Shown here piece after piece: positions 1 to 64,000 of a stretch of 64,000 nucleotides of DNA (position 1 is its first letter; each line of letters starts with the position of its first letter). Source of the DNA: Synechococcus sp. AG-679-C18 (GTDB lineage Bacteria; Cyanobacteriota; Cyanobacteriia; PCC-6307; Cyanobiaceae); assembly GCA_003210755.1 (NCBI GenBank), contig QCUL01000002.1, forward strand, positions 1 to 64,000. Reading direction: 5' to 3'. A program made the translations under genes and the position numbers. The notes under the pieces are model-generated. The model was not told the origin of the DNA. It worked only from the letters and a program-made list of their open reading frames with translations, and did not search any database.

Positions 1-88
1 GGCGGGGCGGGAAGCAACAGCAGCAGCGGGAGCCATGACGCTTCATTGAGTTGTGTAAAGACTAACCCTAAGAAACGTAAACGAACTC

Positions 89-1543
89 TCAGAAAGTGAG
101 CGGAGTTGCTAATTGAGTAGAAATACTGGCTCTCTCCAGAAGTTGAGGTGCGTTCAGCAGCAGCCACTCCGCTGTTTTCAGGTAGATGAACACGCCTGCC
201 ACATCTGTTGCGGTAGTGATGAAGGGAGCTGACATCAGGGCTGGATCCAGGCTCATCCGGTTAAACAGCAAAGGCAAGGCCGCACCAGCTGTAGCCGCCA
301 GAGTTGTGATCGCCATCAGGCTTATACCCACTGCCATCCCCACCAACGGACCATCTCCACGCCACCAAGCGAAAGGCACAACGACAACGAGCATGAGAAG
401 CCCCAGCAATGCACCCGCCACTGCTTCACGGAACACAGCACGCCATGGCCCAAGGGCCTGTATGCGTTGGGTGCTCAGACCGCGAATCACCACAGTTGAA
501 CTTTGGGCTCCCACATTCCCTCCTGTACCAATCAGTAAAGGGATGAAGGCCGCCAATAACACGACCTCTGTCAAAACCGCATCATTCATTGCGATCACTT
601 GGGTGGTGAAAATATTGGCAATCACCAGGACCAACAGCCAAACCACCCTCCTCCGGGCGACGGTAAAAAGATTGCTTTGGAAATAATCGTCTTCATCGCC
701 AGCCTGCACCGCTCCGGCGGCGTAGATGTCCCGGGTCGCTTCCTGTTCGATGACGTCGATTACATCATCAACCGTGACAATCCCCACAAGACGACGCTCC
801 CTATCCACAACGGGTACCGCAAGAAAGTCATAACGCTGGATCGCCCTGGCCACCTCCTCCTGGTCCGTATCGGTGCCAACGCTCACGGCTTCCCTCGTCA
901 TCACATCACCAATGCAATCCGTTGGGTCCGCTGTGACCAAATCTCGTAAAGACAGAATTCCTGTGAGATGTCTCTGTCCATCGGTCACATAAAGGCTGTA
1001 GATCGTTTCGGTCTCCTGCGCGCGTCGCCGCACGATCGTCAGGGCCTGAGCAGCACTATGAAATTCCTTGAGATCGATATATTCAGTTGTCATCAAACGG
1101 CCAGCCGTTTCGGGCGCGTAACCCAAGAGCTGGGCCGTCACACGCCGCTCAGCTGGGCTGAGCTCCACGAGCAGGCGACGCACCACCTTGGCCGGGAGCT
1201 CGTCGAACAAACGCACCCGATCATCGGGCGACATCTCTTCCACGAGCTCAAGGACTTCGCCAGAGCGGAGCCGTTCCAGCAAGCTTTGCTGAACGGTTGG
1301 TTCAAGGTATTCGTAGACCTCAATCGCTTCATCTTTTCCGAGCAATCGGAACGCAAGTGCCTGCATCGTTTGCGGTAGACACCCAATCGCTTCCGCCACA
1401 TCCACAGGCTGAACAGGCGCTAACAGCAATTTCACGCCGTCGTAATTGCCGACAGACAGCATCGCCTCCAGCTGCTGGGTCACTACCGCAGCAACCAGAT
1501 CGTTAGCAACGCTCACGCCGCTGCTGCCCTGGGCTTCTTCCAT
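89..1543 (-). CDS. mgtE: Magnesium transporter MgtE
   Basis: Homodimeric Mg2+ channel/transporter of the inner membrane. The 484-aa product has the family order: a helical MgtE_N domain (about residues 35-140), a pair of CBS domains that sense cytosolic Mg2+ (about 150-270), and a C-terminal block of about five membrane helices from about residue 300. The reading frame stays open upstream to 1615, but the ATG at 1543 (MEEAQGSS) is preferred, because the longer start would leave only 5 bases before the divergent peroxidase gene. No Mg2+ riboswitch (M-box) fits in the short upstream gap. Confidence 0.93.
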   Translation of the reverse strand: MEEAQGSSGVSVANDLVAAVVTQQLEAMLSVGNYDGVKLLLAPVQPVDVAEAIGCLPQTMQALAFRLLGKDEAIEVYEYLEPTVQQSLLERLRSGEVLELVEEMSPDDRVRLFDELPAKVVRRLLVELSPAERRVTAQLLGYAPETAGRLMTTEYIDLKEFHSAAQALTIVRRRAQETETIYSLYVTDGQRHLTGILSLRDLVTADPTDCIGDVMTREAVSVGTDTDQEEVARAIQRYDFLAVPVVDRERRLVGIVTVDDVIDVIEQEATRDIYAAGAVQAGDEDDYFQSNLFTVARRRVVWLLVLVIANIFTTQVIAMNDAVLTEVVLLAAFIPLLIGTGGNVGAQSSTVVIRGLSTQRIQALGPWRAVFREAVAGALLGLLMLVVVVPFAWWRGDGPLVGMAVGISLMAITTLAATAGAALPLLFNRMSLDPALMSAPFITTATDVAGVFIYLKTAEWLLLNAPQLLERASISTQLATPLTF

Positions 1544-1620
1544 GCTCTCCACCCAGCCATTTGAAGTGTAAGTCGATCTGCAGCCGGTTATCGTCAGCGC
1601 CGATTGCACCTCCAACCGCC

Positions 1621-2100
1621 ATGGCTCCCAACATCAGCAACGTGTCCGTCAGCACCCCCGACGGAACCGACAAATCACTCGGTTCCTATTCCGGAAAAGT
1701 GCTGTTGATCGTGAACGTGGCTAGCCGCTGCGGCTTCACTCGTCAGTACAGCGGACTACAAGCATTGCAAGACAGCTACGGATCCAAAGGGCTCGAGGTG
1801 CTGGGTTTCCCCTGCAATGATTTCGGCGGCCAAGAGCCCGGCACTCTGGAAGAGATCAAAAATTTCTGCTCAACCTCTTACAACGCCAATTTTGAGCTGT
1901 TCAACAAAGTGCACGCCACCGGTAGCACCACCGAGCCGTACACCACCCTCAATCAAACAGAGCCTTCCGGGGATGTGGCCTGGAATTTTGAGAAGTTTCT
2001 GGTGGGCAAAGACGGCACTGTGATTGCTCGATTCAAAAGTGGTGTCGAGCCCGATTCTGATGAACTGAAGGGCGCGATTGAATCCGCACTCAGCGCCTAA
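1621..2100 (+). CDS. Glutathione peroxidase (Cys type)
   Basis: Thiol peroxidase of the GPx family that reduces hydroperoxides; bacterial Cys-GPx enzymes often use thioredoxin or NADPH-linked donors rather than glutathione. The 159-aa protein has the peroxidatic Cys37 in NVASRCGFT, the FGGQEPG motif with the conserved Gln, and the Trp/Asn of WNFEKFLV. Together these give the Cys-Gln-Trp-Asn tetrad, with Cys in place of selenocysteine. An upstream in-frame start at 1561 exists, but ATG 1621 (MAPNISN) fits family length. The 3' end overlaps convergent crcB by 11 bases. Donor specificity cannot be read from sequence. Confidence 0.92.
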   Translation: MAPNISNVSVSTPDGTDKSLGSYSGKVLLIVNVASRCGFTRQYSGLQALQDSYGSKGLEVLGFPCNDFGGQEPGTLEEIKNFCSTSYNANFELFNKVHATGSTTEPYTTLNQTEPSGDVAWNFEKFLVGKDGTVIARFKSGVEPDSDELKGAIESALSA

Positions 2101-2485
2101 ACCAAGCGCGACCCAACATCACCCCTAGGGCTGCGGCGCCAAGCCCCAGTCCGAGGGTGAGTCCTATCAAACCAAGGGCGGCGGGCCAGTCGCCCTTGGC
2201 GATGAAGGTCACACAATGCACCATCCAGCTGCTGAACGTCGTCAGCGATCCGCAGAAACCAATACCAATCAGGAGCTGACGTCTCGGGCGTAGAGGAAGG
2301 CCAACGAGCCAACCCAAAATGAAGGCCCCAAACACGTTCACAACCAGGTTGTTGTCATCAAGGTGGACGCCGACCTGCCAGCGCATCACGGCACCGGGAA
2401 CAGCACCAGCCGCCACGAGCAACAGCTCACTCAACTCCTGCCGCAGGGACATCTGATTCGGAGCAGGAACTGAAGGCTGCGGCAT
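2090..2485 (-). CDS. crcB: Fluoride exporter CrcB/Fluc, second subunit
   Basis: Small membrane fluoride channel (131 aa, four hydrophobic helices) that exports F- and protects cytoplasmic enzymes. The Fluc signature GSLTTFSSW is present in the middle helix. Its start codon shares one base with the stop of the upstream crcB (TGATG), so translation is probably coupled. Having two adjacent CrcB paralogues suggests an obligate heterodimer, as known for paired Fluc genes in some bacteria; that is inference here. The protein is the last gene of the gyrB-SH3-crcB-crcB cluster. Confidence 0.9.
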   Translation of the reverse strand: MPQPSVPAPNQMSLRQELSELLLVAAGAVPGAVMRWQVGVHLDDNNLVVNVFGAFILGWLVGLPLRPRRQLLIGIGFCGSLTTFSSWMVHCVTFIAKGDWPAALGLIGLTLGLGLGAAALGVMLGRAWFRR

Positions 2486-2895
2486 CAGGCAATCCTTTCG
2501 GCCAAACCGATGCTGTAACCAAGACCAGCCATGGCCAAGCCGCCCAGGATCGAACCAATTCCGAGAAAGAATGACTCACGCCAATGCCCTTGCTTCAACG
2601 TGGTGAGGAGCTCAACAGCAAACGTGGAGAAGGTGCTGAGACTGCCAAAAAACCCGACAGCGACCAACAAGGTCAATGCAGAAACCCGCTCAGAATCAGT
2701 ACAGGGGTCGTTGATATGAAGACCGAGCACTAGACCCAAGGCAAAAGCAGCCGTGAGATTGACAGCGAATGTTCCCCAGTGCTTACGAGGAACCATCGGA
2801 TCGAAGTGATTGACAATCCGTAAACGCAACCAGGCCCCAGGGATTGCACCAATTCCAACCAGCACAACCTGGCCTGGAGTTATGGGATCAGCCAT
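2485..2895 (-). CDS. crcB: Fluoride exporter CrcB/Fluc, first subunit
   Basis: A 136-aa membrane protein of the CrcB/Fluc fluoride channel family with four hydrophobic segments and the signature GSLSTFSTF. The frame is open for 51 more codons upstream, but the ATG at 2895 (MADPITPG) gives the family length; the longer version would cover most of the upstream gene. Its start overlaps the end of the SH3-like gene by 8 bases, and its end overlaps the start of the second crcB by one base. All three are therefore likely co-transcribed from the gyrB side. Confidence 0.9.
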
Positions 2896-3225
2896 GCACC
2901 CAACCGCGAATGGATTGGTAACTGTCCGGCAAACCTTGGCAGGAAGCGACTTGCACTTGAACCCAATCGCGGCCATCTTCTCCTCTCCAGTGGCGCAACA
3001 TCTGAAGCGGGGTGCCCAGTTCAAGCCTGCGAAGGGCAGGGGCCTCAACCAGTGGGCTTGACCTCAACACGCAACGATCACCACTTAGCAGCGGACCTTT
3101 GCCCTCCTGTCGGCGCAGAGGGGGCAGCCGCCGCTGAGCGCCACCTGCTGGCAGCGCTGCTGGGGCCATCAGAGCAATACCTAAAAGCCATCCCCAACGA
3201 AAAACAACCCCTGCGGACATCGGCA

Positions 3226-3226
<1 letters not shown>
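2888..3226 (-). CDS. Small exported protein with SH3-like domain
   Basis: A 112-aa protein with an N-terminal hydrophobic segment ([21 protein letters not shown]) resembling a signal peptide. A short region follows with the pattern of bacterial SH3 domains: CVLRSSP near the start, then LGTPL, and a WVQVQV strand. Such domains usually bind peptidoglycan or other wall components, but the ligand is unknown. ATG 3226 shares one base with the gyrB stop (TGATG), and its own end overlaps crcB by 8 bases. It is therefore embedded in a coupled cluster with gyrB and two crcB genes. Domain assignment is by eye and moderate. Confidence 0.7.
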
Positions 3227-5220
<1,994 letters not shown>

Positions 5221-5310
5221 TCAGCTTAAACTTAACACCGGTATGCCAGAGGCGCTTGCAGATGCCTCTGAGAGGTCATTTTTAGAGGGGGTGCACCCAT
5301 CACTTCTTCG

Positions 5311-6243
5311 ATGAACCATGTCAGCGCTGCATCAAGGACCGCCACCAGTGCAGAGAATCCTCTTGTCGTGGCGTTGCTTGGACCAACGGCGAGTGGCAAA
5401 ACCGCCCTCGCCCTTGAGATCGCCGAGCACTTCCAGCTGGACATCCTCAACATCGACTCTCGCCAGCTTTATCGCGAGATGGATATCGGCACTGCAAAAC
5501 CCACCGCTGATCAACAACAGCGCGTCAAACATCACCTTCTAGACCTTCGTGCACCCGATCAACCGATCACCCTTCAGGAGTTTCAGCAAGAAGCTGCAGA
5601 AGCGGTGAGCCAAGTCCTCAAGACCCGCGGCGTGGCCTTTCTCGCCGGAGGCAGTGGCCTGTACCTCAAGGCCCTCACCCAAGGGTTGCAGCCCCCGGCT
5701 GTCCCCCCTCAGAACGAACTGAGGCTCCAATTAAGAGAGCTCGGACAACCCAACTGCCATCAACTCCTCCAACAGGCCGATCCGCAAGCGGCCGCCAAGA
5801 TTGCTCCTGCAGACGCGGTTCGCACCCAACGCGCTCTGGAGGTGCTGTATGCCAGCGGCAAACCGATGAGTGAGCAACAGTCGGCCAATCCACCACCCTG
5901 GCGGGTGCTGGAACTTGGACTCAATCCCCAGGAATTACGCTCTCGAATCGCTGAGAGAACCCATCAGATTTATCAGCAGGGTTTGATGGCAGAAACGGAG
6001 CAGCTGAGCCAGCGCTACGGATCCGACCTTCCCATCCTGAAAACGATCGGCTACGGCGAGGCTCTTGGAGTGCTTCATGGAGGTCTCAGCGAAGCGGAGG
6101 CGATAGCAACCACCACCCGACGCACGCAGCAATTTGCAAAGCGTCAACGCACCTGGTTCCGTCGCCAACACAGCCCCTACTGGCTCAGTGGTCAGGATGC
6201 CCTGAGCGAAGCGATACGTCTGATCGAAGCAGGGCTAGGCTGA
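5311..6243 (+). CDS. miaA: tRNA dimethylallyltransferase
   Basis: Transfers a dimethylallyl group to N6 of A37 in tRNAs that read codons starting with U, improving decoding. The 310-aa protein has the P-loop [10 protein letters not shown] near residue 28, followed by the [18 protein letters not shown] substrate-binding stretch and the conserved GSGLYLKAL and GYGEAL regions. The C-terminal half carries [16 protein letters not shown]. It is divergent from gyrB and followed closely by infC on the same strand. Confidence 0.97.
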
Positions 6244-6296
6244 AGTGAATAACTCTGCTGACACTTCTAACAATCAGCAGTCTTTTTCATCACTGA

Positions 6297-6935
6297 ATGC
6301 CCCCACGTCCTCGCTTTGACCGTCGTGCCCCCGTCCGGGAGCTCCCCAACATCAATGACCGCATCAGCTACCCGCAGCTCAGGGTTGTTGACGCAGACGG
6401 AGAGCAGCTCGGGGTGATCGACCGGGAAAAAGCACTGGAAGTTGCGCGTGAACGCGAGCTCGATCTCGTGCTGGTGAGCGAGAAAGCCGATCCTCCGGTT
6501 TGCCGGATCATGGACTACGGCAAATTCAAATTCGAGCAAGAAAAGAAAGCCAAAGAAGCCAAGAAGAAATCGCATCAGACCGAAGTCAAAGAGGTCAAGA
6601 TGCGTTACAAAATTGATTCTCACGATTACGACGTCCGCATTGGTCAAGCGCAGCGATTTCTAAAAGCCGGCGACAAGGTGAAATGCACGGTTATTTTCCG
6701 CGGCCGTGAAATTCAGCACACTGCATTGGCCGAGGTCTTATTACGCCGGATGGCCAAAGATCTGGAAGAGCCCGCCGAGGTGCAACAGCCTCCGAAGCGC
6801 GAGGGCCGCAACATGATCATGTTCCTCACACCCCGCAAAGCTCCGCTCTTGAAGAAAGACAAGGAAGACGGAGTGGGGAACAACGCGGTGCGCACCATTC
6901 CTTCACCGGCGCGTCGGATTAGCACTCAAGACTGA
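6297..6935 (+). CDS. infC: Translation initiation factor IF-3
   Basis: IF-3 binds the 30S subunit, blocks premature joining of the 50S subunit and proofreads initiator tRNA and start codon. The 212-aa protein has the N-domain ([21 protein letters not shown]), the lysine-rich linker ([16 protein letters not shown]) and the C-domain ([20 protein letters not shown]). A C-terminal extension of about 35 residues past the usual family end is seen, as in other cyanobacteria. It uses ATG rather than the rare AUU known from enterobacteria. rpmI and rplT, often linked to infC, lie 33 kb away here. Confidence 0.97.
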
Positions 6936-7705
6936 GCTGCTTCCAGAAGCAGTCGCCAGCCCTCCTGCGCTGAGGTCTGGTGACACTGCTCACGGGCTTC
7001 ACACATGAAGCCATGATCAGCGCCCTCAAAGGCGCTTTAGCGCAAACGCAGTCCAGTGGGATCCTCCCCTTGCAGTGCAGCCTGAATCGCCTATTGCTCT
7101 GAGTTTGGGATTAGGGGATCGATGCTGCCCCACAAGCAATGAAGCTCTCCTTGCACCGAGGGCAGCAGCTCCAAGCTGGGGGCTCCTCCACCGTGCCGCC
7201 CAAGGCTCACCCCTGCCCCATAGAAATCCAAGCTGACATGCACGTCGGCCAGGGTGGCGGCCAGCAGAGCGGCATGCCCGCCAAAGCAGAACCCCACCAC
7301 CGTGATGCGCAAGGGCTGATCACGGGATTCAAGAGCCTGCCGCAACCAATCGATCGAGGCTTGGACATCCGCAAGAATCCCCTCGGTTCTCGTGGCCTCC
7401 TTATGGCGCCGACCTTCGCTAGTGAACTCGGAGTCGTACCCCAACTCCAGCTCTGGAGCTGTGCGCGCAAACAGTGGCATCGCTAGGGCCGGAACACCTG
7501 CTGCCGACAAGCGGTCGGGCACACCCCTCACCCAACGATTCAGCCCAAAGATCTCAGGAAGCACGATCAAGGCACGCGTCGCTGGCTTCGCGTTATTGAT
7601 GGGCGCCCACCAACAGCGCAACGGCACAGGACCGGTGTTGATCGACACCCATGCCCCAGGCGATGGCTCGGGAAGAACAGGAGGGAAAAGAGATGAAGTA
7701 GGCAT
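6926..7705 (-). pseudogene. Dienelactone hydrolase family gene broken by two stops
   Basis: An alpha/beta-hydrolase of the dienelactone hydrolase family with nucleophile Cys in GFCFGG and the acid in WGSIDPL. The open part is 204 codons and ends at TAG 7091-7093. Reading on in the same frame gives 17 more codons, a second stop TAA at 7037-7039, then 36 codons to a TGA at 6926-6928. That last piece contains ADHGFM, which carries the catalytic His of the family. The full frame is exactly 260 codons, the normal length, so only the two nonsense codons break it. The truncated product lacks the catalytic His and is probably inactive. The 3' end overlaps infC by 10 bases. Confidence 0.85.
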
Positions 7706-7754
7706 CAGCGCGTGAAGATAAGCCGCTAGATCGGGGCAAGGATCAGCTCAGCAA

Positions 7755-8798
7755 TTGTCACCAAGCCATCCAGTCCTTAAGGTGGCCACATCAATCCGGT
7801 CCACCGGCGTGCGATTCCACATCCAACAGGAAAGCGACATTCCGGCATCGACCCAGCTCTACAACCAGATCTGTTTCGCCATCGCTGCCCGGCACTACCC
7901 CCCTGGGCATCGGTTACCCAGCACGCGTCAACTCGCGATGCAGACCGGCTTGCATCGCAACACCATCAGCAAGGTGTACCGACAGCTTGAAACCGATGGT
8001 GTGGTGGAAGCCATGGCAGGGTCTGGGATCTACGTACGCGATCAACAAAAGCCACGGGAAATTCGAACACCACCCCACATCCGCAATCGTGGGGTGACCG
8101 ATCTCGATCGAGAGGTTCGCAAATGCGTAGATGGCCTTCTCAATGCCGGTTGCACCCTGCAGCAAACCCGGGAACTACTCACACGGGAAATTGATTGGCG
8201 CCTACGTTGCGGGGCTCGAGTGCTTGTGAGCACCCCGCGCGAAGACATTGGCGCTTCGATGCTGATCGCCGAAGAACTGGAACCAAACATCAACGTTCCC
8301 GTGGAAGTGGTACCGATGGAAGAGCTGGAAAGCGTTCTTGAAAACGCGAGCAATGGAACTGTGGTGACCAGCCGCTACTTTCTCCAGCCTGTGGAAGAGC
8401 TAGCCAAAAAGCATGGTGTACGCGCCGTCGCGGTGGATCTCAATGACTTCCGGGATGAGCTGGCGATGCTGAAAGAGCTCCGCCAAGGTAGTTGTGTGGG
8501 CTTGGTAAGCATCAGCCCTGGCATCTTGCGAGCCGCCGAAGTGATCCTTCACAGCATGCGCGGCAATGACCTGCTCCTAATGACGGCCACTCCTGATATA
8601 GGAAGCCGCCTCCTGGCACTCCTGCGGGCCTCAAGCCACGTGCTCTGCGATCGCCCCAGCATGCCTCTTGTGGAGCAGTGTCTTCGTCAGAACCGCTCCC
8701 AGCTGATGCGCATGCCTCAAGTGCACTGCGCTGAGAGCTACCTCAGTGGTGACACCATCGAGCTTCTGCGCAAAGAAATCGGCCTGATCAGCAGCTAA
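7755..8798 (+). CDS. GntR-family transcriptional regulator
   Basis: A 347-aa protein with an N-terminal GntR winged helix (LYNQICFAIAARHYPPGHRLPSTRQLA, then TGLHRNTISKVYRQLETDGVV) and a C-terminal region of about 240 residues that I do not assign to a known effector domain. That region is not the MocR aminotransferase fold. The longest start is TTG 7755; GTG 7809 (VRFHIQQE) is a plausible alternative that begins right at the DNA-binding domain. It is divergent from the broken dienelactone hydrolase gene. The target genes are not evident. Confidence 0.85.
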   Translation: MSPSHPVLKVATSIRSTGVRFHIQQESDIPASTQLYNQICFAIAARHYPPGHRLPSTRQLAMQTGLHRNTISKVYRQLETDGVVEAMAGSGIYVRDQQKPREIRTPPHIRNRGVTDLDREVRKCVDGLLNAGCTLQQTRELLTREIDWRLRCGARVLVSTPREDIGASMLIAEELEPNINVPVEVVPMEELESVLENASNGTVVTSRYFLQPVEELAKKHGVRAVAVDLNDFRDELAMLKELRQGSCVGLVSISPGILRAAEVILHSMRGNDLLLMTATPDIGSRLLALLRASSHVLCDRPSMPLVEQCLRQNRSQLMRMPQVHCAESYLSGDTIELLRKEIGLISS

Positions 8799-8867
8799 AC
8801 CACAACACTGAGGGTTACCCGCACGAGATGATGCCAGCATCAGCCACAGGCTCAAAGACGCAAGGCC

Positions 8868-9605
8868 ATGATTGATCAAATCAGGGCAGACTTTGCGATT
8901 ATCCGCGAACGGGATCCGGCGGCACGCGGTCCCCTGGAGATTCTTCTCTGTTATCCAGGATTTCAAGCGATCAGCCTGCACAGGCTGAGCCATCGGCTCT
9001 GGAGATCCCGTCTACCCCTGAAGCTTCCTGCACGTTTGCTCAGCCAGCTGGGACGGGGCCTGACTGGTGTTGAAATCCATCCGGGAGCAACGATCGGTCG
9101 TGGCGTGTTCATTGATCACGGAATGGGCGTCGTAATCGGAGAAACAAGCGAAATCGGCGATCGCTGCCTGTTGTATCAAGGCGTCACGCTGGGCGGTACG
9201 GGCAAAGATCACGGCAAACGTCACCCAACCTTGGCCAAAAATGTTGTTGTTGGTGCAGGCGCCAAAGTTCTTGGCGCGATCACTGTGGGTGCCAACACCA
9301 GGATCGGCGCAGGATCGGTTGTCGTTCGCAATGTGGAGCAAAACTGCACGGTGGTGGGCGTCCCAGGGCGAGTCATCCATCAAAGCGGAGTTCGCATCAA
9401 CCCCTTGGCGCACTCGGCTTTACCGGATGCGGAAGCCAATGTGATTCGCAACCTCATGGAGCGGATTGATCAACTTGAAAATCAAGTCGGCGAACTGCAG
9501 ACCTGCCTTCGCGAGGTTGCCGCTGGTCGCCCCATTCGTGAGGTCTGCGGCGGCAAGTCCCAAAATCTCAAAGATCGAGAAATTCTTGAGTTTTTGGGTG
9601 AGTAA
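8868..9605 (+). CDS. cysE: Serine O-acetyltransferase
   Basis: Makes O-acetylserine from serine and acetyl-CoA, the first step of cysteine synthesis. The 245-aa protein has an N-terminal helical region ([30 protein letters not shown]) and a left-handed beta-helix of hexapeptide repeats with the active-site segment [33 protein letters not shown] and GAGAKVLG then follow. A short C-terminal coiled stretch ends the protein. The gene is convergent with secA, 13 bases apart. Confidence 0.97.
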
Positions 9606-9618
9606 TCATCGCTTCTAT

Positions 9619-12471
9619 TCATGCACTAGTGGTCTGGGCAGCCGCCGGCGGCGCGGGTTGGAACATAAACATCGAGTAGATCACATTACGGCGCATGTTT
9701 GTCATCATCTCCAGGAACATGTCGTAGCCCTCGTTTTTGTATTCAATAAGGGGATCTTTTTGGCCATAGCCCCTCAGGCCTACTGATTCACGCAATGCAT
9801 CCATAGCTTGAAGATGTTCGCGCCATAGGGTATCGATTTGCTGAAGGATGAAGAAACGCTCTGCTTCTCGCATCAAGCCTGGACGGAGCTCTTCGATCTG
9901 ACCTTCTTTGAGGTCATAGGCATTGCGCAGTTGCTCCTGAAGAAATGACTTGAGTTCATCCATGGATAGCCCCTGAAGTTGCTCTGCCTTGAGGTCTTCC
10001 AGCAAGTACACAAACTCCTGCACCTTGCTCACCAACTGCGAAACATCCCATTCTTCTGGCGGAAGGTCTGGATTCACATAAGCCTCCACAATTTCATTCA
10101 TCGTGCGCTCCCCATAACCGATAACTTGCTTCTTAAGTTCACGACCATCGAGCACACGACGCCTTTCGGTATACACCGCTTTGCGTTGATTGTTCATCAC
10201 CTCGTCGTACTCAAAAACCTGCTTGCGGATGTCGTAGTAGTACGTCTCAACTTTCTTCTGGGCACCCTCCAGAGAGCGGGTAAGCATGCCTGATTCAATC
10301 GGCATATCCTCCTCCACTCGGAAGGCATTCATCAGCCCGGCTACGCGCTCACCTCCAAAAATGCGCAGAAGGTTATCGCCTAGAGATAAAAAGAATCTGG
10401 TGCTGCCGGGGTCCCCTTGACGGCCCGCGCGACCCCGGAGCTGGTTGTCGACACGACGCGATTCATGCCGCTCAGTGCCGATCACGTGGAGACCACCTGC
10501 TTCACGAACGCCAATTTCCTCCTGCTTCACCACAGCGTCATATTCAGCTTTGACGTCATTGATAGAGGTACGCAATTGGGCGATCTCAGGGTCCTCAGTC
10601 GGTGCTTTTTCTGCCGCTGTTGCGATGCGATCTTCCAGTTCGATCACGCTGAGAGTGCGATCACCCCAAGACTTCACCAGTTGCTTAGCCAACCCAACAA
10701 GAGCCTGATCGGTGTCATCAGAGAGCTGGCAGGGATAAAGATTGCCAATCGCCTTGGCCTCACTGGGGGCACTGCCATGAGCACCACTCGCAGGGGCAGG
10801 CTCAGAGAAACCGCCGCCGCCTTCAGCACCGCCCTGGAGAGGAACCGGGGGACGATGACCTTCTTCTGGGCGCACCAGACGAGGCAGTAACACTTCGCGC
10901 ACCTTGAGGCGCGCCATGTAATCGCTATTCCCACCAAGAATGATGTCAGTGCCGCGGCCAGCCATGTTGGTGGCGATGGTCACAGACCCCGCCCTGCCAG
11001 CCTGAGCAACAATTTCAGCCTCCCTCTCCACGTTTTCAGGCTTGGCGTTCAGCAGGTTGTGGGGGATCTCCTCCTCCGCCAACAAAGCGCTTAACAGCTC
11101 ACTCTTCTCCACACTGGTAGTACCAACGAGCACGGGGCGACCCTGCTTGTGCACCTCAGCGGTTTCCTTGGCAACGGCACGCCATTTGGCCTGCTCGGTT
11201 TTGTACACCTGATCCACCCAGTCCTGACGAGCTCGTGGCCGGTTGGTGGGAACAATGGCGGTCTGCAGGGTGTAGGTCTTCTCAAATTCCACTTCCTCAG
11301 TTTTCGCGGTGCCAGTCATCCCAGCCAAACGGGGGTAGAGCAGGAAAAAGTTCTGATACGTGATGGATGCCAATGTCTGCGTCTCTGGCTGGATAGCCAA
11401 CCCTTCCTTGGCCTCAATCGCCTGATGCTGGCCATCACTCCAGCGCCGTCCAGGCATCACACGTCCTGTGAACTCATCCACAATCACGGCCTCGCCATCG
11501 CGAACGATGTAATTCACATCGCGAACAAACAGCTCTTTCGCCTTGAGAGCATTCGTGATGTAGTGCGCCCATGGATCCTGAGGGTCATAGAGGTCAGCAA
11601 CACCAATCAGCCCCTCAGCCTTAGCGAACCCTTCATCGGTGAGCGTTGAGCTTCGCTGCTTTTCATCCACCTCGTAATCACCTTCTGGATCGATACCGTC
11701 CTTGCCCATTTCTGCTGCCCGATCCAGCGCTTCAGCGACCTCAGCTGCTTTCTCATATTTTTCTTGGGGTCTTTCCACCTGGCCGGAAATGATCAAAGGC
11801 GTGCGTGCCTCGTCGATCAGGATGGAATCGACTTCGTCGATCACGCAAAACTGAAACTCGCGCTGCACCACCTCATTGATGTCAGCAGCCATATTGTCGC
11901 GCAGATAATCAAAGCCAAGCTCTGAATTGGTGGCATAAGTGATATCGCAGCCGTAATTGATACGACGCTCTGCAGGCGACATGTCCTGCTGAATCAAACC
12001 AACGGAAAGCCCCAAAAAACGGTGGACCTGACCCATCCATTCCGCATCGCGGCGAGCCAGGTAGTCATTCACCGTCACAACATGGACGCCTCGTCCGGTG
12101 AGCGCGTTGAGATAGCTGGGAAGAGTGGCGACAAGCGTCTTGCCCTCACCTGTTTTCATCTCAGCGATCTGGCCCTCATGGAGCACCATCCCACCGATCA
12201 TTTGGACATCAAAATGGCGCATCCCTAGCACCCGCTTGCCCGCTTCTCGTACCACCGCAAAGGCTTCGGGCAATAAATCGTCGAGCAGAGGCCTTTGTTT
12301 CTCCAAGGAGCCTGCGTTCTCTAGGCGCTGACGAAACTCAGCTGTGCGCGCTCTTAAATCGTCATCGCTCATCGGAGCAATGTCTTCTTCAAGCAAATTG
12401 ATGTCGGACACGATCGGCTGATAGCGCTTCAGCTTGCGGGCATTGGGGTCACCCAGCAGGAGCTTGAGCAT
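9619..12471 (-). CDS. secA: Preprotein translocase ATPase SecA
   Basis: Motor of the Sec pathway that pushes unfolded preproteins through SecYEG at plasma and thylakoid membranes. The 950-aa product starts [10 protein letters not shown] at 12471; the frame is open to 12552, but that extension is not family-like. Motifs are the Walker A region [31 protein letters not shown], and the helicase-like [13 protein letters not shown] and [13 protein letters not shown]. An insert rich in Gly/Ala/Pro sits between the helicase motifs. The C-terminus lacks the zinc-binding CxC motif, as is usual in cyanobacteria. Confidence 0.98.
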
Positions 12472-12574
12472 GGGAGCAGCCAAATCGTCTGCGGGACAGC
12501 CTACTGAGGCCTCCCTGATGGCATGGCTATGACGAGTAAAAATCTGGCTCAACGGCCTTCACCTCAAAAGAGGC

Positions 12575-13684
12575 TCACGAAAGAACCGATTGCAGGCATC
12601 TCAACCAAACCTTGCGTGCAAACAAATTCAGATATCTTTCCCGTGCCTCAAGTCCCAGCTCCCTACGCAAATCAGGAGAGGTCGCCAACTGATTGAGAAC
12701 CATCAGAAGCTGATCAGGTTGTTGCGACCAGGACAAACCGGGCAGCTGTCCTACCCAGCCCATTCCAGAACGATGGTGCTGAAAAGCGAGTGAAGGCATT
12801 CCGGCCGCCATCGCCTCCAACTGCACGATGCCAAATGCTTCTGTAGAGCGATCCGAGGGAAGCACCAGTACATCTGCAGAGGCCAGTTGCTCGACCTTCG
12901 CCGCTTCATCCAAACGGCCTAAAAAGGTCACCGCAGCGTTCGCACCAAATAATTGACCACTGAGAGCTTCGAAGACAAGACGGCGAGGACCATCTCCCAC
13001 CACCGCCAAAGACCAAGGATCCTTCAAGGAGGAGAGCGCTTCCAACAGCCAATCCAATCGCTTGTAGCTATCGAGCCTGCCGATGAATAACACTCGTAAT
13101 GGCGTTGCCGTTATCGGTCGTGATGGCATCGCCAACAAGATCTTTTCTTGCTCTGCATTCAGACAACAGGGCAACACAGCAACACGAGCCTGCTGACAGC
13201 CACAACGAATCAACTCGGTCGCCACAACAGGGGATGTTGCAATGACTTTCGTCAAATGGGGAACCACACGAAGTGCCAACCACTGATACAAAGCAAACAG
13301 TTGACCCTTCGAGCCTGGCTCAGGAGCAACAAAGCAATGCCAATGTGCGAACACCGGCCGATCCGGTTTCAACAAACGGGCCAAGAGCAACACCAACAAC
13401 ACTCCTGGCGAAGGCAAGTGCCCGTAAAGAGGTCGAGAAGAACGCAATAAGCGCCACAACACTCGTGATGGCAATGGAAGCAACAAGCGACCGAAGGGTG
13501 AACACGTCGGCAAAACCCTTCGGAGGTAATCAACCTTCAAAGCATCGATTTCATCTTCACTACGAGATTGCGCATCAAAGCTGTAAACCGTCCCACCCCA
13601 TGCACTCGCCAATTCATGAGCCACCCTCTCCACTCCGCCGTAGCCGGGGGGCCATTCGCGCATCAGCTGAAAAGGAGATTCCAT
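12575..13684 (-). CDS. GT4-family glycosyltransferase
   Basis: Retaining glycosyltransferase of the GT4/GT-B class, 369 aa. The N-terminal acceptor domain begins LMREWPPGYGGVERVAHEL, with the glycine-rich loop. The C-terminal nucleotide-sugar domain has VLFIGRLDSYKRLDWLLEAL, VVGDGPRR and the E-x7-E element around EAFGIVQLEAMAAGMP. The donor sugar and acceptor are not readable. It lies just upstream of secA on the same strand; linkage to secA appears positional only. Confidence 0.9.
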   Translation of the reverse strand: MESPFQLMREWPPGYGGVERVAHELASAWGGTVYSFDAQSRSEDEIDALKVDYLRRVLPTCSPFGRLLLPLPSRVLWRLLRSSRPLYGHLPSPGVLLVLLLARLLKPDRPVFAHWHCFVAPEPGSKGQLFALYQWLALRVVPHLTKVIATSPVVATELIRCGCQQARVAVLPCCLNAEQEKILLAMPSRPITATPLRVLFIGRLDSYKRLDWLLEALSSLKDPWSLAVVGDGPRRLVFEALSGQLFGANAAVTFLGRLDEAAKVEQLASADVLVLPSDRSTEAFGIVQLEAMAAGMPSLAFQHHRSGMGWVGQLPGLSWSQQPDQLLMVLNQLATSPDLRRELGLEARERYLNLFARKVWLRCLQSVLS

Positions 13685-13791
13685 GACTCAGCAGCAGTCA
13701 CGAGATTGGATACTGTCCTTTCATCCTCTCAGCCGAGCTCAGTTCAACGGTCTCCTGCATGGGCCGATGATGAGGCTCTAAGCGATCCATC

Positions 13792-14247
13792 ATGGCCCGC
13801 ATCAAACTTGTGCAACATGCCGCCGGAGCACCTGGCCTGCGCTGGTTTGGGATCGGTCCAGATTTAAAACCAAGCCGAGGTCTGCTGAAATTGCGCCGTC
13901 TGCTTCACAAACACGCCTTCTGGGCCCAGCAGCGTGATCTGCCTCAACTGAAGGCGATGCTGGCTGGCAGCACCGTGGTGGTGAGCCTCTGGCGCGGCAA
14001 GCGAATGGTTGGATTCGGGAGAGCCACCAGCGATGGAATCCACCGTGCTGTGCTCTGGGATGTGGTCGTCGCAGGAGACCTTCAAGGCCGCGGTCTGGGA
14101 AGAAGGGTGGTGGAAGCGTTATTGAGCGCTAAAGCGATCCGCGACGCAGAACGCGTTTACTTAATGACCACAAACAGCTCTGGATTTTATCAACAGCTTG
14201 GGTTCCAAAGTGTTGACAAGCAACACCTTCTTGTCCGCAGGCAGTAA
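13792..14247 (+). CDS. GNAT-family N-acetyltransferase
   Basis: A 151-aa acetyl-CoA-dependent acyltransferase. The GNAT motif A is clear: LWDVVVAGDLQGRGLGRRVVEALL, with the Q/RxxGxG/A pyrophosphate loop, followed by motif B (MTTNSSGFYQQLGF). The substrate is unknown. It ends 10 bases from tRNA-Gly(GCC), which is on the opposite strand. Confidence 0.88.
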   Translation: MARIKLVQHAAGAPGLRWFGIGPDLKPSRGLLKLRRLLHKHAFWAQQRDLPQLKAMLAGSTVVVSLWRGKRMVGFGRATSDGIHRAVLWDVVVAGDLQGRGLGRRVVEALLSAKAIRDAERVYLMTTNSSGFYQQLGFQSVDKQHLLVRRQ

Positions 14248-14256
14248 TCAAGATCA

Positions 14257-14328
14257 AGCGGATGAAGAGATTCGAACTCTCGACCCTCTCCTTGGCAAGG
14301 AGATGCTCTACCACTGAGCTACATCCGC
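14257..14328 (-). tRNA. tRNA-Gly (GCC)
   Basis: Reading the minus strand gives a complete 72-base cloverleaf: acceptor stem GCGGATG paired with CATCCGC, D-arm AGCTCAGTGGTAGAGC, anticodon loop TTGCCAA with anticodon GCC, and T-arm with GTTCGAATC. The 3' CCA is not encoded. Confidence 0.97.
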
Positions 14329-14392
14329 AATGGCGTATTGAACAACACGTTCATCACGACTGAAGCAGCATGCAGCACAAGGGTGCCCTTGG

Positions 14393-14875
14393 TCAATGAC
14401 CAGGTAAAGCCTTCATGAGAGAAGCCATTTCCAAGGCTTCCAATCCATAGCTCCAGCCAAGATTACTTTTAATTCCTGCCCGCTCCAGCGCCTGTTGCAT
14501 CGTGTCGGTGGTCAACACACCAAAGATCACAGGGACGCCCGTATCACGCGCAACGGTGGCAATCCCTTTGCTCGCTTCCGCCACCACCACGTCGAAATGG
14601 GGCGTATCACCACGAATCACCGCCCCAAGAGTGATCACCACCTGATAGTGACCGCTTCGCGCAAGATTTTGGGCCACAAGGGGCAACTCAAACGATCCCG
14701 GCACCCAGGCCACATCGAGCTGGCTACTGTCCGCAGCGGTATCCACGCCATGACGGGAAAGACAATCCAAACAACCGCTCAGCAGCTTTGCTGTGACCAA
14801 ATCGTTGAAACGGGCCACAACAACAGCAATACGAACTTGGCCTAAATCAGTGAACCGTCCTTCAAAAGTGGCCAT
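14393..14875 (-). CDS. ribH: 6,7-dimethyl-8-ribityllumazine synthase
   Basis: Condenses the ribityl uracil intermediate with dihydroxybutanone phosphate in riboflavin synthesis; forms icosahedral or pentameric shells. The 160-aa product has [31 protein letters not shown] and [14 protein letters not shown], the last with the catalytic His, plus a C-terminal [16 protein letters not shown] segment. It is followed on the same strand by tRNA-Gly and preceded by psbZ 62 bases away. Confidence 0.97.
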
Positions 14876-14937
14876 AAAAAGGCTGGGGCAAGTACAACCA
14901 TGCTCCCATCAAGATGCACCACCGGCTGAAGACGTTG

Positions 14938-15126
14938 TCAGACCACGAAGTAGCTCACGCCCCAGTTGAGGAGCACGAGGCCTACCCAGGCGATTCCTCC
15001 GAGCAGAATTAGGCGGTTGGAGCGCCCGCTGTCCTCATTTGAGGCATACAGCACAGGAACCGCCACAATGAGGGCAAACGACATCACCACCAAGGCCAAA
15101 ACGGTGAGGGTGTTGAGGATCTGCAT
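14938..15126 (-). CDS. psbZ: Photosystem II protein PsbZ
   Basis: A 62-aa thylakoid membrane subunit of photosystem II that stabilises the PSII-light-harvesting interface. The length is exactly that of the family. Two membrane helices are seen ([21 protein letters not shown] and [20 protein letters not shown]) around the short loop [10 protein letters not shown]. It sits upstream of ribH on the same strand and is divergent from mutS. Confidence 0.95.
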
Positions 15127-15266
15127 GGATTTTGAGCGACGCCCGGTCGGTGCAAAAGATTCTCACACGCACGCTGATCCCTCGTGCACCTTGGAATCAA
15201 GCTTCACAGCTTGTGGTGATCCATTGAAGTCATCCTGTGGTGTGAGTCTTACGATCCTTTCGTCGC

Positions 15267-18017
15267 TTGCCACCCGTGCCTCAATCGGACTTGGCCCTGC
15301 AGGGCGACCTTTTTGGGGATGCGGAACCGTCCAGCTCGATGTCGCCGACATCTCAGCAGGACCAAGCTGACTCCAATCAGTTGGATGACCTCGAGCTCAC
15401 GGAAGACGCCAAGCAGCGCCCACGGCTACGGAAACATTCAGAATTTTCAGTCGGCAGTCAAACCGAAGCAACAAAGACTGAAACCACCGCAAATGACAGC
15501 TGCGAAAACGACAGCAGCAACAACGATGACCTCCCGCCTTGGTCGCACCACAGCCAAGTGAAGCCCGATCAGCTCACACCGATGCTGCGCCACTACGTGG
15601 AATTAAAACTCGCTCATCCCGAACGGGTCTTGCTGTACAGGCTCGGTGACTTCTTTGAATGCTTTTTCGAAGACGCGATCACTCTCTCCCGGGAACTCGA
15701 GCTCACTCTCACCGGGAAAGAAGCTGGCAAAAAGATTGGACGGGTGCCGATGGCAGGGATCCCTCATCACGCCGCTGAGCGGTACTGCTCAGATCTGATT
15801 CAGCGTGGCTTCAGCGTGGCCTTGTGCGATCAGCTCGAGGCGGCCCCTGTTAGCGGCTCTGCCAAAGGAACCTTGTTGCGCCGCGACATCACTCGCGTGC
15901 TGACCCCCGGCACGGTCCTAGAGGAAGGCATGCTCAGTGCCCGCCGCAACAACTGGCTCGCGGCAGTGGTAGCTGAGCCAGCCCGCGGTCAGCAACCGTT
16001 CCGCTGGGGGCTGGCCTGCGCCGATGTGAGCACTGGAGAATTTGTCGTGCGTGAACAGGACAGCAGCGCCTCCCTATATCAAGAGTTGGCACGGCTCGAC
16101 CCAGCTGAGCTGATTCACCACAGCCAAGACAACGTTTCACCCACTTGGTGCCCAGAACGTGTGCAACGCTGCGAACTGAGCAACACCTCCTTCAGCCAAC
16201 CACAGGCCGAAGCACTGTTATTGGAGAGGTTCCACTTGCAGTCTCTGGACGGGTTGGGGCTGCAAAACGTTCCCCTAGCAATGCGCGCAGCCGGAGCGGT
16301 GCTGGCGTATCTAAGCGAGACCTGTCCTCTAGATGACGACGGCATCACGCCTCCGCCCTTGGAGCGACCGATCACCTGCTTCCCTGGCGACGCACTCGTG
16401 CTGGATGCCCAAACCCGCCGCAATCTCGAGCTGACAACGACGCAACGGGACAACCAGTTCCAGGGGTCATTGCTCTGGGCCATTGATCGCACCCTCACCG
16501 CCATGGGTGCTCGCTGTCTACGCCGCTGGATCGAAGCCCCATTGATGGAGACAGCCAACATTCAGAGCCGCCAACGAAACGTGAGCCATCTCGTGAGCGC
16601 AAGACCTTTGCGGCAAGCCTTACGCCGCCTGCTGCGTCCGATGGGTGACCTAGAACGTCTCGCTGGACGCGCCGGAGCTGGTCATGCCGGAGCTCGAGAT
16701 CTCGTGGCAATCGCCGACGGCTTGGAGCGACTCCCCCAGCTCGCTAATTTGATTGGGAACCAACTGAATGACGGCCCTGCTTGGCTCAAGGACGTACTAA
16801 ACCCAGATCCATGCCTATCAGCTCTGGCAGCGAGCATCCGCCATCAACTTGTTGACAGCCCACCGCTAAGCCTGAGCGAGGGCGGCCTCATCCACGATGG
16901 CGTTGAGCCCCTGTTGGATGGTTTACGCAATCAGCTCGATGACCAAGAACGCTGGCTGGCCGAACAAGAGCAGCTCGAACGGCAGCGCAGCAACAACAAC
17001 AACCTCAAGCTTCAATATCACCGCACCTTTGGTTATTTCTTATCGGTGAGCAGGGCCCGCTCCGGCACCGTGCCAGATCACTGGATCCGGCGCCAAACCC
17101 TGACCAATGAGGAACGCTTCATCACCCCAGACCTCAAAGCAAGAGAAGGGCAGATCTTTCAGATGCGTGCCCGTGCTGCGCAACGCGAATACGAACTGTT
17201 CTGCAAATTGCGATGTCAGGTGGGGGAAAACGCAGAAGCGATACGCCGTGCAGCGCGAGCCCTAGCAGGCCTTGATGCTTTGGCCAGCCTGGCTGAGACT
17301 GCCGCAACAGGAGGTTGGTGTGCTCCAGAGATCACGGCCGATCGCAGCCTGATCATTCAAAAGGGCCGTCATCCGGTGGTCGAGCAGCTGCTGGTGGAGA
17401 GTTCATTCACTCCGAATGACAGCGATTTGGGAACTGGCATCGATCTGGTGGTCTTGACCGGTCCAAATGCCAGCGGAAAAAGCTGCTACCTCCGCCAGAT
17501 CGGTTTAATTCAGCTGCTGGCCCAAACAGGGAGTTGGGTGCCAGCCCATTCGGCCAAGATCGGGATTGCCGATCGGATCTTCACTCGGGTCGGCGCCGTG
17601 GATGACCTCGCCGCTGGCCAATCCACCTTCATGGTGGAAATGGCAGAAACGGCCAACATCCTTCATCACGCCAGCGAACGATCACTCGTGCTCCTCGACG
17701 AAATTGGGCGAGGGACTGCCACGTTTGATGGCCTTTCCATTGCCTGGGCGGTAAGCGAACATCTAGCCGGCGATCTCCAAGCACGCACAGTCTTTGCAAC
17801 CCACTACCACGAGCTCAATGCCCTTGCAGGAGAGAGAGCCAATGTGGCCAACTGCCAAGTACTGGTGGAAGAAACAGGCAGCGATCTGGTGTTCTTGCAC
17901 CGAGTGGCTGCCGGCGGCGCCAGCCGCAGCTACGGAATTGAAGCCGCTCGATTGGCAGGGGTACCCCAACCCGTGGTCCAAAGAGCCCAGCAAATCCTCG
18001 ATCAGCTCGCCGCATGA
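15267..18017 (+). CDS. mutS: DNA mismatch repair protein MutS
   Basis: Recognises base mismatches and small loops and starts mismatch repair with MutL. The 916-aa product has the mismatch-binding motif ([14 protein letters not shown]), the core and clamp domains, and the ATPase with Walker [14 protein letters not shown] and Walker [21 protein letters not shown]. About 105 residues, rich in Ser, Thr, Asn, Gln and acidic residues, precede the mismatch domain; this tail is absent from standard bacterial MutS. Start is TTG 15267 or GTG 15276 (VPQSDLAL); no ATG fits. Confidence 0.96.
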
Positions 18018-18664
18018 CGCAGCAAGGCATTCACCGCCGCTGCAACCAACCCTGCGCCACCACGGGTTCCTTCCAATCGAATTTGATCCAAGCTCGTCGC
18101 TGCCAAGCGACGCTTGCTTTCAGGAACTCCCACAAACCCCACTGGCATGCCGATCACCAGGCTTGGCGATTTTGCCCCGGTATCGAGCTGATCCAGAAGT
18201 TGCTCCAAAGCCGTAGGAGCGCTGCCAATCAGCACCACAGGGCAAGGTTTGCCTCCTGCCTCGGATGCCTTGACCAGATCTGACCAAGCGCGAGCCATCG
18301 CCGCCGCCGATCGAGTTGATCCTTGTGGCGACTGACCTGGGGCCCAATCGAGCAAGCAGCGCACCTCGTTATCCAAAGTGCGCATTGCCATTGGCCGAAC
18401 CGCTGCCGCAGCCATCGCGGTGTCCGTGAGGATCACAGCTCCTTCACTTAAAGACTGAATTCCGGCTTCACAAGCACCAGGACTGAATCGCAGCAAACTC
18501 GTTAGCGAAAGATCACCACTGCTGTGCACAAGCCTCTCTAAAACTTGTTGCTGCAAGGGGTCCAGATGGGTGTCTCCCAAAAGAGCACGAATGCGACGGA
18601 TGCTTTCGCTGAAGATCGGATGATCAGTGTTCAGAGGATCGAGGCGCGATTCCGGCATCATCAA
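18002..18664 (-). CDS. cbiC: Precorrin-8X / cobalt-precorrin-8 methylmutase
   Basis: Moves a methyl group from C11 to C12 in corrin ring synthesis (CobH/CbiC family), giving hydrogenobyrinate or cobyrinate. The 220-aa product carries the family segments [49 protein letters not shown] and [18 protein letters not shown]. It is convergent with mutS (16-base overlap) and divergent from holA, with start regions close together. cbiD lies 40 kb away in this window. Confidence 0.95.
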
Positions 18665-18700
18665 CGCACATCAGATCTCTGTCCGCTCTCTCCCTCCGCC

Positions 18701-19681
18701 ATGCCCATTCATCTTCTCTGGGGTGATGACAGTGCTGCCCGTGATCGTGCCGTCGCAGCCCTGATCGAAGACGCCATTGATCCCAATTGGAGCAGTATCA
18801 ACCTCAGCCGACTCGATGGCAGAGAAGGCGGCCAGGCCCTGCAGGCCCTGGAAGAAGCACGAACCCCACCCTTTGGCGCGGGGATGAGAGTGGTGCTGCT
18901 TCAACGCTCACCGTTCTGCAACGCCTGCCCAAGCGAACTTGCCGATCGCTTTGAATCCGCCCTTGAGCTAATCCCAGAAAGCACGCAACTGGTGTTGACC
19001 AATCCAGCCAAACCAGATGGACGCTTGCGCACCACGAAGGCTTTGCAGAAACGGGTGAAACAGGGATTCGCTTGCGAACAAAAGTTCCAACTTCCAGCGA
19101 TCTGGGATGGAGCCGGCCAACGGCAACTGGTGGAGCGAACAGCGGCAGATCTCAACGTGAACATTGAATCGGATGCCGTTTCAGCCCTTGTCGATGCCAT
19201 TGGCAGTGACAGCGCACGCCTGAGCATGGAGCTACAAAAACTGGCGCTTCATGCCGAAAGCAACGGGCAGGATCGCATCAGCGCAGAAGCGGTTCAGTCC
19301 CTGATTGATGGCCAGGCCACCAATGCTCTAGCCGTAGGTGATGCCTTATTAGACGGAGATGCTGGCAGTGCAATTGGTCTTCTTGATGCCCTAATCGATG
19401 CGGGAGAACCAGCACTGCGCATCGTCGCCACGCTCACAGGACAACTCCGAGGTTGGCTGTGGGTTTTGCTTCTGGAACAACAAGGAGAGCGTGATGTTGG
19501 CGTGATCGCCAAAGCCGCTGGTATCGGTAATCCCAAACGTATCTACGTGATGCGCAAACAATTACAAGGACGCACACCTCAGCGTTGCCTCAAGTTGCTT
19601 GGACGATTGTTGAACGTTGAAGCAGCTCTTAAACGCGGAGCTCAACCTCGTGATGCTTTCCGCGATGGACTACTTGGCTGA
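18701..19681 (+). CDS. holA: DNA polymerase III subunit delta
   Basis: Delta subunit of the clamp loader, which opens the sliding clamp. The 326-aa product starts at ATG 18701 (MPIHLLWGDDSAARD); the frame is open back to 18545, but that part overlaps cbiC. The N-terminal region has the degenerate AAA+ fold, with LSRLDGREGGQALQALEEA and RVVLLQRSPFC. The C-terminal helical collar includes ALAVGDALLDGDAGSAI, and GIGNPKRIYVMRKQ follows. It is followed 49 bases later by lysC. Confidence 0.88.
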   Translation: MPIHLLWGDDSAARDRAVAALIEDAIDPNWSSINLSRLDGREGGQALQALEEARTPPFGAGMRVVLLQRSPFCNACPSELADRFESALELIPESTQLVLTNPAKPDGRLRTTKALQKRVKQGFACEQKFQLPAIWDGAGQRQLVERTAADLNVNIESDAVSALVDAIGSDSARLSMELQKLALHAESNGQDRISAEAVQSLIDGQATNALAVGDALLDGDAGSAIGLLDALIDAGEPALRIVATLTGQLRGWLWVLLLEQQGERDVGVIAKAAGIGNPKRIYVMRKQLQGRTPQRCLKLLGRLLNVEAALKRGAQPRDAFRDGLLG

Positions 19682-19730
19682 GATCTTTCCAGTTGAACTG
19701 GAATAATCAAGTTTCAACTGAACCGCGTTG

Positions 19731-21533
19731 ATGGCCCTGCTGGTGCAGAAGTTCGGTGGGACATCCGTCGGCAGCGTTGAACGACTGCAGGCTGTCGCCC
19801 GACGCATTGCCGCTTGCAAGGAAGACGGCAACGACTTAGTGATTGTGGTGTCGGCAATGGGTCACACCACCGATGAACTCACCGCCAAGGCAAACGCCAT
19901 CAGCTCTGCTCCCCCGCAGCGTGAGATGGACATGCTGCTTTCTACCGGCGAACAAGTCTCGATTGCGTTGCTGTCCATGGCCTTGCACGAGTTAGGGGTA
20001 CCTGCCGTTTCGATGACCGGCGCCCAGGTGGGAATCGTGACCGAATCCGCCCATGGCAGGGCCCGAATCCTTGATGTGCGGACCGACCGACTACTCGCCC
20101 GGCTCGCAGAAGGCCAAGTGGTTGTGGTGGCTGGCTTCCAGGGCACCAGCCTCAGCAGGGGCGGGACCGCCGAAATCACCACCCTTGGCAGGGGCGGATC
20201 CGACACCTCCGCTGTCGCCTTAGCGGCAGCCCTGGGGGCCGATGGCTGCGAGATCTTCACCGACGTACCAGGGGTGCTCACCACTGATCCGCGCAAGGTG
20301 GCTAACGCACAGCTGATGCCGCAAGTGAGCTGCGATGAAATGCTCGAATTGGCCAGCCTTGGTGCAGCAGTGCTCCACCCACGGGCCGTAGAGATCGCTC
20401 GCAACTACGGAGTCAACATGATGGTTCGCTCCAGCTGGAGCGACGAACCAGGCACCACGCTCACCAGTCGCGATGCCAGACCGGTCGGCCGCAACGGACT
20501 GGAACTTGGTCGCCCCGTTGACGGCGTGGAACTGATTGAAGATCAAGCAGTTCTTGCCCTTTCTCTCGTACCCGATCAGCCAGGGGTCGCAGCCAGACTC
20601 TTCGAAAGCCTCTCCGAAGGTGATGTGAACGTGGATCTGATCATTCAGGCCACCCATGAGGGCAGCAGTAACGACATCACGTTCACGGTGGCGGAAGCGG
20701 ATCTCGAGCAAGCCCGCAACATCTGCACCACCATGGTTGAAAGCCTTGGTGGAAACCTCAGCGCAGACGGTGGAATGAGCAAGTTGAGCATCAGGGGCGC
20801 CGGAATCATGGGCCGCCCCGGCATCGCTGCTGGGCTCTTCGACACACTTTCAAGAGAGGGAATCAACGTTCGCCTGATCGCCACCAGCGAAGTGAAGGTG
20901 AGCTGCGTCGTAGAGGCATCAATGGGCAGCAAGGCCTTGCAAGCCGCTCTGCAAGCGTTTGAACTCAGCGCAGAGCAACAACACATCAACCCTCCAGCTA
21001 GCGGAGAAGGAGAGCCCGAGGTGAGAGGCGTGGCTCTCGATCGTGATCAGGCACAGTTAAGTGTGCGCCACGTCCCAGACAGGCCTGGCACGGCAGGTTC
21101 TCTGTGCTCCGCTCTGGCCGATGCAGGCATCAGCCTTGATGCAATCGTTCAGTCCGAACGACAGCACGCCGATGGCAGTCGTGACATCAGCTTCATCGTG
21201 AAACGTGAGGATCGCGCAGCCTCTGATCAAGCACTAGCGCCGCTCCTTGCCCAGTGGCCTGGCGCCGTTCTGGAAGATGGACCAGCGATTGCCCGTGTCA
21301 GCGCAATCGGTGCAGGGATGCCTGCCACCGCCGGTACAGCAGGTCGCATGTTCCGATTTCTCGCCGAAGTTGGTGTGAACATTGAACTGATTGCAACCAG
21401 TGAGATTCGCACCAGTTGTGTAGTGGCCGAAAGTGATGGCATTAAAGCCCTTCAAGCTGTTCACGCAGGCTTTCAATTAGGTGGTGCTGAATGCCATCAA
21501 GCTCAAGGAACGGAATCACCGTTAGGGAGCTGA
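19731..21533 (+). CDS. lysC: Aspartate kinase with four ACT domains
   Basis: Phosphorylates aspartate, the entry step to lysine, threonine and methionine. The 600-aa product starts with the kinase motif VQKFGGTSVG and has TTLGRGGSDTSAVALAAAL; the catalytic domain ends near residue 250. The C-terminal half carries four ACT-type repeats in two pairs: VPDQPGVAARLFESL, GAGIMGRPGIAAGLFDTL, VPDRPGTAGSLCSAL and GAGMPATAGTAGRMFRFL. Two ACT pairs are typical of cyanobacterial aspartokinase and bind lysine/threonine for feedback control. asd and dapA are in this window at 29-31 kb. Confidence 0.96.
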   Translation: MALLVQKFGGTSVGSVERLQAVARRIAACKEDGNDLVIVVSAMGHTTDELTAKANAISSAPPQREMDMLLSTGEQVSIALLSMALHELGVPAVSMTGAQVGIVTESAHGRARILDVRTDRLLARLAEGQVVVVAGFQGTSLSRGGTAEITTLGRGGSDTSAVALAAALGADGCEIFTDVPGVLTTDPRKVANAQLMPQVSCDEMLELASLGAAVLHPRAVEIARNYGVNMMVRSSWSDEPGTTLTSRDARPVGRNGLELGRPVDGVELIEDQAVLALSLVPDQPGVAARLFESLSEGDVNVDLIIQATHEGSSNDITFTVAEADLEQARNICTTMVESLGGNLSADGGMSKLSIRGAGIMGRPGIAAGLFDTLSREGINVRLIATSEVKVSCVVEASMGSKALQAALQAFELSAEQQHINPPASGEGEPEVRGVALDRDQAQLSVRHVPDRPGTAGSLCSALADAGISLDAIVQSERQHADGSRDISFIVKREDRAASDQALAPLLAQWPGAVLEDGPAIARVSAIGAGMPATAGTAGRMFRFLAEVGVNIELIATSEIRTSCVVAESDGIKALQAVHAGFQLGGAECHQAQGTESPLGS

Positions 21534-23573
21534 TTACCGACTGCTCCCAACTAACTTTTGCCGCAATTTTTTAATGCGGTCTCGAAGATTTGCAGCCTCC
21601 TCGAAGTCAAGCTTCTTGGCTGACTCTTTCATCTTCATCTCCAACTGATCGATGAGCTCTGGCAAGGCATCTAGAGCCATGCCATCGCTATCTTCTTCTA
21701 AAGCTTGCACAGCTTTACCAGCTACTTTCACCAAGTCAGCATCCGAACCATCGGACTTGAGTTTTCGCGATAACTCCAGAAAACTAAGAATCGAGTTGCT
21801 GGCTTTCTTGCCAGCGGGTGTGGGCACGATGCCATGTTTCTCGTTGTAGGTGTGCTGGATCTTGCGCCGACGATCAGTTTCCTCGATCGCCTTCGCCATC
21901 GACTCAGTCATATTCTCGGCGTAGAGCAGTGCCTTCCCCTCCACGTGACGCGCTGCACGACCTATCGTCTGGATTAGTGAACGTTGAGCCCTGAGAAATC
22001 CTTCTTTATCAGCATCAAGAATTGCCACCAATGAAACCTCTGGCAAATCAAGGCCTTCCCGCAATAAATTAACTCCAACGAGAACGTCATACTCACCAAG
22101 CCGAAGATCTTGAATAATCTCGATCCGCTCAATTGAGTGGATCTCAGAGTGCAAATAGCGCACACGCACTTTATTTTCTGCCAAGTAATCAGTTAAATCC
22201 TCGGCCATCCGCTTCGTAAGCGTCGTTACTAATACCCGTTGGTTCTTTGAAGCACGATCGCGAATCTCACCCAAGAGATCATCAACTTGTCCAGTGGTTG
22301 GTCGCACTTCCACAATCGGATCAAGCACACCCGTGGGGCGAATCACCTGTTCAGCAACTTGACCATCACTGACCTCCATCTCCCAATTACCAGGGGTGGC
22401 ACTGACAAACACTGTCTGGTGGGCCTTACTCCAAAACTCCTCTGATTTAAGTGGCCTGTTATCAGCAGCGCTTGGCAAACGGAATCCATGATCAATAAGT
22501 ACTTTTTTCCGAGCCTGATCGCCGTTATACATCGCCAACAACTGCGAGCAAGTCACGTGGCTTTCATCCACAATTAATAACCAATCGTCAGGGAAATAAT
22601 CAATCAGGCATTCGGGTGCTGATCCAGGCTCACGTCCAGCCAAGTGGCGTGCATAATTCTCTACGCCATTGCAGTATCCAATCTGCTGCAACATTTCCAG
22701 GTCATACATTGCGCGTTGTTCAAGACGTTGAGCCTCAAGCAGTTTGCCCTCTCCATTAAGAAACTCGAGGCGGTCCTTAAGTTCTGCGCGAATCTCCTTC
22801 ACAGCATCATTAAGGCGCTCTTTGGGGGTCACAAAGTGCTTAGCCGGATAGATACTGATTGCCTCCAAACTTTGAAGGATTTCTCCTGTGGTTGGATCCA
22901 CATAGCGGATCGCTTCAACCTCATCACCAAACAACTCAACTCTCACGAGTCGATCGTCGTAGGCAGGTCCGATTTCAAGAACATCGCCTTTTACACGAAA
23001 ACGTCCACGGCCCGCCTCTGTATCATTTCTGTTGTATTGATTATTTACTAATTCACGCAAGGAACCTCGCAAATCAAGGTTTTCACCCACCTTGAACGGC
23101 ACAGCCGCCTTGAGATACTCGCTGGGAATTCCTAGACCGTAAATGCAGCTAATTGAAGCCACAACAATCACATCACGGCGCTCAAAAAGTGATCGCGTTG
23201 CCGAATGTCGAAGCATATCAATCTCTTCATTGATTGACGCTGTTTTGGCGATATAAGTATCACTTACTGGAACATACGCTTCTGGTTGATAATAATCGTA
23301 GTAAGAGATGAAATACTCAACAGCATTGTGCGGGAAAAACTCCCTCAGCTCATTGCAAAGCTGAGCCGCCAATGTCTTGTTGTGAGCTAACACCAATGCT
23401 GGACGCCCCGTTTGGGCAATCACGTTGGCCATCGTGAACGTTTTACCCGTCCCCGTTGCACCCAAAAGAGTTTGATAACGCTCTCCGCCGTTTACACCCT
23501 CCACCAACTTGGCGATTGCGGTGGGCTGATCCCCTTTGGGTGTGTAAGGCGCCGATAGCTCGTAGGCAGGCAT
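21534..23573 (-). CDS. uvrB: Excinuclease ABC subunit B
   Basis: Damage-verification helicase of nucleotide excision repair. The 679-aa product starts [17 protein letters not shown] at 23573. It has Walker [14 protein letters not shown], the beta-hairpin region ([12 protein letters not shown]), SILFERR-like [10 protein letters not shown], and [17 protein letters not shown]. Helicase motifs [15 protein letters not shown] and QTIGRAARH follow, with the C-terminal UVR motif [27 protein letters not shown]. The stop is adjacent to the lysC stop on the opposite strand (no gap). Confidence 0.98.
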
Positions 23574-23684
23574 GGTCAGGGGGCGTCGCGCCTGTTTAAG
23601 GCCATTCAGGCTACGGCGATTCCCAAGACATCGGGGTACAAGTAGCGGCTCCAGACAACTAGTACGGAACAAAACATCAGGGCT

Positions 23685-24107
23685 CTACGCCAGAGATCCG
23701 CTCAAGGCAGCCCTGGTGAAGTCCACATCGGCAATTCCAAGCGCGCGCAGCACAATCGCACTAATCACGCTGTAAACAACTGCACCAAAAATGGCGCTGA
23801 TCAGACCGTTCTTCAAACGAAAACCCTGAATGAGCCATGCCGCCAAACCAAACAGAATGACTGTGATAATCCAATTAAATAAAAACGAAACCGGAGAAAT
23901 CAATCCCCCGAGCGAGGTGATGGCCCAAACGGGACCCAAAACCAACTTGAGAGGAAGGATTAGGAGAGTGCCCAACAATCCGATTAATACCGCTGCCCAA
24001 AGGGCCGTACCAAAACTGGCCAGCTCTACACCAAGGGGAAGCGCTGCCACCACAAGCAGCACGAGTGCCCTAATCGGCCACTGCAACAACCAGCCAAGCG
24101 TTCCCAT
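23685..24107 (-). CDS. Small membrane protein of the phage-holin-4 superfamily type
   Basis: A 140-aa protein that is almost entirely hydrophobic, with four predicted membrane helices (about residues 5-30, 33-60, 70-92 and 104-130). The pattern resembles the phage holin family 4 / DUF360-like membrane proteins common in cyanobacteria, which are not known to be lytic. Function is unknown. It precedes uvrB on the same strand with a 111-base gap. Confidence 0.7.
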   Translation of the reverse strand: MGTLGWLLQWPIRALVLLVVAALPLGVELASFGTALWAAVLIGLLGTLLILPLKLVLGPVWAITSLGGLISPVSFLFNWIITVILFGLAAWLIQGFRLKNGLISAIFGAVVYSVISAIVLRALGIADVDFTRAALSGSLA

Positions 24108-24306
24108 CTCGATCAGACTTCACTGGTCGCAAACTAGGAATTACAGAGCAAGTTGCCCACAGGCAATGAGGCTTGTCAAAGATTGTCTCTGGCTTTCTTC
24201 ATCACAAGACCAATACTTGAGGCTTGCGCCTGAACTCGTGAATTCACTACGACATCACGCTAAGGAGTGCAGAGCATGAGATTCGTCGTTTTGAATCCAG
24301 AAAAGT

Positions 24307-25080
24307 TCAGACGCGGCTTTTAACAGGGCTGCCAAGAGCTTCTCGGAGTGCACGCACTGCCGCGGTCATGGACAACTCGTCGTCGAGGCGGTTCACCGCT
24401 GATCCCACCCCCACACCAGAAGCTCCAGCAGCAATCGCCATTGGTGCGGTCACTGAAGACAAGCCAGAAGCACAAAGCACAGGCACAGCGCTCTCTGATT
24501 GCTGCAGAGCTGCAGTGATGCTGTAAGCAGCAGCCAAAGTGGGAGCGGCTTTCTCAATCAAACCGAGGCTCCCAGGGCTAGCTGGCTTAGCACTAGTGCC
24601 GCCCTCGGTTTGAATCAAATCAGCACCGGCTGCAACCAAAGCCACAGCAAGAACTTCTTGCTGATCCATGGGCAGGATATGCGGCACCGTCACGCTCATC
24701 ACCACATCGGGAAGGAGCTGACGGGTTCGGCGTGTGATCGCTAAGACTTCAGGGGCATCAAAGATTCGGCCTTGCGGATAGAAGGCGTCGTAATTGCCAA
24801 TCTCCACCATCGCAGCACCTGCATCAACAGCGGCAGGAAACAACTCAGGATCCACCGCAGACACACAAACCGGCACACCACCGGAGGAAGCGATCGCCAG
24901 CTTGACCAGCTCCGAATCACAGGCCACATCAAGAAGATCAGCACCACCAAGACCTGAGGCTGAGGCCACCATCGCCACGATGGTGGGATCGAAGTTCATC
25001 AGACCGGCAATCACCTTGAGTGTGGAATGCTGTTCCAGGCTGCGGCGGAGCTCAGCGGGCAGCAGAGAAAGGCGGGACAT
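24307..25080 (-). CDS. ycf23: Ycf23 / DUF561 family protein
   Basis: A 257-aa protein related to the plastid-encoded Ycf23 and the cyanobacterial DUF561 family. It looks like a TIM barrel: LKVIAGLMNFD, GGADLLDVACDSELV, VSAVDPELFPAAVDAGAAMVEIGNYD, and the phosphate-binding-like C-terminal VPVLCASGLSSVTAPMAIAAGASGVGVGSAV. Function is not established. The frame is open upstream to 25230, but ATG 25080 (MSRLSLLP) gives the family length. It is divergent from tilS with a 99-base gap. Confidence 0.85.
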   Translation of the reverse strand: MSRLSLLPAELRRSLEQHSTLKVIAGLMNFDPTIVAMVASASGLGGADLLDVACDSELVKLAIASSGGVPVCVSAVDPELFPAAVDAGAAMVEIGNYDAFYPQGRIFDAPEVLAITRRTRQLLPDVVMSVTVPHILPMDQQEVLAVALVAAGADLIQTEGGTSAKPASPGSLGLIEKAAPTLAAAYSITAALQQSESAVPVLCASGLSSVTAPMAIAAGASGVGVGSAVNRLDDELSMTAAVRALREALGSPVKSRV

Positions 25081-25179
25081 CCCAGCGAAATCAGATCCCA
25101 CCATTCTCACACCGCATGCGTGATTAGGCCTGAAAACAGCCAAGATCAATGCCCTGCTGTTCCACACGATGGCCTCGTC

Positions 25180-26175
25180 ATGGCTGCCTGCAAATCCTGG
25201 ATGCACTGGCACGACAAGCTGCACCGCCAACTGTTGAGGCAGCGAGACCTGCTGCCGGATGGGTCAACATTGCTTTTAGCCATCTCCGGTGGTCAGGACT
25301 CGATGGCCTTACTCGGCCTGCTCATGGGCTTGCAACGCTTGCACCATTGGCAATTCCAGCTTTGGCATGGAGATCATGGCTGGCACATTCAATCTGCTGC
25401 CACTGCCAACGAATTGGAGGTTTGGTGCAAAGAGCAAAACCTCTGCATCCACATCAACACCAGCACCCCCAAGACCACTGGCACAGAAGCCAGCGCTCGA
25501 GCATGGCGGTACCAGAAACTCGCTGCGCTCAGCAAAGAACTCTGCTGCCGCACTGTTCTCACGGCTCACACGGCCAGCGACCGAGCTGAAACGTTGTTGC
25601 TGCAAATGGCCAGAGGGGCCGATCTTGCCGGCCTCGGCAGCTTGCGGCTGATCAGACCACTTCAAAGCGATGTCCCATCCAGCCCAAAATTGGTAAGACC
25701 TCTACTGAGCTTCAGCCGAAGCGACACTGCTCAGATCTGCAACGACTTGCAATTGCCGATTTGGCTCGATCCTTCCAATACCAATTCTGCTTTCTGCCGA
25801 AACCGCATCCGCAACGAGGTACTCCCGGTGCTTGAAGAGCTGCATCCTGGCTGTAGCCAGCGAATCTCAGCGCTCAGTGAGCGGGTCTCTCAAGTGGAAA
25901 ACAGCCAACGCACACTCGCAACACTGGCCCTCGAACAGCTGCGTTGTGACGGCGGGTTGCTGAGAAGCGAACTCACGGACCTACCAGAAGCCACTCGGCG
26001 AATTTTGCTCAGTCATTGGTTCAAAGAGCGAGGAATTCGCCCGCTCTCTTCCAGTCATCTCAGTGCGTTGAGTGTGGCGATCGGCCCTGGATGTCCCCCC
26101 GGCTGCCGATCTTTACCGGACCAAATGACTCTGCAATGGACCCGTGACTCGGTACAACTGGAGTGCAACTGGTAA
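25180..26175 (+). CDS. tilS: tRNA(Ile)-lysidine synthetase
   Basis: Changes C34 of tRNA-Ile(CAU) to lysidine so that it decodes AUA; essential in most bacteria. The 331-aa product starts MAACKSW at 25180. It has the PP-loop LLAISGGQDSMALL, the HTASDRAETLLLQMARGADLAGLGSL segment and the RNRIRNEVLPVLEELHP segment, and lacks the long C-terminal domain found in E. coli, as in other cyanobacterial and Aquifex enzymes. The frame is open upstream to 25027, but that part overlaps ycf23. Confidence 0.95.
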   Translation: MAACKSWMHWHDKLHRQLLRQRDLLPDGSTLLLAISGGQDSMALLGLLMGLQRLHHWQFQLWHGDHGWHIQSAATANELEVWCKEQNLCIHINTSTPKTTGTEASARAWRYQKLAALSKELCCRTVLTAHTASDRAETLLLQMARGADLAGLGSLRLIRPLQSDVPSSPKLVRPLLSFSRSDTAQICNDLQLPIWLDPSNTNSAFCRNRIRNEVLPVLEELHPGCSQRISALSERVSQVENSQRTLATLALEQLRCDGGLLRSELTDLPEATRRILLSHWFKERGIRPLSSSHLSALSVAIGPGCPPGCRSLPDQMTLQWTRDSVQLECNW

Positions 26176-26184
26176 TCATCAGGA

Positions 26185-26952
26185 TTGGACGCAGAATTTC
26201 AGGAGCAATATGTCGCCGCTGAGCAGGCCTATAGCGCTGGGGATTTCGGTAAGGCCGAGGTTGTAGCGCGCCAACTTCTTGGCAGGCTGGATCCTCTTCC
26301 AGTGTCAGGAGCTGAACGGGATGCAACCCTGGCCTGGAGATCCTTTGTGGCACTGCTGCTCGGCCACATTTCCCTTTATGGAAAGGACGATGTCATTCAG
26401 GGAGAAGAGTTTTATCGACTCGTTTTGGCAAGTGAACCCCAGGACACCCTGAGAGAACTCGCACAACAGGGCCTCAATGAAGCCTTAGAGAGATCTCCTG
26501 TGGTTGCTGTTTCTGTTTCGACGCCTGAGGTGAATGAATTCCCTCGATCAGGCGAAGCAACAAACCAGAATTCCAGCAATGATTTGACTCGCGATCCATT
26601 TTTGAACTCCAGTTCAGCTCGCGCATCCGACGCACAACGAGATCCAGAAGAGATCGAAACAGCGATGCCTTGGCTAAAAATAGAAACGCAACAACCAAGA
26701 CGAGCGAGAGAGCCCAAAAAGCAAGCTCACAACAACTTGCAACAAGGAACCAAAGACACTTCCACAAAGTCGACGAAAAGCGAAGTTGAGGACGAGCTCA
26801 GTCGATTGGAGGCGGGACTTCTGCGTGTGGTGATTAAGGACGGCGAAACACTCGAATCTTCAACCGTTCCATCTCCGGATGACAACCAAAGCAGCCAACC
26901 TCTCTGGCTTGAGAGGTTGGGGTTTGCCTGGCGATCTCTACGCCGCAGCTGA
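26185..26952 (+). CDS. Unknown protein with N-terminal TPR-like helices
   Basis: A 255-aa protein of unknown function. The first ~90 residues are helical with TPR-like spacing (YVAAEQAYSAGDFGKAEVVARQLL). The rest is polar, low complexity and rich in Ser, Gln and Glu. The C-terminal end (LWLERLGFAWRSLRRS) is an amphipathic basic helix. Start is TTG 26185, nine bases after the tilS stop, suggesting co-transcription. It overlaps the convergent rnj gene by 15 bases. No membrane segment is seen. Confidence 0.6.
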   Translation: MDAEFQEQYVAAEQAYSAGDFGKAEVVARQLLGRLDPLPVSGAERDATLAWRSFVALLLGHISLYGKDDVIQGEEFYRLVLASEPQDTLRELAQQGLNEALERSPVVAVSVSTPEVNEFPRSGEATNQNSSNDLTRDPFLNSSSARASDAQRDPEEIETAMPWLKIETQQPRRAREPKKQAHNNLQQGTKDTSTKSTKSEVEDELSRLEAGLLRVVIKDGETLESSTVPSPDDNQSSQPLWLERLGFAWRSLRRS

Positions 26953-28989
26953 ACGACGACGACGGGTACGGCCAGCAGGCATCTCTGGCTCTGGTGAACT
27001 GGAAACGGCCACCGCCGTCGCTGCCGCAACAGGTTCTTTCGCAGGAGCTGGCGCTGGAGTCGACACAGGCGCAGACATTGCCGGAGCTGGAGATGGTGCT
27101 CCAACAACACGGGAGGGCAACACCCGAGCCGGGGCTGCATTGCGATCACGCCGGACATGGCCATTCCCGCTATCTCGGCCGGGACCACCATGACGACCGC
27201 CACCGCCACGACCGCGAGACACCGGACGAGTATCAGGCTCTGCATCAGCCCGACCCTTGTACACCGGTGTGCCACCAGGAGCGGGCTGAACCAGGCAAAG
27301 GATCAAGGGCTCAACCTGCATCTCGCGGCGCATCCGCCGACCCAAACCCACTTCCACTTCACGCTGTACACCCATCCAATCCACTTCAGGAGAGGCCCCG
27401 TCCACATTGCGGCAAAGCTGTTTCCAGCGATTTTCCAGTACCCACTTGATTTCCCGTTCTGTCCAAAGCGACATCTTGCGAGCATCCGCTGTAGTGACCA
27501 CACCGCGGAGGTTCACGCGAGGAGGAGCCACCATGGCCCCATCAGTGCTGATCGCAGCAAGGATCGTCACAATTCCGTCTACTGCGAGCTGTTGACGCTC
27601 TTTGAGCACGCGTGCATCAACGATTCCGTTGCGGGACTGATCGAGCAGCTCAATGCCTGCTTTCACAGGATCGCCTTTCCTCATTGAATCCGGAGTGAGT
27701 TCAACCACATCACCGTTGTTAATGATCAGAGTGTTGTTCTCGTGCACACCCATTGAGTGACCAGTGCGGGCATGACGGACGAGCATGCGGTGCTCACCAT
27801 GCACCGGCACGAAATATTTAGGGCGCGTGAGAGCCAACATCAGCTTTTGATCTTCCTGGAAGCCGTGTCCAGACACGTGAATGCCTTCGCCTTTGCCGTA
27901 CACCACCTTGGCGCCCAAGATCATCAATTTGTCGATGGTGTTCACCACTGAGATGGTGTTTCCCGGGATCGGGCTCGCAGAGAAAATGATCGTGTCTGAG
28001 GTCTTCACCTTCACTTGAGGATGATCGCCCCGTGAGATCCTGCTCAGTGCTGCCAGAGGTTCACCCTGGCTTCCTGTCATCAGCAACAGCGTCTCACGGT
28101 CTGGCACATCATTGATCTGCTTGATCGGCACGAACAGCTCATCCGGTGCACGCATGTAGCCGAGTTCACGAGCCTTGGCGATCACATTGAGCATGGAGCG
28201 CCCAAGCAGGCCCACCTTTCGTCCGTTTTTAAGCGCTAGCTCAAGAATCATCGAGACCCGATGAATCGAGCTCGCAAACGTGGTGATGATCACCCGTCCT
28301 TCCGCTTCCGCGATATGGCGGTCCAGGTTGGGGAAGACGGAACGTTCAGGCGGGCAATAGCCAGGCACCTCAGCATTCGTGGAATCACTAAAGAGACACA
28401 GCACGCCCTGATCGCCGTAATGGGCAAGACGAGCCAGGTCGAAGTGCTCCCCATCCACGGGGGTATGGTCGAACTTGAAGTCACCGGTGAAGATCACAGT
28501 GCCCACAGGGGTGCTGATCGCCAGCGAAAAGCTGTCGGCCATCGAGTGGGTATTACGAATGAACTCCACCGAAAAGTGCTGACCAACCTTGACCACATCT
28601 CTTGGGCCCACCGTCTGAAGGGTGGTGCGGTCAGTCACGCCAGCCTCGTCCATTTTTCCAGTGAGCATGGACAGGGCCAAACGGGGCCCATAAATCACAG
28701 GGATATCGAAATGCTTGAGATGGTGTGCAATACCACCAATGTGATCTTCATGACCGTGGGTCACGATCATGCCGCGAATCCGACTCTGGTTTTCGCGTAG
28801 GAAGCTGGTGTCGGGCATCACCACATTCACCCCGTGCATTCCATCGCTAGGGAACGCCAAACCAGCATCAACAAGCATCAGGTCATCGCCGTACTCGAAC
28901 ACACAGGTGTTCTTACCGATCTCATGCAAGCCACCCAGTGGAATCACACGGAGGCAGGCCTGCTTGGTTTTAGAGAGAGTGGATGTCAT
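26938..28989 (-). CDS. rnj: Ribonuclease J
   Basis: Metallo-beta-lactamase/beta-CASP ribonuclease with 5'-3' exo- and endonuclease activity in mRNA decay and rRNA processing. The 683-aa product has THGHEDHIGG, FTGDFKFDHTPVDGEHFD, the beta-CASP motifs TGSQGEPLAALSRISRGDH and VSGHGFQEDQKLML, and the C-terminal VHGEHRMLVRHA. The last ~130 residues are a Gly/Arg/Pro/Ala-rich tail (SRGRGGGGRHGG, TRRRRSAAA) longer than in Bacillus RNase J; such basic tails can bind RNA. It follows dapA with a 61-base gap and is probably co-transcribed with asd-dapA. Confidence 0.95.
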   Translation of the reverse strand: MTSTLSKTKQACLRVIPLGGLHEIGKNTCVFEYGDDLMLVDAGLAFPSDGMHGVNVVMPDTSFLRENQSRIRGMIVTHGHEDHIGGIAHHLKHFDIPVIYGPRLALSMLTGKMDEAGVTDRTTLQTVGPRDVVKVGQHFSVEFIRNTHSMADSFSLAISTPVGTVIFTGDFKFDHTPVDGEHFDLARLAHYGDQGVLCLFSDSTNAEVPGYCPPERSVFPNLDRHIAEAEGRVIITTFASSIHRVSMILELALKNGRKVGLLGRSMLNVIAKARELGYMRAPDELFVPIKQINDVPDRETLLLMTGSQGEPLAALSRISRGDHPQVKVKTSDTIIFSASPIPGNTISVVNTIDKLMILGAKVVYGKGEGIHVSGHGFQEDQKLMLALTRPKYFVPVHGEHRMLVRHARTGHSMGVHENNTLIINNGDVVELTPDSMRKGDPVKAGIELLDQSRNGIVDARVLKERQQLAVDGIVTILAAISTDGAMVAPPRVNLRGVVTTADARKMSLWTEREIKWVLENRWKQLCRNVDGASPEVDWMGVQREVEVGLGRRMRREMQVEPLILCLVQPAPGGTPVYKGRADAEPDTRPVSRGRGGGGRHGGPGRDSGNGHVRRDRNAAPARVLPSRVVGAPSPAPAMSAPVSTPAPAPAKEPVAAATAVAVSSSPEPEMPAGRTRRRRSAAA

Positions 28990-29050
28990 TAATAAGAACG
29001 CAAGAGAATTAAATAAAAGACGGATTAACGCTGAATCGGCAGCCGGAGCG

Positions 29051-29959
29051 TCAGGTCTGACGCAGGGCAGTAAGGAGGTCGGCTAAGGAATCGCGCATGG
29101 CTGAATCAAGGGGTAGTAAAGGAAGACGAGGAGAACCCACTGGCCATCCACTCAGTTCAAGAGCAGCTTTCACAGGGATGGGGTTGGAGGTCGAGAAGAG
29201 GGCCTGGAACAGCGGCGTCAACTGTTCGTGCTGACCGAGGGCAACAGCGTTCTGACCGCTGAGAAACGCATCGATCATGTGGCGCAAACGCTTGCCAACG
29301 ACATGACTAGCCACACTCACAACACCAACAGCACCAGCGGACAACATCGGCAAGAGCAAACCGTCATCACCGCTGTAGACGGCGAGGCGAGGGCCACAGG
29401 CCAAACGCAGCTCGGTGACTTCTTCGATTGAACCACTGGCCGCCTTGAAGCTCACCACATTGGCGCAATTCATCAGCCGAGCCACTGTGGCTGCAGCCAT
29501 GTTGGCTCCGGTTCGCCCAGGCACGTTGTAAAGCATCAGCGGTAGCTCAGGGGCAGCTTTCGCAAGCGATCGAAAATGAGCTTCCAAGCCGTCTTGCGGG
29601 GGCTTGTTGTAATAGGGGACAACGAGCAGTGCTCCATCAGCTCCTGCAGCAGAGGCTTCTCGCGTTGCCTTCACAGCTTCACTCGTGCAGTTGCTGCCCG
29701 TGCCTGCAATGACATGCACGCCTGAACCCACCGCTTGACGGACCGCATCCAACATCTGTACTTGCTCCTGCCAACTCAAGGTTGGAGATTCACCAGTGGT
29801 GCCGCAAACAACGAGCCCTTCGGAGCCTTCATCAACAAGATGACGAGCCAACCGACCAGCTAAGGCCAAATCCACACGCCCCTCCGAATCAAAAGGAGTC
29901 ACCATGGCCGTCAACATTCGGCCAAACGGCGTCGGAGAAAGTTCAGCAGAGAGACTCAT
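29051..29959 (-). CDS. dapA: 4-hydroxy-tetrahydrodipicolinate synthase
   Basis: Condenses aspartate semialdehyde with pyruvate, the first step specific to lysine and diaminopimelate. The 302-aa product has the family segments [45 protein letters not shown] with the catalytic Tyr, and [13 protein letters not shown] with the Schiff-base Lys. It starts five bases after the asd stop on the same strand, so asd and dapA form an operon whose products act in sequence. Confidence 0.98.
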
Positions 29960-29964
29960 AAAGA

Positions 29965-31032
29965 TCAGTCAGAAGGAAGAAGCAGTTCGGCAATTTGAAT
30001 GGCATTCAGTGCGGCCCCCTTGCGGATCTGATCACCGCAAAGCCAAAACTCGAGTGCGTTCGGCTCACTAATGTCCTGACGGATCCGCCCAACCATCACC
30101 GGATCCCGACCGGTCACATCAGTGGGCATTGGGAACCGATTGTGGACAGAATCGTCGATGATCTCAACACCAGGAGCAGCCTCTAAAAGTGATCGAGCCT
30201 CCTCTACCGAGAAAGGCTCATGGAATTCCACATTGACCGCTTCTGAATGAGCGCGAAACACCGGAACCCGAACACAAGTGGCGGTGAAACGCAAATTTGG
30301 CATCCCCATGATTTTGCGTGTTTCATTAACCATCTTCAACTCCTCCTCGCAGTAACCGTTGGATTGAAGCGGAGAGTTATGCAAAAAGAGATTGAAGGCG
30401 ATGGAATGCGGCAACACCTCGGGATGAGGGGTGCCGCCATCAAGCACCACACGGGAAAGATCTCGAAGCTCGTCCATGGCGCGGGCACCGGCGCCACTGG
30501 CGGATTGATAAGTACTAACCACCACGCGGCGAAGAGTTCGCCTGGCCGCCAGTGGCGCGAGAGCCAAGCTGAGAAGGATTGTGGTGCAGTTTGGATTCGC
30601 GATCACGCCCTTGTGCTGCTTCGCTGCAGTTGGATTCACCTCGGGAACCACAAGAGGCACACCCTCCTCCATTCGAAAGGCACTGGAGTTGTCAACCATC
30701 AGGGCACCAGAAGCCACGATCTCCTCACGCCAAGTTTTTGAAACGGATCCACCTGCCGAGGCGAGAACCAAATCCACGCCTTGAAACGACTCAGCGGTCG
30801 TTTCTCTAACGATGAGCTCCTGGCCCCTCCACTTACAGCGACTTCCAGCAGAGCGAACTGAGGCCAGGAGGCGCAACTCGGCGATAGGAAAGTTTCGTTC
30901 CTCAAGGAGCTGCAAAAGCTCCTGACCCACAGCACCACTGGCACCCAGCACAGCGACAGTGAGCGGTCGATTAGGGAGAGGTGAGGCTGAAATCAAGCGA
31001 ATGAAACTGGAACAAAAATCTGATGATGGCAA
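29965..31032 (-). CDS. asd: Aspartate-semialdehyde dehydrogenase
   Basis: Reduces aspartyl phosphate to aspartate semialdehyde with NADPH. The protein has the dinucleotide-binding [17 protein letters not shown], the active-site Cys in [16 protein letters not shown] and the substrate loop [19 protein letters not shown]. The longest reading is 355 aa; the family fold begins only at [11 protein letters not shown] (about residue 20), so a shorter start such as TTG 30996 is plausible. It is the first gene of asd-dapA-rnj and divergent from tig with a 137-base gap that must hold both promoters. Confidence 0.96.
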
Positions 31033-31169
31033 TGGCTACTTGCCACTCACTGCATCAATCCCTGACGTTATGAAGACGAAGGGAACTGCCAAAGCGTTGT
31101 TGTCATCCTACGTGGATGGCACTGGGCAGGTTCTTAATTAGTGTGATGGGTCTGCTCTAACTGCCGCCG

Positions 31170-32519
31170 ATGAGTGCCGCCAGCCTGAAGGTCACCTCCA
31201 CAGCCCGCCCAGGCAGTCGTCTGGCCGTTGAAGTGGCGATTCCCGCCGAACGCAGCAAGGCTAGTTACGAAGCAGCGATCTCTCAGCTCAGCCGGAGCGT
31301 CAATCTGCCTGGATTCCGCAAAGGCAAGGTGCCTCGCACCGTTCTCGTGCAACAACTCGGTGGATTACGCATTCGTGCCACCGCTCTTGAAAACCTCGTG
31401 GATGGCATCTGGCGGGAAACCATCGAGCAGGAAACCATCGAGGCCCTTGGCCAACCCGAGGTCGACGGTGGGTATGAAGCATTGCTCGAATCGTTTGAAC
31501 CAGGCAAGCCACTGTCCGTCACCTTCGAAGCCGATGTGGCCCCTACACCAACGCTGAAGGCCACAAAAGGTCTGAAAGCCGAGGCCGAAACAGTCAGTTT
31601 TGATGCAGCGAAAGTTGACGAAATGTTGGAGCAATCACGTCGTGAACTCGCCACAGTTGTTCCTGTGGAGGATCGCAAGGCCGTTGAAGGTGACATTGCC
31701 GTAGTTGGGTTTAAAGGCACCTACAGCGATGACGGCAGTGAGATCGAAGGTGGCAGTTCCGATTCAATGGATGTGGACCTCGAGCATGGCCGCATGATCC
31801 CAGGTTTCATTGAAGGCGTTGTAGGAATGGCAGTTGGTGACAGCAAAACAGTTCCCTGCAACTTTCCTGAGGACTACCCCAAAGAAGATGCCCGCGGACG
31901 TAAAGCCAGCTTTGAGATCGAACTCAAGGATCTCAAGACCAGAGAACTACCCGAACTAGACGACGACTTCGCCAAACAAGCCAGCGAAAGCGAAACCCTG
32001 GCAGAACTCCGTGCCGACCTGGAAAAGCGTTTGAAGGATGACGCTGAGCGCCGCACAACCAGCAACCGACGCGACGCTCTTCTTGCCGCGTTGGTTGAGG
32101 AACTCGACGTGGAACTCCCAGAAACTTTGGTACAGCAAGAAGTACGCAACCTGGTGGAACAAACCGCAGCTCAGTTCTCACAACAAGGAATGGATGTGAA
32201 ATCTCTGTTCACGCCTGATTTAGTCCGCAATCTGATGGAATCCTCACGCCCTGAAGCTGAGGAGCGCTTGCGTCGCAGCCTTGCCCTTTCAGCCCTTGCA
32301 GAGGCTGAAAGCCTCAAGCTTGAGGACCCCGAGATTGAGGCGAAAATGAAAGAGGTGAAGGAACAGCTTTCAGGCGAGCGTGACATCGACCCCAACCGCC
32401 TTCGCCAGGCGGTGATTGAGGATCTATTGCAAGAGAAACTTCTTGGCTGGCTCGAAGAAAACAGCACCGTGACCGAAAAAGCTCCGGAGAAAGAGAAGTC
32501 GAGCGCCGCAGATGACTGA
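31170..32519 (+). CDS. tig: Trigger factor
   Basis: Ribosome-associated chaperone and prolyl isomerase that meets nascent chains at the exit tunnel. The 449-aa product has the ribosome-binding loop GFRKGKVPR in the N-domain, an FKBP-type PPIase domain ([14 protein letters not shown] and [12 protein letters not shown]) near residues 165-250, and a long helical C-domain. It starts the tig-clpP-clpX cluster, an arrangement shared by many bacteria. Confidence 0.97.
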
Positions 32520-32565
32520 CCAGCGACCATAGATTGAATCCACCTGTTCCCCCGCCCGCCGCCGC

Positions 32566-33255
32566 GTGATCAACGCCCGCAGCCACCATCCGATCCAGAA
32601 CCGCTGGCAGGGAACTCTTCCTGTTTCAGCTCACGCACCATTTGCTTCTCCCGGAGTGCCCACTGTTGTGGAGCAGTCTGGAAGGGGTGAGCGTTCCTTT
32701 GATATTTACTCCCGGCTTCTCAGGGAAAGAATTATTTTTCTTGGGACAGACGTCAATGACCAAGTGGCTGATGCCCTTGTTGCTCAACTTCTGTTTTTAG
32801 AAGCCGAAGATCCCGAAAAGGACATTCAGGTGTACATCAATTCACCAGGCGGCTCAATAACGGCCGGCTTAGCGATCTACGACACGATGCAGCAGGTCGC
32901 ACCTGACGTCGTCACTATCTGCTACGGCCTAGCTGCATCAATGGGAGCATTTTTGCTTAGCGGTGGTTGTAAAGGAAAACGATTAGCGCTTCCTAACGCC
33001 AGGATCATGATTCACCAGCCTCTTGGCGGCGCCCAGGGACAGGCAGTTGATATTGAAATCATGGCTCAGGAAATTCTTTTTCTTAAAGAAACCTTGAATG
33101 GCCTGATGGCAGAACATACGGGCCAACCACTTTCTAAAATCTCCGAAGATACTGAGAGGGACTACTTTCTTTCTCCTGCAGAAGCGGTTCAATATGGCTT
33201 AATCGATCGTGTAGTGGACAACCTCGGAGGCGAAGGAATCATTACGGGGGGCTGA
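32566..33255 (+). CDS. clpP: ATP-dependent Clp protease proteolytic subunit
   Basis: Serine protease barrel that degrades substrates delivered by ClpX or ClpC. The catalytic Ser is in [16 protein letters not shown] and the His in [16 protein letters not shown]; the Asp lies in [15 protein letters not shown]. The reading starts at GTG 32566 and gives 229 aa, with about 35 residues before the usual mature start, consistent with a processed leader. This is one of the several ClpP paralogues expected in a cyanobacterium. It lies between tig and clpX. Confidence 0.97.
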
Positions 33256-33341
33256 CATAACCCGCTTTCCACACGATCCTACGTACTCAGTTCGATCCCA
33301 CTCCGACCGACTGTTCTTCCGTTTGATGTGACCAGAGCCCG

Positions 33342-34697
33342 ATGGCCAAATTCGACGCCCATCTGAAGTGCTCCTTCTGCGGAAAATCCCAGGAGCAAGT
33401 GCGAAAGCTGATCGCCGGTCCGGGGGTCTACATCTGTGACGAGTGCATTGACCTCTGCAATGAAATTCTTGATGAAGAGTTAATCGACGCTCAGGGCAAC
33501 TCCCGTCACGGTGCCGAACCATCTAAAAAGGCCGCGGCAGGCGCCACTCGTAAAACCAGCAAGCCCGCGCCGACTCTGGCCTCCATTCCCAAACCTCAGG
33601 AAATCAAGGGCTTCCTCGATGAGCAAGTTGTGGGGCAGGAAGCCGCTAAGAAGGTGATGTCTGTTGCCGTCTACAACCATTACAAGCGCCTGGCTTGGCA
33701 AGGTGATGGACAAGGAGAAACAGCACAGACCGCCACACGCCTGCACAAGAGCAACATCCTCCTGATTGGTCCAACGGGCTGTGGCAAGACCCTTTTGGCT
33801 CAAACCCTGGCAGAGATGCTCGATGTGCCCTTCGCCGTTGCCGATGCCACAACACTCACGGAGGCTGGCTACGTCGGAGAAGATGTTGAAAACATCCTGC
33901 TGCGGCTTCTCCAGAAAGCCGATATGGATGTGGAACAGGCCCAGCGAGGCATCATCTACATCGATGAAATCGACAAGATTGCACGCAAAAGCGAAAACCC
34001 CTCGATTACTCGAGACGTGTCGGGTGAGGGTGTTCAACAAGCCCTTCTAAAGATGCTCGAAGGCACTGTGGCCAACGTGCCGCCTCAGGGTGGCCGCAAG
34101 CACCCGTATCAAGACTGCATCCAGATCGACACAAGCCAAATTCTGTTCATTTGCGGTGGAGCTTTCGTGGGTCTGGATGATGTGGTGCAAAAGCGCATGG
34201 GCCGCAATGCCATCGGATTTGTGCCCAACGATGGACGAGGTCGCAACCGTGCCACCCGCGATATCCAAGCAGCGCAAGTGCTTCGCCATCTTGAACCCGA
34301 TGATTTAGTGAAATACGGCCTTATTCCCGAGTTCATCGGGCGTATGCCCGTTAGCGCTGTGCTCGAGCCCTTAGATGAGCACGCACTTGAGTCGATCCTG
34401 ACCGAGCCTCGTGATGCCTTGGTGAAGCAATTCAGGACCCTTCTGAGCATGGACAACGTTCAGTTGGACTTCGAATCCCAGGCCGTTGAGGCGATTGCCA
34501 AAGAGGCCCATCGTCGTAAAACCGGTGCCCGTGCCCTGCGCGGCATCGTTGAGGAATTAATGCTTGATCTGATGTATGAGCTGCCCTCCGATCAGACAGT
34601 GAAAGCTTTCACCATCACCAAAGCGATGGTGGAAGAACACACCGGGGGGAAAGTGCTTTCCCTACCCGCCTCCAAACAGCACAAAGAGTCAGCTTGA
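33342..34697 (+). CDS. clpX: ATP-dependent Clp protease ATP-binding subunit ClpX
   Basis: AAA+ unfoldase that feeds proteins to ClpP. The 451-aa product has the four-Cys zinc-binding domain ([10 protein letters not shown], then [10 protein letters not shown]), Walker [13 protein letters not shown], Walker [12 protein letters not shown], the pore loop [11 protein letters not shown] and the IGF-like C-terminal region. It follows clpP by 86 bases and is followed 12 bases later by the LRAT-domain gene. Confidence 0.98.
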
Positions 34698-34709
34698 GCA
34701 TCAACATGA

Positions 34710-35405
34710 ATGGCCGCAGCTGACCACCTTTCAGTACCTCGCCAGCACGGTCTTTTTCTGCATCACGGCATCGATTTAGGTGATGGCAGCGTTGCTCATT
34801 ATCTAGAGGGGCGAGAAATTCTTCGAAGTCCCTTAGATGAGTTCAAGCGTGGTCTGGAGATAACCATTGTTGACCATGACCATCCATCACCCATCGGCGT
34901 CACGCTTCGACGAGCGATGAGCCGTATCGGCGAACAGCGTTACAACCTGCTGTTCAACAACTGCGAGCACTTCGCCAGCTGGTGTAAGACAGGTCGTCAT
35001 CATAGCGGCCAAGTTGAAGGTTGGTTGCACAACACAAGTCTCGGCGCTTTGGCCCTTGGCCAGCTCATGCCTGCTGCTCTTCTCACTGGACTCAGACTTC
35101 TGCTGAAGCGCGGGTTAGTGAATGAACGATCACAAGAGCGTGCTCGCCGAGGTCTTGTACAGCTCAGGGAGCTGCGTCAAATCTTGCTCGAAAAACTTGA
35201 AGGAACCCTTGAACAGGCAGAGGGCTGGATTCGTGGCGGTCCCAACAATGGCGCAAGTGATCGCTACGGAATAAAAGGCAAGAAGCTGCTTCAAGCTGGC
35301 CAAAGCCTGGCCGATGAACTCGCTGCCGTTGAAGAACTCGAGCAAAAAATCAGCGATTTACTTAACGATCATCACGAGCGTTCCATCAGCGATCAAGCTG
35401 AGTAG
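34710..35405 (+). CDS. LRAT-domain (NlpC/P60 superfamily) protein
   Basis: A 231-aa protein whose first ~105 residues match the lecithin:retinol acyltransferase fold: the first His in LFLHHGIDLGDG, a second His in VAHYL, and the nucleophile Cys in the hallmark NNCEHFASWC. Such proteins are thiol acyltransferases or hydrolases. A weakly hydrophobic helix follows (LGALALGQLMPAALLTGLRLLL), then a charged C-terminal coiled region (ELRQILLEKLEGTLEQAE). The gene is tightly between clpX and dnaX, 12 and 23 bases away, so it is probably co-transcribed. Substrate unknown. Confidence 0.82.
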   Translation: MAAADHLSVPRQHGLFLHHGIDLGDGSVAHYLEGREILRSPLDEFKRGLEITIVDHDHPSPIGVTLRRAMSRIGEQRYNLLFNNCEHFASWCKTGRHHSGQVEGWLHNTSLGALALGQLMPAALLTGLRLLLKRGLVNERSQERARRGLVQLRELRQILLEKLEGTLEQAEGWIRGGPNNGASDRYGIKGKKLLQAGQSLADELAAVEELEQKISDLLNDHHERSISDQAE

Positions 35406-35428
35406 CCTCAAGTTCTTGCGGGTAGTGC

Positions 35429-37294
35429 ATGAGTCAGGCCTATCAGCCGCTGCATCACAAATACCGTCCTCAACGGTTTGATCAGCTGGTGGGTCAGGAA
35501 GCGATTGCCACCACACTCAGCCATGCGCTCACATCGGGAAGGATTGCCCCTGCCTATCTCTTCAGTGGCCCACGCGGGACTGGCAAAACCTCCAGTGCAA
35601 GGATCCTTGCCCGCTCACTCAATTGTCTCAGCCATGACAGCCCAACCCCTAAACCCTGCGGCAATTGTGAGCTCTGCACCACGATTGCGCGTGGTACCGC
35701 GCTCGATGTAATCGAGATCGATGCCGCCTCCAACACAGGTGTCGATAATATTCGGGACCTTATTGAACGCTCTCGATTCGCACCCGTCCAGGCGCGCTGG
35801 AAGGTGTACGTGATTGATGAGTGCCACATGCTCTCCACAGCTGCTTTTAATGCGCTGCTCAAGACGCTGGAGGAGCCACCACCGCAGGTGGTTTTCGTGT
35901 TGGCCACGACCGATCCACAACGGGTGCTGCCTACGATCCTCAGCCGCTGCCAGCGCTTTGATTTCAGGCGCATTCCACTGGAGGCTTTGAACAAGCACCT
36001 GGCCTGGATTGCCGAAAAGGAATCCATTCCCATCCAACCAGAGGCGCTGCATGTCATTGCCCAGCGGGCCCAGGGTGGCCTGCGCGATGCTGAAAGTCTT
36101 TTGGATCAGCTCAGCCTTCTACCAGGACCGATCGAAGCTGATTCAGTCTGGGACCTGCTGGGCGCTGTTCCAGAGCAGGAATTACTCAACCTGGCTGAAT
36201 CACTTGCAGAAGCAGAACCACTCACCCTGGTGGAGGCAACCAGACGCCTTTTAGATCGTGGCAGAGATCCCAGTGCTGTACTCCAAGGACTTGCAGGCAT
36301 TCTTCGCGATCTCGTATTGATGACCGCCGCACCGGACCGTCCTGAACTCACCGGTGTCTCACCACAATTTCGAGATCAACTCCCTCCGCTGGCGAAACGG
36401 CTCGGTCGCCAGCGGCTTCTGCTCTGGCAAGCAGAACTGAAAGGAACCGAACAGCAACTCCGTTTAAGCGTTCAGCCAAGACTATGGCTTGAAGTTCTGC
36501 TGCTTGGTCTACTCGCTGAAGACGAGAAAACGATTGTTAAGCCAGTCATCCCGGCACCTGTCAGCACGACATCCATCTCAGCTCCAACACTCCCGTCAAC
36601 TTCAAGCCCCACAGCTTCAGTTACAGCTGAGCTGTCAGCTACGCCAATCGACCTTTCCGATACGAACCACCACCCGCACATCCAGAAAGAACAAACTCCC
36701 ACATCCACTCAAGAGCAAGTACCTGACAGCGATAACCTGCCTGAACTGTGGCAGCAGATTCTGGCCAGTCTCGAGCTTCCCTCCACCAGGATGCTGTTAT
36801 CTCAACAGGCCCAACTCGTACGACTGGATCCCCATCGTGCTGTGGTGCAGGTTGCTGGGAATTGGATGGGAATGGTTCAAAGCCGGGCCAGCTTGCTGGA
36901 GGAGGCAATTAAGCGTGCTGTCGGAGGGAACCGACAACTCGTCTTGGAAAACCATGGCGGTGCCGCTCCTATGGCTTCAACTCCACCTCCCGCCACCACG
37001 CGAACGACTCCACCATCACCCATTGCCAATCCAACGCCTTTTGAATCAAAGCCCTCGCCACCGTTAGAAATTCATGCTCTGTCAGAAGCTCCTGCTGCAA
37101 CCTCAAGACCAACCGCCGCCCCGCAAACGATCGTCTCAAAAGACGCCACGAGATCTGTCGCACCTAAAGATGACTCCACAACTCCGCAAGCGCCTATAGA
37201 AACAAGTCCCCCTTCGATCATGGATGAACAAGTGAAGAGATTTGCCGACTTTTTTAACGGTCAGGTTTTGGATGTTGAACTTGGCGATGAGTGA
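35429..37294 (+). CDS. dnaX: DNA polymerase III subunits gamma/tau
   Basis: AAA+ motor of the clamp loader. The 621-aa product has HHKYRPQRFDQLVGQEA, Walker A SGPRGTGKTSSARI, a four-Cys zinc module (CLSHDSPTPKPCGNCELC), Walker B VYVIDECHMLS and the arginine finger in ILSRCQRFDFRRI. The C-terminal third (from about residue 370) is a Pro/Thr/Ser/Ala-rich linker with a short folded block near 435-510. Unlike some cyanobacterial DnaX genes, no intein interrupts it, and I see no clear slippery frameshift site for a short gamma form. Confidence 0.96.
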   Translation: MSQAYQPLHHKYRPQRFDQLVGQEAIATTLSHALTSGRIAPAYLFSGPRGTGKTSSARILARSLNCLSHDSPTPKPCGNCELCTTIARGTALDVIEIDAASNTGVDNIRDLIERSRFAPVQARWKVYVIDECHMLSTAAFNALLKTLEEPPPQVVFVLATTDPQRVLPTILSRCQRFDFRRIPLEALNKHLAWIAEKESIPIQPEALHVIAQRAQGGLRDAESLLDQLSLLPGPIEADSVWDLLGAVPEQELLNLAESLAEAEPLTLVEATRRLLDRGRDPSAVLQGLAGILRDLVLMTAAPDRPELTGVSPQFRDQLPPLAKRLGRQRLLLWQAELKGTEQQLRLSVQPRLWLEVLLLGLLAEDEKTIVKPVIPAPVSTTSISAPTLPSTSSPTASVTAELSATPIDLSDTNHHPHIQKEQTPTSTQEQVPDSDNLPELWQQILASLELPSTRMLLSQQAQLVRLDPHRAVVQVAGNWMGMVQSRASLLEEAIKRAVGGNRQLVLENHGGAAPMASTPPPATTRTTPPSPIANPTPFESKPSPPLEIHALSEAPAATSRPTAAPQTIVSKDATRSVAPKDDSTTPQAPIETSPPSIMDEQVKRFADFFNGQVLDVELGDE

Positions 37295-37312
37295 AGCGAT
37301 CGGAGTCAATCA

Positions 37313-38698
37313 TTAGGCTTTCGCCGTTTCCTCATTCCCTCGATGGGTGGTTTTGGCCCAGACCAATTTCTTCGGAAGCAGAGCCATTCTCAGCGAGACC
37401 CAGGGAATTACCAAGAACCAATGGCTCAAATAGGCAATACCTAACAGCAAAGACAGTGGATCAGGTTGAGGTAGTGCAGGACCTTCGCTGAGGCGCCTGC
37501 ACCCTCTCCAATAGGCCACGCCGGACACACTGAAAGCAACGATCGACAGTGGCCAATACGCAGGCGTCGTTCTGGTAACCACACTCGTAATCAAGTCAGC
37601 AAAAGAGAGCACCGGTAAGGCGTATTGAAGTAAGAAAAAGCAGGCCAGGTCTCGACGTTGACTAGATGTCAGACGATCAGATATCAGACCCGGCAAGTAA
37701 TCAAAGAATCGCTGTAACCCTCCTTCTGCCCAACGCTGTCGCTGCTTCCAGAGCGCCAGAACTGTCTCCACCGCCTCCTCTCTCACCGGTGGATTCCAAA
37801 GCAGTGTCGTGCGGGCACCCTGAAGCAAAAATCTGAAGCTGAGATCCAGATCGTCAGTCACAGTGTCTTCGTTGAATCCGCCGCAGGCTTCCAACACATC
37901 CCGGCGCAGCAATTGACCATTCCCACGGAGTTCAGCGACCCCTCCGCCTAGCAGCCTGCCCTGCTGAATCAGCGCATCGAAAGCCATCTCCATAGCTTGC
38001 GCACGTGTAAGCAGGTTGGTGTCAGCGTTCGTTACGGCCTTACGCATCTGCACCGCAGACCAATCACCCATGACGGCGATGGGAATTATCCGTTCCAGCT
38101 GGTCGTTACTGATCTGACCATCTGCATCAAGCACAAGAATCCATTCCCCAGTGCTTTGAGCCAACGCAGCGTTCAGAGCACCTGACTTGCCACCGCCTTC
38201 ATTGCGCTGACGACGGATCACATTCAGGTTTGGATAGAGAGGCTTCAGTTCATTCAGCAGATCTGGTGTTCTGTCCTCACTGCCGTCATCCACGATCCAT
38301 GTTGTGAGTTGTTCAGCTGGATAACGCAGTGCTCCCAACCGCTCCATCAAACGCGCCACCACGGCTTCTTCATCCCTGGCCGCAACCACTACATCCACAT
38401 CAGGCCATGAGGTAAAGCTCTCCAGGGCAACAGGAACCAATGTTGAGACTTCAGCACCATCCTTCACAGGAGCGCTGTCTGTTGGGAAGGAGTTTTCGTC
38501 AGAACTACGGAGTGCCGTTCTGAGGGAATATCCACCGAGCACTAATGCAAGCGTGATCGAAGGGATCAGACTCCTGTAGGCATCAAGCCAGTGAGGAGCC
38601 GCACCAGCACAACCGCAAGCCACCACAAACAAGGCCGTCTTGCCGCGTCGGCGATCGCCTGTCCCTGCGGCCACAACCCTCTCAACGTTCGAATGCAT
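37313..38698 (-). CDS. Membrane GT2-family glycosyltransferase
   Basis: A 461-aa membrane glycosyltransferase of GT2, cellulose-synthase-like type. It has two N-terminal membrane helices (about residues 20-62), a cytosolic catalytic domain with VVVAARDEEAVVARL, WIVDDGSEDRTPD, VLDADGQISND, EDTVTDDLDLSFR and QRQRWAEGGLQRF, and about three C-terminal membrane helices. These D, DxD, TED-like and QxxRW motifs fit a processive or lipid-linked sugar transferase. Product is unknown. The SpoIID-like gene lies just upstream on the same strand, 6 bases apart. Confidence 0.88.
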   Translation of the reverse strand: MHSNVERVVAAGTGDRRRGKTALFVVACGCAGAAPHWLDAYRSLIPSITLALVLGGYSLRTALRSSDENSFPTDSAPVKDGAEVSTLVPVALESFTSWPDVDVVVAARDEEAVVARLMERLGALRYPAEQLTTWIVDDGSEDRTPDLLNELKPLYPNLNVIRRQRNEGGGKSGALNAALAQSTGEWILVLDADGQISNDQLERIIPIAVMGDWSAVQMRKAVTNADTNLLTRAQAMEMAFDALIQQGRLLGGGVAELRGNGQLLRRDVLEACGGFNEDTVTDDLDLSFRFLLQGARTTLLWNPPVREEAVETVLALWKQRQRWAEGGLQRFFDYLPGLISDRLTSSQRRDLACFFLLQYALPVLSFADLITSVVTRTTPAYWPLSIVAFSVSGVAYWRGCRRLSEGPALPQPDPLSLLLGIAYLSHWFLVIPWVSLRMALLPKKLVWAKTTHRGNEETAKA

Positions 38699-38704
38699 CA
38701 GATT

Positions 38705-40300
38705 TTAAGGGGCCTGACTAGGCAGGGAGGTCGCTGAAGGCTGGACCTTGGTCAATGTTGTATCCGGGTAGTAGTACCTGAGGATCCTCTCGAAGCTCCA
38801 ACCTCGAGCAGCCAGATCAATGGCACCTGCCTGTGAAAGCCCGACTCCATGACCAAATCCTCCACCCTCAAATCGCCAACGACCAGCTCCTTGTGGCTCA
38901 ATCACAAACAGGGTGCTGGGCAAGCGGCGGAGAGTGCGACGGATCGCATCCAGGCGCAACATGACGGACTCATCTTGATCTGTCATCTCAACTTTGAGGG
39001 CAATCACCCTTCCACTGGCTCCTCGCTCCTCCACCTTTATGGCCCTTGGAACACCATCACGATGGCCAGCAGCTCGCAAAGCCTGTGCGATCTCAGCAGC
39101 TCCATAGCTCCGAGTCCAACGAAAACGAGGGTGATTCGTTCCGTAGGCACCATCGCCTTCTGAGAGAAGAGCACTCACTTCGGAGACAGTCTCAAGCGGC
39201 AAAGACACCCCACTCCTCCATACCTCTGATCCATCGACACGAGCCCTTATGTAAGGAAGCGGCTCCATCGCCCAGGCCTCCTCCCCACCTGCCATCACCC
39301 CACCATTACTTGCGTGATACCACGCTTGAATGGGCTCGCCCTTCCAAGCTAGAACCTGCCCGGACGTGGCCAGAATCGCCTCACGCACAGCTGGACTTGC
39401 TTGACGGGGATCGCTGTACACCTGGCACTGCGTGTCACTACAGAGGTGATAACCATCAATGGCAAACCGATGGCTATTTGCCAGAGCCCAGGTACGCGCC
39501 AACACAGCCTGAGCCTGAAGCGCTGCTGTTGGAGACCCAGCGCCAATTTCATGGGGAACCACCCCCTCTAAGTAACGCTCCAGGGGGACCTGTTCCAGCA
39601 ACGTCCAGCTTCCATAGGCATCCGGCTGAAGACGAAAAGGGCCTCGCAAAACACCTCCTTGCCACAAAAGACCACTGGGAGCCTCAACTATCAATGGACC
39701 TTGCAGAGTGCGTCCACCAGTGGGACCCTCCAAAACTGCTTTGATTTCAGTCTTCAAGGTGCGATTCAAGGGCCGCATCGGAACCCCCTCGAGAGGCACT
39801 GCATCAAAGGGAACCCAAACCTCCCACTCACCTGGGTGAGCGACACGAGCGTGGACATCCCGATCACGCCATCGCACCGCAATCCGTTCAGCTGATTCAA
39901 AACTGGCAAAGGGGCCAGCAATCTTTCGCGCTACCTCAATGGGTGCGGCCAAAGAAGCCAGTCGCCAACTCAGTCGTATCGTCCCCCCCTCAGCAACTTC
40001 GGTTCCGGATCCATCCCTTAATCGCAAAGGTTCGTTGCCAGCACTGCTCAAAGTGAGCAAAGGGGCTGAATGATTGGTCCTGGTGCCGTGGCCGAGATAG
40101 TCAGCCAATGCCACCCATAAGGTCGCCTCATCCGCCTTGGGCGGAAGAGGCACCGATCGATGGGTCACGACGACAGGAGAAACTGGCTCAAGCAAGGTTT
40201 CTTGGGCTCGACAGCTACAAGCGATCGCACTGACCAGAAACAGTGGTACGACGACTCGGCGCTTAAGCCAGCCAGAGGGATGGGTCAAAGCCAAGTCCAC
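38705..40300 (-). CDS. SpoIID/LytB-domain exported protein
   Basis: A 531-aa protein with an N-terminal export signal (LKRRVVVPLFLVSAIACSCRAQE, possibly a lipoprotein or Sec signal). The SpoIID domain is in the second half: LEQVPLERYLEGVVPHEIG, ALQAQAVLARTWALAN, LCSDTQCQVYSDPRQASP, and FGHGVGLSQAGAIDLAARGW followed by RILRYYYPDT. SpoIID proteins are lytic transglycosylases acting on denuded glycan; in cyanobacteria the role is likely wall remodelling. It is six bases upstream of the GT2 gene, so co-transcription is likely. Confidence 0.92.
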   Translation of the reverse strand: MDLALTHPSGWLKRRVVVPLFLVSAIACSCRAQETLLEPVSPVVVTHRSVPLPPKADEATLWVALADYLGHGTRTNHSAPLLTLSSAGNEPLRLRDGSGTEVAEGGTIRLSWRLASLAAPIEVARKIAGPFASFESAERIAVRWRDRDVHARVAHPGEWEVWVPFDAVPLEGVPMRPLNRTLKTEIKAVLEGPTGGRTLQGPLIVEAPSGLLWQGGVLRGPFRLQPDAYGSWTLLEQVPLERYLEGVVPHEIGAGSPTAALQAQAVLARTWALANSHRFAIDGYHLCSDTQCQVYSDPRQASPAVREAILATSGQVLAWKGEPIQAWYHASNGGVMAGGEEAWAMEPLPYIRARVDGSEVWRSGVSLPLETVSEVSALLSEGDGAYGTNHPRFRWTRSYGAAEIAQALRAAGHRDGVPRAIKVEERGASGRVIALKVEMTDQDESVMLRLDAIRRTLRRLPSTLFVIEPQGAGRWRFEGGGFGHGVGLSQAGAIDLAARGWSFERILRYYYPDTTLTKVQPSATSLPSQAP

Positions 40301-40394
40301 AGCAACTCAATTCAGCATGACGTGAGCTGGATTGATTGGCTGAAAGCTAGGCAAGGTTCTATTGTTGTTGCTTATGCAACGTGCAGCCAGAGAC

Positions 40395-40592
40395 ATGCCG
40401 AAGCTCAAGACCCGCAAAGCAGCCGCCAAGCGGTTCAAAGCAACTGGCACTGGCAAGTTCCTTCGTCGCCGCGCTTTCCATAATCACCTTCTCGATCACA
40501 AATCGCCGAAGCAGAAGCGTCATTTGAAGACCAAAGCCGTGGTTGACCGCACCGATGAGGAGCGCGTCACCCTGATGATGCCCTACGCATAA
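40395..40592 (+). CDS. rpmI: 50S ribosomal protein L35
   Basis: A 65-aa basic protein of the large ribosomal subunit, starting [18 protein letters not shown] with the usual L35 pattern, followed by HHL-like [19 protein letters not shown]. The frame is open back to 40362, but ATG 40395 is the family start. It is followed 71 bases later by rplT. Confidence 0.97.
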
Positions 40593-40663
40593 GTCCACTC
40601 TGAATCCTGTTATTTCTTCAAAAATTCAGGATATTTACCCTTCAATTTCTCTACTTCTGATTC

Positions 40664-41011
40664 ATGGCTCGCGTCAAGAGAGGCAATGTTGCCCGCAAGC
40701 GTCGCAATAAAATTCTTCGTTTAGCTCGAGGATTCCGCGGCAGCAACGGAACCCTTTTCCGTACGGCTAACCAACGCGTGATGAAAGCGCTCTGCAACGC
40801 CTACCGCGACCGTCGTCGTCGCAAACGTGATTTCCGCCGTCTTTGGATTGCAAGGATTAATGCTGCTGCACGGATGAACGGGGTGAGCTACAGCCGCTTA
40901 ATTGGTGGTTTAAAAAAAGCTGATGTACGCATCAATCGCAAAATGTTGGCTCAAATGGCTGTCGTTGATCCCGCGAGTTTCGCCAACGTCGTCAACGCCA
41001 CTCAGGGTTAA
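40664..41011 (+). CDS. rplT: 50S ribosomal protein L20
   Basis: A 115-aa basic RNA-binding protein needed for early 50S assembly. It starts [18 protein letters not shown] and has the family segments [25 protein letters not shown] and [16 protein letters not shown]. It forms the rpmI-rplT pair; infC is not adjacent. Confidence 0.98.
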
Positions 41012-41017
41012 TGACCA

Positions 41018-41041
41018 GTCCCAAGTGGGACGCTTCTTGTC
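41018..41041 (+). terminator. Weak hairpin after rplT
   Basis: Six bases after the rplT stop, GTCCC and GGGAC can pair around a four-base loop (41018-41031), followed by a short T/C-rich run. The stem is only five base pairs and the T-run is poor, so it may attenuate rather than stop transcription into the TPR gene. Confidence 0.35.
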
Positions 41042-41047
41042 TCTGAC

Positions 41048-41623
41048 ATGAATGCTCTTCTGCCTCAGACCTACTTATTAGGCCTGATTGCTCTGCTCGC
41101 GATCGTTGCTGTCGTAGCCGGTCGCCAGTTCTTGCGAGTTCGTCGCGATGAACAGAGTTTGCTCAAGATGGAGCAGGACAATATTGCCTCTTCAAAAGAC
41201 GCAGGTGCCCTTTACGAATTGGCATCTGTTCAGTTGCGCAAGCGCCTTTATCCTCAAGCCATTATTAGCTTGCGTCAGGCTGTTAAACGCCTCAATAAAG
41301 AGCCTGATGAAGCACGAGCTCTGATCGAGAATGCTCTTGGCTACGCCTTGGCAGCCGAAAAGGATTTCTCTACCGCAGTACGCCACTACAAGGCAGCGCT
41401 GCGAGCGAAAGAAGATTATCCAGTTGCCATTAATAATCTCGCCTTTGCTCAAGAGCGCCTTTTGCAGAATGAAGAAGCTTGCGATCTTTATCGCCAAGCT
41501 CTTGTTTTGGACCCCAAAAATAAAACAGCACGAAAACGTTTAAAACGTTTGGAACGTGCGGCAATGAAGGAAACTAAAATTAAAGGCGCTTCACCAAAGA
41601 GCTCGGACGGGGGCGGGTTCTAA
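41048..41623 (+). CDS. Membrane-anchored TPR protein
   Basis: A 191-aa protein with one N-terminal membrane helix (LLGLIALLAIVAVVAG) and then about three TPR repeats: GALYELASVQLRKRLYPQAI, ALIENALGYALAAEKDFSTAVRHY and PVAINNLAFAQERLLQNEEACDLY. The C-terminus is basic. Related cyanobacterial and plastid proteins (Ycf37/Pyg7-like) assist photosystem I assembly. The single helix plus TPR layout fits, but the assignment is inference. Its end overlaps the convergent unknown gene by 33 bases. Confidence 0.75.
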   Translation: MNALLPQTYLLGLIALLAIVAVVAGRQFLRVRRDEQSLLKMEQDNIASSKDAGALYELASVQLRKRLYPQAIISLRQAVKRLNKEPDEARALIENALGYALAAEKDFSTAVRHYKAALRAKEDYPVAINNLAFAQERLLQNEEACDLYRQALVLDPKNKTARKRLKRLERAAMKETKIKGASPKSSDGGGF

Positions 41624-42136
41624 CCGAGCGCAGTTTGGAGACAGGTCAAGTCGACCTCCTGTATTGGTCATTCTGGGTGCCTCCCAACCAGCCAGTGAAA
41701 ATCCCTGCAATCCCAGAAATCTCCCACCAATTTCTAAGTCATCTGTCAATTGGGGCGACAAGGGCAGTAAGTCAAGCTGATCCGACTTGGCATTGAGATT
41801 GCCTTGAACAGGCGTCGAGATCGAACCAATGCGCATGTCACCGCGGAGATCAACCATTTGACCCATTGACTTCACGCTGGCAAGCGTCAGTTCCACATCA
41901 ACAGTGGAATTCGAAGCAAACGCCGTGTAGTTTCCGCACCATTGCTTGGGCATAGTTGAGGCAAGATACGAAGCACGCGCTACAGGATCGAAACTTTCAA
42001 CCGATCCCTCAACGGCTAAAGGGAGGATTGGTTGTGAACTGTCGAACGACTGTGAAGACGCAAACGGAGCCTGAATCTCGACCGGTACGTCCATGACGGG
42101 AGGAACGGGCATGCAGGGAATTAACGATGGCCGCAC
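41591..42136 (-). CDS. Conserved-looking protein of unknown function
   Basis: A 181-aa protein I do not recognise. The N-terminus contains [16 protein letters not shown] without a clear signal peptide. The middle has [34 protein letters not shown] and an alternating hydrophobic pattern suggesting beta strands. The C-terminus has [18 protein letters not shown]. The ending overlaps the TPR gene by 33 bases. It is divergent from thiG with a short gap. Confidence 0.6.
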
Positions 42137-42205
42137 GGTAGAGCGGTTGCGGCCCGCTTGACCGCATCACGATCCGGTTCTCCAACTAAACCGCAACTGA
42201 CCACT

Positions 42206-43027
42206 ATGGATCCGACTCACTCTTACGACGACGCACTCCAGATCGGAGAGCGCAGCTTCCAAAGCAGGCTGATCACAGGAACAGGCAAATACCCAAGCCT
42301 GGAGGCGATGCAGCACAGCTTGGAACGATCACGCTGCAACATGGTCACTGTTGCCGTTCGGCGGGTTCAGGCTGTAGCTGAAGGGCATGCAGGCCTGATG
42401 GAAGCGATTGACTGGGCACGAATCTGGATGCTCCCCAACACAGCAGGATGCACCAACGCCGAAGAAGCGGTGCGGGTCGCCAGGCTCGGCAGAGAACTGG
42501 CGAAGCTGGCCGGTCAGGAAACCAATAACTTTGTGAAATTGGAAGTCATCCCTGACAGCCGTCACTTACTGCCCGATCCATTCGGAACGCTAGAAGCAGC
42601 AGAAAGACTGGTCAAAGAGGGCTTCACGGTGCTCCCATACATCAATGCTGATCCCTTACTGGCAAAACGTTTGGAGGAGGTTGGCTGCGCCACTGTGATG
42701 CCACTGGGATCACCAATTGGCTCAGGACAAGGGTTGCGCAATGCGGCGAATATCGGCCTCATCATCGAGAACGCAAGCGTGCCGGTGATTGTCGATGCGG
42801 GAATCGGCGTTCCAAGTGATGCGGCCCAAGCGTTGGAGATGGGGGCTGATGCAGTTCTCATCAACAGCGCCATCGCTCTTGCAGCACACCCTCCGCTGAT
42901 GGCAGAAGCGATGGCTTCAGCCGTGCAGGCAGGGCGGCAAGCTTTGCTCGCCGGACGACTACCAACCCGTCCAGAAGCATCTCCAAGTTCCCCTACCAGC
43001 GGACGTATCAACGCCTCAGCCAGCTAA
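42206..43027 (+). CDS. thiG: Thiazole synthase
   Basis: Forms the thiazole phosphate ring of thiamine from deoxyxylulose phosphate, the ThiS thiocarboxylate and dehydroglycine. The 273-aa TIM-barrel product has [30 protein letters not shown] with the Schiff-base Lys, [21 protein letters not shown] and [11 protein letters not shown]. The start is uncertain: ATG 42206 (MDPTHSYD) or TTG 42158, which adds 16 residues. No TPP riboswitch was recognised upstream. Confidence 0.96.
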
Positions 43028-43126
43028 CGCTGTGATCCCACACCATCCCCGCGTGAAGGAGCATGAAGGAACACGGGCGCAAGAGCGGACAACTCCATAA
43101 CCTCCCGTTCAGTTGCAGCTCGATCC

Positions 43127-43294
43127 ATGCAGGTCACTCAAGAAGATGGCGGCCGTCTCAACGCCTTTGCTAAAGAACCAAGGATGGAAATAATTAGCGA
43201 TGGCGCCTCTCTCAGCAACAGCTCTCGCCTCCTAATCATCAGCGGTGCGGTGCTGGTAATGGCTCTTATGGCCCTGTCCGTGGCTGTCAGCTGA
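43127..43294 (+). CDS. psb34: Psb34 / ssl1498-type small membrane protein
   Basis: A 55-aa ORF. The N-terminus has the TQEDGGRLNAFAKEPRM pattern of the cyanobacterial ssl1498 family (light-harvesting-like, Psb34), followed by one membrane helix (LLIISGAVLVMALMALSVAV). Psb34 binds the CP47 assembly module of photosystem II in the site shared with high-light-inducible proteins and helps RC47 mature. It is a stand-alone gene between thiG and sqdB. The assignment rests on the N-terminal motif and size. Confidence 0.85.
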   Translation: MQVTQEDGGRLNAFAKEPRMEIISDGASLSNSSRLLIISGAVLVMALMALSVAVS

Positions 43295-43352
43295 AAACCC
43301 TGTAGTAGCTTGCCAGAAATCAGCGGCTTGCTCGCTTCAGCAGGAGTTTGGG

Positions 43353-44549
43353 GTGAAAGTTCTCGTTTTAGGTGGTGACGGCTTCTGCGGCTGGCCTTGT
43401 GCGGTGAATTTGGCGGACCAAGATCACGATGTTTTGATCGTGGACAACCTCAGCCGACGCAAGATCGACATCGATCTTGAGGTGGAGTCGTTAACGCCGA
43501 TCGTGAGCATCGGCGAACGCCTCAACGTATGGGAAAGCCTTGGCGGTAAGCCCATGCGATTCATCCATATGGATATCGCCCACGAATACCAACGGCTTCT
43601 CGATTTGATCATCGAAGAGAAGCCCGATTCAATCGTGCATTTTGCGGAACAGCGTGCTGCGCCTTATTCAATGAAGAGCAGTGCCACCAAGCGCTACACC
43701 GTTGACAACAATGTGAACGGCACCCACAACCTGCTTGCAGCGATTGTGGAATCGGGCCAAGACATCCACGTGGTGCACCTCGGCACGATGGGTGTGTATG
43801 GCTATGGCTCCCACCGTGGCGCCACCATTCCTGAGGGCTACCTCAAGGTGGAAGTTCCCCAACCTGACGGCAGCCGTTTTGAAGAGGAAATTCTTCATCC
43901 GGCCAGTCCTGGCAGCGTTTATCACATGACCAAAACGCTCGATCAGTTGCTATTCCTCTACTACAACAAAAACGACAAAGTCAGAATTACCGACCTTCAC
44001 CAAGGGATTGTTTGGGGCACCAACACCGAAGCCACGGATCGTGATCCGCGCCTCACCAATCGCTTTGATTACGACGGTGACTACGGAACGGTTCTGAACC
44101 GCTTCCTGATGCAAGCAGCGATCGGGTATCCACTCACCGTGCATGGCACGGGCGGTCAAACCCGCGCCTTCATTCACATCCGTGACTCGGTGCGTTGCGT
44201 GCAGCTCGCGCTCGAAAACCGGCCAGAGAAAGGCGAACGGGTCAAGATCTTCAACCAAATGACCGAGAGCCACCAGGTGGGCGAACTCGCCAAGAAGGTG
44301 GCTGCGTTAACGGGCGCTCAGGTCAACAATCTCCCTAATCCACGTAACGAAGCCGTTGAAAACGATCTGATCGTGGACAATCGCTGCTTCATTGAGCTTG
44401 GACTCAAACCCACCACCCTGGATGACGGTCTCTTGAAGGAAGTGGTAGAAATTGCCACTCGCTATGCGGATCGTTGCGATCGCAATCGCATCCTTTGCAC
44501 ATCGGCATGGACCAAGACGCAAGCCCAAGCCATTGGCAACGCCTCCTGA
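43353..44549 (+). CDS. sqdB: UDP-sulfoquinovose synthase
   Basis: NAD+-dependent enzyme that makes UDP-sulfoquinovose from UDP-glucose and sulfite, the sugar donor for the thylakoid sulfolipid SQDG. The 398-aa short-chain-dehydrogenase product has the distinctive NAD-binding GGDGFCGWPCA, THNLLAAIVESG, the TMGVYGYG loop and the catalytic YxxxK in GSVYHMTKTLDQL. GTG 43353 is the start. It is followed 13 bases later by sqdX, which completes sulfolipid synthesis. Confidence 0.97.
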   Translation: MKVLVLGGDGFCGWPCAVNLADQDHDVLIVDNLSRRKIDIDLEVESLTPIVSIGERLNVWESLGGKPMRFIHMDIAHEYQRLLDLIIEEKPDSIVHFAEQRAAPYSMKSSATKRYTVDNNVNGTHNLLAAIVESGQDIHVVHLGTMGVYGYGSHRGATIPEGYLKVEVPQPDGSRFEEEILHPASPGSVYHMTKTLDQLLFLYYNKNDKVRITDLHQGIVWGTNTEATDRDPRLTNRFDYDGDYGTVLNRFLMQAAIGYPLTVHGTGGQTRAFIHIRDSVRCVQLALENRPEKGERVKIFNQMTESHQVGELAKKVAALTGAQVNNLPNPRNEAVENDLIVDNRCFIELGLKPTTLDDGLLKEVVEIATRYADRCDRNRILCTSAWTKTQAQAIGNAS

Positions 44550-44562
44550 TTGAGACGAAACC

Positions 44563-45708
44563 TTGAAAATCGCCTTCTTTACCGAAACCTTCCTACCAAA
44601 AGTTGACGGCATCGTCACAAGGCTCACCAAAACGGTGAAGCACCTAGTCGATGCAGGAGACGAAGTGGTGGTGTTCTGTCCGGAGGGCGCACCTAGTCAT
44701 TACATGGGAGCCAAGGTGGTTGGTGTTCCGGCTATGCCTTTGCCGCTCTACCCGGAGCTGAAGCTGGCATTGCCACGCCCAGCCGTCTCCGAGTCGATCG
44801 ATGAATTTCACCCAGACCTCATCCACGTCGTCAACCCAGCAGTCCTAGGCCTGGGAGGCATCTGGCTAGCCAAGACCAAATCCATCCCCCTTATCGCTAG
44901 TTATCACACCCATCTGCCGAAGTATCTCGAGCATTACGGCATGGGCATGCTCGAACCCTTGCTCTGGGAGCTGCTTAAAGCGGCTCATAACCAAGCCGTT
45001 CTGAATCTCTGCACGTCCACGGCAATGGTGCAAGAGCTGAGCGACAAAGGCATTCAGCACACCGCACTTTGGCAAAGGGGGGTGGACACGGAACTGTTCC
45101 GACCCGAGTTGCGTAGCCAGAAATTACGTCAACGTTTGCTCGGTGAATACGACGACCGGGGAGCTCTTTTGCTGTATGTCGGTCGGCTCTCCGCAGAAAA
45201 GCAAATCGAGCGGATTCGTCCGGTGCTGAAAGCGTTGCCCGATACGCGACTGGCGCTGGTGGGCGATGGCCCTCACCGTCAACAACTCGAAAAGCATTTC
45301 GAAGGAACGGCCACCACATTTGTGGGATATCTTGCCGGAGACGAACTAGCCGGGGCCTATGCCAGCGGTGATGCCTTTCTGTTCCCTTCAAGCACCGAAA
45401 CCCTTGGTCTTGTTTTGCTCGAGGCAATGGCCGCTGGTTGTCCAGTCGTGGGAGCCAACCGTGGAGGCATCCCGGATATCATCACTGATGGTGTGAACGG
45501 CTGTCTGTATGAACCTGACGGAGCAGATTCTGGTGCGGCCAGTTTGATCGCAGCCACCGGCAAATTACTTGGTAATGACCTTGAACGTCAGGCACTTCGC
45601 AATGCGGCCCGTTCGGAAGCCGAGCGCTGGGGCTGGGCTGGTGCCACCGAACAGTTGCGCAGCTATTACCGCCAAGTGCTCGCCTCAGAGATCAACTCAG
45701 CTGCTTAG
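44563..45708 (+). CDS. sqdX: Sulfoquinovosyltransferase (SQDG synthase)
   Basis: GT4 glycosyltransferase that moves sulfoquinovose from UDP-sulfoquinovose to diacylglycerol. The 381-aa protein has TETFLPKVDGIVTRLTKTV, SYHTHLPKYLEHYGMGML, LLYVGRLSAEKQIERI and the nucleotide-sugar region LGLVLLEAMAAGCPVVGANRGG. The start is TTG 44563, directly after sqdB on the same strand. Gene pairing and motifs make the assignment strong. Confidence 0.95.
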   Translation: MKIAFFTETFLPKVDGIVTRLTKTVKHLVDAGDEVVVFCPEGAPSHYMGAKVVGVPAMPLPLYPELKLALPRPAVSESIDEFHPDLIHVVNPAVLGLGGIWLAKTKSIPLIASYHTHLPKYLEHYGMGMLEPLLWELLKAAHNQAVLNLCTSTAMVQELSDKGIQHTALWQRGVDTELFRPELRSQKLRQRLLGEYDDRGALLLYVGRLSAEKQIERIRPVLKALPDTRLALVGDGPHRQQLEKHFEGTATTFVGYLAGDELAGAYASGDAFLFPSSTETLGLVLLEAMAAGCPVVGANRGGIPDIITDGVNGCLYEPDGADSGAASLIAATGKLLGNDLERQALRNAARSEAERWGWAGATEQLRSYYRQVLASEINSAA

Positions 45709-45709
45709 G

Positions 45710-47515
45710 TCAATTCAGCTTGCGATTGCGATTCCACACCTCAATCACTTTCTTAGCCATCGGCAACGCATGCACTGATCCACCCCCAGGTGTGTTCTGA
45801 GCGAAGGCCACCACAACGATCTCGCCGTTTGGGTACGGGGCATAGCTAGCGAACCAAGCATGATCTGGGCCTCCCGTGCTGTCTTCCGCTGTTCCGGTCT
45901 TCCCAGCCGCAGGAGGAATGCCCGCTCCGTTGAGGCCATAGCCGGTCCCATCCTCAACCACCTTGCGCAGCCCTTCTCGGATTTTGGCCAGGGTGGAAGG
46001 CTTAATTAATACCTTGCTGCGCCGCGAAGGGGCCATCCAATCAAGACCCTGATCCGCAAGATGAGGGGTTACCAGCCAACCACCGTTCGCAAAAACGGAA
46101 TAAGCCCGCGCCAATTGAAGAGGGGTGATCTGGACCACCGACTGGCCAATCGAAGCCGAGGCCATGTCTTCAGGAATCCAGGGAGTAGAACCAGGTTTCG
46201 CCCAGCCGCGGCCCGCCGCCGCCCAGTCTTCATCTCCTACAAGGCCAACGTTCTCTTCCCAGCCGATTTCAATCCCCGTCTTACTCCCAAAACCAAGTTG
46301 GGTAGCGGCTTTCTTGAGTGCTAAGGAACCCGAACCAACACCGACTTGATAAAAAAACGTGTTGCTGGAGAAGCGCAGGGCATCGGCGTAACCAATCCGT
46401 CCGAAACCAGCACCATTGTGATCAGGAAAACAGTGCCCTCCGTAGGTGATACATGCCGTGGTGTTCAACTTCACGTCAGGAGGAAATCGACCCGTCTCCA
46501 TCCCTGCCATCGCTGTCACAGGCTTCCAGGTGCTGCCAGGGTCATAGGCATTCATCGCACGGCTCAACAGCGGCTTTTTCGGATTGGAGAACAGCGCGTC
46601 GTACTCCTTCTGAGTGGTCACCAACTTGGAGAAAAAATTAGGGTCAAAGTTGGGGTTACTCGCAAGGGCCAAGATTGCTCCATTCCGAGGGTCCATGGCC
46701 ACAATCGCGCCACCAGGCTTGTCAGCTAAGGCTTTCTCAGCCACCTTCTGCAAATCGAGATCTAGCGTAAGTGTGAGATCTTTTCCAGCCACAGATGGGC
46801 GATCGCCAAGGTGCCTCTGCACCTCACCCATCGCATTCACTTCCAGCATTTGCCCACCCCACTCCCCGCGCAGATGAGACTCATAGGCCGCCTCCACCCC
46901 AATCCGACCGATCCGATCTCGAATCTCATAGCCACGCTCAGCAAGAGCTTTGTATTCCTCCTCTGTAATCGGCTGGGTGTAGCCCAGGGCATGAGCTGCG
47001 AGGGTCCCATGGGGATAGGAGCGAAGAATATCCACATCCACCTGTGCCCCCTTCAGCTCATGAGACTGCTCACGAAACCTCAGGACCTGCTCAGCCGAAA
47101 GTTCTGTCGCCAAATTAACTCTATATCCGTTGCGATCAGGACCTGACTGGCGACGCTGATCAAGGGTCGATTCATCAATTTTTAAAAGACTGGATAATCG
47201 AACGCGCAGCTCAGGCCAAGTTTCATCGTCCACCAATCGTGGCTCCACATAGAGCGAATAGGTGAGCTTGCTAGAGGCCAAAACTCGACCTTTACGATCC
47301 AAAAGTCGACCACGAGTTGGTGATCTGGGGACCAGGCGAATGCGATTTTCATCCGCAAGTTGTCGATAGCGAGGCCCTTCCAAGAGCTGCAGCCAAGCCA
47401 ACCGCGACACCATCGCTCCACAAAACAGCAGCACCAATCCGAACAAGACAAGAGGCTGTTGACGCAAACCGCTTTGACGCTGAGCGTCCCTTTGAGGTGT
47501 GGCTGAGCGGGTCAT
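45710..47515 (-). CDS. mrdA: Penicillin-binding protein 2
   Basis: Peptidoglycan transpeptidase of the elongation machinery. The 601-aa product has one N-terminal membrane helix (LVLFGLVLLFCGAMVSRLAWL), a dimerisation region with RGRLLDRKGRVLASS, and the transpeptidase domain with SxxK (DPGSTWKPVTA), SxN (RFSSNTFFYQ) and KTG (AAGKTGTAEDS). The stop is one base from the sqdX stop on the opposite strand. Two unknown genes lie directly upstream on the same strand (5 and 14 bases apart). Confidence 0.95.
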   Translation of the reverse strand: MTRSATPQRDAQRQSGLRQQPLVLFGLVLLFCGAMVSRLAWLQLLEGPRYRQLADENRIRLVPRSPTRGRLLDRKGRVLASSKLTYSLYVEPRLVDDETWPELRVRLSSLLKIDESTLDQRRQSGPDRNGYRVNLATELSAEQVLRFREQSHELKGAQVDVDILRSYPHGTLAAHALGYTQPITEEEYKALAERGYEIRDRIGRIGVEAAYESHLRGEWGGQMLEVNAMGEVQRHLGDRPSVAGKDLTLTLDLDLQKVAEKALADKPGGAIVAMDPRNGAILALASNPNFDPNFFSKLVTTQKEYDALFSNPKKPLLSRAMNAYDPGSTWKPVTAMAGMETGRFPPDVKLNTTACITYGGHCFPDHNGAGFGRIGYADALRFSSNTFFYQVGVGSGSLALKKAATQLGFGSKTGIEIGWEENVGLVGDEDWAAAGRGWAKPGSTPWIPEDMASASIGQSVVQITPLQLARAYSVFANGGWLVTPHLADQGLDWMAPSRRSKVLIKPSTLAKIREGLRKVVEDGTGYGLNGAGIPPAAGKTGTAEDSTGGPDHAWFASYAPYPNGEIVVVAFAQNTPGGGSVHALPMAKKVIEVWNRNRKLN

Positions 47516-47520
47516 CTCCC

Positions 47521-47916
47521 TCAGCTCTCAGGCTCAATCTGAGCCTCTAAAGCTTGAAGGCGTTGTGCAATCCTCTCCAGGACCTCATGCAACTCCTGAT
47601 CATCCTGCTCAGGAGAACAGCCCTCCTCAAGAACGTCGTACACCTCAGATGAAGGTTCTTCCACGGCCACCTGCACAGGCATGACTGGATTTCCCAACCC
47701 AGGACTCAATTGATCAAGTCGTTCACGAACATCTTTAGCCGCAGGTTCCCCCTCGTCGCGCAACTCACGCAATGGATCTGACGCACCCGATGTGAATGAC
47801 TCCACTACTTTCCCCGGACCACCCGCACGAACGCGTTCAACCAAAGCAAGTCCTACGGGTAATACCTCCTGCATTAATGACAATCTCAAGGTGTCAAACG
47901 GTTGACTCTCAGCCAT
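47521..47916 (-). CDS. Unknown 131-aa protein upstream of mrdA
   Basis: A 131-aa acidic soluble protein that I do not recognise. It has no signal peptide or membrane helix. The N-terminus (QPFDTLRLSLMQEVLPVG) is helical, and the C-terminal part (DQELHEVLERIAQRLQALEAQI) is a likely coiled coil. It ends 5 bases before mrdA and begins 14 bases after the 214-aa gene, so these three are probably one operon. Its first 20 codons are repeated at 54074-54132 in the right-hand duplicate. Confidence 0.7.
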   Translation of the reverse strand: MAESQPFDTLRLSLMQEVLPVGLALVERVRAGGPGKVVESFTSGASDPLRELRDEGEPAAKDVRERLDQLSPGLGNPVMPVQVAVEEPSSEVYDVLEEGCSPEQDDQELHEVLERIAQRLQALEAQIEPES

Positions 47917-48606
47917 GAGCAGACCCGATTTCAGCGCACTCCAGTCTGCTCCGGAGGAGGCAAAAGTGTTGGACAGGTTGAATTAGATGACCCCAGCCAC
48001 CAGCCACCGAAGCCAGTCAGAACCAAGAGAGCTACCGCTGGTCCTAGTGCTTGGTGGGTGGCTTCTAGAGCCAGCCACTCCCCCCAGGATCGCCAAAATC
48101 GATCGCGAACAAAGCGACGTCGTTCCCGCGTCTCATTCTTTGCGCGTCGACGGTAAGACTTCTCTACCCAGCGCTCGAAGGATCGCTTCTTAGTGATCGC
48201 CATCTTGCGCTCCACCTCAAGAAGGTGTCCCGAGCTCAGCTCAGGGTGGAACGTCCCAATCAGCTCAAGGCTCTTGAGGAACATCTCCACGGCACCATCC
48301 TTGATCTCCCGATCAGAGGTTTCAAGCGAAGTCCAATCGAGCTCTGGATAGAACCGGCTGCGATTGGAAGCGATCTGCTCCTCGGGGAGCTGGCCCGGTT
48401 CACGCAACCAGCGATCTGTGTTGCTGTCAAAACGTCGCCAATAAAGGAATGGATTGATGTAGATCGCTTTCCCAGCAAGCGGAATGCTGTCCTGCTGAAG
48501 GCGGCGCTGAAGCTGGATGTCCTGCTCTTGAGCAGTGGTCAAGGATTTGCAGCCGGGCGCTAAGGATATCGACATTGAGGCTGATTCACCAGCCCTTCAA
48601 ACAGCC
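47858..48606. repeat. Direct repeat, left copy
   Basis: This segment matches 54074-54822 in the same orientation, offset 6,216. From 47858 to 48461 I find no difference. From 48462 on there are scattered substitutions (for example 48462, 48467, 48471, 48477, 48481, 48483 and 48501), and the similarity ends near 48606. It contains the 214-aa gene and the first 20 codons of the 131-aa gene. Confidence 0.93.
47931..48575 (-). CDS. Unknown membrane-anchored basic protein, copy 1
   Basis: A protein of 214 aa from ATG 48575, or 203 aa from TTG 48542, the start shared with the other copy. The centre is very basic (RSFERWVEKSYRRRAKNETRERRRF), then a hydrophobic helix (GPAVALLVLTGFGGWWLG) and a short Pro-rich tail, suggesting a C-terminal membrane anchor. 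No family recognised. It heads the likely operon with the 131-aa gene and mrdA, so a cell-wall link is possible. Near-identical copy at 54147-54758. Confidence 0.72.
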   Translation of the reverse strand: MSISLAPGCKSLTTAQEQDIQLQRRLQQDSIPLAGKAIYINPFLYWRRFDSNTDRWLREPGQLPEEQIASNRSRFYPELDWTSLETSDREIKDGAVEMFLKSLELIGTFHPELSSGHLLEVERKMAITKKRSFERWVEKSYRRRAKNETRERRRFVRDRFWRSWGEWLALEATHQALGPAVALLVLTGFGGWWLGSSNSTCPTLLPPPEQTGVR

Positions 48607-49200
48607 TTATTCATTCAATCGGAATTTGCCACTCCAGGCTGCAAAATCGTGCTGAGAACGTTCTGCGGGGTAAAACCAAATGAAATCCGTTCATACTGGC
48701 AGAGACTAAGGTATAGGATGACTTAAACTAGTCACCTACATATAATCCGTAGAGAAGGAGCCCAGAATTCAGTCCATGGTAACAAATTGGGGAGCAAAGT
48801 TTGCATCCAACTCAAACACATCGCGCGTATTCACACCACCAAATCCAGACAAATAATTGTGTAGCACAATAAATTGTTATTGTTTTTATAGCTAGAATTC
48901 CTACTCTAATAAAATAATCATTTCCTTGCTTTTGCCGAGACAAAAATTAAGAGCTGACGGCGACTTTCATGTTAGCCAAAATATATTTTTCATGAAGCAA
49001 GGCACAACCTATACATTAAAACCTTTGCTGCCAATGATTATACAAAACCTCGAAGTAACTTGAGCGTTTGGAGGCACGTTAATGAACAGTACCACCATTA
49101 GCTGGCGTAATATGAAAGCCGCGATGTGTACTGATCTTCGGGCGACTAACATAGACAAATCCTAATTGCATTCGCAAGGAATGCGCAAAGAGAACAAGCG
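48607..49200. other. Gap without intact genes; possible ORF remnant
   Basis: About 590 bases of low-GC sequence without a credible full gene. On the minus strand, 48769-48880 reads as an open C-terminal-like tail (SGFGGVNTRDVFELDANFAP, ending in TGA), which may be a remnant of a larger lost gene, possibly a surface protein. This is a guess. Confidence 0.3.
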
Positions 49201-50037
49201 CTAATCACGGCTGAGCAAATACCAGTCATCGAACATTGACAGGTGTTGAAACACTTGTTTGTATCCTTTGTCGAGCAGCAAAGCTTTTATTTCTACTCTG
49301 TTGTTTTCTACATAATTATGTTCCACGCAAATTGAGTAGATTTTTCGGGTTCTGAAATTATGTGATTGAAGGATTTCCAGTTCCCCTCCTTCGGTGTCTA
49401 TGGATAAAAATTGAATTTCGTTGGGCGCGTGGTGTTGGTCTAGCAAGTCATCAAGAGAAATGGTTTCAACTTCGTAGCAAATAGAGTTTTTTAGTCGGAT
49501 ATTGGAAGCCCAATCTCCATTGTTGGCAAACTTCTCAACACTTGATAACTCAGGAAAGCTATCGCTGGAATTTTCCACCTCGAGGAATTGATAGTTGAGA
49601 CCACTTGTTTTTGCTACGCATCTTGTGTCAATGCTGCAGCTTCTATTTTTGGCTAAGGCGTCGTGCCAGATTTTGGCTGGCTCTGCCAGAATTCCATTCC
49701 ATCCAAGCTTTTTTTCTAAGAGCCAGGTATTGCTGAGGCTAACCCCATCTGTTGCGCCAAACTCAACAAAAAACTTAGGAGAAATACTTTCTGTGAATGC
49801 TAATGCAAATAAATCTTGGGCAAGCTGTGCTTTTGAATAGGGTAGAAACGGTGCTATTAGTTCTCGCTTTTCTTGCGGAAGCTGACTATAAAGAATTGAG
49901 GATCTATCTAAACTGCGGTAAAATCTGACCTCGTTCCTGAGCTCACTGACCTCGTTCCTGAGCTCATTTAGGTTGTCGGCGCTCGCGAGCTCTTTTCCTG
50001 CCGAGCGAAGAACTTTTTTTAGGGCTCGCTTAAGCAT
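49201..50037 (-). CDS. FkbM-family methyltransferase
   Basis: A 278-aa SAM-dependent methyltransferase of the FkbM class, usually O-methylating sugars in surface polysaccharides or glycoproteins. The SAM-binding region is FFVEFGATDGVSLSNTWLLE with ILAEPAKIWHDAL, followed by LDDLLDQH and the FkbM-typical FLSIDTEGGELEIL. Residues 1-60 form a coiled coil in which a heptad is duplicated (NELRNEV, SELRNEV). It is an intact gene in the low-GC island, which suggests gain by transfer. Target unknown. Confidence 0.88.
   Translation of the reverse strand: MLKRALKKVLRSAGKELASADNLNELRNEVSELRNEVRFYRSLDRSSILYSQLPQEKRELIAPFLPYSKAQLAQDLFALAFTESISPKFFVEFGATDGVSLSNTWLLEKKLGWNGILAEPAKIWHDALAKNRSCSIDTRCVAKTSGLNYQFLEVENSSDSFPELSSVEKFANNGDWASNIRLKNSICYEVETISLDDLLDQHHAPNEIQFLSIDTEGGELEILQSHNFRTRKIYSICVEHNYVENNRVEIKALLLDKGYKQVFQHLSMFDDWYLLSRD
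49925..49966. repeat. Tandem 21-base repeat in methyltransferase coiled coil
   Basis: Two exact, adjacent 21-base units (49925-49945 and 49946-49966) encode a repeated seven-residue heptad. The length keeps the frame, so copy number could change without breaking the gene. Confidence 0.9.
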
Positions 50038-50329
50038 AATGATACAAAATCTTTTCTGATCTTAGTCCCACAGCCAGCAACGCCAATCTGTTGGCCTCCA
50101 AGATATTGCCCAGGATTTCAAGGAGGTTTGGACAATATATCTCAAGAACACTTCTAAGCATTTTCTCTACAGGTCTCTCTTCACATTCTCTACCGCTGCC
50201 TTTGTCATATTGTCACATCAGGAACCACGAAATTCTCCTTCAGTAATAGGCTTGGCACCCAAACAATCTCCTTATCCATATTCATCAGGTCAGCAGTAGC
50301 AAAACTGCTTAAAGTATGGTAACAGTATT

Positions 50330-51080
50330 TCCGTAAGTAGGTCCGTTATGCGCATTTTTTCGCAAAAAGTATAACGAGTGGTGCCGTACTGTCAGAAAAG
50401 AGTGGCGTATAGATGTCTGAGTAAGTAGAGCACCAACTCCTTACCCAACGCTCGTTTTCTTTCGTATAGAAAATCATTTTCCTGAATAGATCCCGAAACG
50501 TCTTCGTTGTGAAATGGAGTTCCGTCTAAATTGCAGAACAAATAAACCTGCTTCTTCTCGTGCTCAGATTTATCCCACACACGCTTGGCGAACTCCTCCC
50601 CTCCCCCCACCGATGCCCTATCTAGCTCCTGTCTTGGTAGAAGCGTGGACTTGGACTAAAGCAATGATGCTCTTCAGCAAGTTAGAACCTTCTCGCTCAC
50701 TGAACTGGATGCCTTCCTCTTCACCTTCATGAGTTCCCCACTTCTCATCCCGCTATTTGCCCAGGAAGAACACCATCTGCTAAGCCACGAAGGCATCACA
50801 GACCTGCTTCTCGGACCCATCTGACTGGGTAATTAGCAATCACGAACACGACGGGGCAATGAATTCCACTCTTGGGCTTCCAAGATATCCCGACGAACTT
50901 TATCGTCCATAATTAGGTGCTCATCTTGAAAAAGAAAGTTTGGATGAAAAGGAAACATACCCGTTCTCCATCTCCCACTTCCACAACTCCCTATTCATCC
51001 CCATCTCGTGCTGGATGGTGATTGCCTGAGGGTTCTTGCCGCTCAGTGTTTGCTTGTTGTCCTTTCTCCAGACCTATGAA
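50330..51080 (-). pseudogene. Decayed tyrosine recombinase (integrase)
   Basis: On the minus strand several frames together rebuild the C-terminal part of a tyrosine recombinase. In order: NKQTLSGKNPQAITIQHEMG; WKWEMENGYVSFSSKL; (frameshift near 50930) DEHLIMDDKVRRDILEAQEW; a TAA at 50833-50835; then box I ANSGMRSGELMKVK with the catalytic Arg. Another shift leads to GGGEEFAKRVWDKSE, then box II LLRHLYATLF, a stop at 50392-50394, and QYGTTRYTFCEKMR. The one-base insertion near 50930 and CAA-to-TAA change are confirmed by comparison with the related piece at 52600-52825. The N-terminus is not found. Confidence 0.7.
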
Positions 51081-51522
51081 GTTACAACACGATGGGAGCC
51101 TACTTTGGGCATGATTATGAAATTGGAAGCTTATTCAAAATAATAAACCGCTTGCCTAAGTCACAGCCGCCGCTCATTGCAAAACGAAACGCTGTATATA
51201 TAGATTTTTTATATCTAGATAGGTGATGACATTCACCAGTGCGTGAATACACCGATCAATTGCATAACAAAAGCGAAATGAGACAATACATATCTGTCAT
51301 GGATTGGTCAGCTTCAGACTTTCTGAGTTGTCTCATGCCTTGCCAGCCAGCACTGCTCCCATACCGAAATCGGAAGCCAAGAGAGAAACGTAACAAAGTA
51401 AAGCTAAGCTGATTACAAAGTGTTCAAACCTGCTCAGAACGATGAAAACAAATTCCAATTTTTTAATTTCACAAAGTCTTATTACTTACCATCAAACAAA
51501 AACACAATCCTATAGATTGCAT
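51081..51522. other. AT-rich gap, nothing recognised
   Basis: About 440 bases of low-GC sequence between the recombinase remnant and the broken methyltransferase. No open frame, RNA or repeat could be supported. Confidence 0.5.
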
Positions 51523-52346
51523 TTATTGATTTTCAAATTTAGCAAAATAATCTAAAATATTATTCTTATCAATTGATAAATCATGAGCCAAACCATCTCT
51601 GCCAACAAACTCTGGAAACGCGAGCTTTTCTTGTGAAAGATGTTGCGCAAAAATCAGTCCATCAAAAGAGGTCGCTTCAACTGAATAATTAGACTCAACC
51701 ACTATTAGCATCCCATATTTTCTCAATAAATCGATACATTTATAATGCAAATCATCACTATAGGCAGAAACAAATGTGTTTTTACGCTACCCTCAATAAA
51801 TAATTTTTCAGTCCCTAAAAGCATTTTCTCTTCATAGTCTTGTATATCATAATGCAGTATTGTCAGATTATCGCTTGATTTCGAAAGAAAAGAATCTACG
51901 TTGAACATATCATGGTCATCCCTTACAAATTAGTTTATAAAGTTACCGCGGTAGTTATTTATTTTGAAATTGTGAATTCCTGCTTCAATATTTTCTTTGC
52001 AGGGCTCAACCACAACAGCCTTAGCTGACGGAAAAGCTTGCAAAAACCACATTGAGTAATGAGCCCAGTACGATCGAAGCTCTAATAGACAAGGGTCAAG
52101 TAAATTTTTGGACTTAAGAGAAGCAATGAGCTCTTGAAATATAAACTCTTCTAGAGGTTCATGCACTCTTCGATTGATAACTAAGATTTCACTAAATTCT
52201 TTGTAATACGAAAAATCACCTTTATGATTTATAATGTGGCCATTGCGCAAGCACACTTATTCGCCAAGACATCTGGCCAAATCCAGGATGACGGTTAATA
52301 AGAAAATTAATTGGATCAGAAATAGTCTCTCTATATCACCCCAAAA
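51523..52346 (-). pseudogene. Broken FkbM-type methyltransferase
   Basis: Three frames on the minus strand join into one methyltransferase-like protein. The N-terminus is INFLINRHPGFGQMSWRISV; a frame change near 52250 leads to RNGHIINHKGDFSYYKEF and LELRSYWAHYSMWFLQAFP with AKAVVVEPCKENIEAG. An in-frame TAA stands at 51930-51932, followed in the same frame by VRDDHDMFNVDSFL and LHYDIQDYEEKMLLG. A second frame change near 51780 leads to LRKYGMLIVVESNYS and the end ILDYFAKFENQ. At least three lesions make it non-functional. The intact FkbM gene at 49.2-50.0 kb is not a close copy. Confidence 0.72.
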
Positions 52347-52650
52347 ACTCTGATGATCTTGGAGGGGATAGACTTTTGCATGATTTCAAAAATTGATATC
52401 ATTTTCAGGATTCAGTTGGACTACGCTTCTTCCTCGATTAAAGAAAAGATTTTTAAAAGTGTTTTATTGATATTGCCTAGAAAAAGTGAGCAGATTTTTG
52501 ACTTTGGCGATTAATGCTATTAAATATTTTCAAATCATTTAGGGTTTGCTCTTGAAATGTTTTGGAAAACAACACTGCTTCAAACTTTGGGTAAGGATAA
52601 AGGTGAAAAGTATCTGTTACCACACCTAGCAATCCCAGACCAGTTTCTCA
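52347..52650. other. AT-rich gap, nothing recognised
   Basis: About 300 low-GC bases between the broken methyltransferase and the second recombinase piece. No gene, RNA or repeat supported. Confidence 0.45.
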
Positions 52651-52825
52651 GCCTAATCTCATCTGACTGGATAATTGCCACTCTCGAAGACGCCGAGCAA
52701 ATGACGAGCACTCCTTCGCCTCCCAAGTGTCCCGACGAACTTTGTCGTCCGTGATCAGGTACTTGTCGTGAAACGGAAGTTTGGGGGTGAAGGCAATGAG
52801 CGAGTTCTCCATCGCCCACTTCCAG
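52650..52825 (-). pseudogene. Second tyrosine-recombinase fragment
   Basis: On the minus strand one frame reads WKWAMENSLIAFTPKLPFHD, DKYLITDDKVRRDTWEAKEC and FARRLREWQLSSQMRLG, then stops. It aligns with the larger remnant at 50.8-51.0 kb (WKWEMENGYVSF, then DEHLIMDDKVRRDILEAQEW) without its frameshift or its TAA. Only this internal block is present; the catalytic boxes are missing. It abuts the adhesin fragment at about 52825. Confidence 0.65.
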
Positions 52826-54073
52826 CACCAACACTTTGTGCAACAAAAGCAGGAGAATATTGCCCACTAGTTTGAATAGATCCATTATATCCAGAATCTA
52901 CAGATAAGGAATTTATGACCTGATCTTTATCTCCAACAACAACTAAACCACCATCTCCACCATTGCCAGATTTACCTCCAATCGATAGAGCCAATGAAAC
53001 ACCCACTGGACCTCCACTTGCAGCTACGGTTGTGGAATAACCACCACTACCACCAACCCCTCCGACACTCTGTAAAAATACACCAGTAGCAAACTCTCCA
53101 GTTGTTTTAACAGAAGTGCGGCCGATTTGAGTATCAAGTTTTACTTCGCCACCAGCTCCTCCTTCGGATCCTTCACCACCAAGAACGATAGATGCTGACC
53201 CAAATAAACCTGCGGAAATTGCGACTGATCCACCACCATTTCCACCACCACCGCCAACTGATTGGCCAAATAATCCAAATGAATTATTCCCAGTAGTAGA
53301 AATATTTGATGTGCTTCCACTGGTTTGACCACTTAAGTTTAAATCAACATCACCTCCAGCACCACCGGCATCTCCCTTCCCTCCAATAGCAAGTGCAAAA
53401 AATGGACCCAGAGCAACCGATGATCCACCATTGCCGCCCCCACCGCCGACAGATTGAGCGAATATTCCATGCCCTCCTTTCAAAGTAGTGCTAGCTGGTG
53501 AGATATTTATAGAAGTGCGAATTAGCCCTTCATTGGTTATGTTCACATCATTACCTTTACCTCCGTTAGAGCCTTCTCCTCCTAACGCAACGAGTCCACC
53601 GGCATTCCCAGCTTCTCCTCCACTACCTCCAACAGACTGCGCAAAAACTCCACCGGAATTAATCCCATAGGTGGAAATAGAACCAAAATTTCTTACTGTC
53701 ACAGTGCCTGCAGTACCGCCTAATCCGCCTTTTCCCCCTACGGCGAGCAGCCCATAGGCATCACCACCACTTCCTCCTCCTCCTCCAATACTTTGTGCTT
53801 GAACACCTCTGGAATAATTGCCAAAAGTTTTCAGCTCTCCATAATTATCAAATATTAAATCACCTGAGTCTCCGCCAGAAGAGCCTTTCGCATTCCGACT
53901 CCAAATCAAATTCCCTGAAGTTCCTGCATCACCACCAGCGCCTCCAACACTCATGGCATAACAGCATGAGAAAAATCGCCATTTGTCTGAATGATTGGTC
54001 CAGAAGAAGAATCACCATTAATAACCGTTACTTTGCCGCCATTTGCACTTCCGCCACCCTGTCCAGTCCAACC
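52826..54073 (-). pseudogene. Fragment of a large Gly-rich repeat adhesin/autotransporter
   Basis: An open stretch from 53954 encodes six blocks with the core (A/L/G)QSVGGGGG (cores near residues 54, 106, 167, 231, 295 and 373, spaced 52-78 residues), separated by beta-strand segments such as TAGTVTVRNFGSISTYG. This pattern occurs in large autotransporter-like adhesins of bacteria. The fragment lacks a signal peptide and a beta-barrel. Upstream to 54073 the same protein continues (GWTGQGGGSANGGKVTVING) but in another frame; a one-base loss near 53955 separates them. The left end runs into recombinase DNA at about 52825, adding about 20 foreign residues. It is an internal piece of a much longer gene. 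Confidence 0.78.
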
Positions 54074-54132
54074 GGTAATACCTCCTGCATTAATGACAAT
54101 CTCAAGGTGTCAAACGGTTGACTCTCAGCCAT
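54028..54132 (-). pseudogene. Truncated copy of the 131-aa gene fused to adhesin DNA
   Basis: The first 20 codons of the 131-aa gene (from ATG 54132, MAESQPFDTLRLSLMQEVLP) are identical to 47858-47916. At 54073/54074 the sequence switches to the adhesin fragment, and the frame ends at TAA 54028-54030 after 34 codons. This marks the left edge of the right-hand duplicate. Confidence 0.75.
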
Positions 54133-54822
54133 GAGCAGACCCGATTTCAGCGCACTCCAGTCTGCTCCGGAGGAGGCAAAAGTGTTGGACAGGTTGAATT
54201 AGATGACCCCAGCCACCAGCCACCGAAGCCAGTCAGAACCAAGAGAGCTACCGCTGGTCCTAGTGCTTGGTGGGTGGCTTCTAGAGCCAGCCACTCCCCC
54301 CAGGATCGCCAAAATCGATCGCGAACAAAGCGACGTCGTTCCCGCGTCTCATTCTTTGCGCGTCGACGGTAAGACTTCTCTACCCAGCGCTCGAAGGATC
54401 GCTTCTTAGTGATCGCCATCTTGCGCTCCACCTCAAGAAGGTGTCCCGAGCTCAGCTCAGGGTGGAACGTCCCAATCAGCTCAAGGCTCTTGAGGAACAT
54501 CTCCACGGCACCATCCTTGATCTCCCGATCAGAGGTTTCAAGCGAAGTCCAATCGAGCTCTGGATAGAACCGGCTGCGATTGGAAGCGATCTGCTCCTCG
54601 GGGAGCTGGCCCGGTTCACGCAACCAGCGATCTGTGTTGCTGTCAAAACGTCGCCAATAAAGGAATGGATTGATGTAAATCGTTTTTCCAGCTAGCAGGA
54701 TGCTGTCCTGCTGAAGACGGCGCTGAAGCTGGATGTCCTGCTCTTGAGCAGTGGTCAAGGATTTGCAGCCGGGCGCTAAGGATATCGACGCTGAGGCTCA
54801 TCCACCAGCCCCTCAAAGAGCT
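54074..54822. repeat. Direct repeat, right copy
   Basis: Matches 47858-48606 in the same orientation, offset 6,216. The part 54074-54677 appears identical to the left copy; the rest differs at scattered positions until similarity ends near 54822. Confidence 0.93.
54147..54758 (-). CDS. Unknown membrane-anchored basic protein, copy 2
   Basis: The second copy of the gene at 47931-48575. It gives 203 aa from TTG 54758. The ATG used for the 214-aa form in copy 1 is GCG here, and a TGA stands in frame shortly upstream. Only two residues differ from copy 1 in the shared part (Ile/Thr changes in DSILLAGKTIYINP versus DSIPLAGKAIYINP); the rest, including the basic centre and C-terminal membrane helix, is the same. 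It no longer leads into mrdA. Whether it is expressed is unknown. Confidence 0.68.
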   Translation of the reverse strand: MTTAQEQDIQLQRRLQQDSILLAGKTIYINPFLYWRRFDSNTDRWLREPGQLPEEQIASNRSRFYPELDWTSLETSDREIKDGAVEMFLKSLELIGTFHPELSSGHLLEVERKMAITKKRSFERWVEKSYRRRAKNETRERRRFVRDRFWRSWGEWLALEATHQALGPAVALLVLTGFGGWWLGSSNSTCPTLLPPPEQTGVR

Positions 54823-55065
54823 TTCTTTCAAGTCAGTATCCCCGCATGACTTATTGGTGATATCGCTACAACGCGATTGATAATTTTGGGCTCAGAAACA
54901 ATCCGACTAGTAATCAACTTTTTAAGCCCTGAGGATCCACCGAACAACCAACAATATTTTCAACTTCACTAGAAGGAAAATATGCCACAATCGAACATCT
55001 AAGGATATTTTTTGTGGGTTAATTAGCCTTCTCTAGGGAATGGATACGAACTCTCGCTAAATCTA
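54823..55065. other. Intergenic gap, nothing recognised
   Basis: About 240 AT-rich bases between the right repeat and the terminator of the histidine phosphatase gene. It should hold the promoter of the copy 2 gene, but no clear element was found. Confidence 0.45.
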
Positions 55066-55099
55066 TAAAAAACGCCAACACTTTCAGAAAAGTGCTGGC
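55066..55099 (-). terminator. Rho-independent terminator of the histidine phosphatase gene
   Basis: On the minus strand GCCAGCACTTT and AAAGTGTTGGC form an eleven-base-pair stem with one non-Watson-Crick position around a short loop, followed by GTTTTTTA. It lies 32 bases past the stop of the gene at 55131. Confidence 0.85.
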
Positions 55100-55130
55100 A
55101 TGTCAGCAATACAACGGATAAACAATTCTT

Positions 55131-55877
55131 TTAATACTGGGCTAATACTCTCCATTGGGTTGGAAGAAGCTTTGCAACCAGATCAAACTTGCCATTTCCC
55201 ATTGGTTTAACTACATAAGACACACCCATTGGGTCAGGGTAAATACCCTGAGGTGGCTCTACTCCCATTGTTGCACCTTGGAATGGATCATCATGCCCAA
55301 CTAAAAATGTGTTGGTTCCAGAAGCCGGTTTCGCGGAAAGGAGAGGTGAAACTCGTCGGCTATATTCTTTATAATCTTGGGGAGTACATTCAACACAAGG
55401 AAGGAAGTTTAGGTTTGAATTTTTAGTGTATTTACCAAAAGCAAGTTGCGCTGTGTTGTAGGCACGGCAATAATCGCTGGAAACAACTTGACCTACAGGA
55501 ACTCTTGCAGATTTAACACCTTTACCAATAATCATGGCCTCTTTTTTACCATCAGGACTCAATCTACGCTGAGTGCTGCAATCCGAAAGATTGAGAGTTT
55601 TGCTGATTTGATCCCCCCAATCCTTATTGGTCCTTGCATGACGCATATAAATCACATATCCACCTCTGCGGAGATCGTTGGCAAGCTGCTGGGCTCCAAC
55701 TTTATTAATGAAATCAGCATTTCGCTGATCTCCGGAAATAGTTGCAGCATTAATTTCGTAATCTTCAACGTTGGCTTTTGCCGAATGCGTGTTTCCAATG
55801 GTTGACGCAGCAAGCAAACCCCCAACAATTACAGCCGCTGGAAGTGAAAGAGAGCGAATGTTTTTGAGCTGATTCAT
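55131..55877 (-). CDS. Exported histidine-phosphatase-family protein
   Basis: A 248-aa protein with an N-terminal signal peptide (LSLPAAVIVGGLLAASTIG, cleavage near SAKA). The histidine phosphatase core has IYMRHARTNKDWGDQ with the RHA form of the RHG motif and the nucleophile His. VSSDYCRAYNTAQLAFG carries the second Arg, and the C-terminal FLVGHDDPFQG has the second His. It would hydrolyse a phosphate ester in the periplasm; the substrate is unknown. Its gene has its own terminator and a long AT-rich upstream region. Confidence 0.85.
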   Translation of the reverse strand: MNQLKNIRSLSLPAAVIVGGLLAASTIGNTHSAKANVEDYEINAATISGDQRNADFINKVGAQQLANDLRRGGYVIYMRHARTNKDWGDQISKTLNLSDCSTQRRLSPDGKKEAMIIGKGVKSARVPVGQVVSSDYCRAYNTAQLAFGKYTKNSNLNFLPCVECTPQDYKEYSRRVSPLLSAKPASGTNTFLVGHDDPFQGATMGVEPPQGIYPDPMGVSYVVKPMGNGKFDLVAKLLPTQWRVLAQY

Positions 55878-56352
55878 TACAAATTGAATTTCTATTAAAA
55901 ATTAATCCCTAAAGAGCGATTAGGCAAGTATAAAAAAATACCTCAAAAATCATTAAAAAGAAGCTGATATGTATTAGCACAATCCTCCTTAGCGTTTATT
56001 TGATACATGCTGAGAATCAGATGAGAGCTGATTGCCGTATGTTCCGAATTTATAACTACAATTTTTAATTCAAAAATACAAGAAAATCATTTTTTCTAGT
56101 CTCCTGGCTTTGCAAAACCATATTACAATTATTTCTCGATGAAACGACACGTCAATCTTCATTTTGAAGATGTTCAATACGCCCTGTAGCACTAAGCAAC
56201 ATTATCAAAATAACGAATTGCAATAGCAAAAAACTTAAGCCTAAAGTCCAAACATTTAACCAAGCGTTGATTAAGTAGCAATGATATCGATCACATTCTC
56301 CATTTCCATTTGATACGTATCGTTCAGCCTTCCTTTGAGCAATGGCTAAGAG
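55878..56352. other. Long AT-rich intergenic region
   Basis: About 475 bases between the start of the histidine phosphatase gene and the end of guaA. It is low in GC and holds no credible ORF or RNA that I can support; the phosphatase promoter should be near its left end. Confidence 0.45.
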
Positions 56353-57939
56353 TCATTCCCACTCTATCGTTCCGGGAGGCTTACTAGTGATATCCATCAC
56401 GACACGATTCACTCCTTTTACCTCATTTACGATCCGGTTGGAAATTGTTTCCATCAGGTCATAAGGAAGTCTTGACCAATCAGCGGTCATACCATCCTCA
56501 CTCGAAACACAGCGCAGCACAATGGGCCAGGCATAGGTGCGCTTATCACCCATGACACCCACCGAGCGCACGGGAAGAAGAACGGCAAACGCCTGCCAAA
56601 TATCGTGGTAGAGCCCAGCTGCACTCACCTCCTCGCGGACGATTAGATCGGCATCACGCAAACAATCAAGCTTTTCTTCTGTCACTTCGCCCAGGATGCG
56701 AATCGCCAGTCCAGGGCCTGGAAAGGGATGGCGGCGCACGATTTCCTCAGGCAAACCCAGCGATCGGCCCACCTTGCGCACTTCGTCTTTAAAAAGCTTG
56801 CGGAGGGGCTCCACCAACTTGAACTGCAGATCTTTAGGCAGGCCACCGACGTTGTGGTGGCTTTTGATCTTCACAGCCACACGCTCACCGGTTTTGGGAT
56901 CAACATTGGTTCCGGCACTCTCAATTACATCCGGATAAAGAGTGCCTTGGGCTAGGTAATCAAAGGGTCCAAGTCGGCGACTTTCCTCTTCAAAAACACG
57001 GATGAATTCCGTTCCAATGATTTTGCGTTTAGCTTCCGGATCAGTGATGCCATCAAGCTTCTTAACGAACCGTTCTCGAGCACTAATATATTCAACATTG
57101 ATATTAAATTTACGGTCAAAGAAGTCCATTAAAAATTCAGGCTCACCCTTACGCATAAATCCCTGATCAATGAACATGCAGGTGAGCTGATCTCCAATTG
57201 CCTTCTTCAACAGAAATGCAAGCGTTGAGGAATCCACCCCGCCAGAGAGAGCCAAAAGCACACGCTTGCTGCCAACTTGTTCGCGCACATGATTAACAGC
57301 TTCATCAATGAAGGCGTCGGTAGTCCAATCAGGTTCGCATTCGCAGATGTGATAAACAAAATTGCGAATCATCGCCATTCCACAAGTGGAATGAACAACT
57401 TCAGGATGAAATTGAACACCGTATAAATGTCGATTGTGATTAGCAATCGCCGCCTCAGGCGTATTAGCCGTATGGGCCAAACGAACAAAACCTTTCGGTA
57501 AGGCTTCGACCGAATCACCGTGACTCATCCACATCGTGGAGCCAGTGTCCACGTTCGTAAGCAGATCGGTGGGATCATCCACCAAGAGAGGTGCCTTCCC
57601 ATATTCAGCTCTACCAGAAGCAGCCACAACCTGACCTCCAAGCTGCTGAACCATCAACTGCATGCCGTAACAAACACCGAGGACTGGAATTCCCAGATCC
57701 CAAATCGCTGGGTCGCAAAGAGGAGCCTCATCGGCGTACACCGAATTTGGTCCTCCGCTGAGGATGATTCCGCGCGGAGCCAAAGCACTTAATTCTTCAG
57801 CGCTGGTGCTGTAGCCCAATACCACCGAGAAAACCTCTGTCTCACGCACTCGACGTGCGATCAGTTCCGAGTACTGGGAACCAAAATCAAGAATGACGAT
57901 GGCCGGTTTGCGCTGACCTTCGCTCTGGACTGATGACAT
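56353..57939 (-). CDS. guaA: GMP synthase (glutamine-hydrolysing)
   Basis: Converts XMP to GMP with glutamine as amino donor. The 528-aa product has an N-terminal class I glutamine amidotransferase domain ([24 protein letters not shown] with the catalytic Cys, [11 protein letters not shown] with the catalytic His). It also has the ATP-pyrophosphatase P-loop [17 protein letters not shown] and the C-terminal dimerisation domain with [16 protein letters not shown] and ending in GTIEWE. Length is normal. Confidence 0.98.
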
Positions 57940-57987
57940 ACCGCACTAGGACCGTTTAAGAAACGGCCTTCCTAACCTTCAGTGACT

Positions 57988-59169
57988 TCAGCGTAGAGAA
58001 GGATCAAAGCCTCCCTCTTTCCCTTCCGAATGAATGCCAAGTCCGCAGCGAGCAATAAGCGAGTGTCCTGTGCAGCCGAACCAGCGCAGATGACGTTGGC
58101 GGTCAAATAACGCTGCACCCACCCGCATTGACCAGGTGCCATAGCGCTTCAGATAGGCTTCACTGCGCACTTCAACCGCCTGAGCGATCGCCTCCCAAAC
58201 GCGATTGGCCTGAGCCCAGTCGCGCCTCTGAAGCTCCTGTAGAGCCTCTTCCATCGATGCAGCGCCAAGCAGATCTTGAATCAGATCAACACCAAGACCC
58301 TGTTGAAGTGCAATCGCAGCGAGAACCTCTAAACGACCATCAGCCAGATGGTGATGTGTATGGAAGATCCCACCAGCCAACTTGACCAGCTTCCCGTGAT
58401 ACCCAAGCAGCAGAAGGTTGTTGACCCCCGATTCCGCACTGGCAACCAGCAAAGGGCCAATCCAATTCCCTGCTTTCAATAGGGGCTGTTGATCAGCAAT
58501 GCCCAGCTGATGAGCAAGATCCAGCCCGTTCTCCCCAATCACCAGAGTCAAAGACCCACAAAAATCGGATGCGGTGGTCATCACTTGAAGAGCATCAAGG
58601 CTGGCGCGCAGCTGATCTGGCGAGGCACTGGACTGCACTTCAGCTTGCGTGCCAATCAAGGCCAAGCCATCCACAACACCAAAAGCTGCATTGCTCGTGC
58701 GCTGGGCAAGCTCGCGGCCAAGTGGAAACACAACTTCCAACTGCAAACAACGGCCAGGAGGAACCAGATGGCGCAGATTGACCTCCAGCAAACGGCGCGC
58801 AAAGTCAGAGGCGCACACATCACCATCACGCCCTAAGGTTCCGATCCCTTCTCCGGGCACGATCTTCAACCAGCCTCCTTCCTCTTGGATCCAAAGCGCC
58901 TGAACCCAAATTTCTAAATCTCGAGTGAGATCGAGACCTGGGCCTGGATCACAGCGACTGATCGCCAGCGCTTGAGCACCTCCATGCAAAGGCGCCGCCG
59001 ATTGAACCGGCACGCCTAAAGACTGTTCTTGGCCTGGAATCTGCAGCGATTGTGGATTTTCAGCGTGCTGTCCGCATAGCACTTGCGTAGCTGCGCGAGC
59101 TGCAGCGGCAACCCAGACGGGGAGAGTTAGCCCTTGATGGGGATTTGACAGGTGCTTGGTGATACCCAC
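57988..59169 (-). CDS. cbiD: Cobalt-precorrin-5B C1-methyltransferase
   Basis: SAM-dependent methylation at C1 of the corrin ring in the anaerobic cobalamin route. The 393-aa product has the CbiD pattern: an N-terminal LTLPVWVAAAARAATQVL, a central GREGD-like GEGIGTLGRDGDV, VFPLGRELAQRTSNAAFGVVDGLALIGT, IGENGLDLAHQLG and LLLLGYHGKLVKLAGGIFHTHH. It is divergent from the aminotransferase gene with a 47-base gap. cbiC lies at 18 kb in this window. Confidence 0.95.
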   Translation of the reverse strand: MGITKHLSNPHQGLTLPVWVAAAARAATQVLCGQHAENPQSLQIPGQEQSLGVPVQSAAPLHGGAQALAISRCDPGPGLDLTRDLEIWVQALWIQEEGGWLKIVPGEGIGTLGRDGDVCASDFARRLLEVNLRHLVPPGRCLQLEVVFPLGRELAQRTSNAAFGVVDGLALIGTQAEVQSSASPDQLRASLDALQVMTTASDFCGSLTLVIGENGLDLAHQLGIADQQPLLKAGNWIGPLLVASAESGVNNLLLLGYHGKLVKLAGGIFHTHHHLADGRLEVLAAIALQQGLGVDLIQDLLGAASMEEALQELQRRDWAQANRVWEAIAQAVEVRSEAYLKRYGTWSMRVGAALFDRQRHLRWFGCTGHSLIARCGLGIHSEGKEGGFDPSLR

Positions 59170-59216
59170 TTAATGCGGATCGTTTTTTAGGATGGACGAT
59201 TGGCGCTCTTCCGGAC

Positions 59217-60371
59217 GTGCAGGACAAGCTCACCCTGATGATCCCCGGACCAACCCCGGTGCCAGAAACGGTTCTGAAAGCAATGGGACGCCATCCCATT
59301 GGACACCGAAGTGGCGAGTTTCAGGCGGTAGTGGAACGAACCACGGCTCAACTGCGCTGGCTCCATCAAACCAATAGCGATGTGCTGGTGATCACCGGCA
59401 GCGGTACGGCTGCGATGGAAGCCGGAATCATCAACACACTTAGCCGTGGAGATCGCGTGATCTGCGGCGACAACGGAAAATTCGGCGAACGCTGGGTGAA
59501 AGTTGCTCATGCCTACGGACTTGAAGTGACCGTAATCAAGGCGGAATGGGGTAAGCCCCTCGACCCAGACGCATTCCGGAACGCCCTGGAGGCCGACACT
59601 GACAAGCAAATTCGCGCTGTGATCTTGACCCACTCGGAGACCTCCACGGGGGTGATCAACGATCTTGAAACGATCAGTCGCCATGTCAAAGCCCATGGCA
59701 CAGCCTTGACCATCGCCGACTGTGTGACCAGCTTGGGCGCCACCAACGTTCCAATGGATACATGGAATCTCGACGTGGTCGCCTCCGGCTCCCAAAAGGG
59801 ATACATGATGCCGCCTGGTCTCAGCTTCGTAGCCATGAGTGAGCGAGCTTGGAATGCCTATGAGCGCTCTGACCTGCCCAAGTTTTATTTGGATTTAGGT
59901 CCTTATCGGAAAACAGCAGCCAAAAACAGCAACCCTTTCACGCCCGCGGTGAATTTGTACTTCGCTCTGGATGCAGCACTGGAGATGATGCAGGAGGAAG
60001 GGCTGGAGGCAATCTTTGCCCGCCATGCTCGTCATCGCGACGCGGCTCAATCCGCAATGAAAGCAATTGGGCTGGCACTCTTTGCAGCTGAGGGGCATGG
60101 AAGTCCTGCCATTACAGCGGTAGCGCCAACAGGAATTGATGCGGAACTGCTTCGTAAAACTGTCAAAGATCGTTTTGACATTCTTTTGGCCGGAGGCCAA
60201 GATCACCTCAAGGGAAAAGTGTTCCGAGTAGGCCATCTCGGCTTTGTCTGCGATCGAGATGTTTTAACAGCTGTAGCAGCCATTGAAGCTGTCTTGATCT
60301 CACTCGACGCCCATAACGGGAGAATGGGGGCAGGGGTTAGCGCTGCATCATCCATATTAAGTAAAAGCTAA
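59217..60371 (+). CDS. Class V aminotransferase (alanine/serine-glyoxylate type)
   Basis: PLP-dependent aminotransferase of the AGT family, 384 aa, likely using glyoxylate with alanine or serine, as in photorespiration. Family segments are LMIPGPTPVPETVLKAMG, RTTAQLRWL, VITGSGTAAMEAGI, THSETSTGVIND, ADCVTSLGA with the PLP-binding Asp, and the Schiff-base Lys in ASGSQKGYMMPPGL. GTG 59217 is the start. It is divergent from cbiD. The exact amino donor cannot be fixed from sequence. Confidence 0.9.
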   Translation: MQDKLTLMIPGPTPVPETVLKAMGRHPIGHRSGEFQAVVERTTAQLRWLHQTNSDVLVITGSGTAAMEAGIINTLSRGDRVICGDNGKFGERWVKVAHAYGLEVTVIKAEWGKPLDPDAFRNALEADTDKQIRAVILTHSETSTGVINDLETISRHVKAHGTALTIADCVTSLGATNVPMDTWNLDVVASGSQKGYMMPPGLSFVAMSERAWNAYERSDLPKFYLDLGPYRKTAAKNSNPFTPAVNLYFALDAALEMMQEEGLEAIFARHARHRDAAQSAMKAIGLALFAAEGHGSPAITAVAPTGIDAELLRKTVKDRFDILLAGGQDHLKGKVFRVGHLGFVCDRDVLTAVAAIEAVLISLDAHNGRMGAGVSAASSILSKS

Positions 60372-60425
60372 AACATTTATTCTTCTATTAAAACAATGAT
60401 GATTTGGAGATAGTATTAACTACAT

Positions 60426-60497
60426 GCGGGTGTAATTCAGCGGTAGAATGTCAGCTTCCCAAGCTGGACGTCGCCGGTTCGAATCCGGTCACCCGCT
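60426..60497 (+). tRNA. tRNA-Gly (CCC)
   Basis: A full 72-base cloverleaf: acceptor GCGGGTG paired with CACCCGC, D-arm ATTCAGCGGTAGAAT, anticodon loop TTCCCAA with anticodon CCC, and T-arm GCCGG-TTCGAAT-CCGGT. The 3' CCA is not encoded. It follows the aminotransferase gene by 54 bases. Confidence 0.95.
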
Positions 60498-60500
60498 TTA

Positions 60501-60695
60501 TCAAGTTCTTGGTTTGATCAATTGCATTACTTGCGGGCCAACTGTTCCAGCTCGTCGCTCTTGCTCTAGGGCCTTAAGAATCAAAGAACCTGATGAAATG
60601 AAATCACCTGTTTCAGCAGCCGACTCAGCTTGTTGAAACAAGACATCAGCTTTTGCAAGATGCTCCATTTTTTGATTGGGAGCCGATTGCATCAT
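60501..60695 (-). CDS. Small protein of unknown function (64 aa)
   Basis: A 64-aa soluble ORF with a helical pattern (KADVLFQQAESAAETGDF, LILKALEQERRAG), resembling a single TPR-like hairpin. It starts ATGATG at 60695. Its stop lies 3 bases past the end of tRNA-Gly(CCC), on the opposite strand. No family recognised. It and the next two small ORFs form a minus-strand group. Confidence 0.55.
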   Translation of the reverse strand: MMQSAPNQKMEHLAKADVLFQQAESAAETGDFISSGSLILKALEQERRAGTVGPQVMQLIKPRT

Positions 60696-60770
60696 ATTTG
60701 GAATACCAAAAACATTTATAATATTATTACTTCAATAGTCTAACGAACGGACTCGCTCGTCGATCAAAAT

Positions 60771-61007
60771 TCATGTACCTGGTTCTTCAATATTGCCTCC
60801 AAGCTCAGCAATTTGACCACGAAGCAACTCGCAACGATCATTGTCACCGCGTGTAATTGCAACTGCAAGCGCGAATTCTAATTTTTCAAGTTGATGACCG
60901 CCTTCAAAAAAACTTTGACGGTTGCGCAATAAACTGGATTTGGAACAACTCTCAACTTGCTCGGTTGTCTCGCAAGTCGCTGCTCGATTGGCGGAAGTAG
61001 AAGCCAT
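60771..61007 (-). CDS. Small protein of unknown function (78 aa)
   Basis: A 78-aa ORF starting ATG 61007 (MASTSANRA), with an upstream in-frame TTG at 61013. Its second half is helical (HQLEKLEFALAVAITRGDND, RGQIAELGG). It contains two Cys in ATCETTEQVESCSKS. No membrane helix or known motif. Confidence 0.5.
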   Translation of the reverse strand: MASTSANRAATCETTEQVESCSKSSLLRNRQSFFEGGHQLEKLEFALAVAITRGDNDRCELLRGQIAELGGNIEEPGT

Positions 61008-61045
61008 AAGCAACTTTATTCACATTTTGCCACCCGTGATGGGTG

Positions 61046-61336
61046 TTAGGCCGCTAGGTCTTGCTCCGATGACATATCAACTGGTGTGTCTTCCAACAAT
61101 TGCGGCTCGGAATGAAGCAGAAGATCTCTGCAGTCGGTGAGCATGCGATCCACTTGATTGAGACGTTCGATTTCATCCGTTGGCATAGCGCTTGTTTCAG
61201 AAGACTGACGATCTAACTGAAGCTCCAAACTCTCAAGACGATTCTCAATCTTGATCAGACGCTGAGATAAAGCGGTAAGGGTTTGAGCAACATCCTCGGC
61301 AGTGTGTGTGATGCGAAAGGAAACTGACTGGGTCAT
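61046..61336 (-). CDS. Small coiled-coil protein of unknown function (96 aa)
   Basis: A 96-aa ORF with a strong heptad pattern (DVAQTLTALSQRLIKIENRL, SLELQLDRQ) followed by a Leu/Asp-rich tail (NQVDRMLTDCRDLLLHSEPQ). It starts with ATG 61336. It is divergent from the AbrB-type gene. No family recognised. Confidence 0.55.
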   Translation of the reverse strand: MTQSVSFRITHTAEDVAQTLTALSQRLIKIENRLESLELQLDRQSSETSAMPTDEIERLNQVDRMLTDCRDLLLHSEPQLLEDTPVDMSSEQDLAA

Positions 61337-61420
61337 CGCCCCAATGAATTGACGTGACCCGATGAGAGCACATCACAACCTTTAGATCCAGACTGAGGAC
61401 TGATTTGCAGCGTGGTGTTC

Positions 61421-61936
61421 ATGCCCCCACTCATAACGGTGCTCATCTACATCCTTGCTGGAACGGGTATGGGATTACTGGCCACTCGCACTGGAATACC
61501 GGCTGCGCCTCTTGCAGGAGCTCTAATAGGAGCAGCGTTAGTAAGCATGAGTGGGCGGCTTGAGGTCGCTCAATGGCCAGCAGGAACAAGAACAGGGTTG
61601 GAAATCGCCATCGGCACTGTGATAGGCACAGGGCTCACAAAAGCCTCGCTCGATCAATTGCAGCTCTTGTGGAAACCAGCGATTCTGATCACTCTTACTC
61701 TTGTGCTGACAGGAATCGTTGTAGGTCTATGGAGCAGCAGGCTTCTCGGAGTTGACCCTCTTGTCACTTTGCTTGGTGCTGCGCCAGGGGGAATCAGTGG
61801 CATGAGCCTAGTTGGAGCCAGTTATGGCGTTGGAGCCGCTGTTGCCGCACTTCACGCTGTACGTCTGATTACGGTTTTGCTTGTGATCCCCATCGTGGTG
61901 AAGCTGCTCACTCCACTTGGGCTGGGTGATTCCTAA
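61421..61936 (+). CDS. AbrB-type membrane protein (PF05145-like)
   Basis: A 171-aa hydrophobic protein with about five membrane helices. The pattern of the AbrB membrane family (often mislabelled as a regulator or ammonia monooxygenase) is seen: GIPAAPLAGALIGAA, LEIAIGTVIGTGLTK and LLGAAPGGISGMSLVGASYG with AALHAVRLITVLL. It is about half the length of the two-domain form. The frame is open from GTG 61412; ATG 61421 is preferred. Function unknown. Confidence 0.8.
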   Translation: MPPLITVLIYILAGTGMGLLATRTGIPAAPLAGALIGAALVSMSGRLEVAQWPAGTRTGLEIAIGTVIGTGLTKASLDQLQLLWKPAILITLTLVLTGIVVGLWSSRLLGVDPLVTLLGAAPGGISGMSLVGASYGVGAAVAALHAVRLITVLLVIPIVVKLLTPLGLGDS

Positions 61937-61999
61937 CCAAGACCTAGACAGAGCGATTCCAATCGATACGTTGGCGCTGATTGCTTCATTTGTCCTGCC

Positions 62000-62425
62000 A
62001 TGGCCCTACTGCGCCAACGCCTTGCGCTCCTCCTCCCACTGGCCGGATTGGCTGGACTCAGCTTGGTTCCCCTACAGGCGATCGCCGGAACCCCTGAAGC
62101 CATCAAAGGAGCCAAAATTTATTGCTACATGAGAAGCAGCAATAATGATCACAAAGTGAGCTGGGAAGCGGCTTATGCGCTGATCAAACGCCAGAAAAGC
62201 GGAATGTTCAAAACCTCGCCAGAACATGCTGCAGTGATGATCACCGAAGCCGTGGTTGAAGATCCTGGCAGCTATCCAGACTGCGGTCAGTACCTCGGTG
62301 ATCTTTTCGGGGGAACCACAAGCTCTAGAAAATCCCTAGACAGTGTTCTTAACTCAAATAATTCCGGCAATAGCGATACATCAGACTCATCAAATTGGAG
62401 CGAGGATGAGCGTTACAACTACTAG
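62000..62425 (+). CDS. Small exported protein of unknown function
   Basis: A 141-aa protein with a clear signal peptide (LRQRLALLLPLAGLAGLSLV, cleavage near AIAG). The mature part has YCYMRSSNNDHKVSWEAAYAL, SPEHAAVMITEAV and a conserved-looking DCGQYLGDLFG, with two Cys that may pair. The tail is rich in Ser and Asn. It overlaps nothing; the next ORF begins 31 bases after its stop if the later start is used. Confidence 0.7.
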   Translation: MALLRQRLALLLPLAGLAGLSLVPLQAIAGTPEAIKGAKIYCYMRSSNNDHKVSWEAAYALIKRQKSGMFKTSPEHAAVMITEAVVEDPGSYPDCGQYLGDLFGGTTSSRKSLDSVLNSNNSGNSDTSDSSNWSEDERYNY

Positions 62426-62456
62426 ATCATCAATAAGACGACCTTCTCTAACTTCC

Positions 62457-62843
62457 ATGCGACTGATTCCCATACTGATGATCGGTGGTTTATTACTCAC
62501 AGGTTTGGGCTGCCGCAGTCGCTCCGAGCCGAATGGGGAAAATGTCTCCATGGAAACGTCTGTTGCTGACTGCATGTCAAATCTGGATCTCAACAATCTC
62601 GAAGATGCACTTCAGCGATGCAATGAGGTTGTAGATGCTCATGGAGACAAGCCAGCCGCACTTGCCGATCGCTCCCTCTTGCTCACTCTGATGGGCAAAA
62701 CAGATCAGGCATGCGCTGATGTCAATCAAGCGATTGGGCTTCTACAACAAAACAATCGTTCCGTTGATCCGATGGTGGTACACGAACTGAATGTGCGTCA
62801 GAAATCCTGCAAACAACGAGACACCATGGTTGGTAACGGTTGA
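62457..62843 (+). CDS. Putative lipoprotein with TPR-like repeats
   Basis: A 128-aa protein from ATG 62457, with a lipoprotein-like signal (MRLIPILMIGGLLLTGLGC, Cys19 as lipid site). The mature part has TPR-like helices (NLDLNNLEDALQRCNEVVDA, KPAALADRSLLLTLMGKTDQ). An in-frame ATG at 62406 is a possible earlier start; the frame is open to 62343. The 3' end overlaps the convergent helicase gene by about 46 bases. Confidence 0.65.
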   Translation: MRLIPILMIGGLLLTGLGCRSRSEPNGENVSMETSVADCMSNLDLNNLEDALQRCNEVVDAHGDKPAALADRSLLLTLMGKTDQACADVNQAIGLLQQNNRSVDPMVVHELNVRQKSCKQRDTMVGNG

Positions 62844-64000
62844 CGATCAAGTGTGATGCGACGCGGGCCAAGAAGCAGCTCGATCCTTTCCGCCTTGCTG
62901 GCTACCAAATTGTCGACCAACTGATCAGCCAAACCGAGCTGAAGCCAATGGCTGATTAGACCCCCATCCATTCCAATGCGATGACAACGATCTTCCGCTT
63001 GATCGATATCTCCAGGGGTCCAAGGACGTTCTAGAAGAACAACATTTTGGGCGCGGTGGAGAGTGAAACCAAGCCCACCTGCAGCAAATGTGGCCAGAAG
63101 TAAATCGATCTCCCCAGCTTGAAAGCGATCCACTGCCAGTTGACGCTGTTCAGGTTTCTGCCGACCTGTCAACAAAACACCTCCCAAGCGTTCCTCAAGT
63201 AAGAGCAAAGGGTCCACAAAACTGCTGAACAACACAATCGGCTTGTGCTGCTGACGTAGACGCTGAATCAAATCCTGCGCTGCTGGCAATTTGAATTCGG
63301 CTGCAATTTGTCGCAATGCTGTCAGGACTGCTAATGACTCAGCATCAGAATGCACCAAACCCTCCGCTACACGTTGGCGATAGTCATCGATAACAAGCCT
63401 TAAGCGGTGATCAAATCCTTTGGCCTCCTCACAGTCAAGTTCGATCTTTTGCAGCTGCCTTTGTTTTGGTGGGAGATCTGATACCTGTTGCTTACGGCGA
63501 TGCAAGACAAGAGGTCGCGTTAACCGTCGCAGCTCTTCTAGTCGGCTGGCTCCTGCCGCCTGCCAACGCTGCCGACCCCCCTTCTCCTGAAAATGACCTT
63601 GACAAAACAGTTCCTCGTAGCTGCGCTGATCCCTTGCGATTGGATGGTCCATCGCAGCCAGCAAGGGGTACAGCTGATCAGGACGGCCGTTTTTCATTGG
63701 TGTGCCGGTGAGCATCCAAATTGCTCGGAGGCGAGGATGACGCGCGAGACGAAGGAGGCTCTGAGTGCGTTGTGCTCGCAGAGTCTGGGCGTAATGAGCC
63801 TCATCCACCAACAACAAAGTGCCCGCCTCAGGGAGCTCTGCTGGGAGCCGCGCCCAGCTGCATAGCTCGGGCATCAGTTCAATTGTCGCAGCCTCTCGGC
63901 GCCAATGTGAATGCAACCCCACAGGAGCTACAACCAACAATCGCAGCGGTAAAGCACGTAGCAAGGCCCGTGCCGCCAGCAAAACCGTGAGGGTTTTGCC
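62798..64000 (-). CDS. SNF2-type DEAD/DEAH helicase, 5' end beyond window
   Basis: The C-terminal ~400 residues of a SNF2-superfamily ATPase; the gene continues past the right edge. The window edge has the P-loop GKTLTVLLAAR. Then follow LLVVAPVGLHSHWRRE, the DEAH motif LLVDEAHYA, motif III WMLTGTPMKNGRPDQLYPLL, the helicase C domain (IVLFSSFVDPLLLLEERL, LLATFAAGGLGFTLHRAQNVV) and motif VI DQAEDRCHRIGM. Such proteins remodel DNA or protein-DNA complexes or serve repair and defence; role here is unknown. Confidence 0.88.
   Translation of the reverse strand, partial: GKTLTVLLAARALLRALPLRLLVVAPVGLHSHWRREAATIELMPELCSWARLPAELPEAGTLLLVDEAHYAQTLRAQRTQSLLRLARHPRLRAIWMLTGTPMKNGRPDQLYPLLAAMDHPIARDQRSYEELFCQGHFQEKGGRQRWQAAGASRLEELRRLTRPLVLHRRKQQVSDLPPKQRQLQKIELDCEEAKGFDHRLRLVIDDYRQRVAEGLVHSDAESLAVLTALRQIAAEFKLPAAQDLIQRLRQQHKPIVLFSSFVDPLLLLEERLGGVLLTGRQKPEQRQLAVDRFQAGEIDLLLATFAAGGLGFTLHRAQNVVLLERPWTPGDIDQAEDRCHRIGMDGGLISHWLQLGLADQLVDNLVASKAERIELLLGPRRITLDRQPLPTMVSRCLQDF

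Follow-up and report, generated by a model that had tools for sequence, protein, structure and literature searches.

The 3′ end of guaA very probably acts as a hotspot for insertion, and positions 48606-56352 of the window (the whole stretch of 64,000 nucleotides analysed here) are, with the same high probability, a decayed composite of what has entered there. We favour this reading of the sequence comparisons because relatives offer an unbroken empty site, the distance between guaA and the neighbouring gene g214 varies, copies of the guaA end are repeated in direct orientation only, recombinase genes adjoin guaA and remnants of such genes lie in the window. The wider account, which combines an attachment site at guaA and a decayed composite with a join between two versions of the locus, is probable as a whole, since each copy of the doubled g214 keeps its own guaA-end boundary and the differences between the copies lie on one side only. 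The initial annotation had read the region as an accessory island bracketed by the two copies of g214. The DNA is indeed accessory and acquired, being missing in insert-free relatives, but the copies are not its borders: inserted DNA extends from 48606 past copy 2 to the guaA stop, and in relatives the site is filled by recombinase-carrying elements at the guaA 3′ end rather than by an island framed by g214.

A doubled host gene

In the window, blastn detected one long direct repeat pair, 757 bp at 98.018% identity with an offset of 6216 (47849-48605 and 54065-54821), so the 749-base direct repeats 6,216 bases apart of the initial annotation are real. The repeat is not due to chance, because all 628 repeated 25-mers of the window stem from this pair and no inverted recurrence of any 25-mer was found there. 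Likeness between the copies fades over nine bases at 47849-47857, seven of which match; the next 604 bases (47858-48461) carry no difference, and all the differences of the 749-bp repeat, 14 in 145 bases, lie at 48462-48606. This near-perfect stretch had been taken as the mark of a recent event or a later gene conversion, and 604 identical bases speak for either. Copy 1 continues downstream via p131 to mrdA; copy 2 breaks within p131 and enters an adhesin piece. The host genes and the repeats are laid out as follows.

45710-47515, minus strand: mrdA (PBP2), host gene (open reading frame; name from the initial annotation, order in relatives)
47521-47916, minus strand: p131, host gene between g214 and mrdA (open reading frame; order in relatives)
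47849-48605, minus strand: repeat copy 1, covering g214 and the first part of p131 (blastn)
47931-48575, minus strand: g214 copy 1, full frame (open reading frame, genus genome search)
54028-54132, minus strand: beginning of p131, truncated behind copy 2 and joined to the adhesin piece near 54065 (translation across the junction)
54065-54821, minus strand: repeat copy 2 (blastn)
54147-54758, minus strand: g214 copy 2, full frame from TTG (open reading frame, genus genome search)

No Pfam or NCBIfam family matched g214. The gene gave a single match in all 27 other genus genomes that hold it, searched as whole genomes, and is doubled in this genome alone of 28; three of the 31 genus genomes, each at most 85% complete, gave no match. 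Nor was a second copy found in any of 80 public loci, viewed over at most 10 kb on each side. The clean order of gene, 131-aa frame and mrdA with one copy, for which the initial annotation had proposed to look in relatives, is present in 27 of 27 genus genomes and 80 of 80 public loci. A composite transposon, with cargo between two direct IS copies, was considered and rejected: the repeats consist of a conserved host gene together with a portion of p131, without a transposase family.

An insertion that reaches the guaA stop

When the guaA stop (56353) is joined to 48605, the alignment runs unbroken over 4484-4487 bp at 82-83% in all five insert-free relatives (L116-L120). Because the joined ends align without a break in five of five, we place the inserted DNA at 48606-56352 and the site at the guaA 3′ end. 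In L116-L121 g214 follows guaA, with 34-54 bp separating the aligned ends. The roughly 5.5 kb of low-GC cargo reported earlier corresponds to the DNA between the copies (48607-54064; 5,458 bp, 42.0% GC vs 53.3% for the window), and low-GC DNA (38.9%) goes on past copy 2 as far as the guaA stop. Judged by the alignment, the insertion includes copy 2, the phosphatase gene and a decayed second guaA end, and the island first described is its inner part.

48606-56352, no strand: whole insertion, 7747 bp, missing in insert-free relatives (empty-site alignment)
48606-48622, minus strand: degenerate guaA-end remnant adjoining copy 1, about 16 bp (blastn extends to 48621 in 5 of 8 relative loci; alignment)
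49201-50037, minus strand: FkbM-type methyltransferase gene, open frame (PF05050, 2.3e-15)
50220-51073, minus strand: recombinase remnant 1, spread over three frames, profile positions 167-454 (profile match)
52666-52827, minus strand: recombinase remnant 2, profile positions 196-249 (profile match)
52830-54064, minus strand: glycine-rich adhesin piece, cut at both ends (open reading frame 52755-53954; likeness to contig C12)
54822-54973, minus strand: decayed second guaA 3′ end adjoining copy 2, about 150 bp (alignment)
55131-55877, minus strand: histidine-phosphatase-like gene, NF004841 (family match; homologue in G008)
56353-57939, minus strand: guaA (528 aa), the host gene at whose 3′ end the DNA is inserted (open reading frame; empty-site alignment)

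What does the inserted stretch contain? Of the methyltransferases in the initial annotation, the FkbM-type gene is confirmed, and two more of the 31 genus genomes hold distant relatives of it; the further putative methyltransferase pieces at 51523-52256 were judged by eye only. A perfect 21-bp tandem duplication lies near the start of the FkbM gene (49925-49966). The decayed recombinases turn out to be two remnants of the tyrosine recombinase that adjoins guaA in relatives, and their profile ranges overlap, so that there were formerly two genes, or one that was duplicated. The adhesin piece is glycine-rich, and no family in Pfam, NCBIfam or PHROGs matched it; this genome has a further glycine-rich adhesin gene on its contig C12 (L123), with 64% DNA likeness to the piece (window 52926-53464). 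At the same site, G008 holds an 81% homologue of the phosphatase gene, and a second stretch resembling the window's gene, at 70% DNA likeness, lies at 1127-1621 of this genome's 4.35-kb contig C70 (L122). The stretch 54822-54973 aligned with four guaA ends at scores of 18-26, against shuffle maxima of 14-15. Two observations in the window run counter to our account: neither the Rep gene nor the 316-aa gene carried by related elements has left a significant trace there, and the guaA piece beside copy 2 exceeds what a 16-bp attachment core would leave.

Variable DNA behind guaA in relatives

Among the 28 g214 loci of the genus (one per genome, the window included), guaA was in view in 26, and the gap between the two genes exceeded 500 bp in eight of these and was at most 250 bp in 18. 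In the 80 public loci guaA was in view in 54, with gaps above 500 bp in 22, of 251-500 bp in six and of at most 250 bp in 26; nine of the 26 loci in which it was not in view have 9 kb or more of sequence on that side. The two sets have some genomes in common, and the islands are not all independent, because three locus pairs among the 29 islands outside the window share much sequence. The last 16 bp of guaA are directly repeated in 14 of 30 islands (16 copies, with at most two mismatches), and inverted copies occur in none of the 30. Counting against the proposed account, the direct repeat is missing in the other 16 islands, the window offers no clean repeat of the guaA end (guaA's own core and only the degenerate remnant beside copy 1), and a recombinase was detected in only six of 30 islands, window remnants included.

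Recombinase-carrying elements at guaA

An intact recombinase of about 460 aa lies directly behind guaA in G018, G025, G005 and the Prochlorococcus contig L041. PF00589 matched in all three proteins scanned (L143, L142 and L041), together with one sub-threshold match to DUF6538. Searches covered 31 genus, 400 family and 399 order genomes, which are overlapping, even samples, and a match with an E value of 1e-50 or better was counted as strong. Besides the genome under study (G000), strong relatives occurred in 13 genomes (G001, G005, G016, G018, G025, G039, G041, G106, G114, G279, G302, G428 and G437), and in 12 of these the short locus also contains guaA. The recombinase of G001 is a fragment and that of G106 contains a stop. 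The exception, G114, has a recombinase fragment (L181, 6815-7363) with no guaA within 18 kb. None of six weaker recombinases checked lay beside guaA.

Nine longer guaA loci hold a near-full recombinase (L142, L143, L146, L041, L176, L177, L179, L180 and L182; L178 repeats L041). Six of these carry a Rep, assigned to REP_ORF2-G2P in both proteins scanned, and eight carry a protein of 316 aa. A search of 400 family genomes detected the 316-aa protein in 25: in the eight that have an intact close recombinase (G005, G016, G018, G025, G039, G041, G279 and G302), in G126 and G294, where a recombinase was not reported, and, as more distant forms, in a further 15. L041 also encodes a serine recombinase and a helicase-like protein, the latter with a sub-threshold match to DUF5906 and weak similarity to phage records. 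The elements seem to stack, because several guaA ends lie behind guaA in single loci, two in L041 and four in L176; no such copies were found in L179, L180 or the short L182. The four further ends in L176 (G302, 1432-12990) are spaced 0.9-7.6 kb apart and form a possible tandem array.

The 316-aa protein (L041, 4410-5357) matches 190 homologues with E values of 1e-3 or lower, with no precomputed Pfam domain in the 120 listed. Its N-terminal half, as modelled, resembles ParB/KorB DNA-binding domains, and the protein is perhaps ParB-like. Distant relatives of it lie in stretches with tRNA-Ser(cga) in three of six loci fetched: L207 (G023, 8858-9826), L209 (G034, 7920-8891) and L212 (G290, 7927-8862). 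A weakly related recombinase is also present in L207 and L209; L207 has an FkbM relative as well. Because these distant relatives share stretches with tRNA-Ser, the guaA elements may be related to elements that target tRNA genes, and the protein is a possible shared hallmark of guaA- and tRNA-associated elements.

How was g214 doubled?

According to the model that we propose, tyrosine recombinases would place small elements, at times in tandem, in the gap between guaA and g214, where they would decay; the direct repeat would be a by-product of this traffic and not the border of an element. Two versions of the locus may have been joined, the first with the order guaA, phosphatase, old guaA end, g214 and p131, the second with the adhesin piece, recombinase remnants, FkbM, guaA-end remnant and g214. 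The join would be homologous near 48461/48462 and illegitimate near 54065, where p131 and the adhesin piece share a short match. Such a join would yield two exact copies of 604 bp, with the 145 bp past the crossover still divergent. Such a fusion is, in our judgement, the likeliest source of the duplication, with about an even chance. It counts against the account that no donor of the 5′ end of copy 1 was found.

That 5′ end also bears on a different history, in which g214 was duplicated in place long ago, as the island formed, and a recent gene conversion left 604 bp identical and the island-side 145 bp diverged. Residues P21 and A26 in the 5′ end of copy 1 each occur in none of 107 relative loci, and of the 14 differences five are derived in copy 1 and two in copy 2 (with seven relatives as outgroup), an excess that is small; both observations lend this history some weight. 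Nine private bases are common to both copies within the 145, so the copies would have split after the lineage left its relatives. This history requires two events, however, and a conversion that stops at the edge of the repeat; we consider it rather unlikely.

More doubtful still is an artefact, whether two haplotypes fused at their shared gene or an amplification chimera. Junctions at very short matches are typical of chimeras, and the one near 54065 would lie at such a match; the assembly is moreover a draft of 91 contigs, 93.67% complete. On the other hand, the copies differ at 14 sites, their flanks are different and locally sensible, the stated contamination is 0.17 and the window contains no N. 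As for the g214 copies being the working borders of a unit mobile by recombination between them, 604 identical bases would serve RecA, which could in principle excise a circle between them, and single-copy alleles exist, but such a role as borders is highly improbable given that inserted DNA reaches beyond copy 2, that the repeated ends in intact relatives are guaA ends, and that two copies occur in none of 27 other genus genomes and none of 80 public loci.

Implications

What are the wider consequences of a guaA hotspot? We tentatively suggest that a so far undescribed family of small integrative elements targets guaA in marine picocyanobacteria. It would possess its own recombinase clade, a rolling-circle-type Rep and the 316-aa protein, perhaps ParB-like, as a hallmark that is shared with elements near tRNA-Ser, and its members would stack in tandem; in the window, decayed arrays of two strains would have been spliced, with a core gene captured and doubled. 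A search of the literature at hand found no description of guaA-targeting elements in these organisms. The guaA hotspot adds a protein-coding attachment site to the map of gene exchange in marine picocyanobacteria, for which tRNA genes are the described case, and the recombinase and the 316-aa protein serve as a marker pair for finding further elements. Close relatives offer an empty site, intact elements and scars on which the life cycle of the elements can be studied, and the doubled g214 is an example of a hotspot disturbing its core neighbours. The hotspot and its elements are of more interest than the repeat itself.

Comparison with known systems

Song et al. 2012 is reportedly a source for guaA-associated genomic islands. 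In the available parts of the reports, GIsul2 and ICERspD18B are proteobacterial islands at the guaA 3′ end with the core GAGTGGGA (PMC9376610, PMC7775301), excision and integration have been demonstrated for GIsul2 (PMC7775301, PMC9376610), and guaA-associated islands often have P4-type integrases and AlpA (PMC7775301). As far as those descriptions go, the elements studied here resemble them in several respects: the window insertion lies at the guaA 3′ end and starts at the guaA stop, direct repeats in relatives' islands share the core GAGTGGGA (14 of 30; the window itself has guaA's own core and a degenerate remnant at the other side), a tyrosine recombinase gene is present, intact in relatives and decayed in the window, and extra att copies lie inside arrays. 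They differ in that the recombinase matches only the general Phage_integrase model, with sub-threshold DUF6538, and in its partners, here the REP_ORF2-G2P Rep and the unnamed 316-aa protein; no P4-type or AlpA model matched among the element proteins scanned, which were part of the set.

Homology-facilitated illegitimate recombination, in the portions of the literature at hand, has one homologous and one illegitimate end and has been put forward to explain why old genes persist next to new modules (PMC5361080, PMC3240628). The join proposed for the window would likewise have one end of each kind; unlike the cases in those portions, it is read from sequence only and its outcome is a duplication.

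Tycheposons of Prochlorococcus, as presented in the part of the report available, carry cargo and tyrosine recombinases and are described at tRNA genes (PMC10872708). The nearest tRNA in the window is at 60426; of six guaA-element loci scanned, five contain none, and the sole one in L143, a tRNA-Gly, lies on the opposite side of guaA. On that description, we do not assign the elements to the tycheposons, as the attachment site here is guaA and not a tRNA gene; what they have in common is cargo, a tyrosine recombinase and the same organisms.
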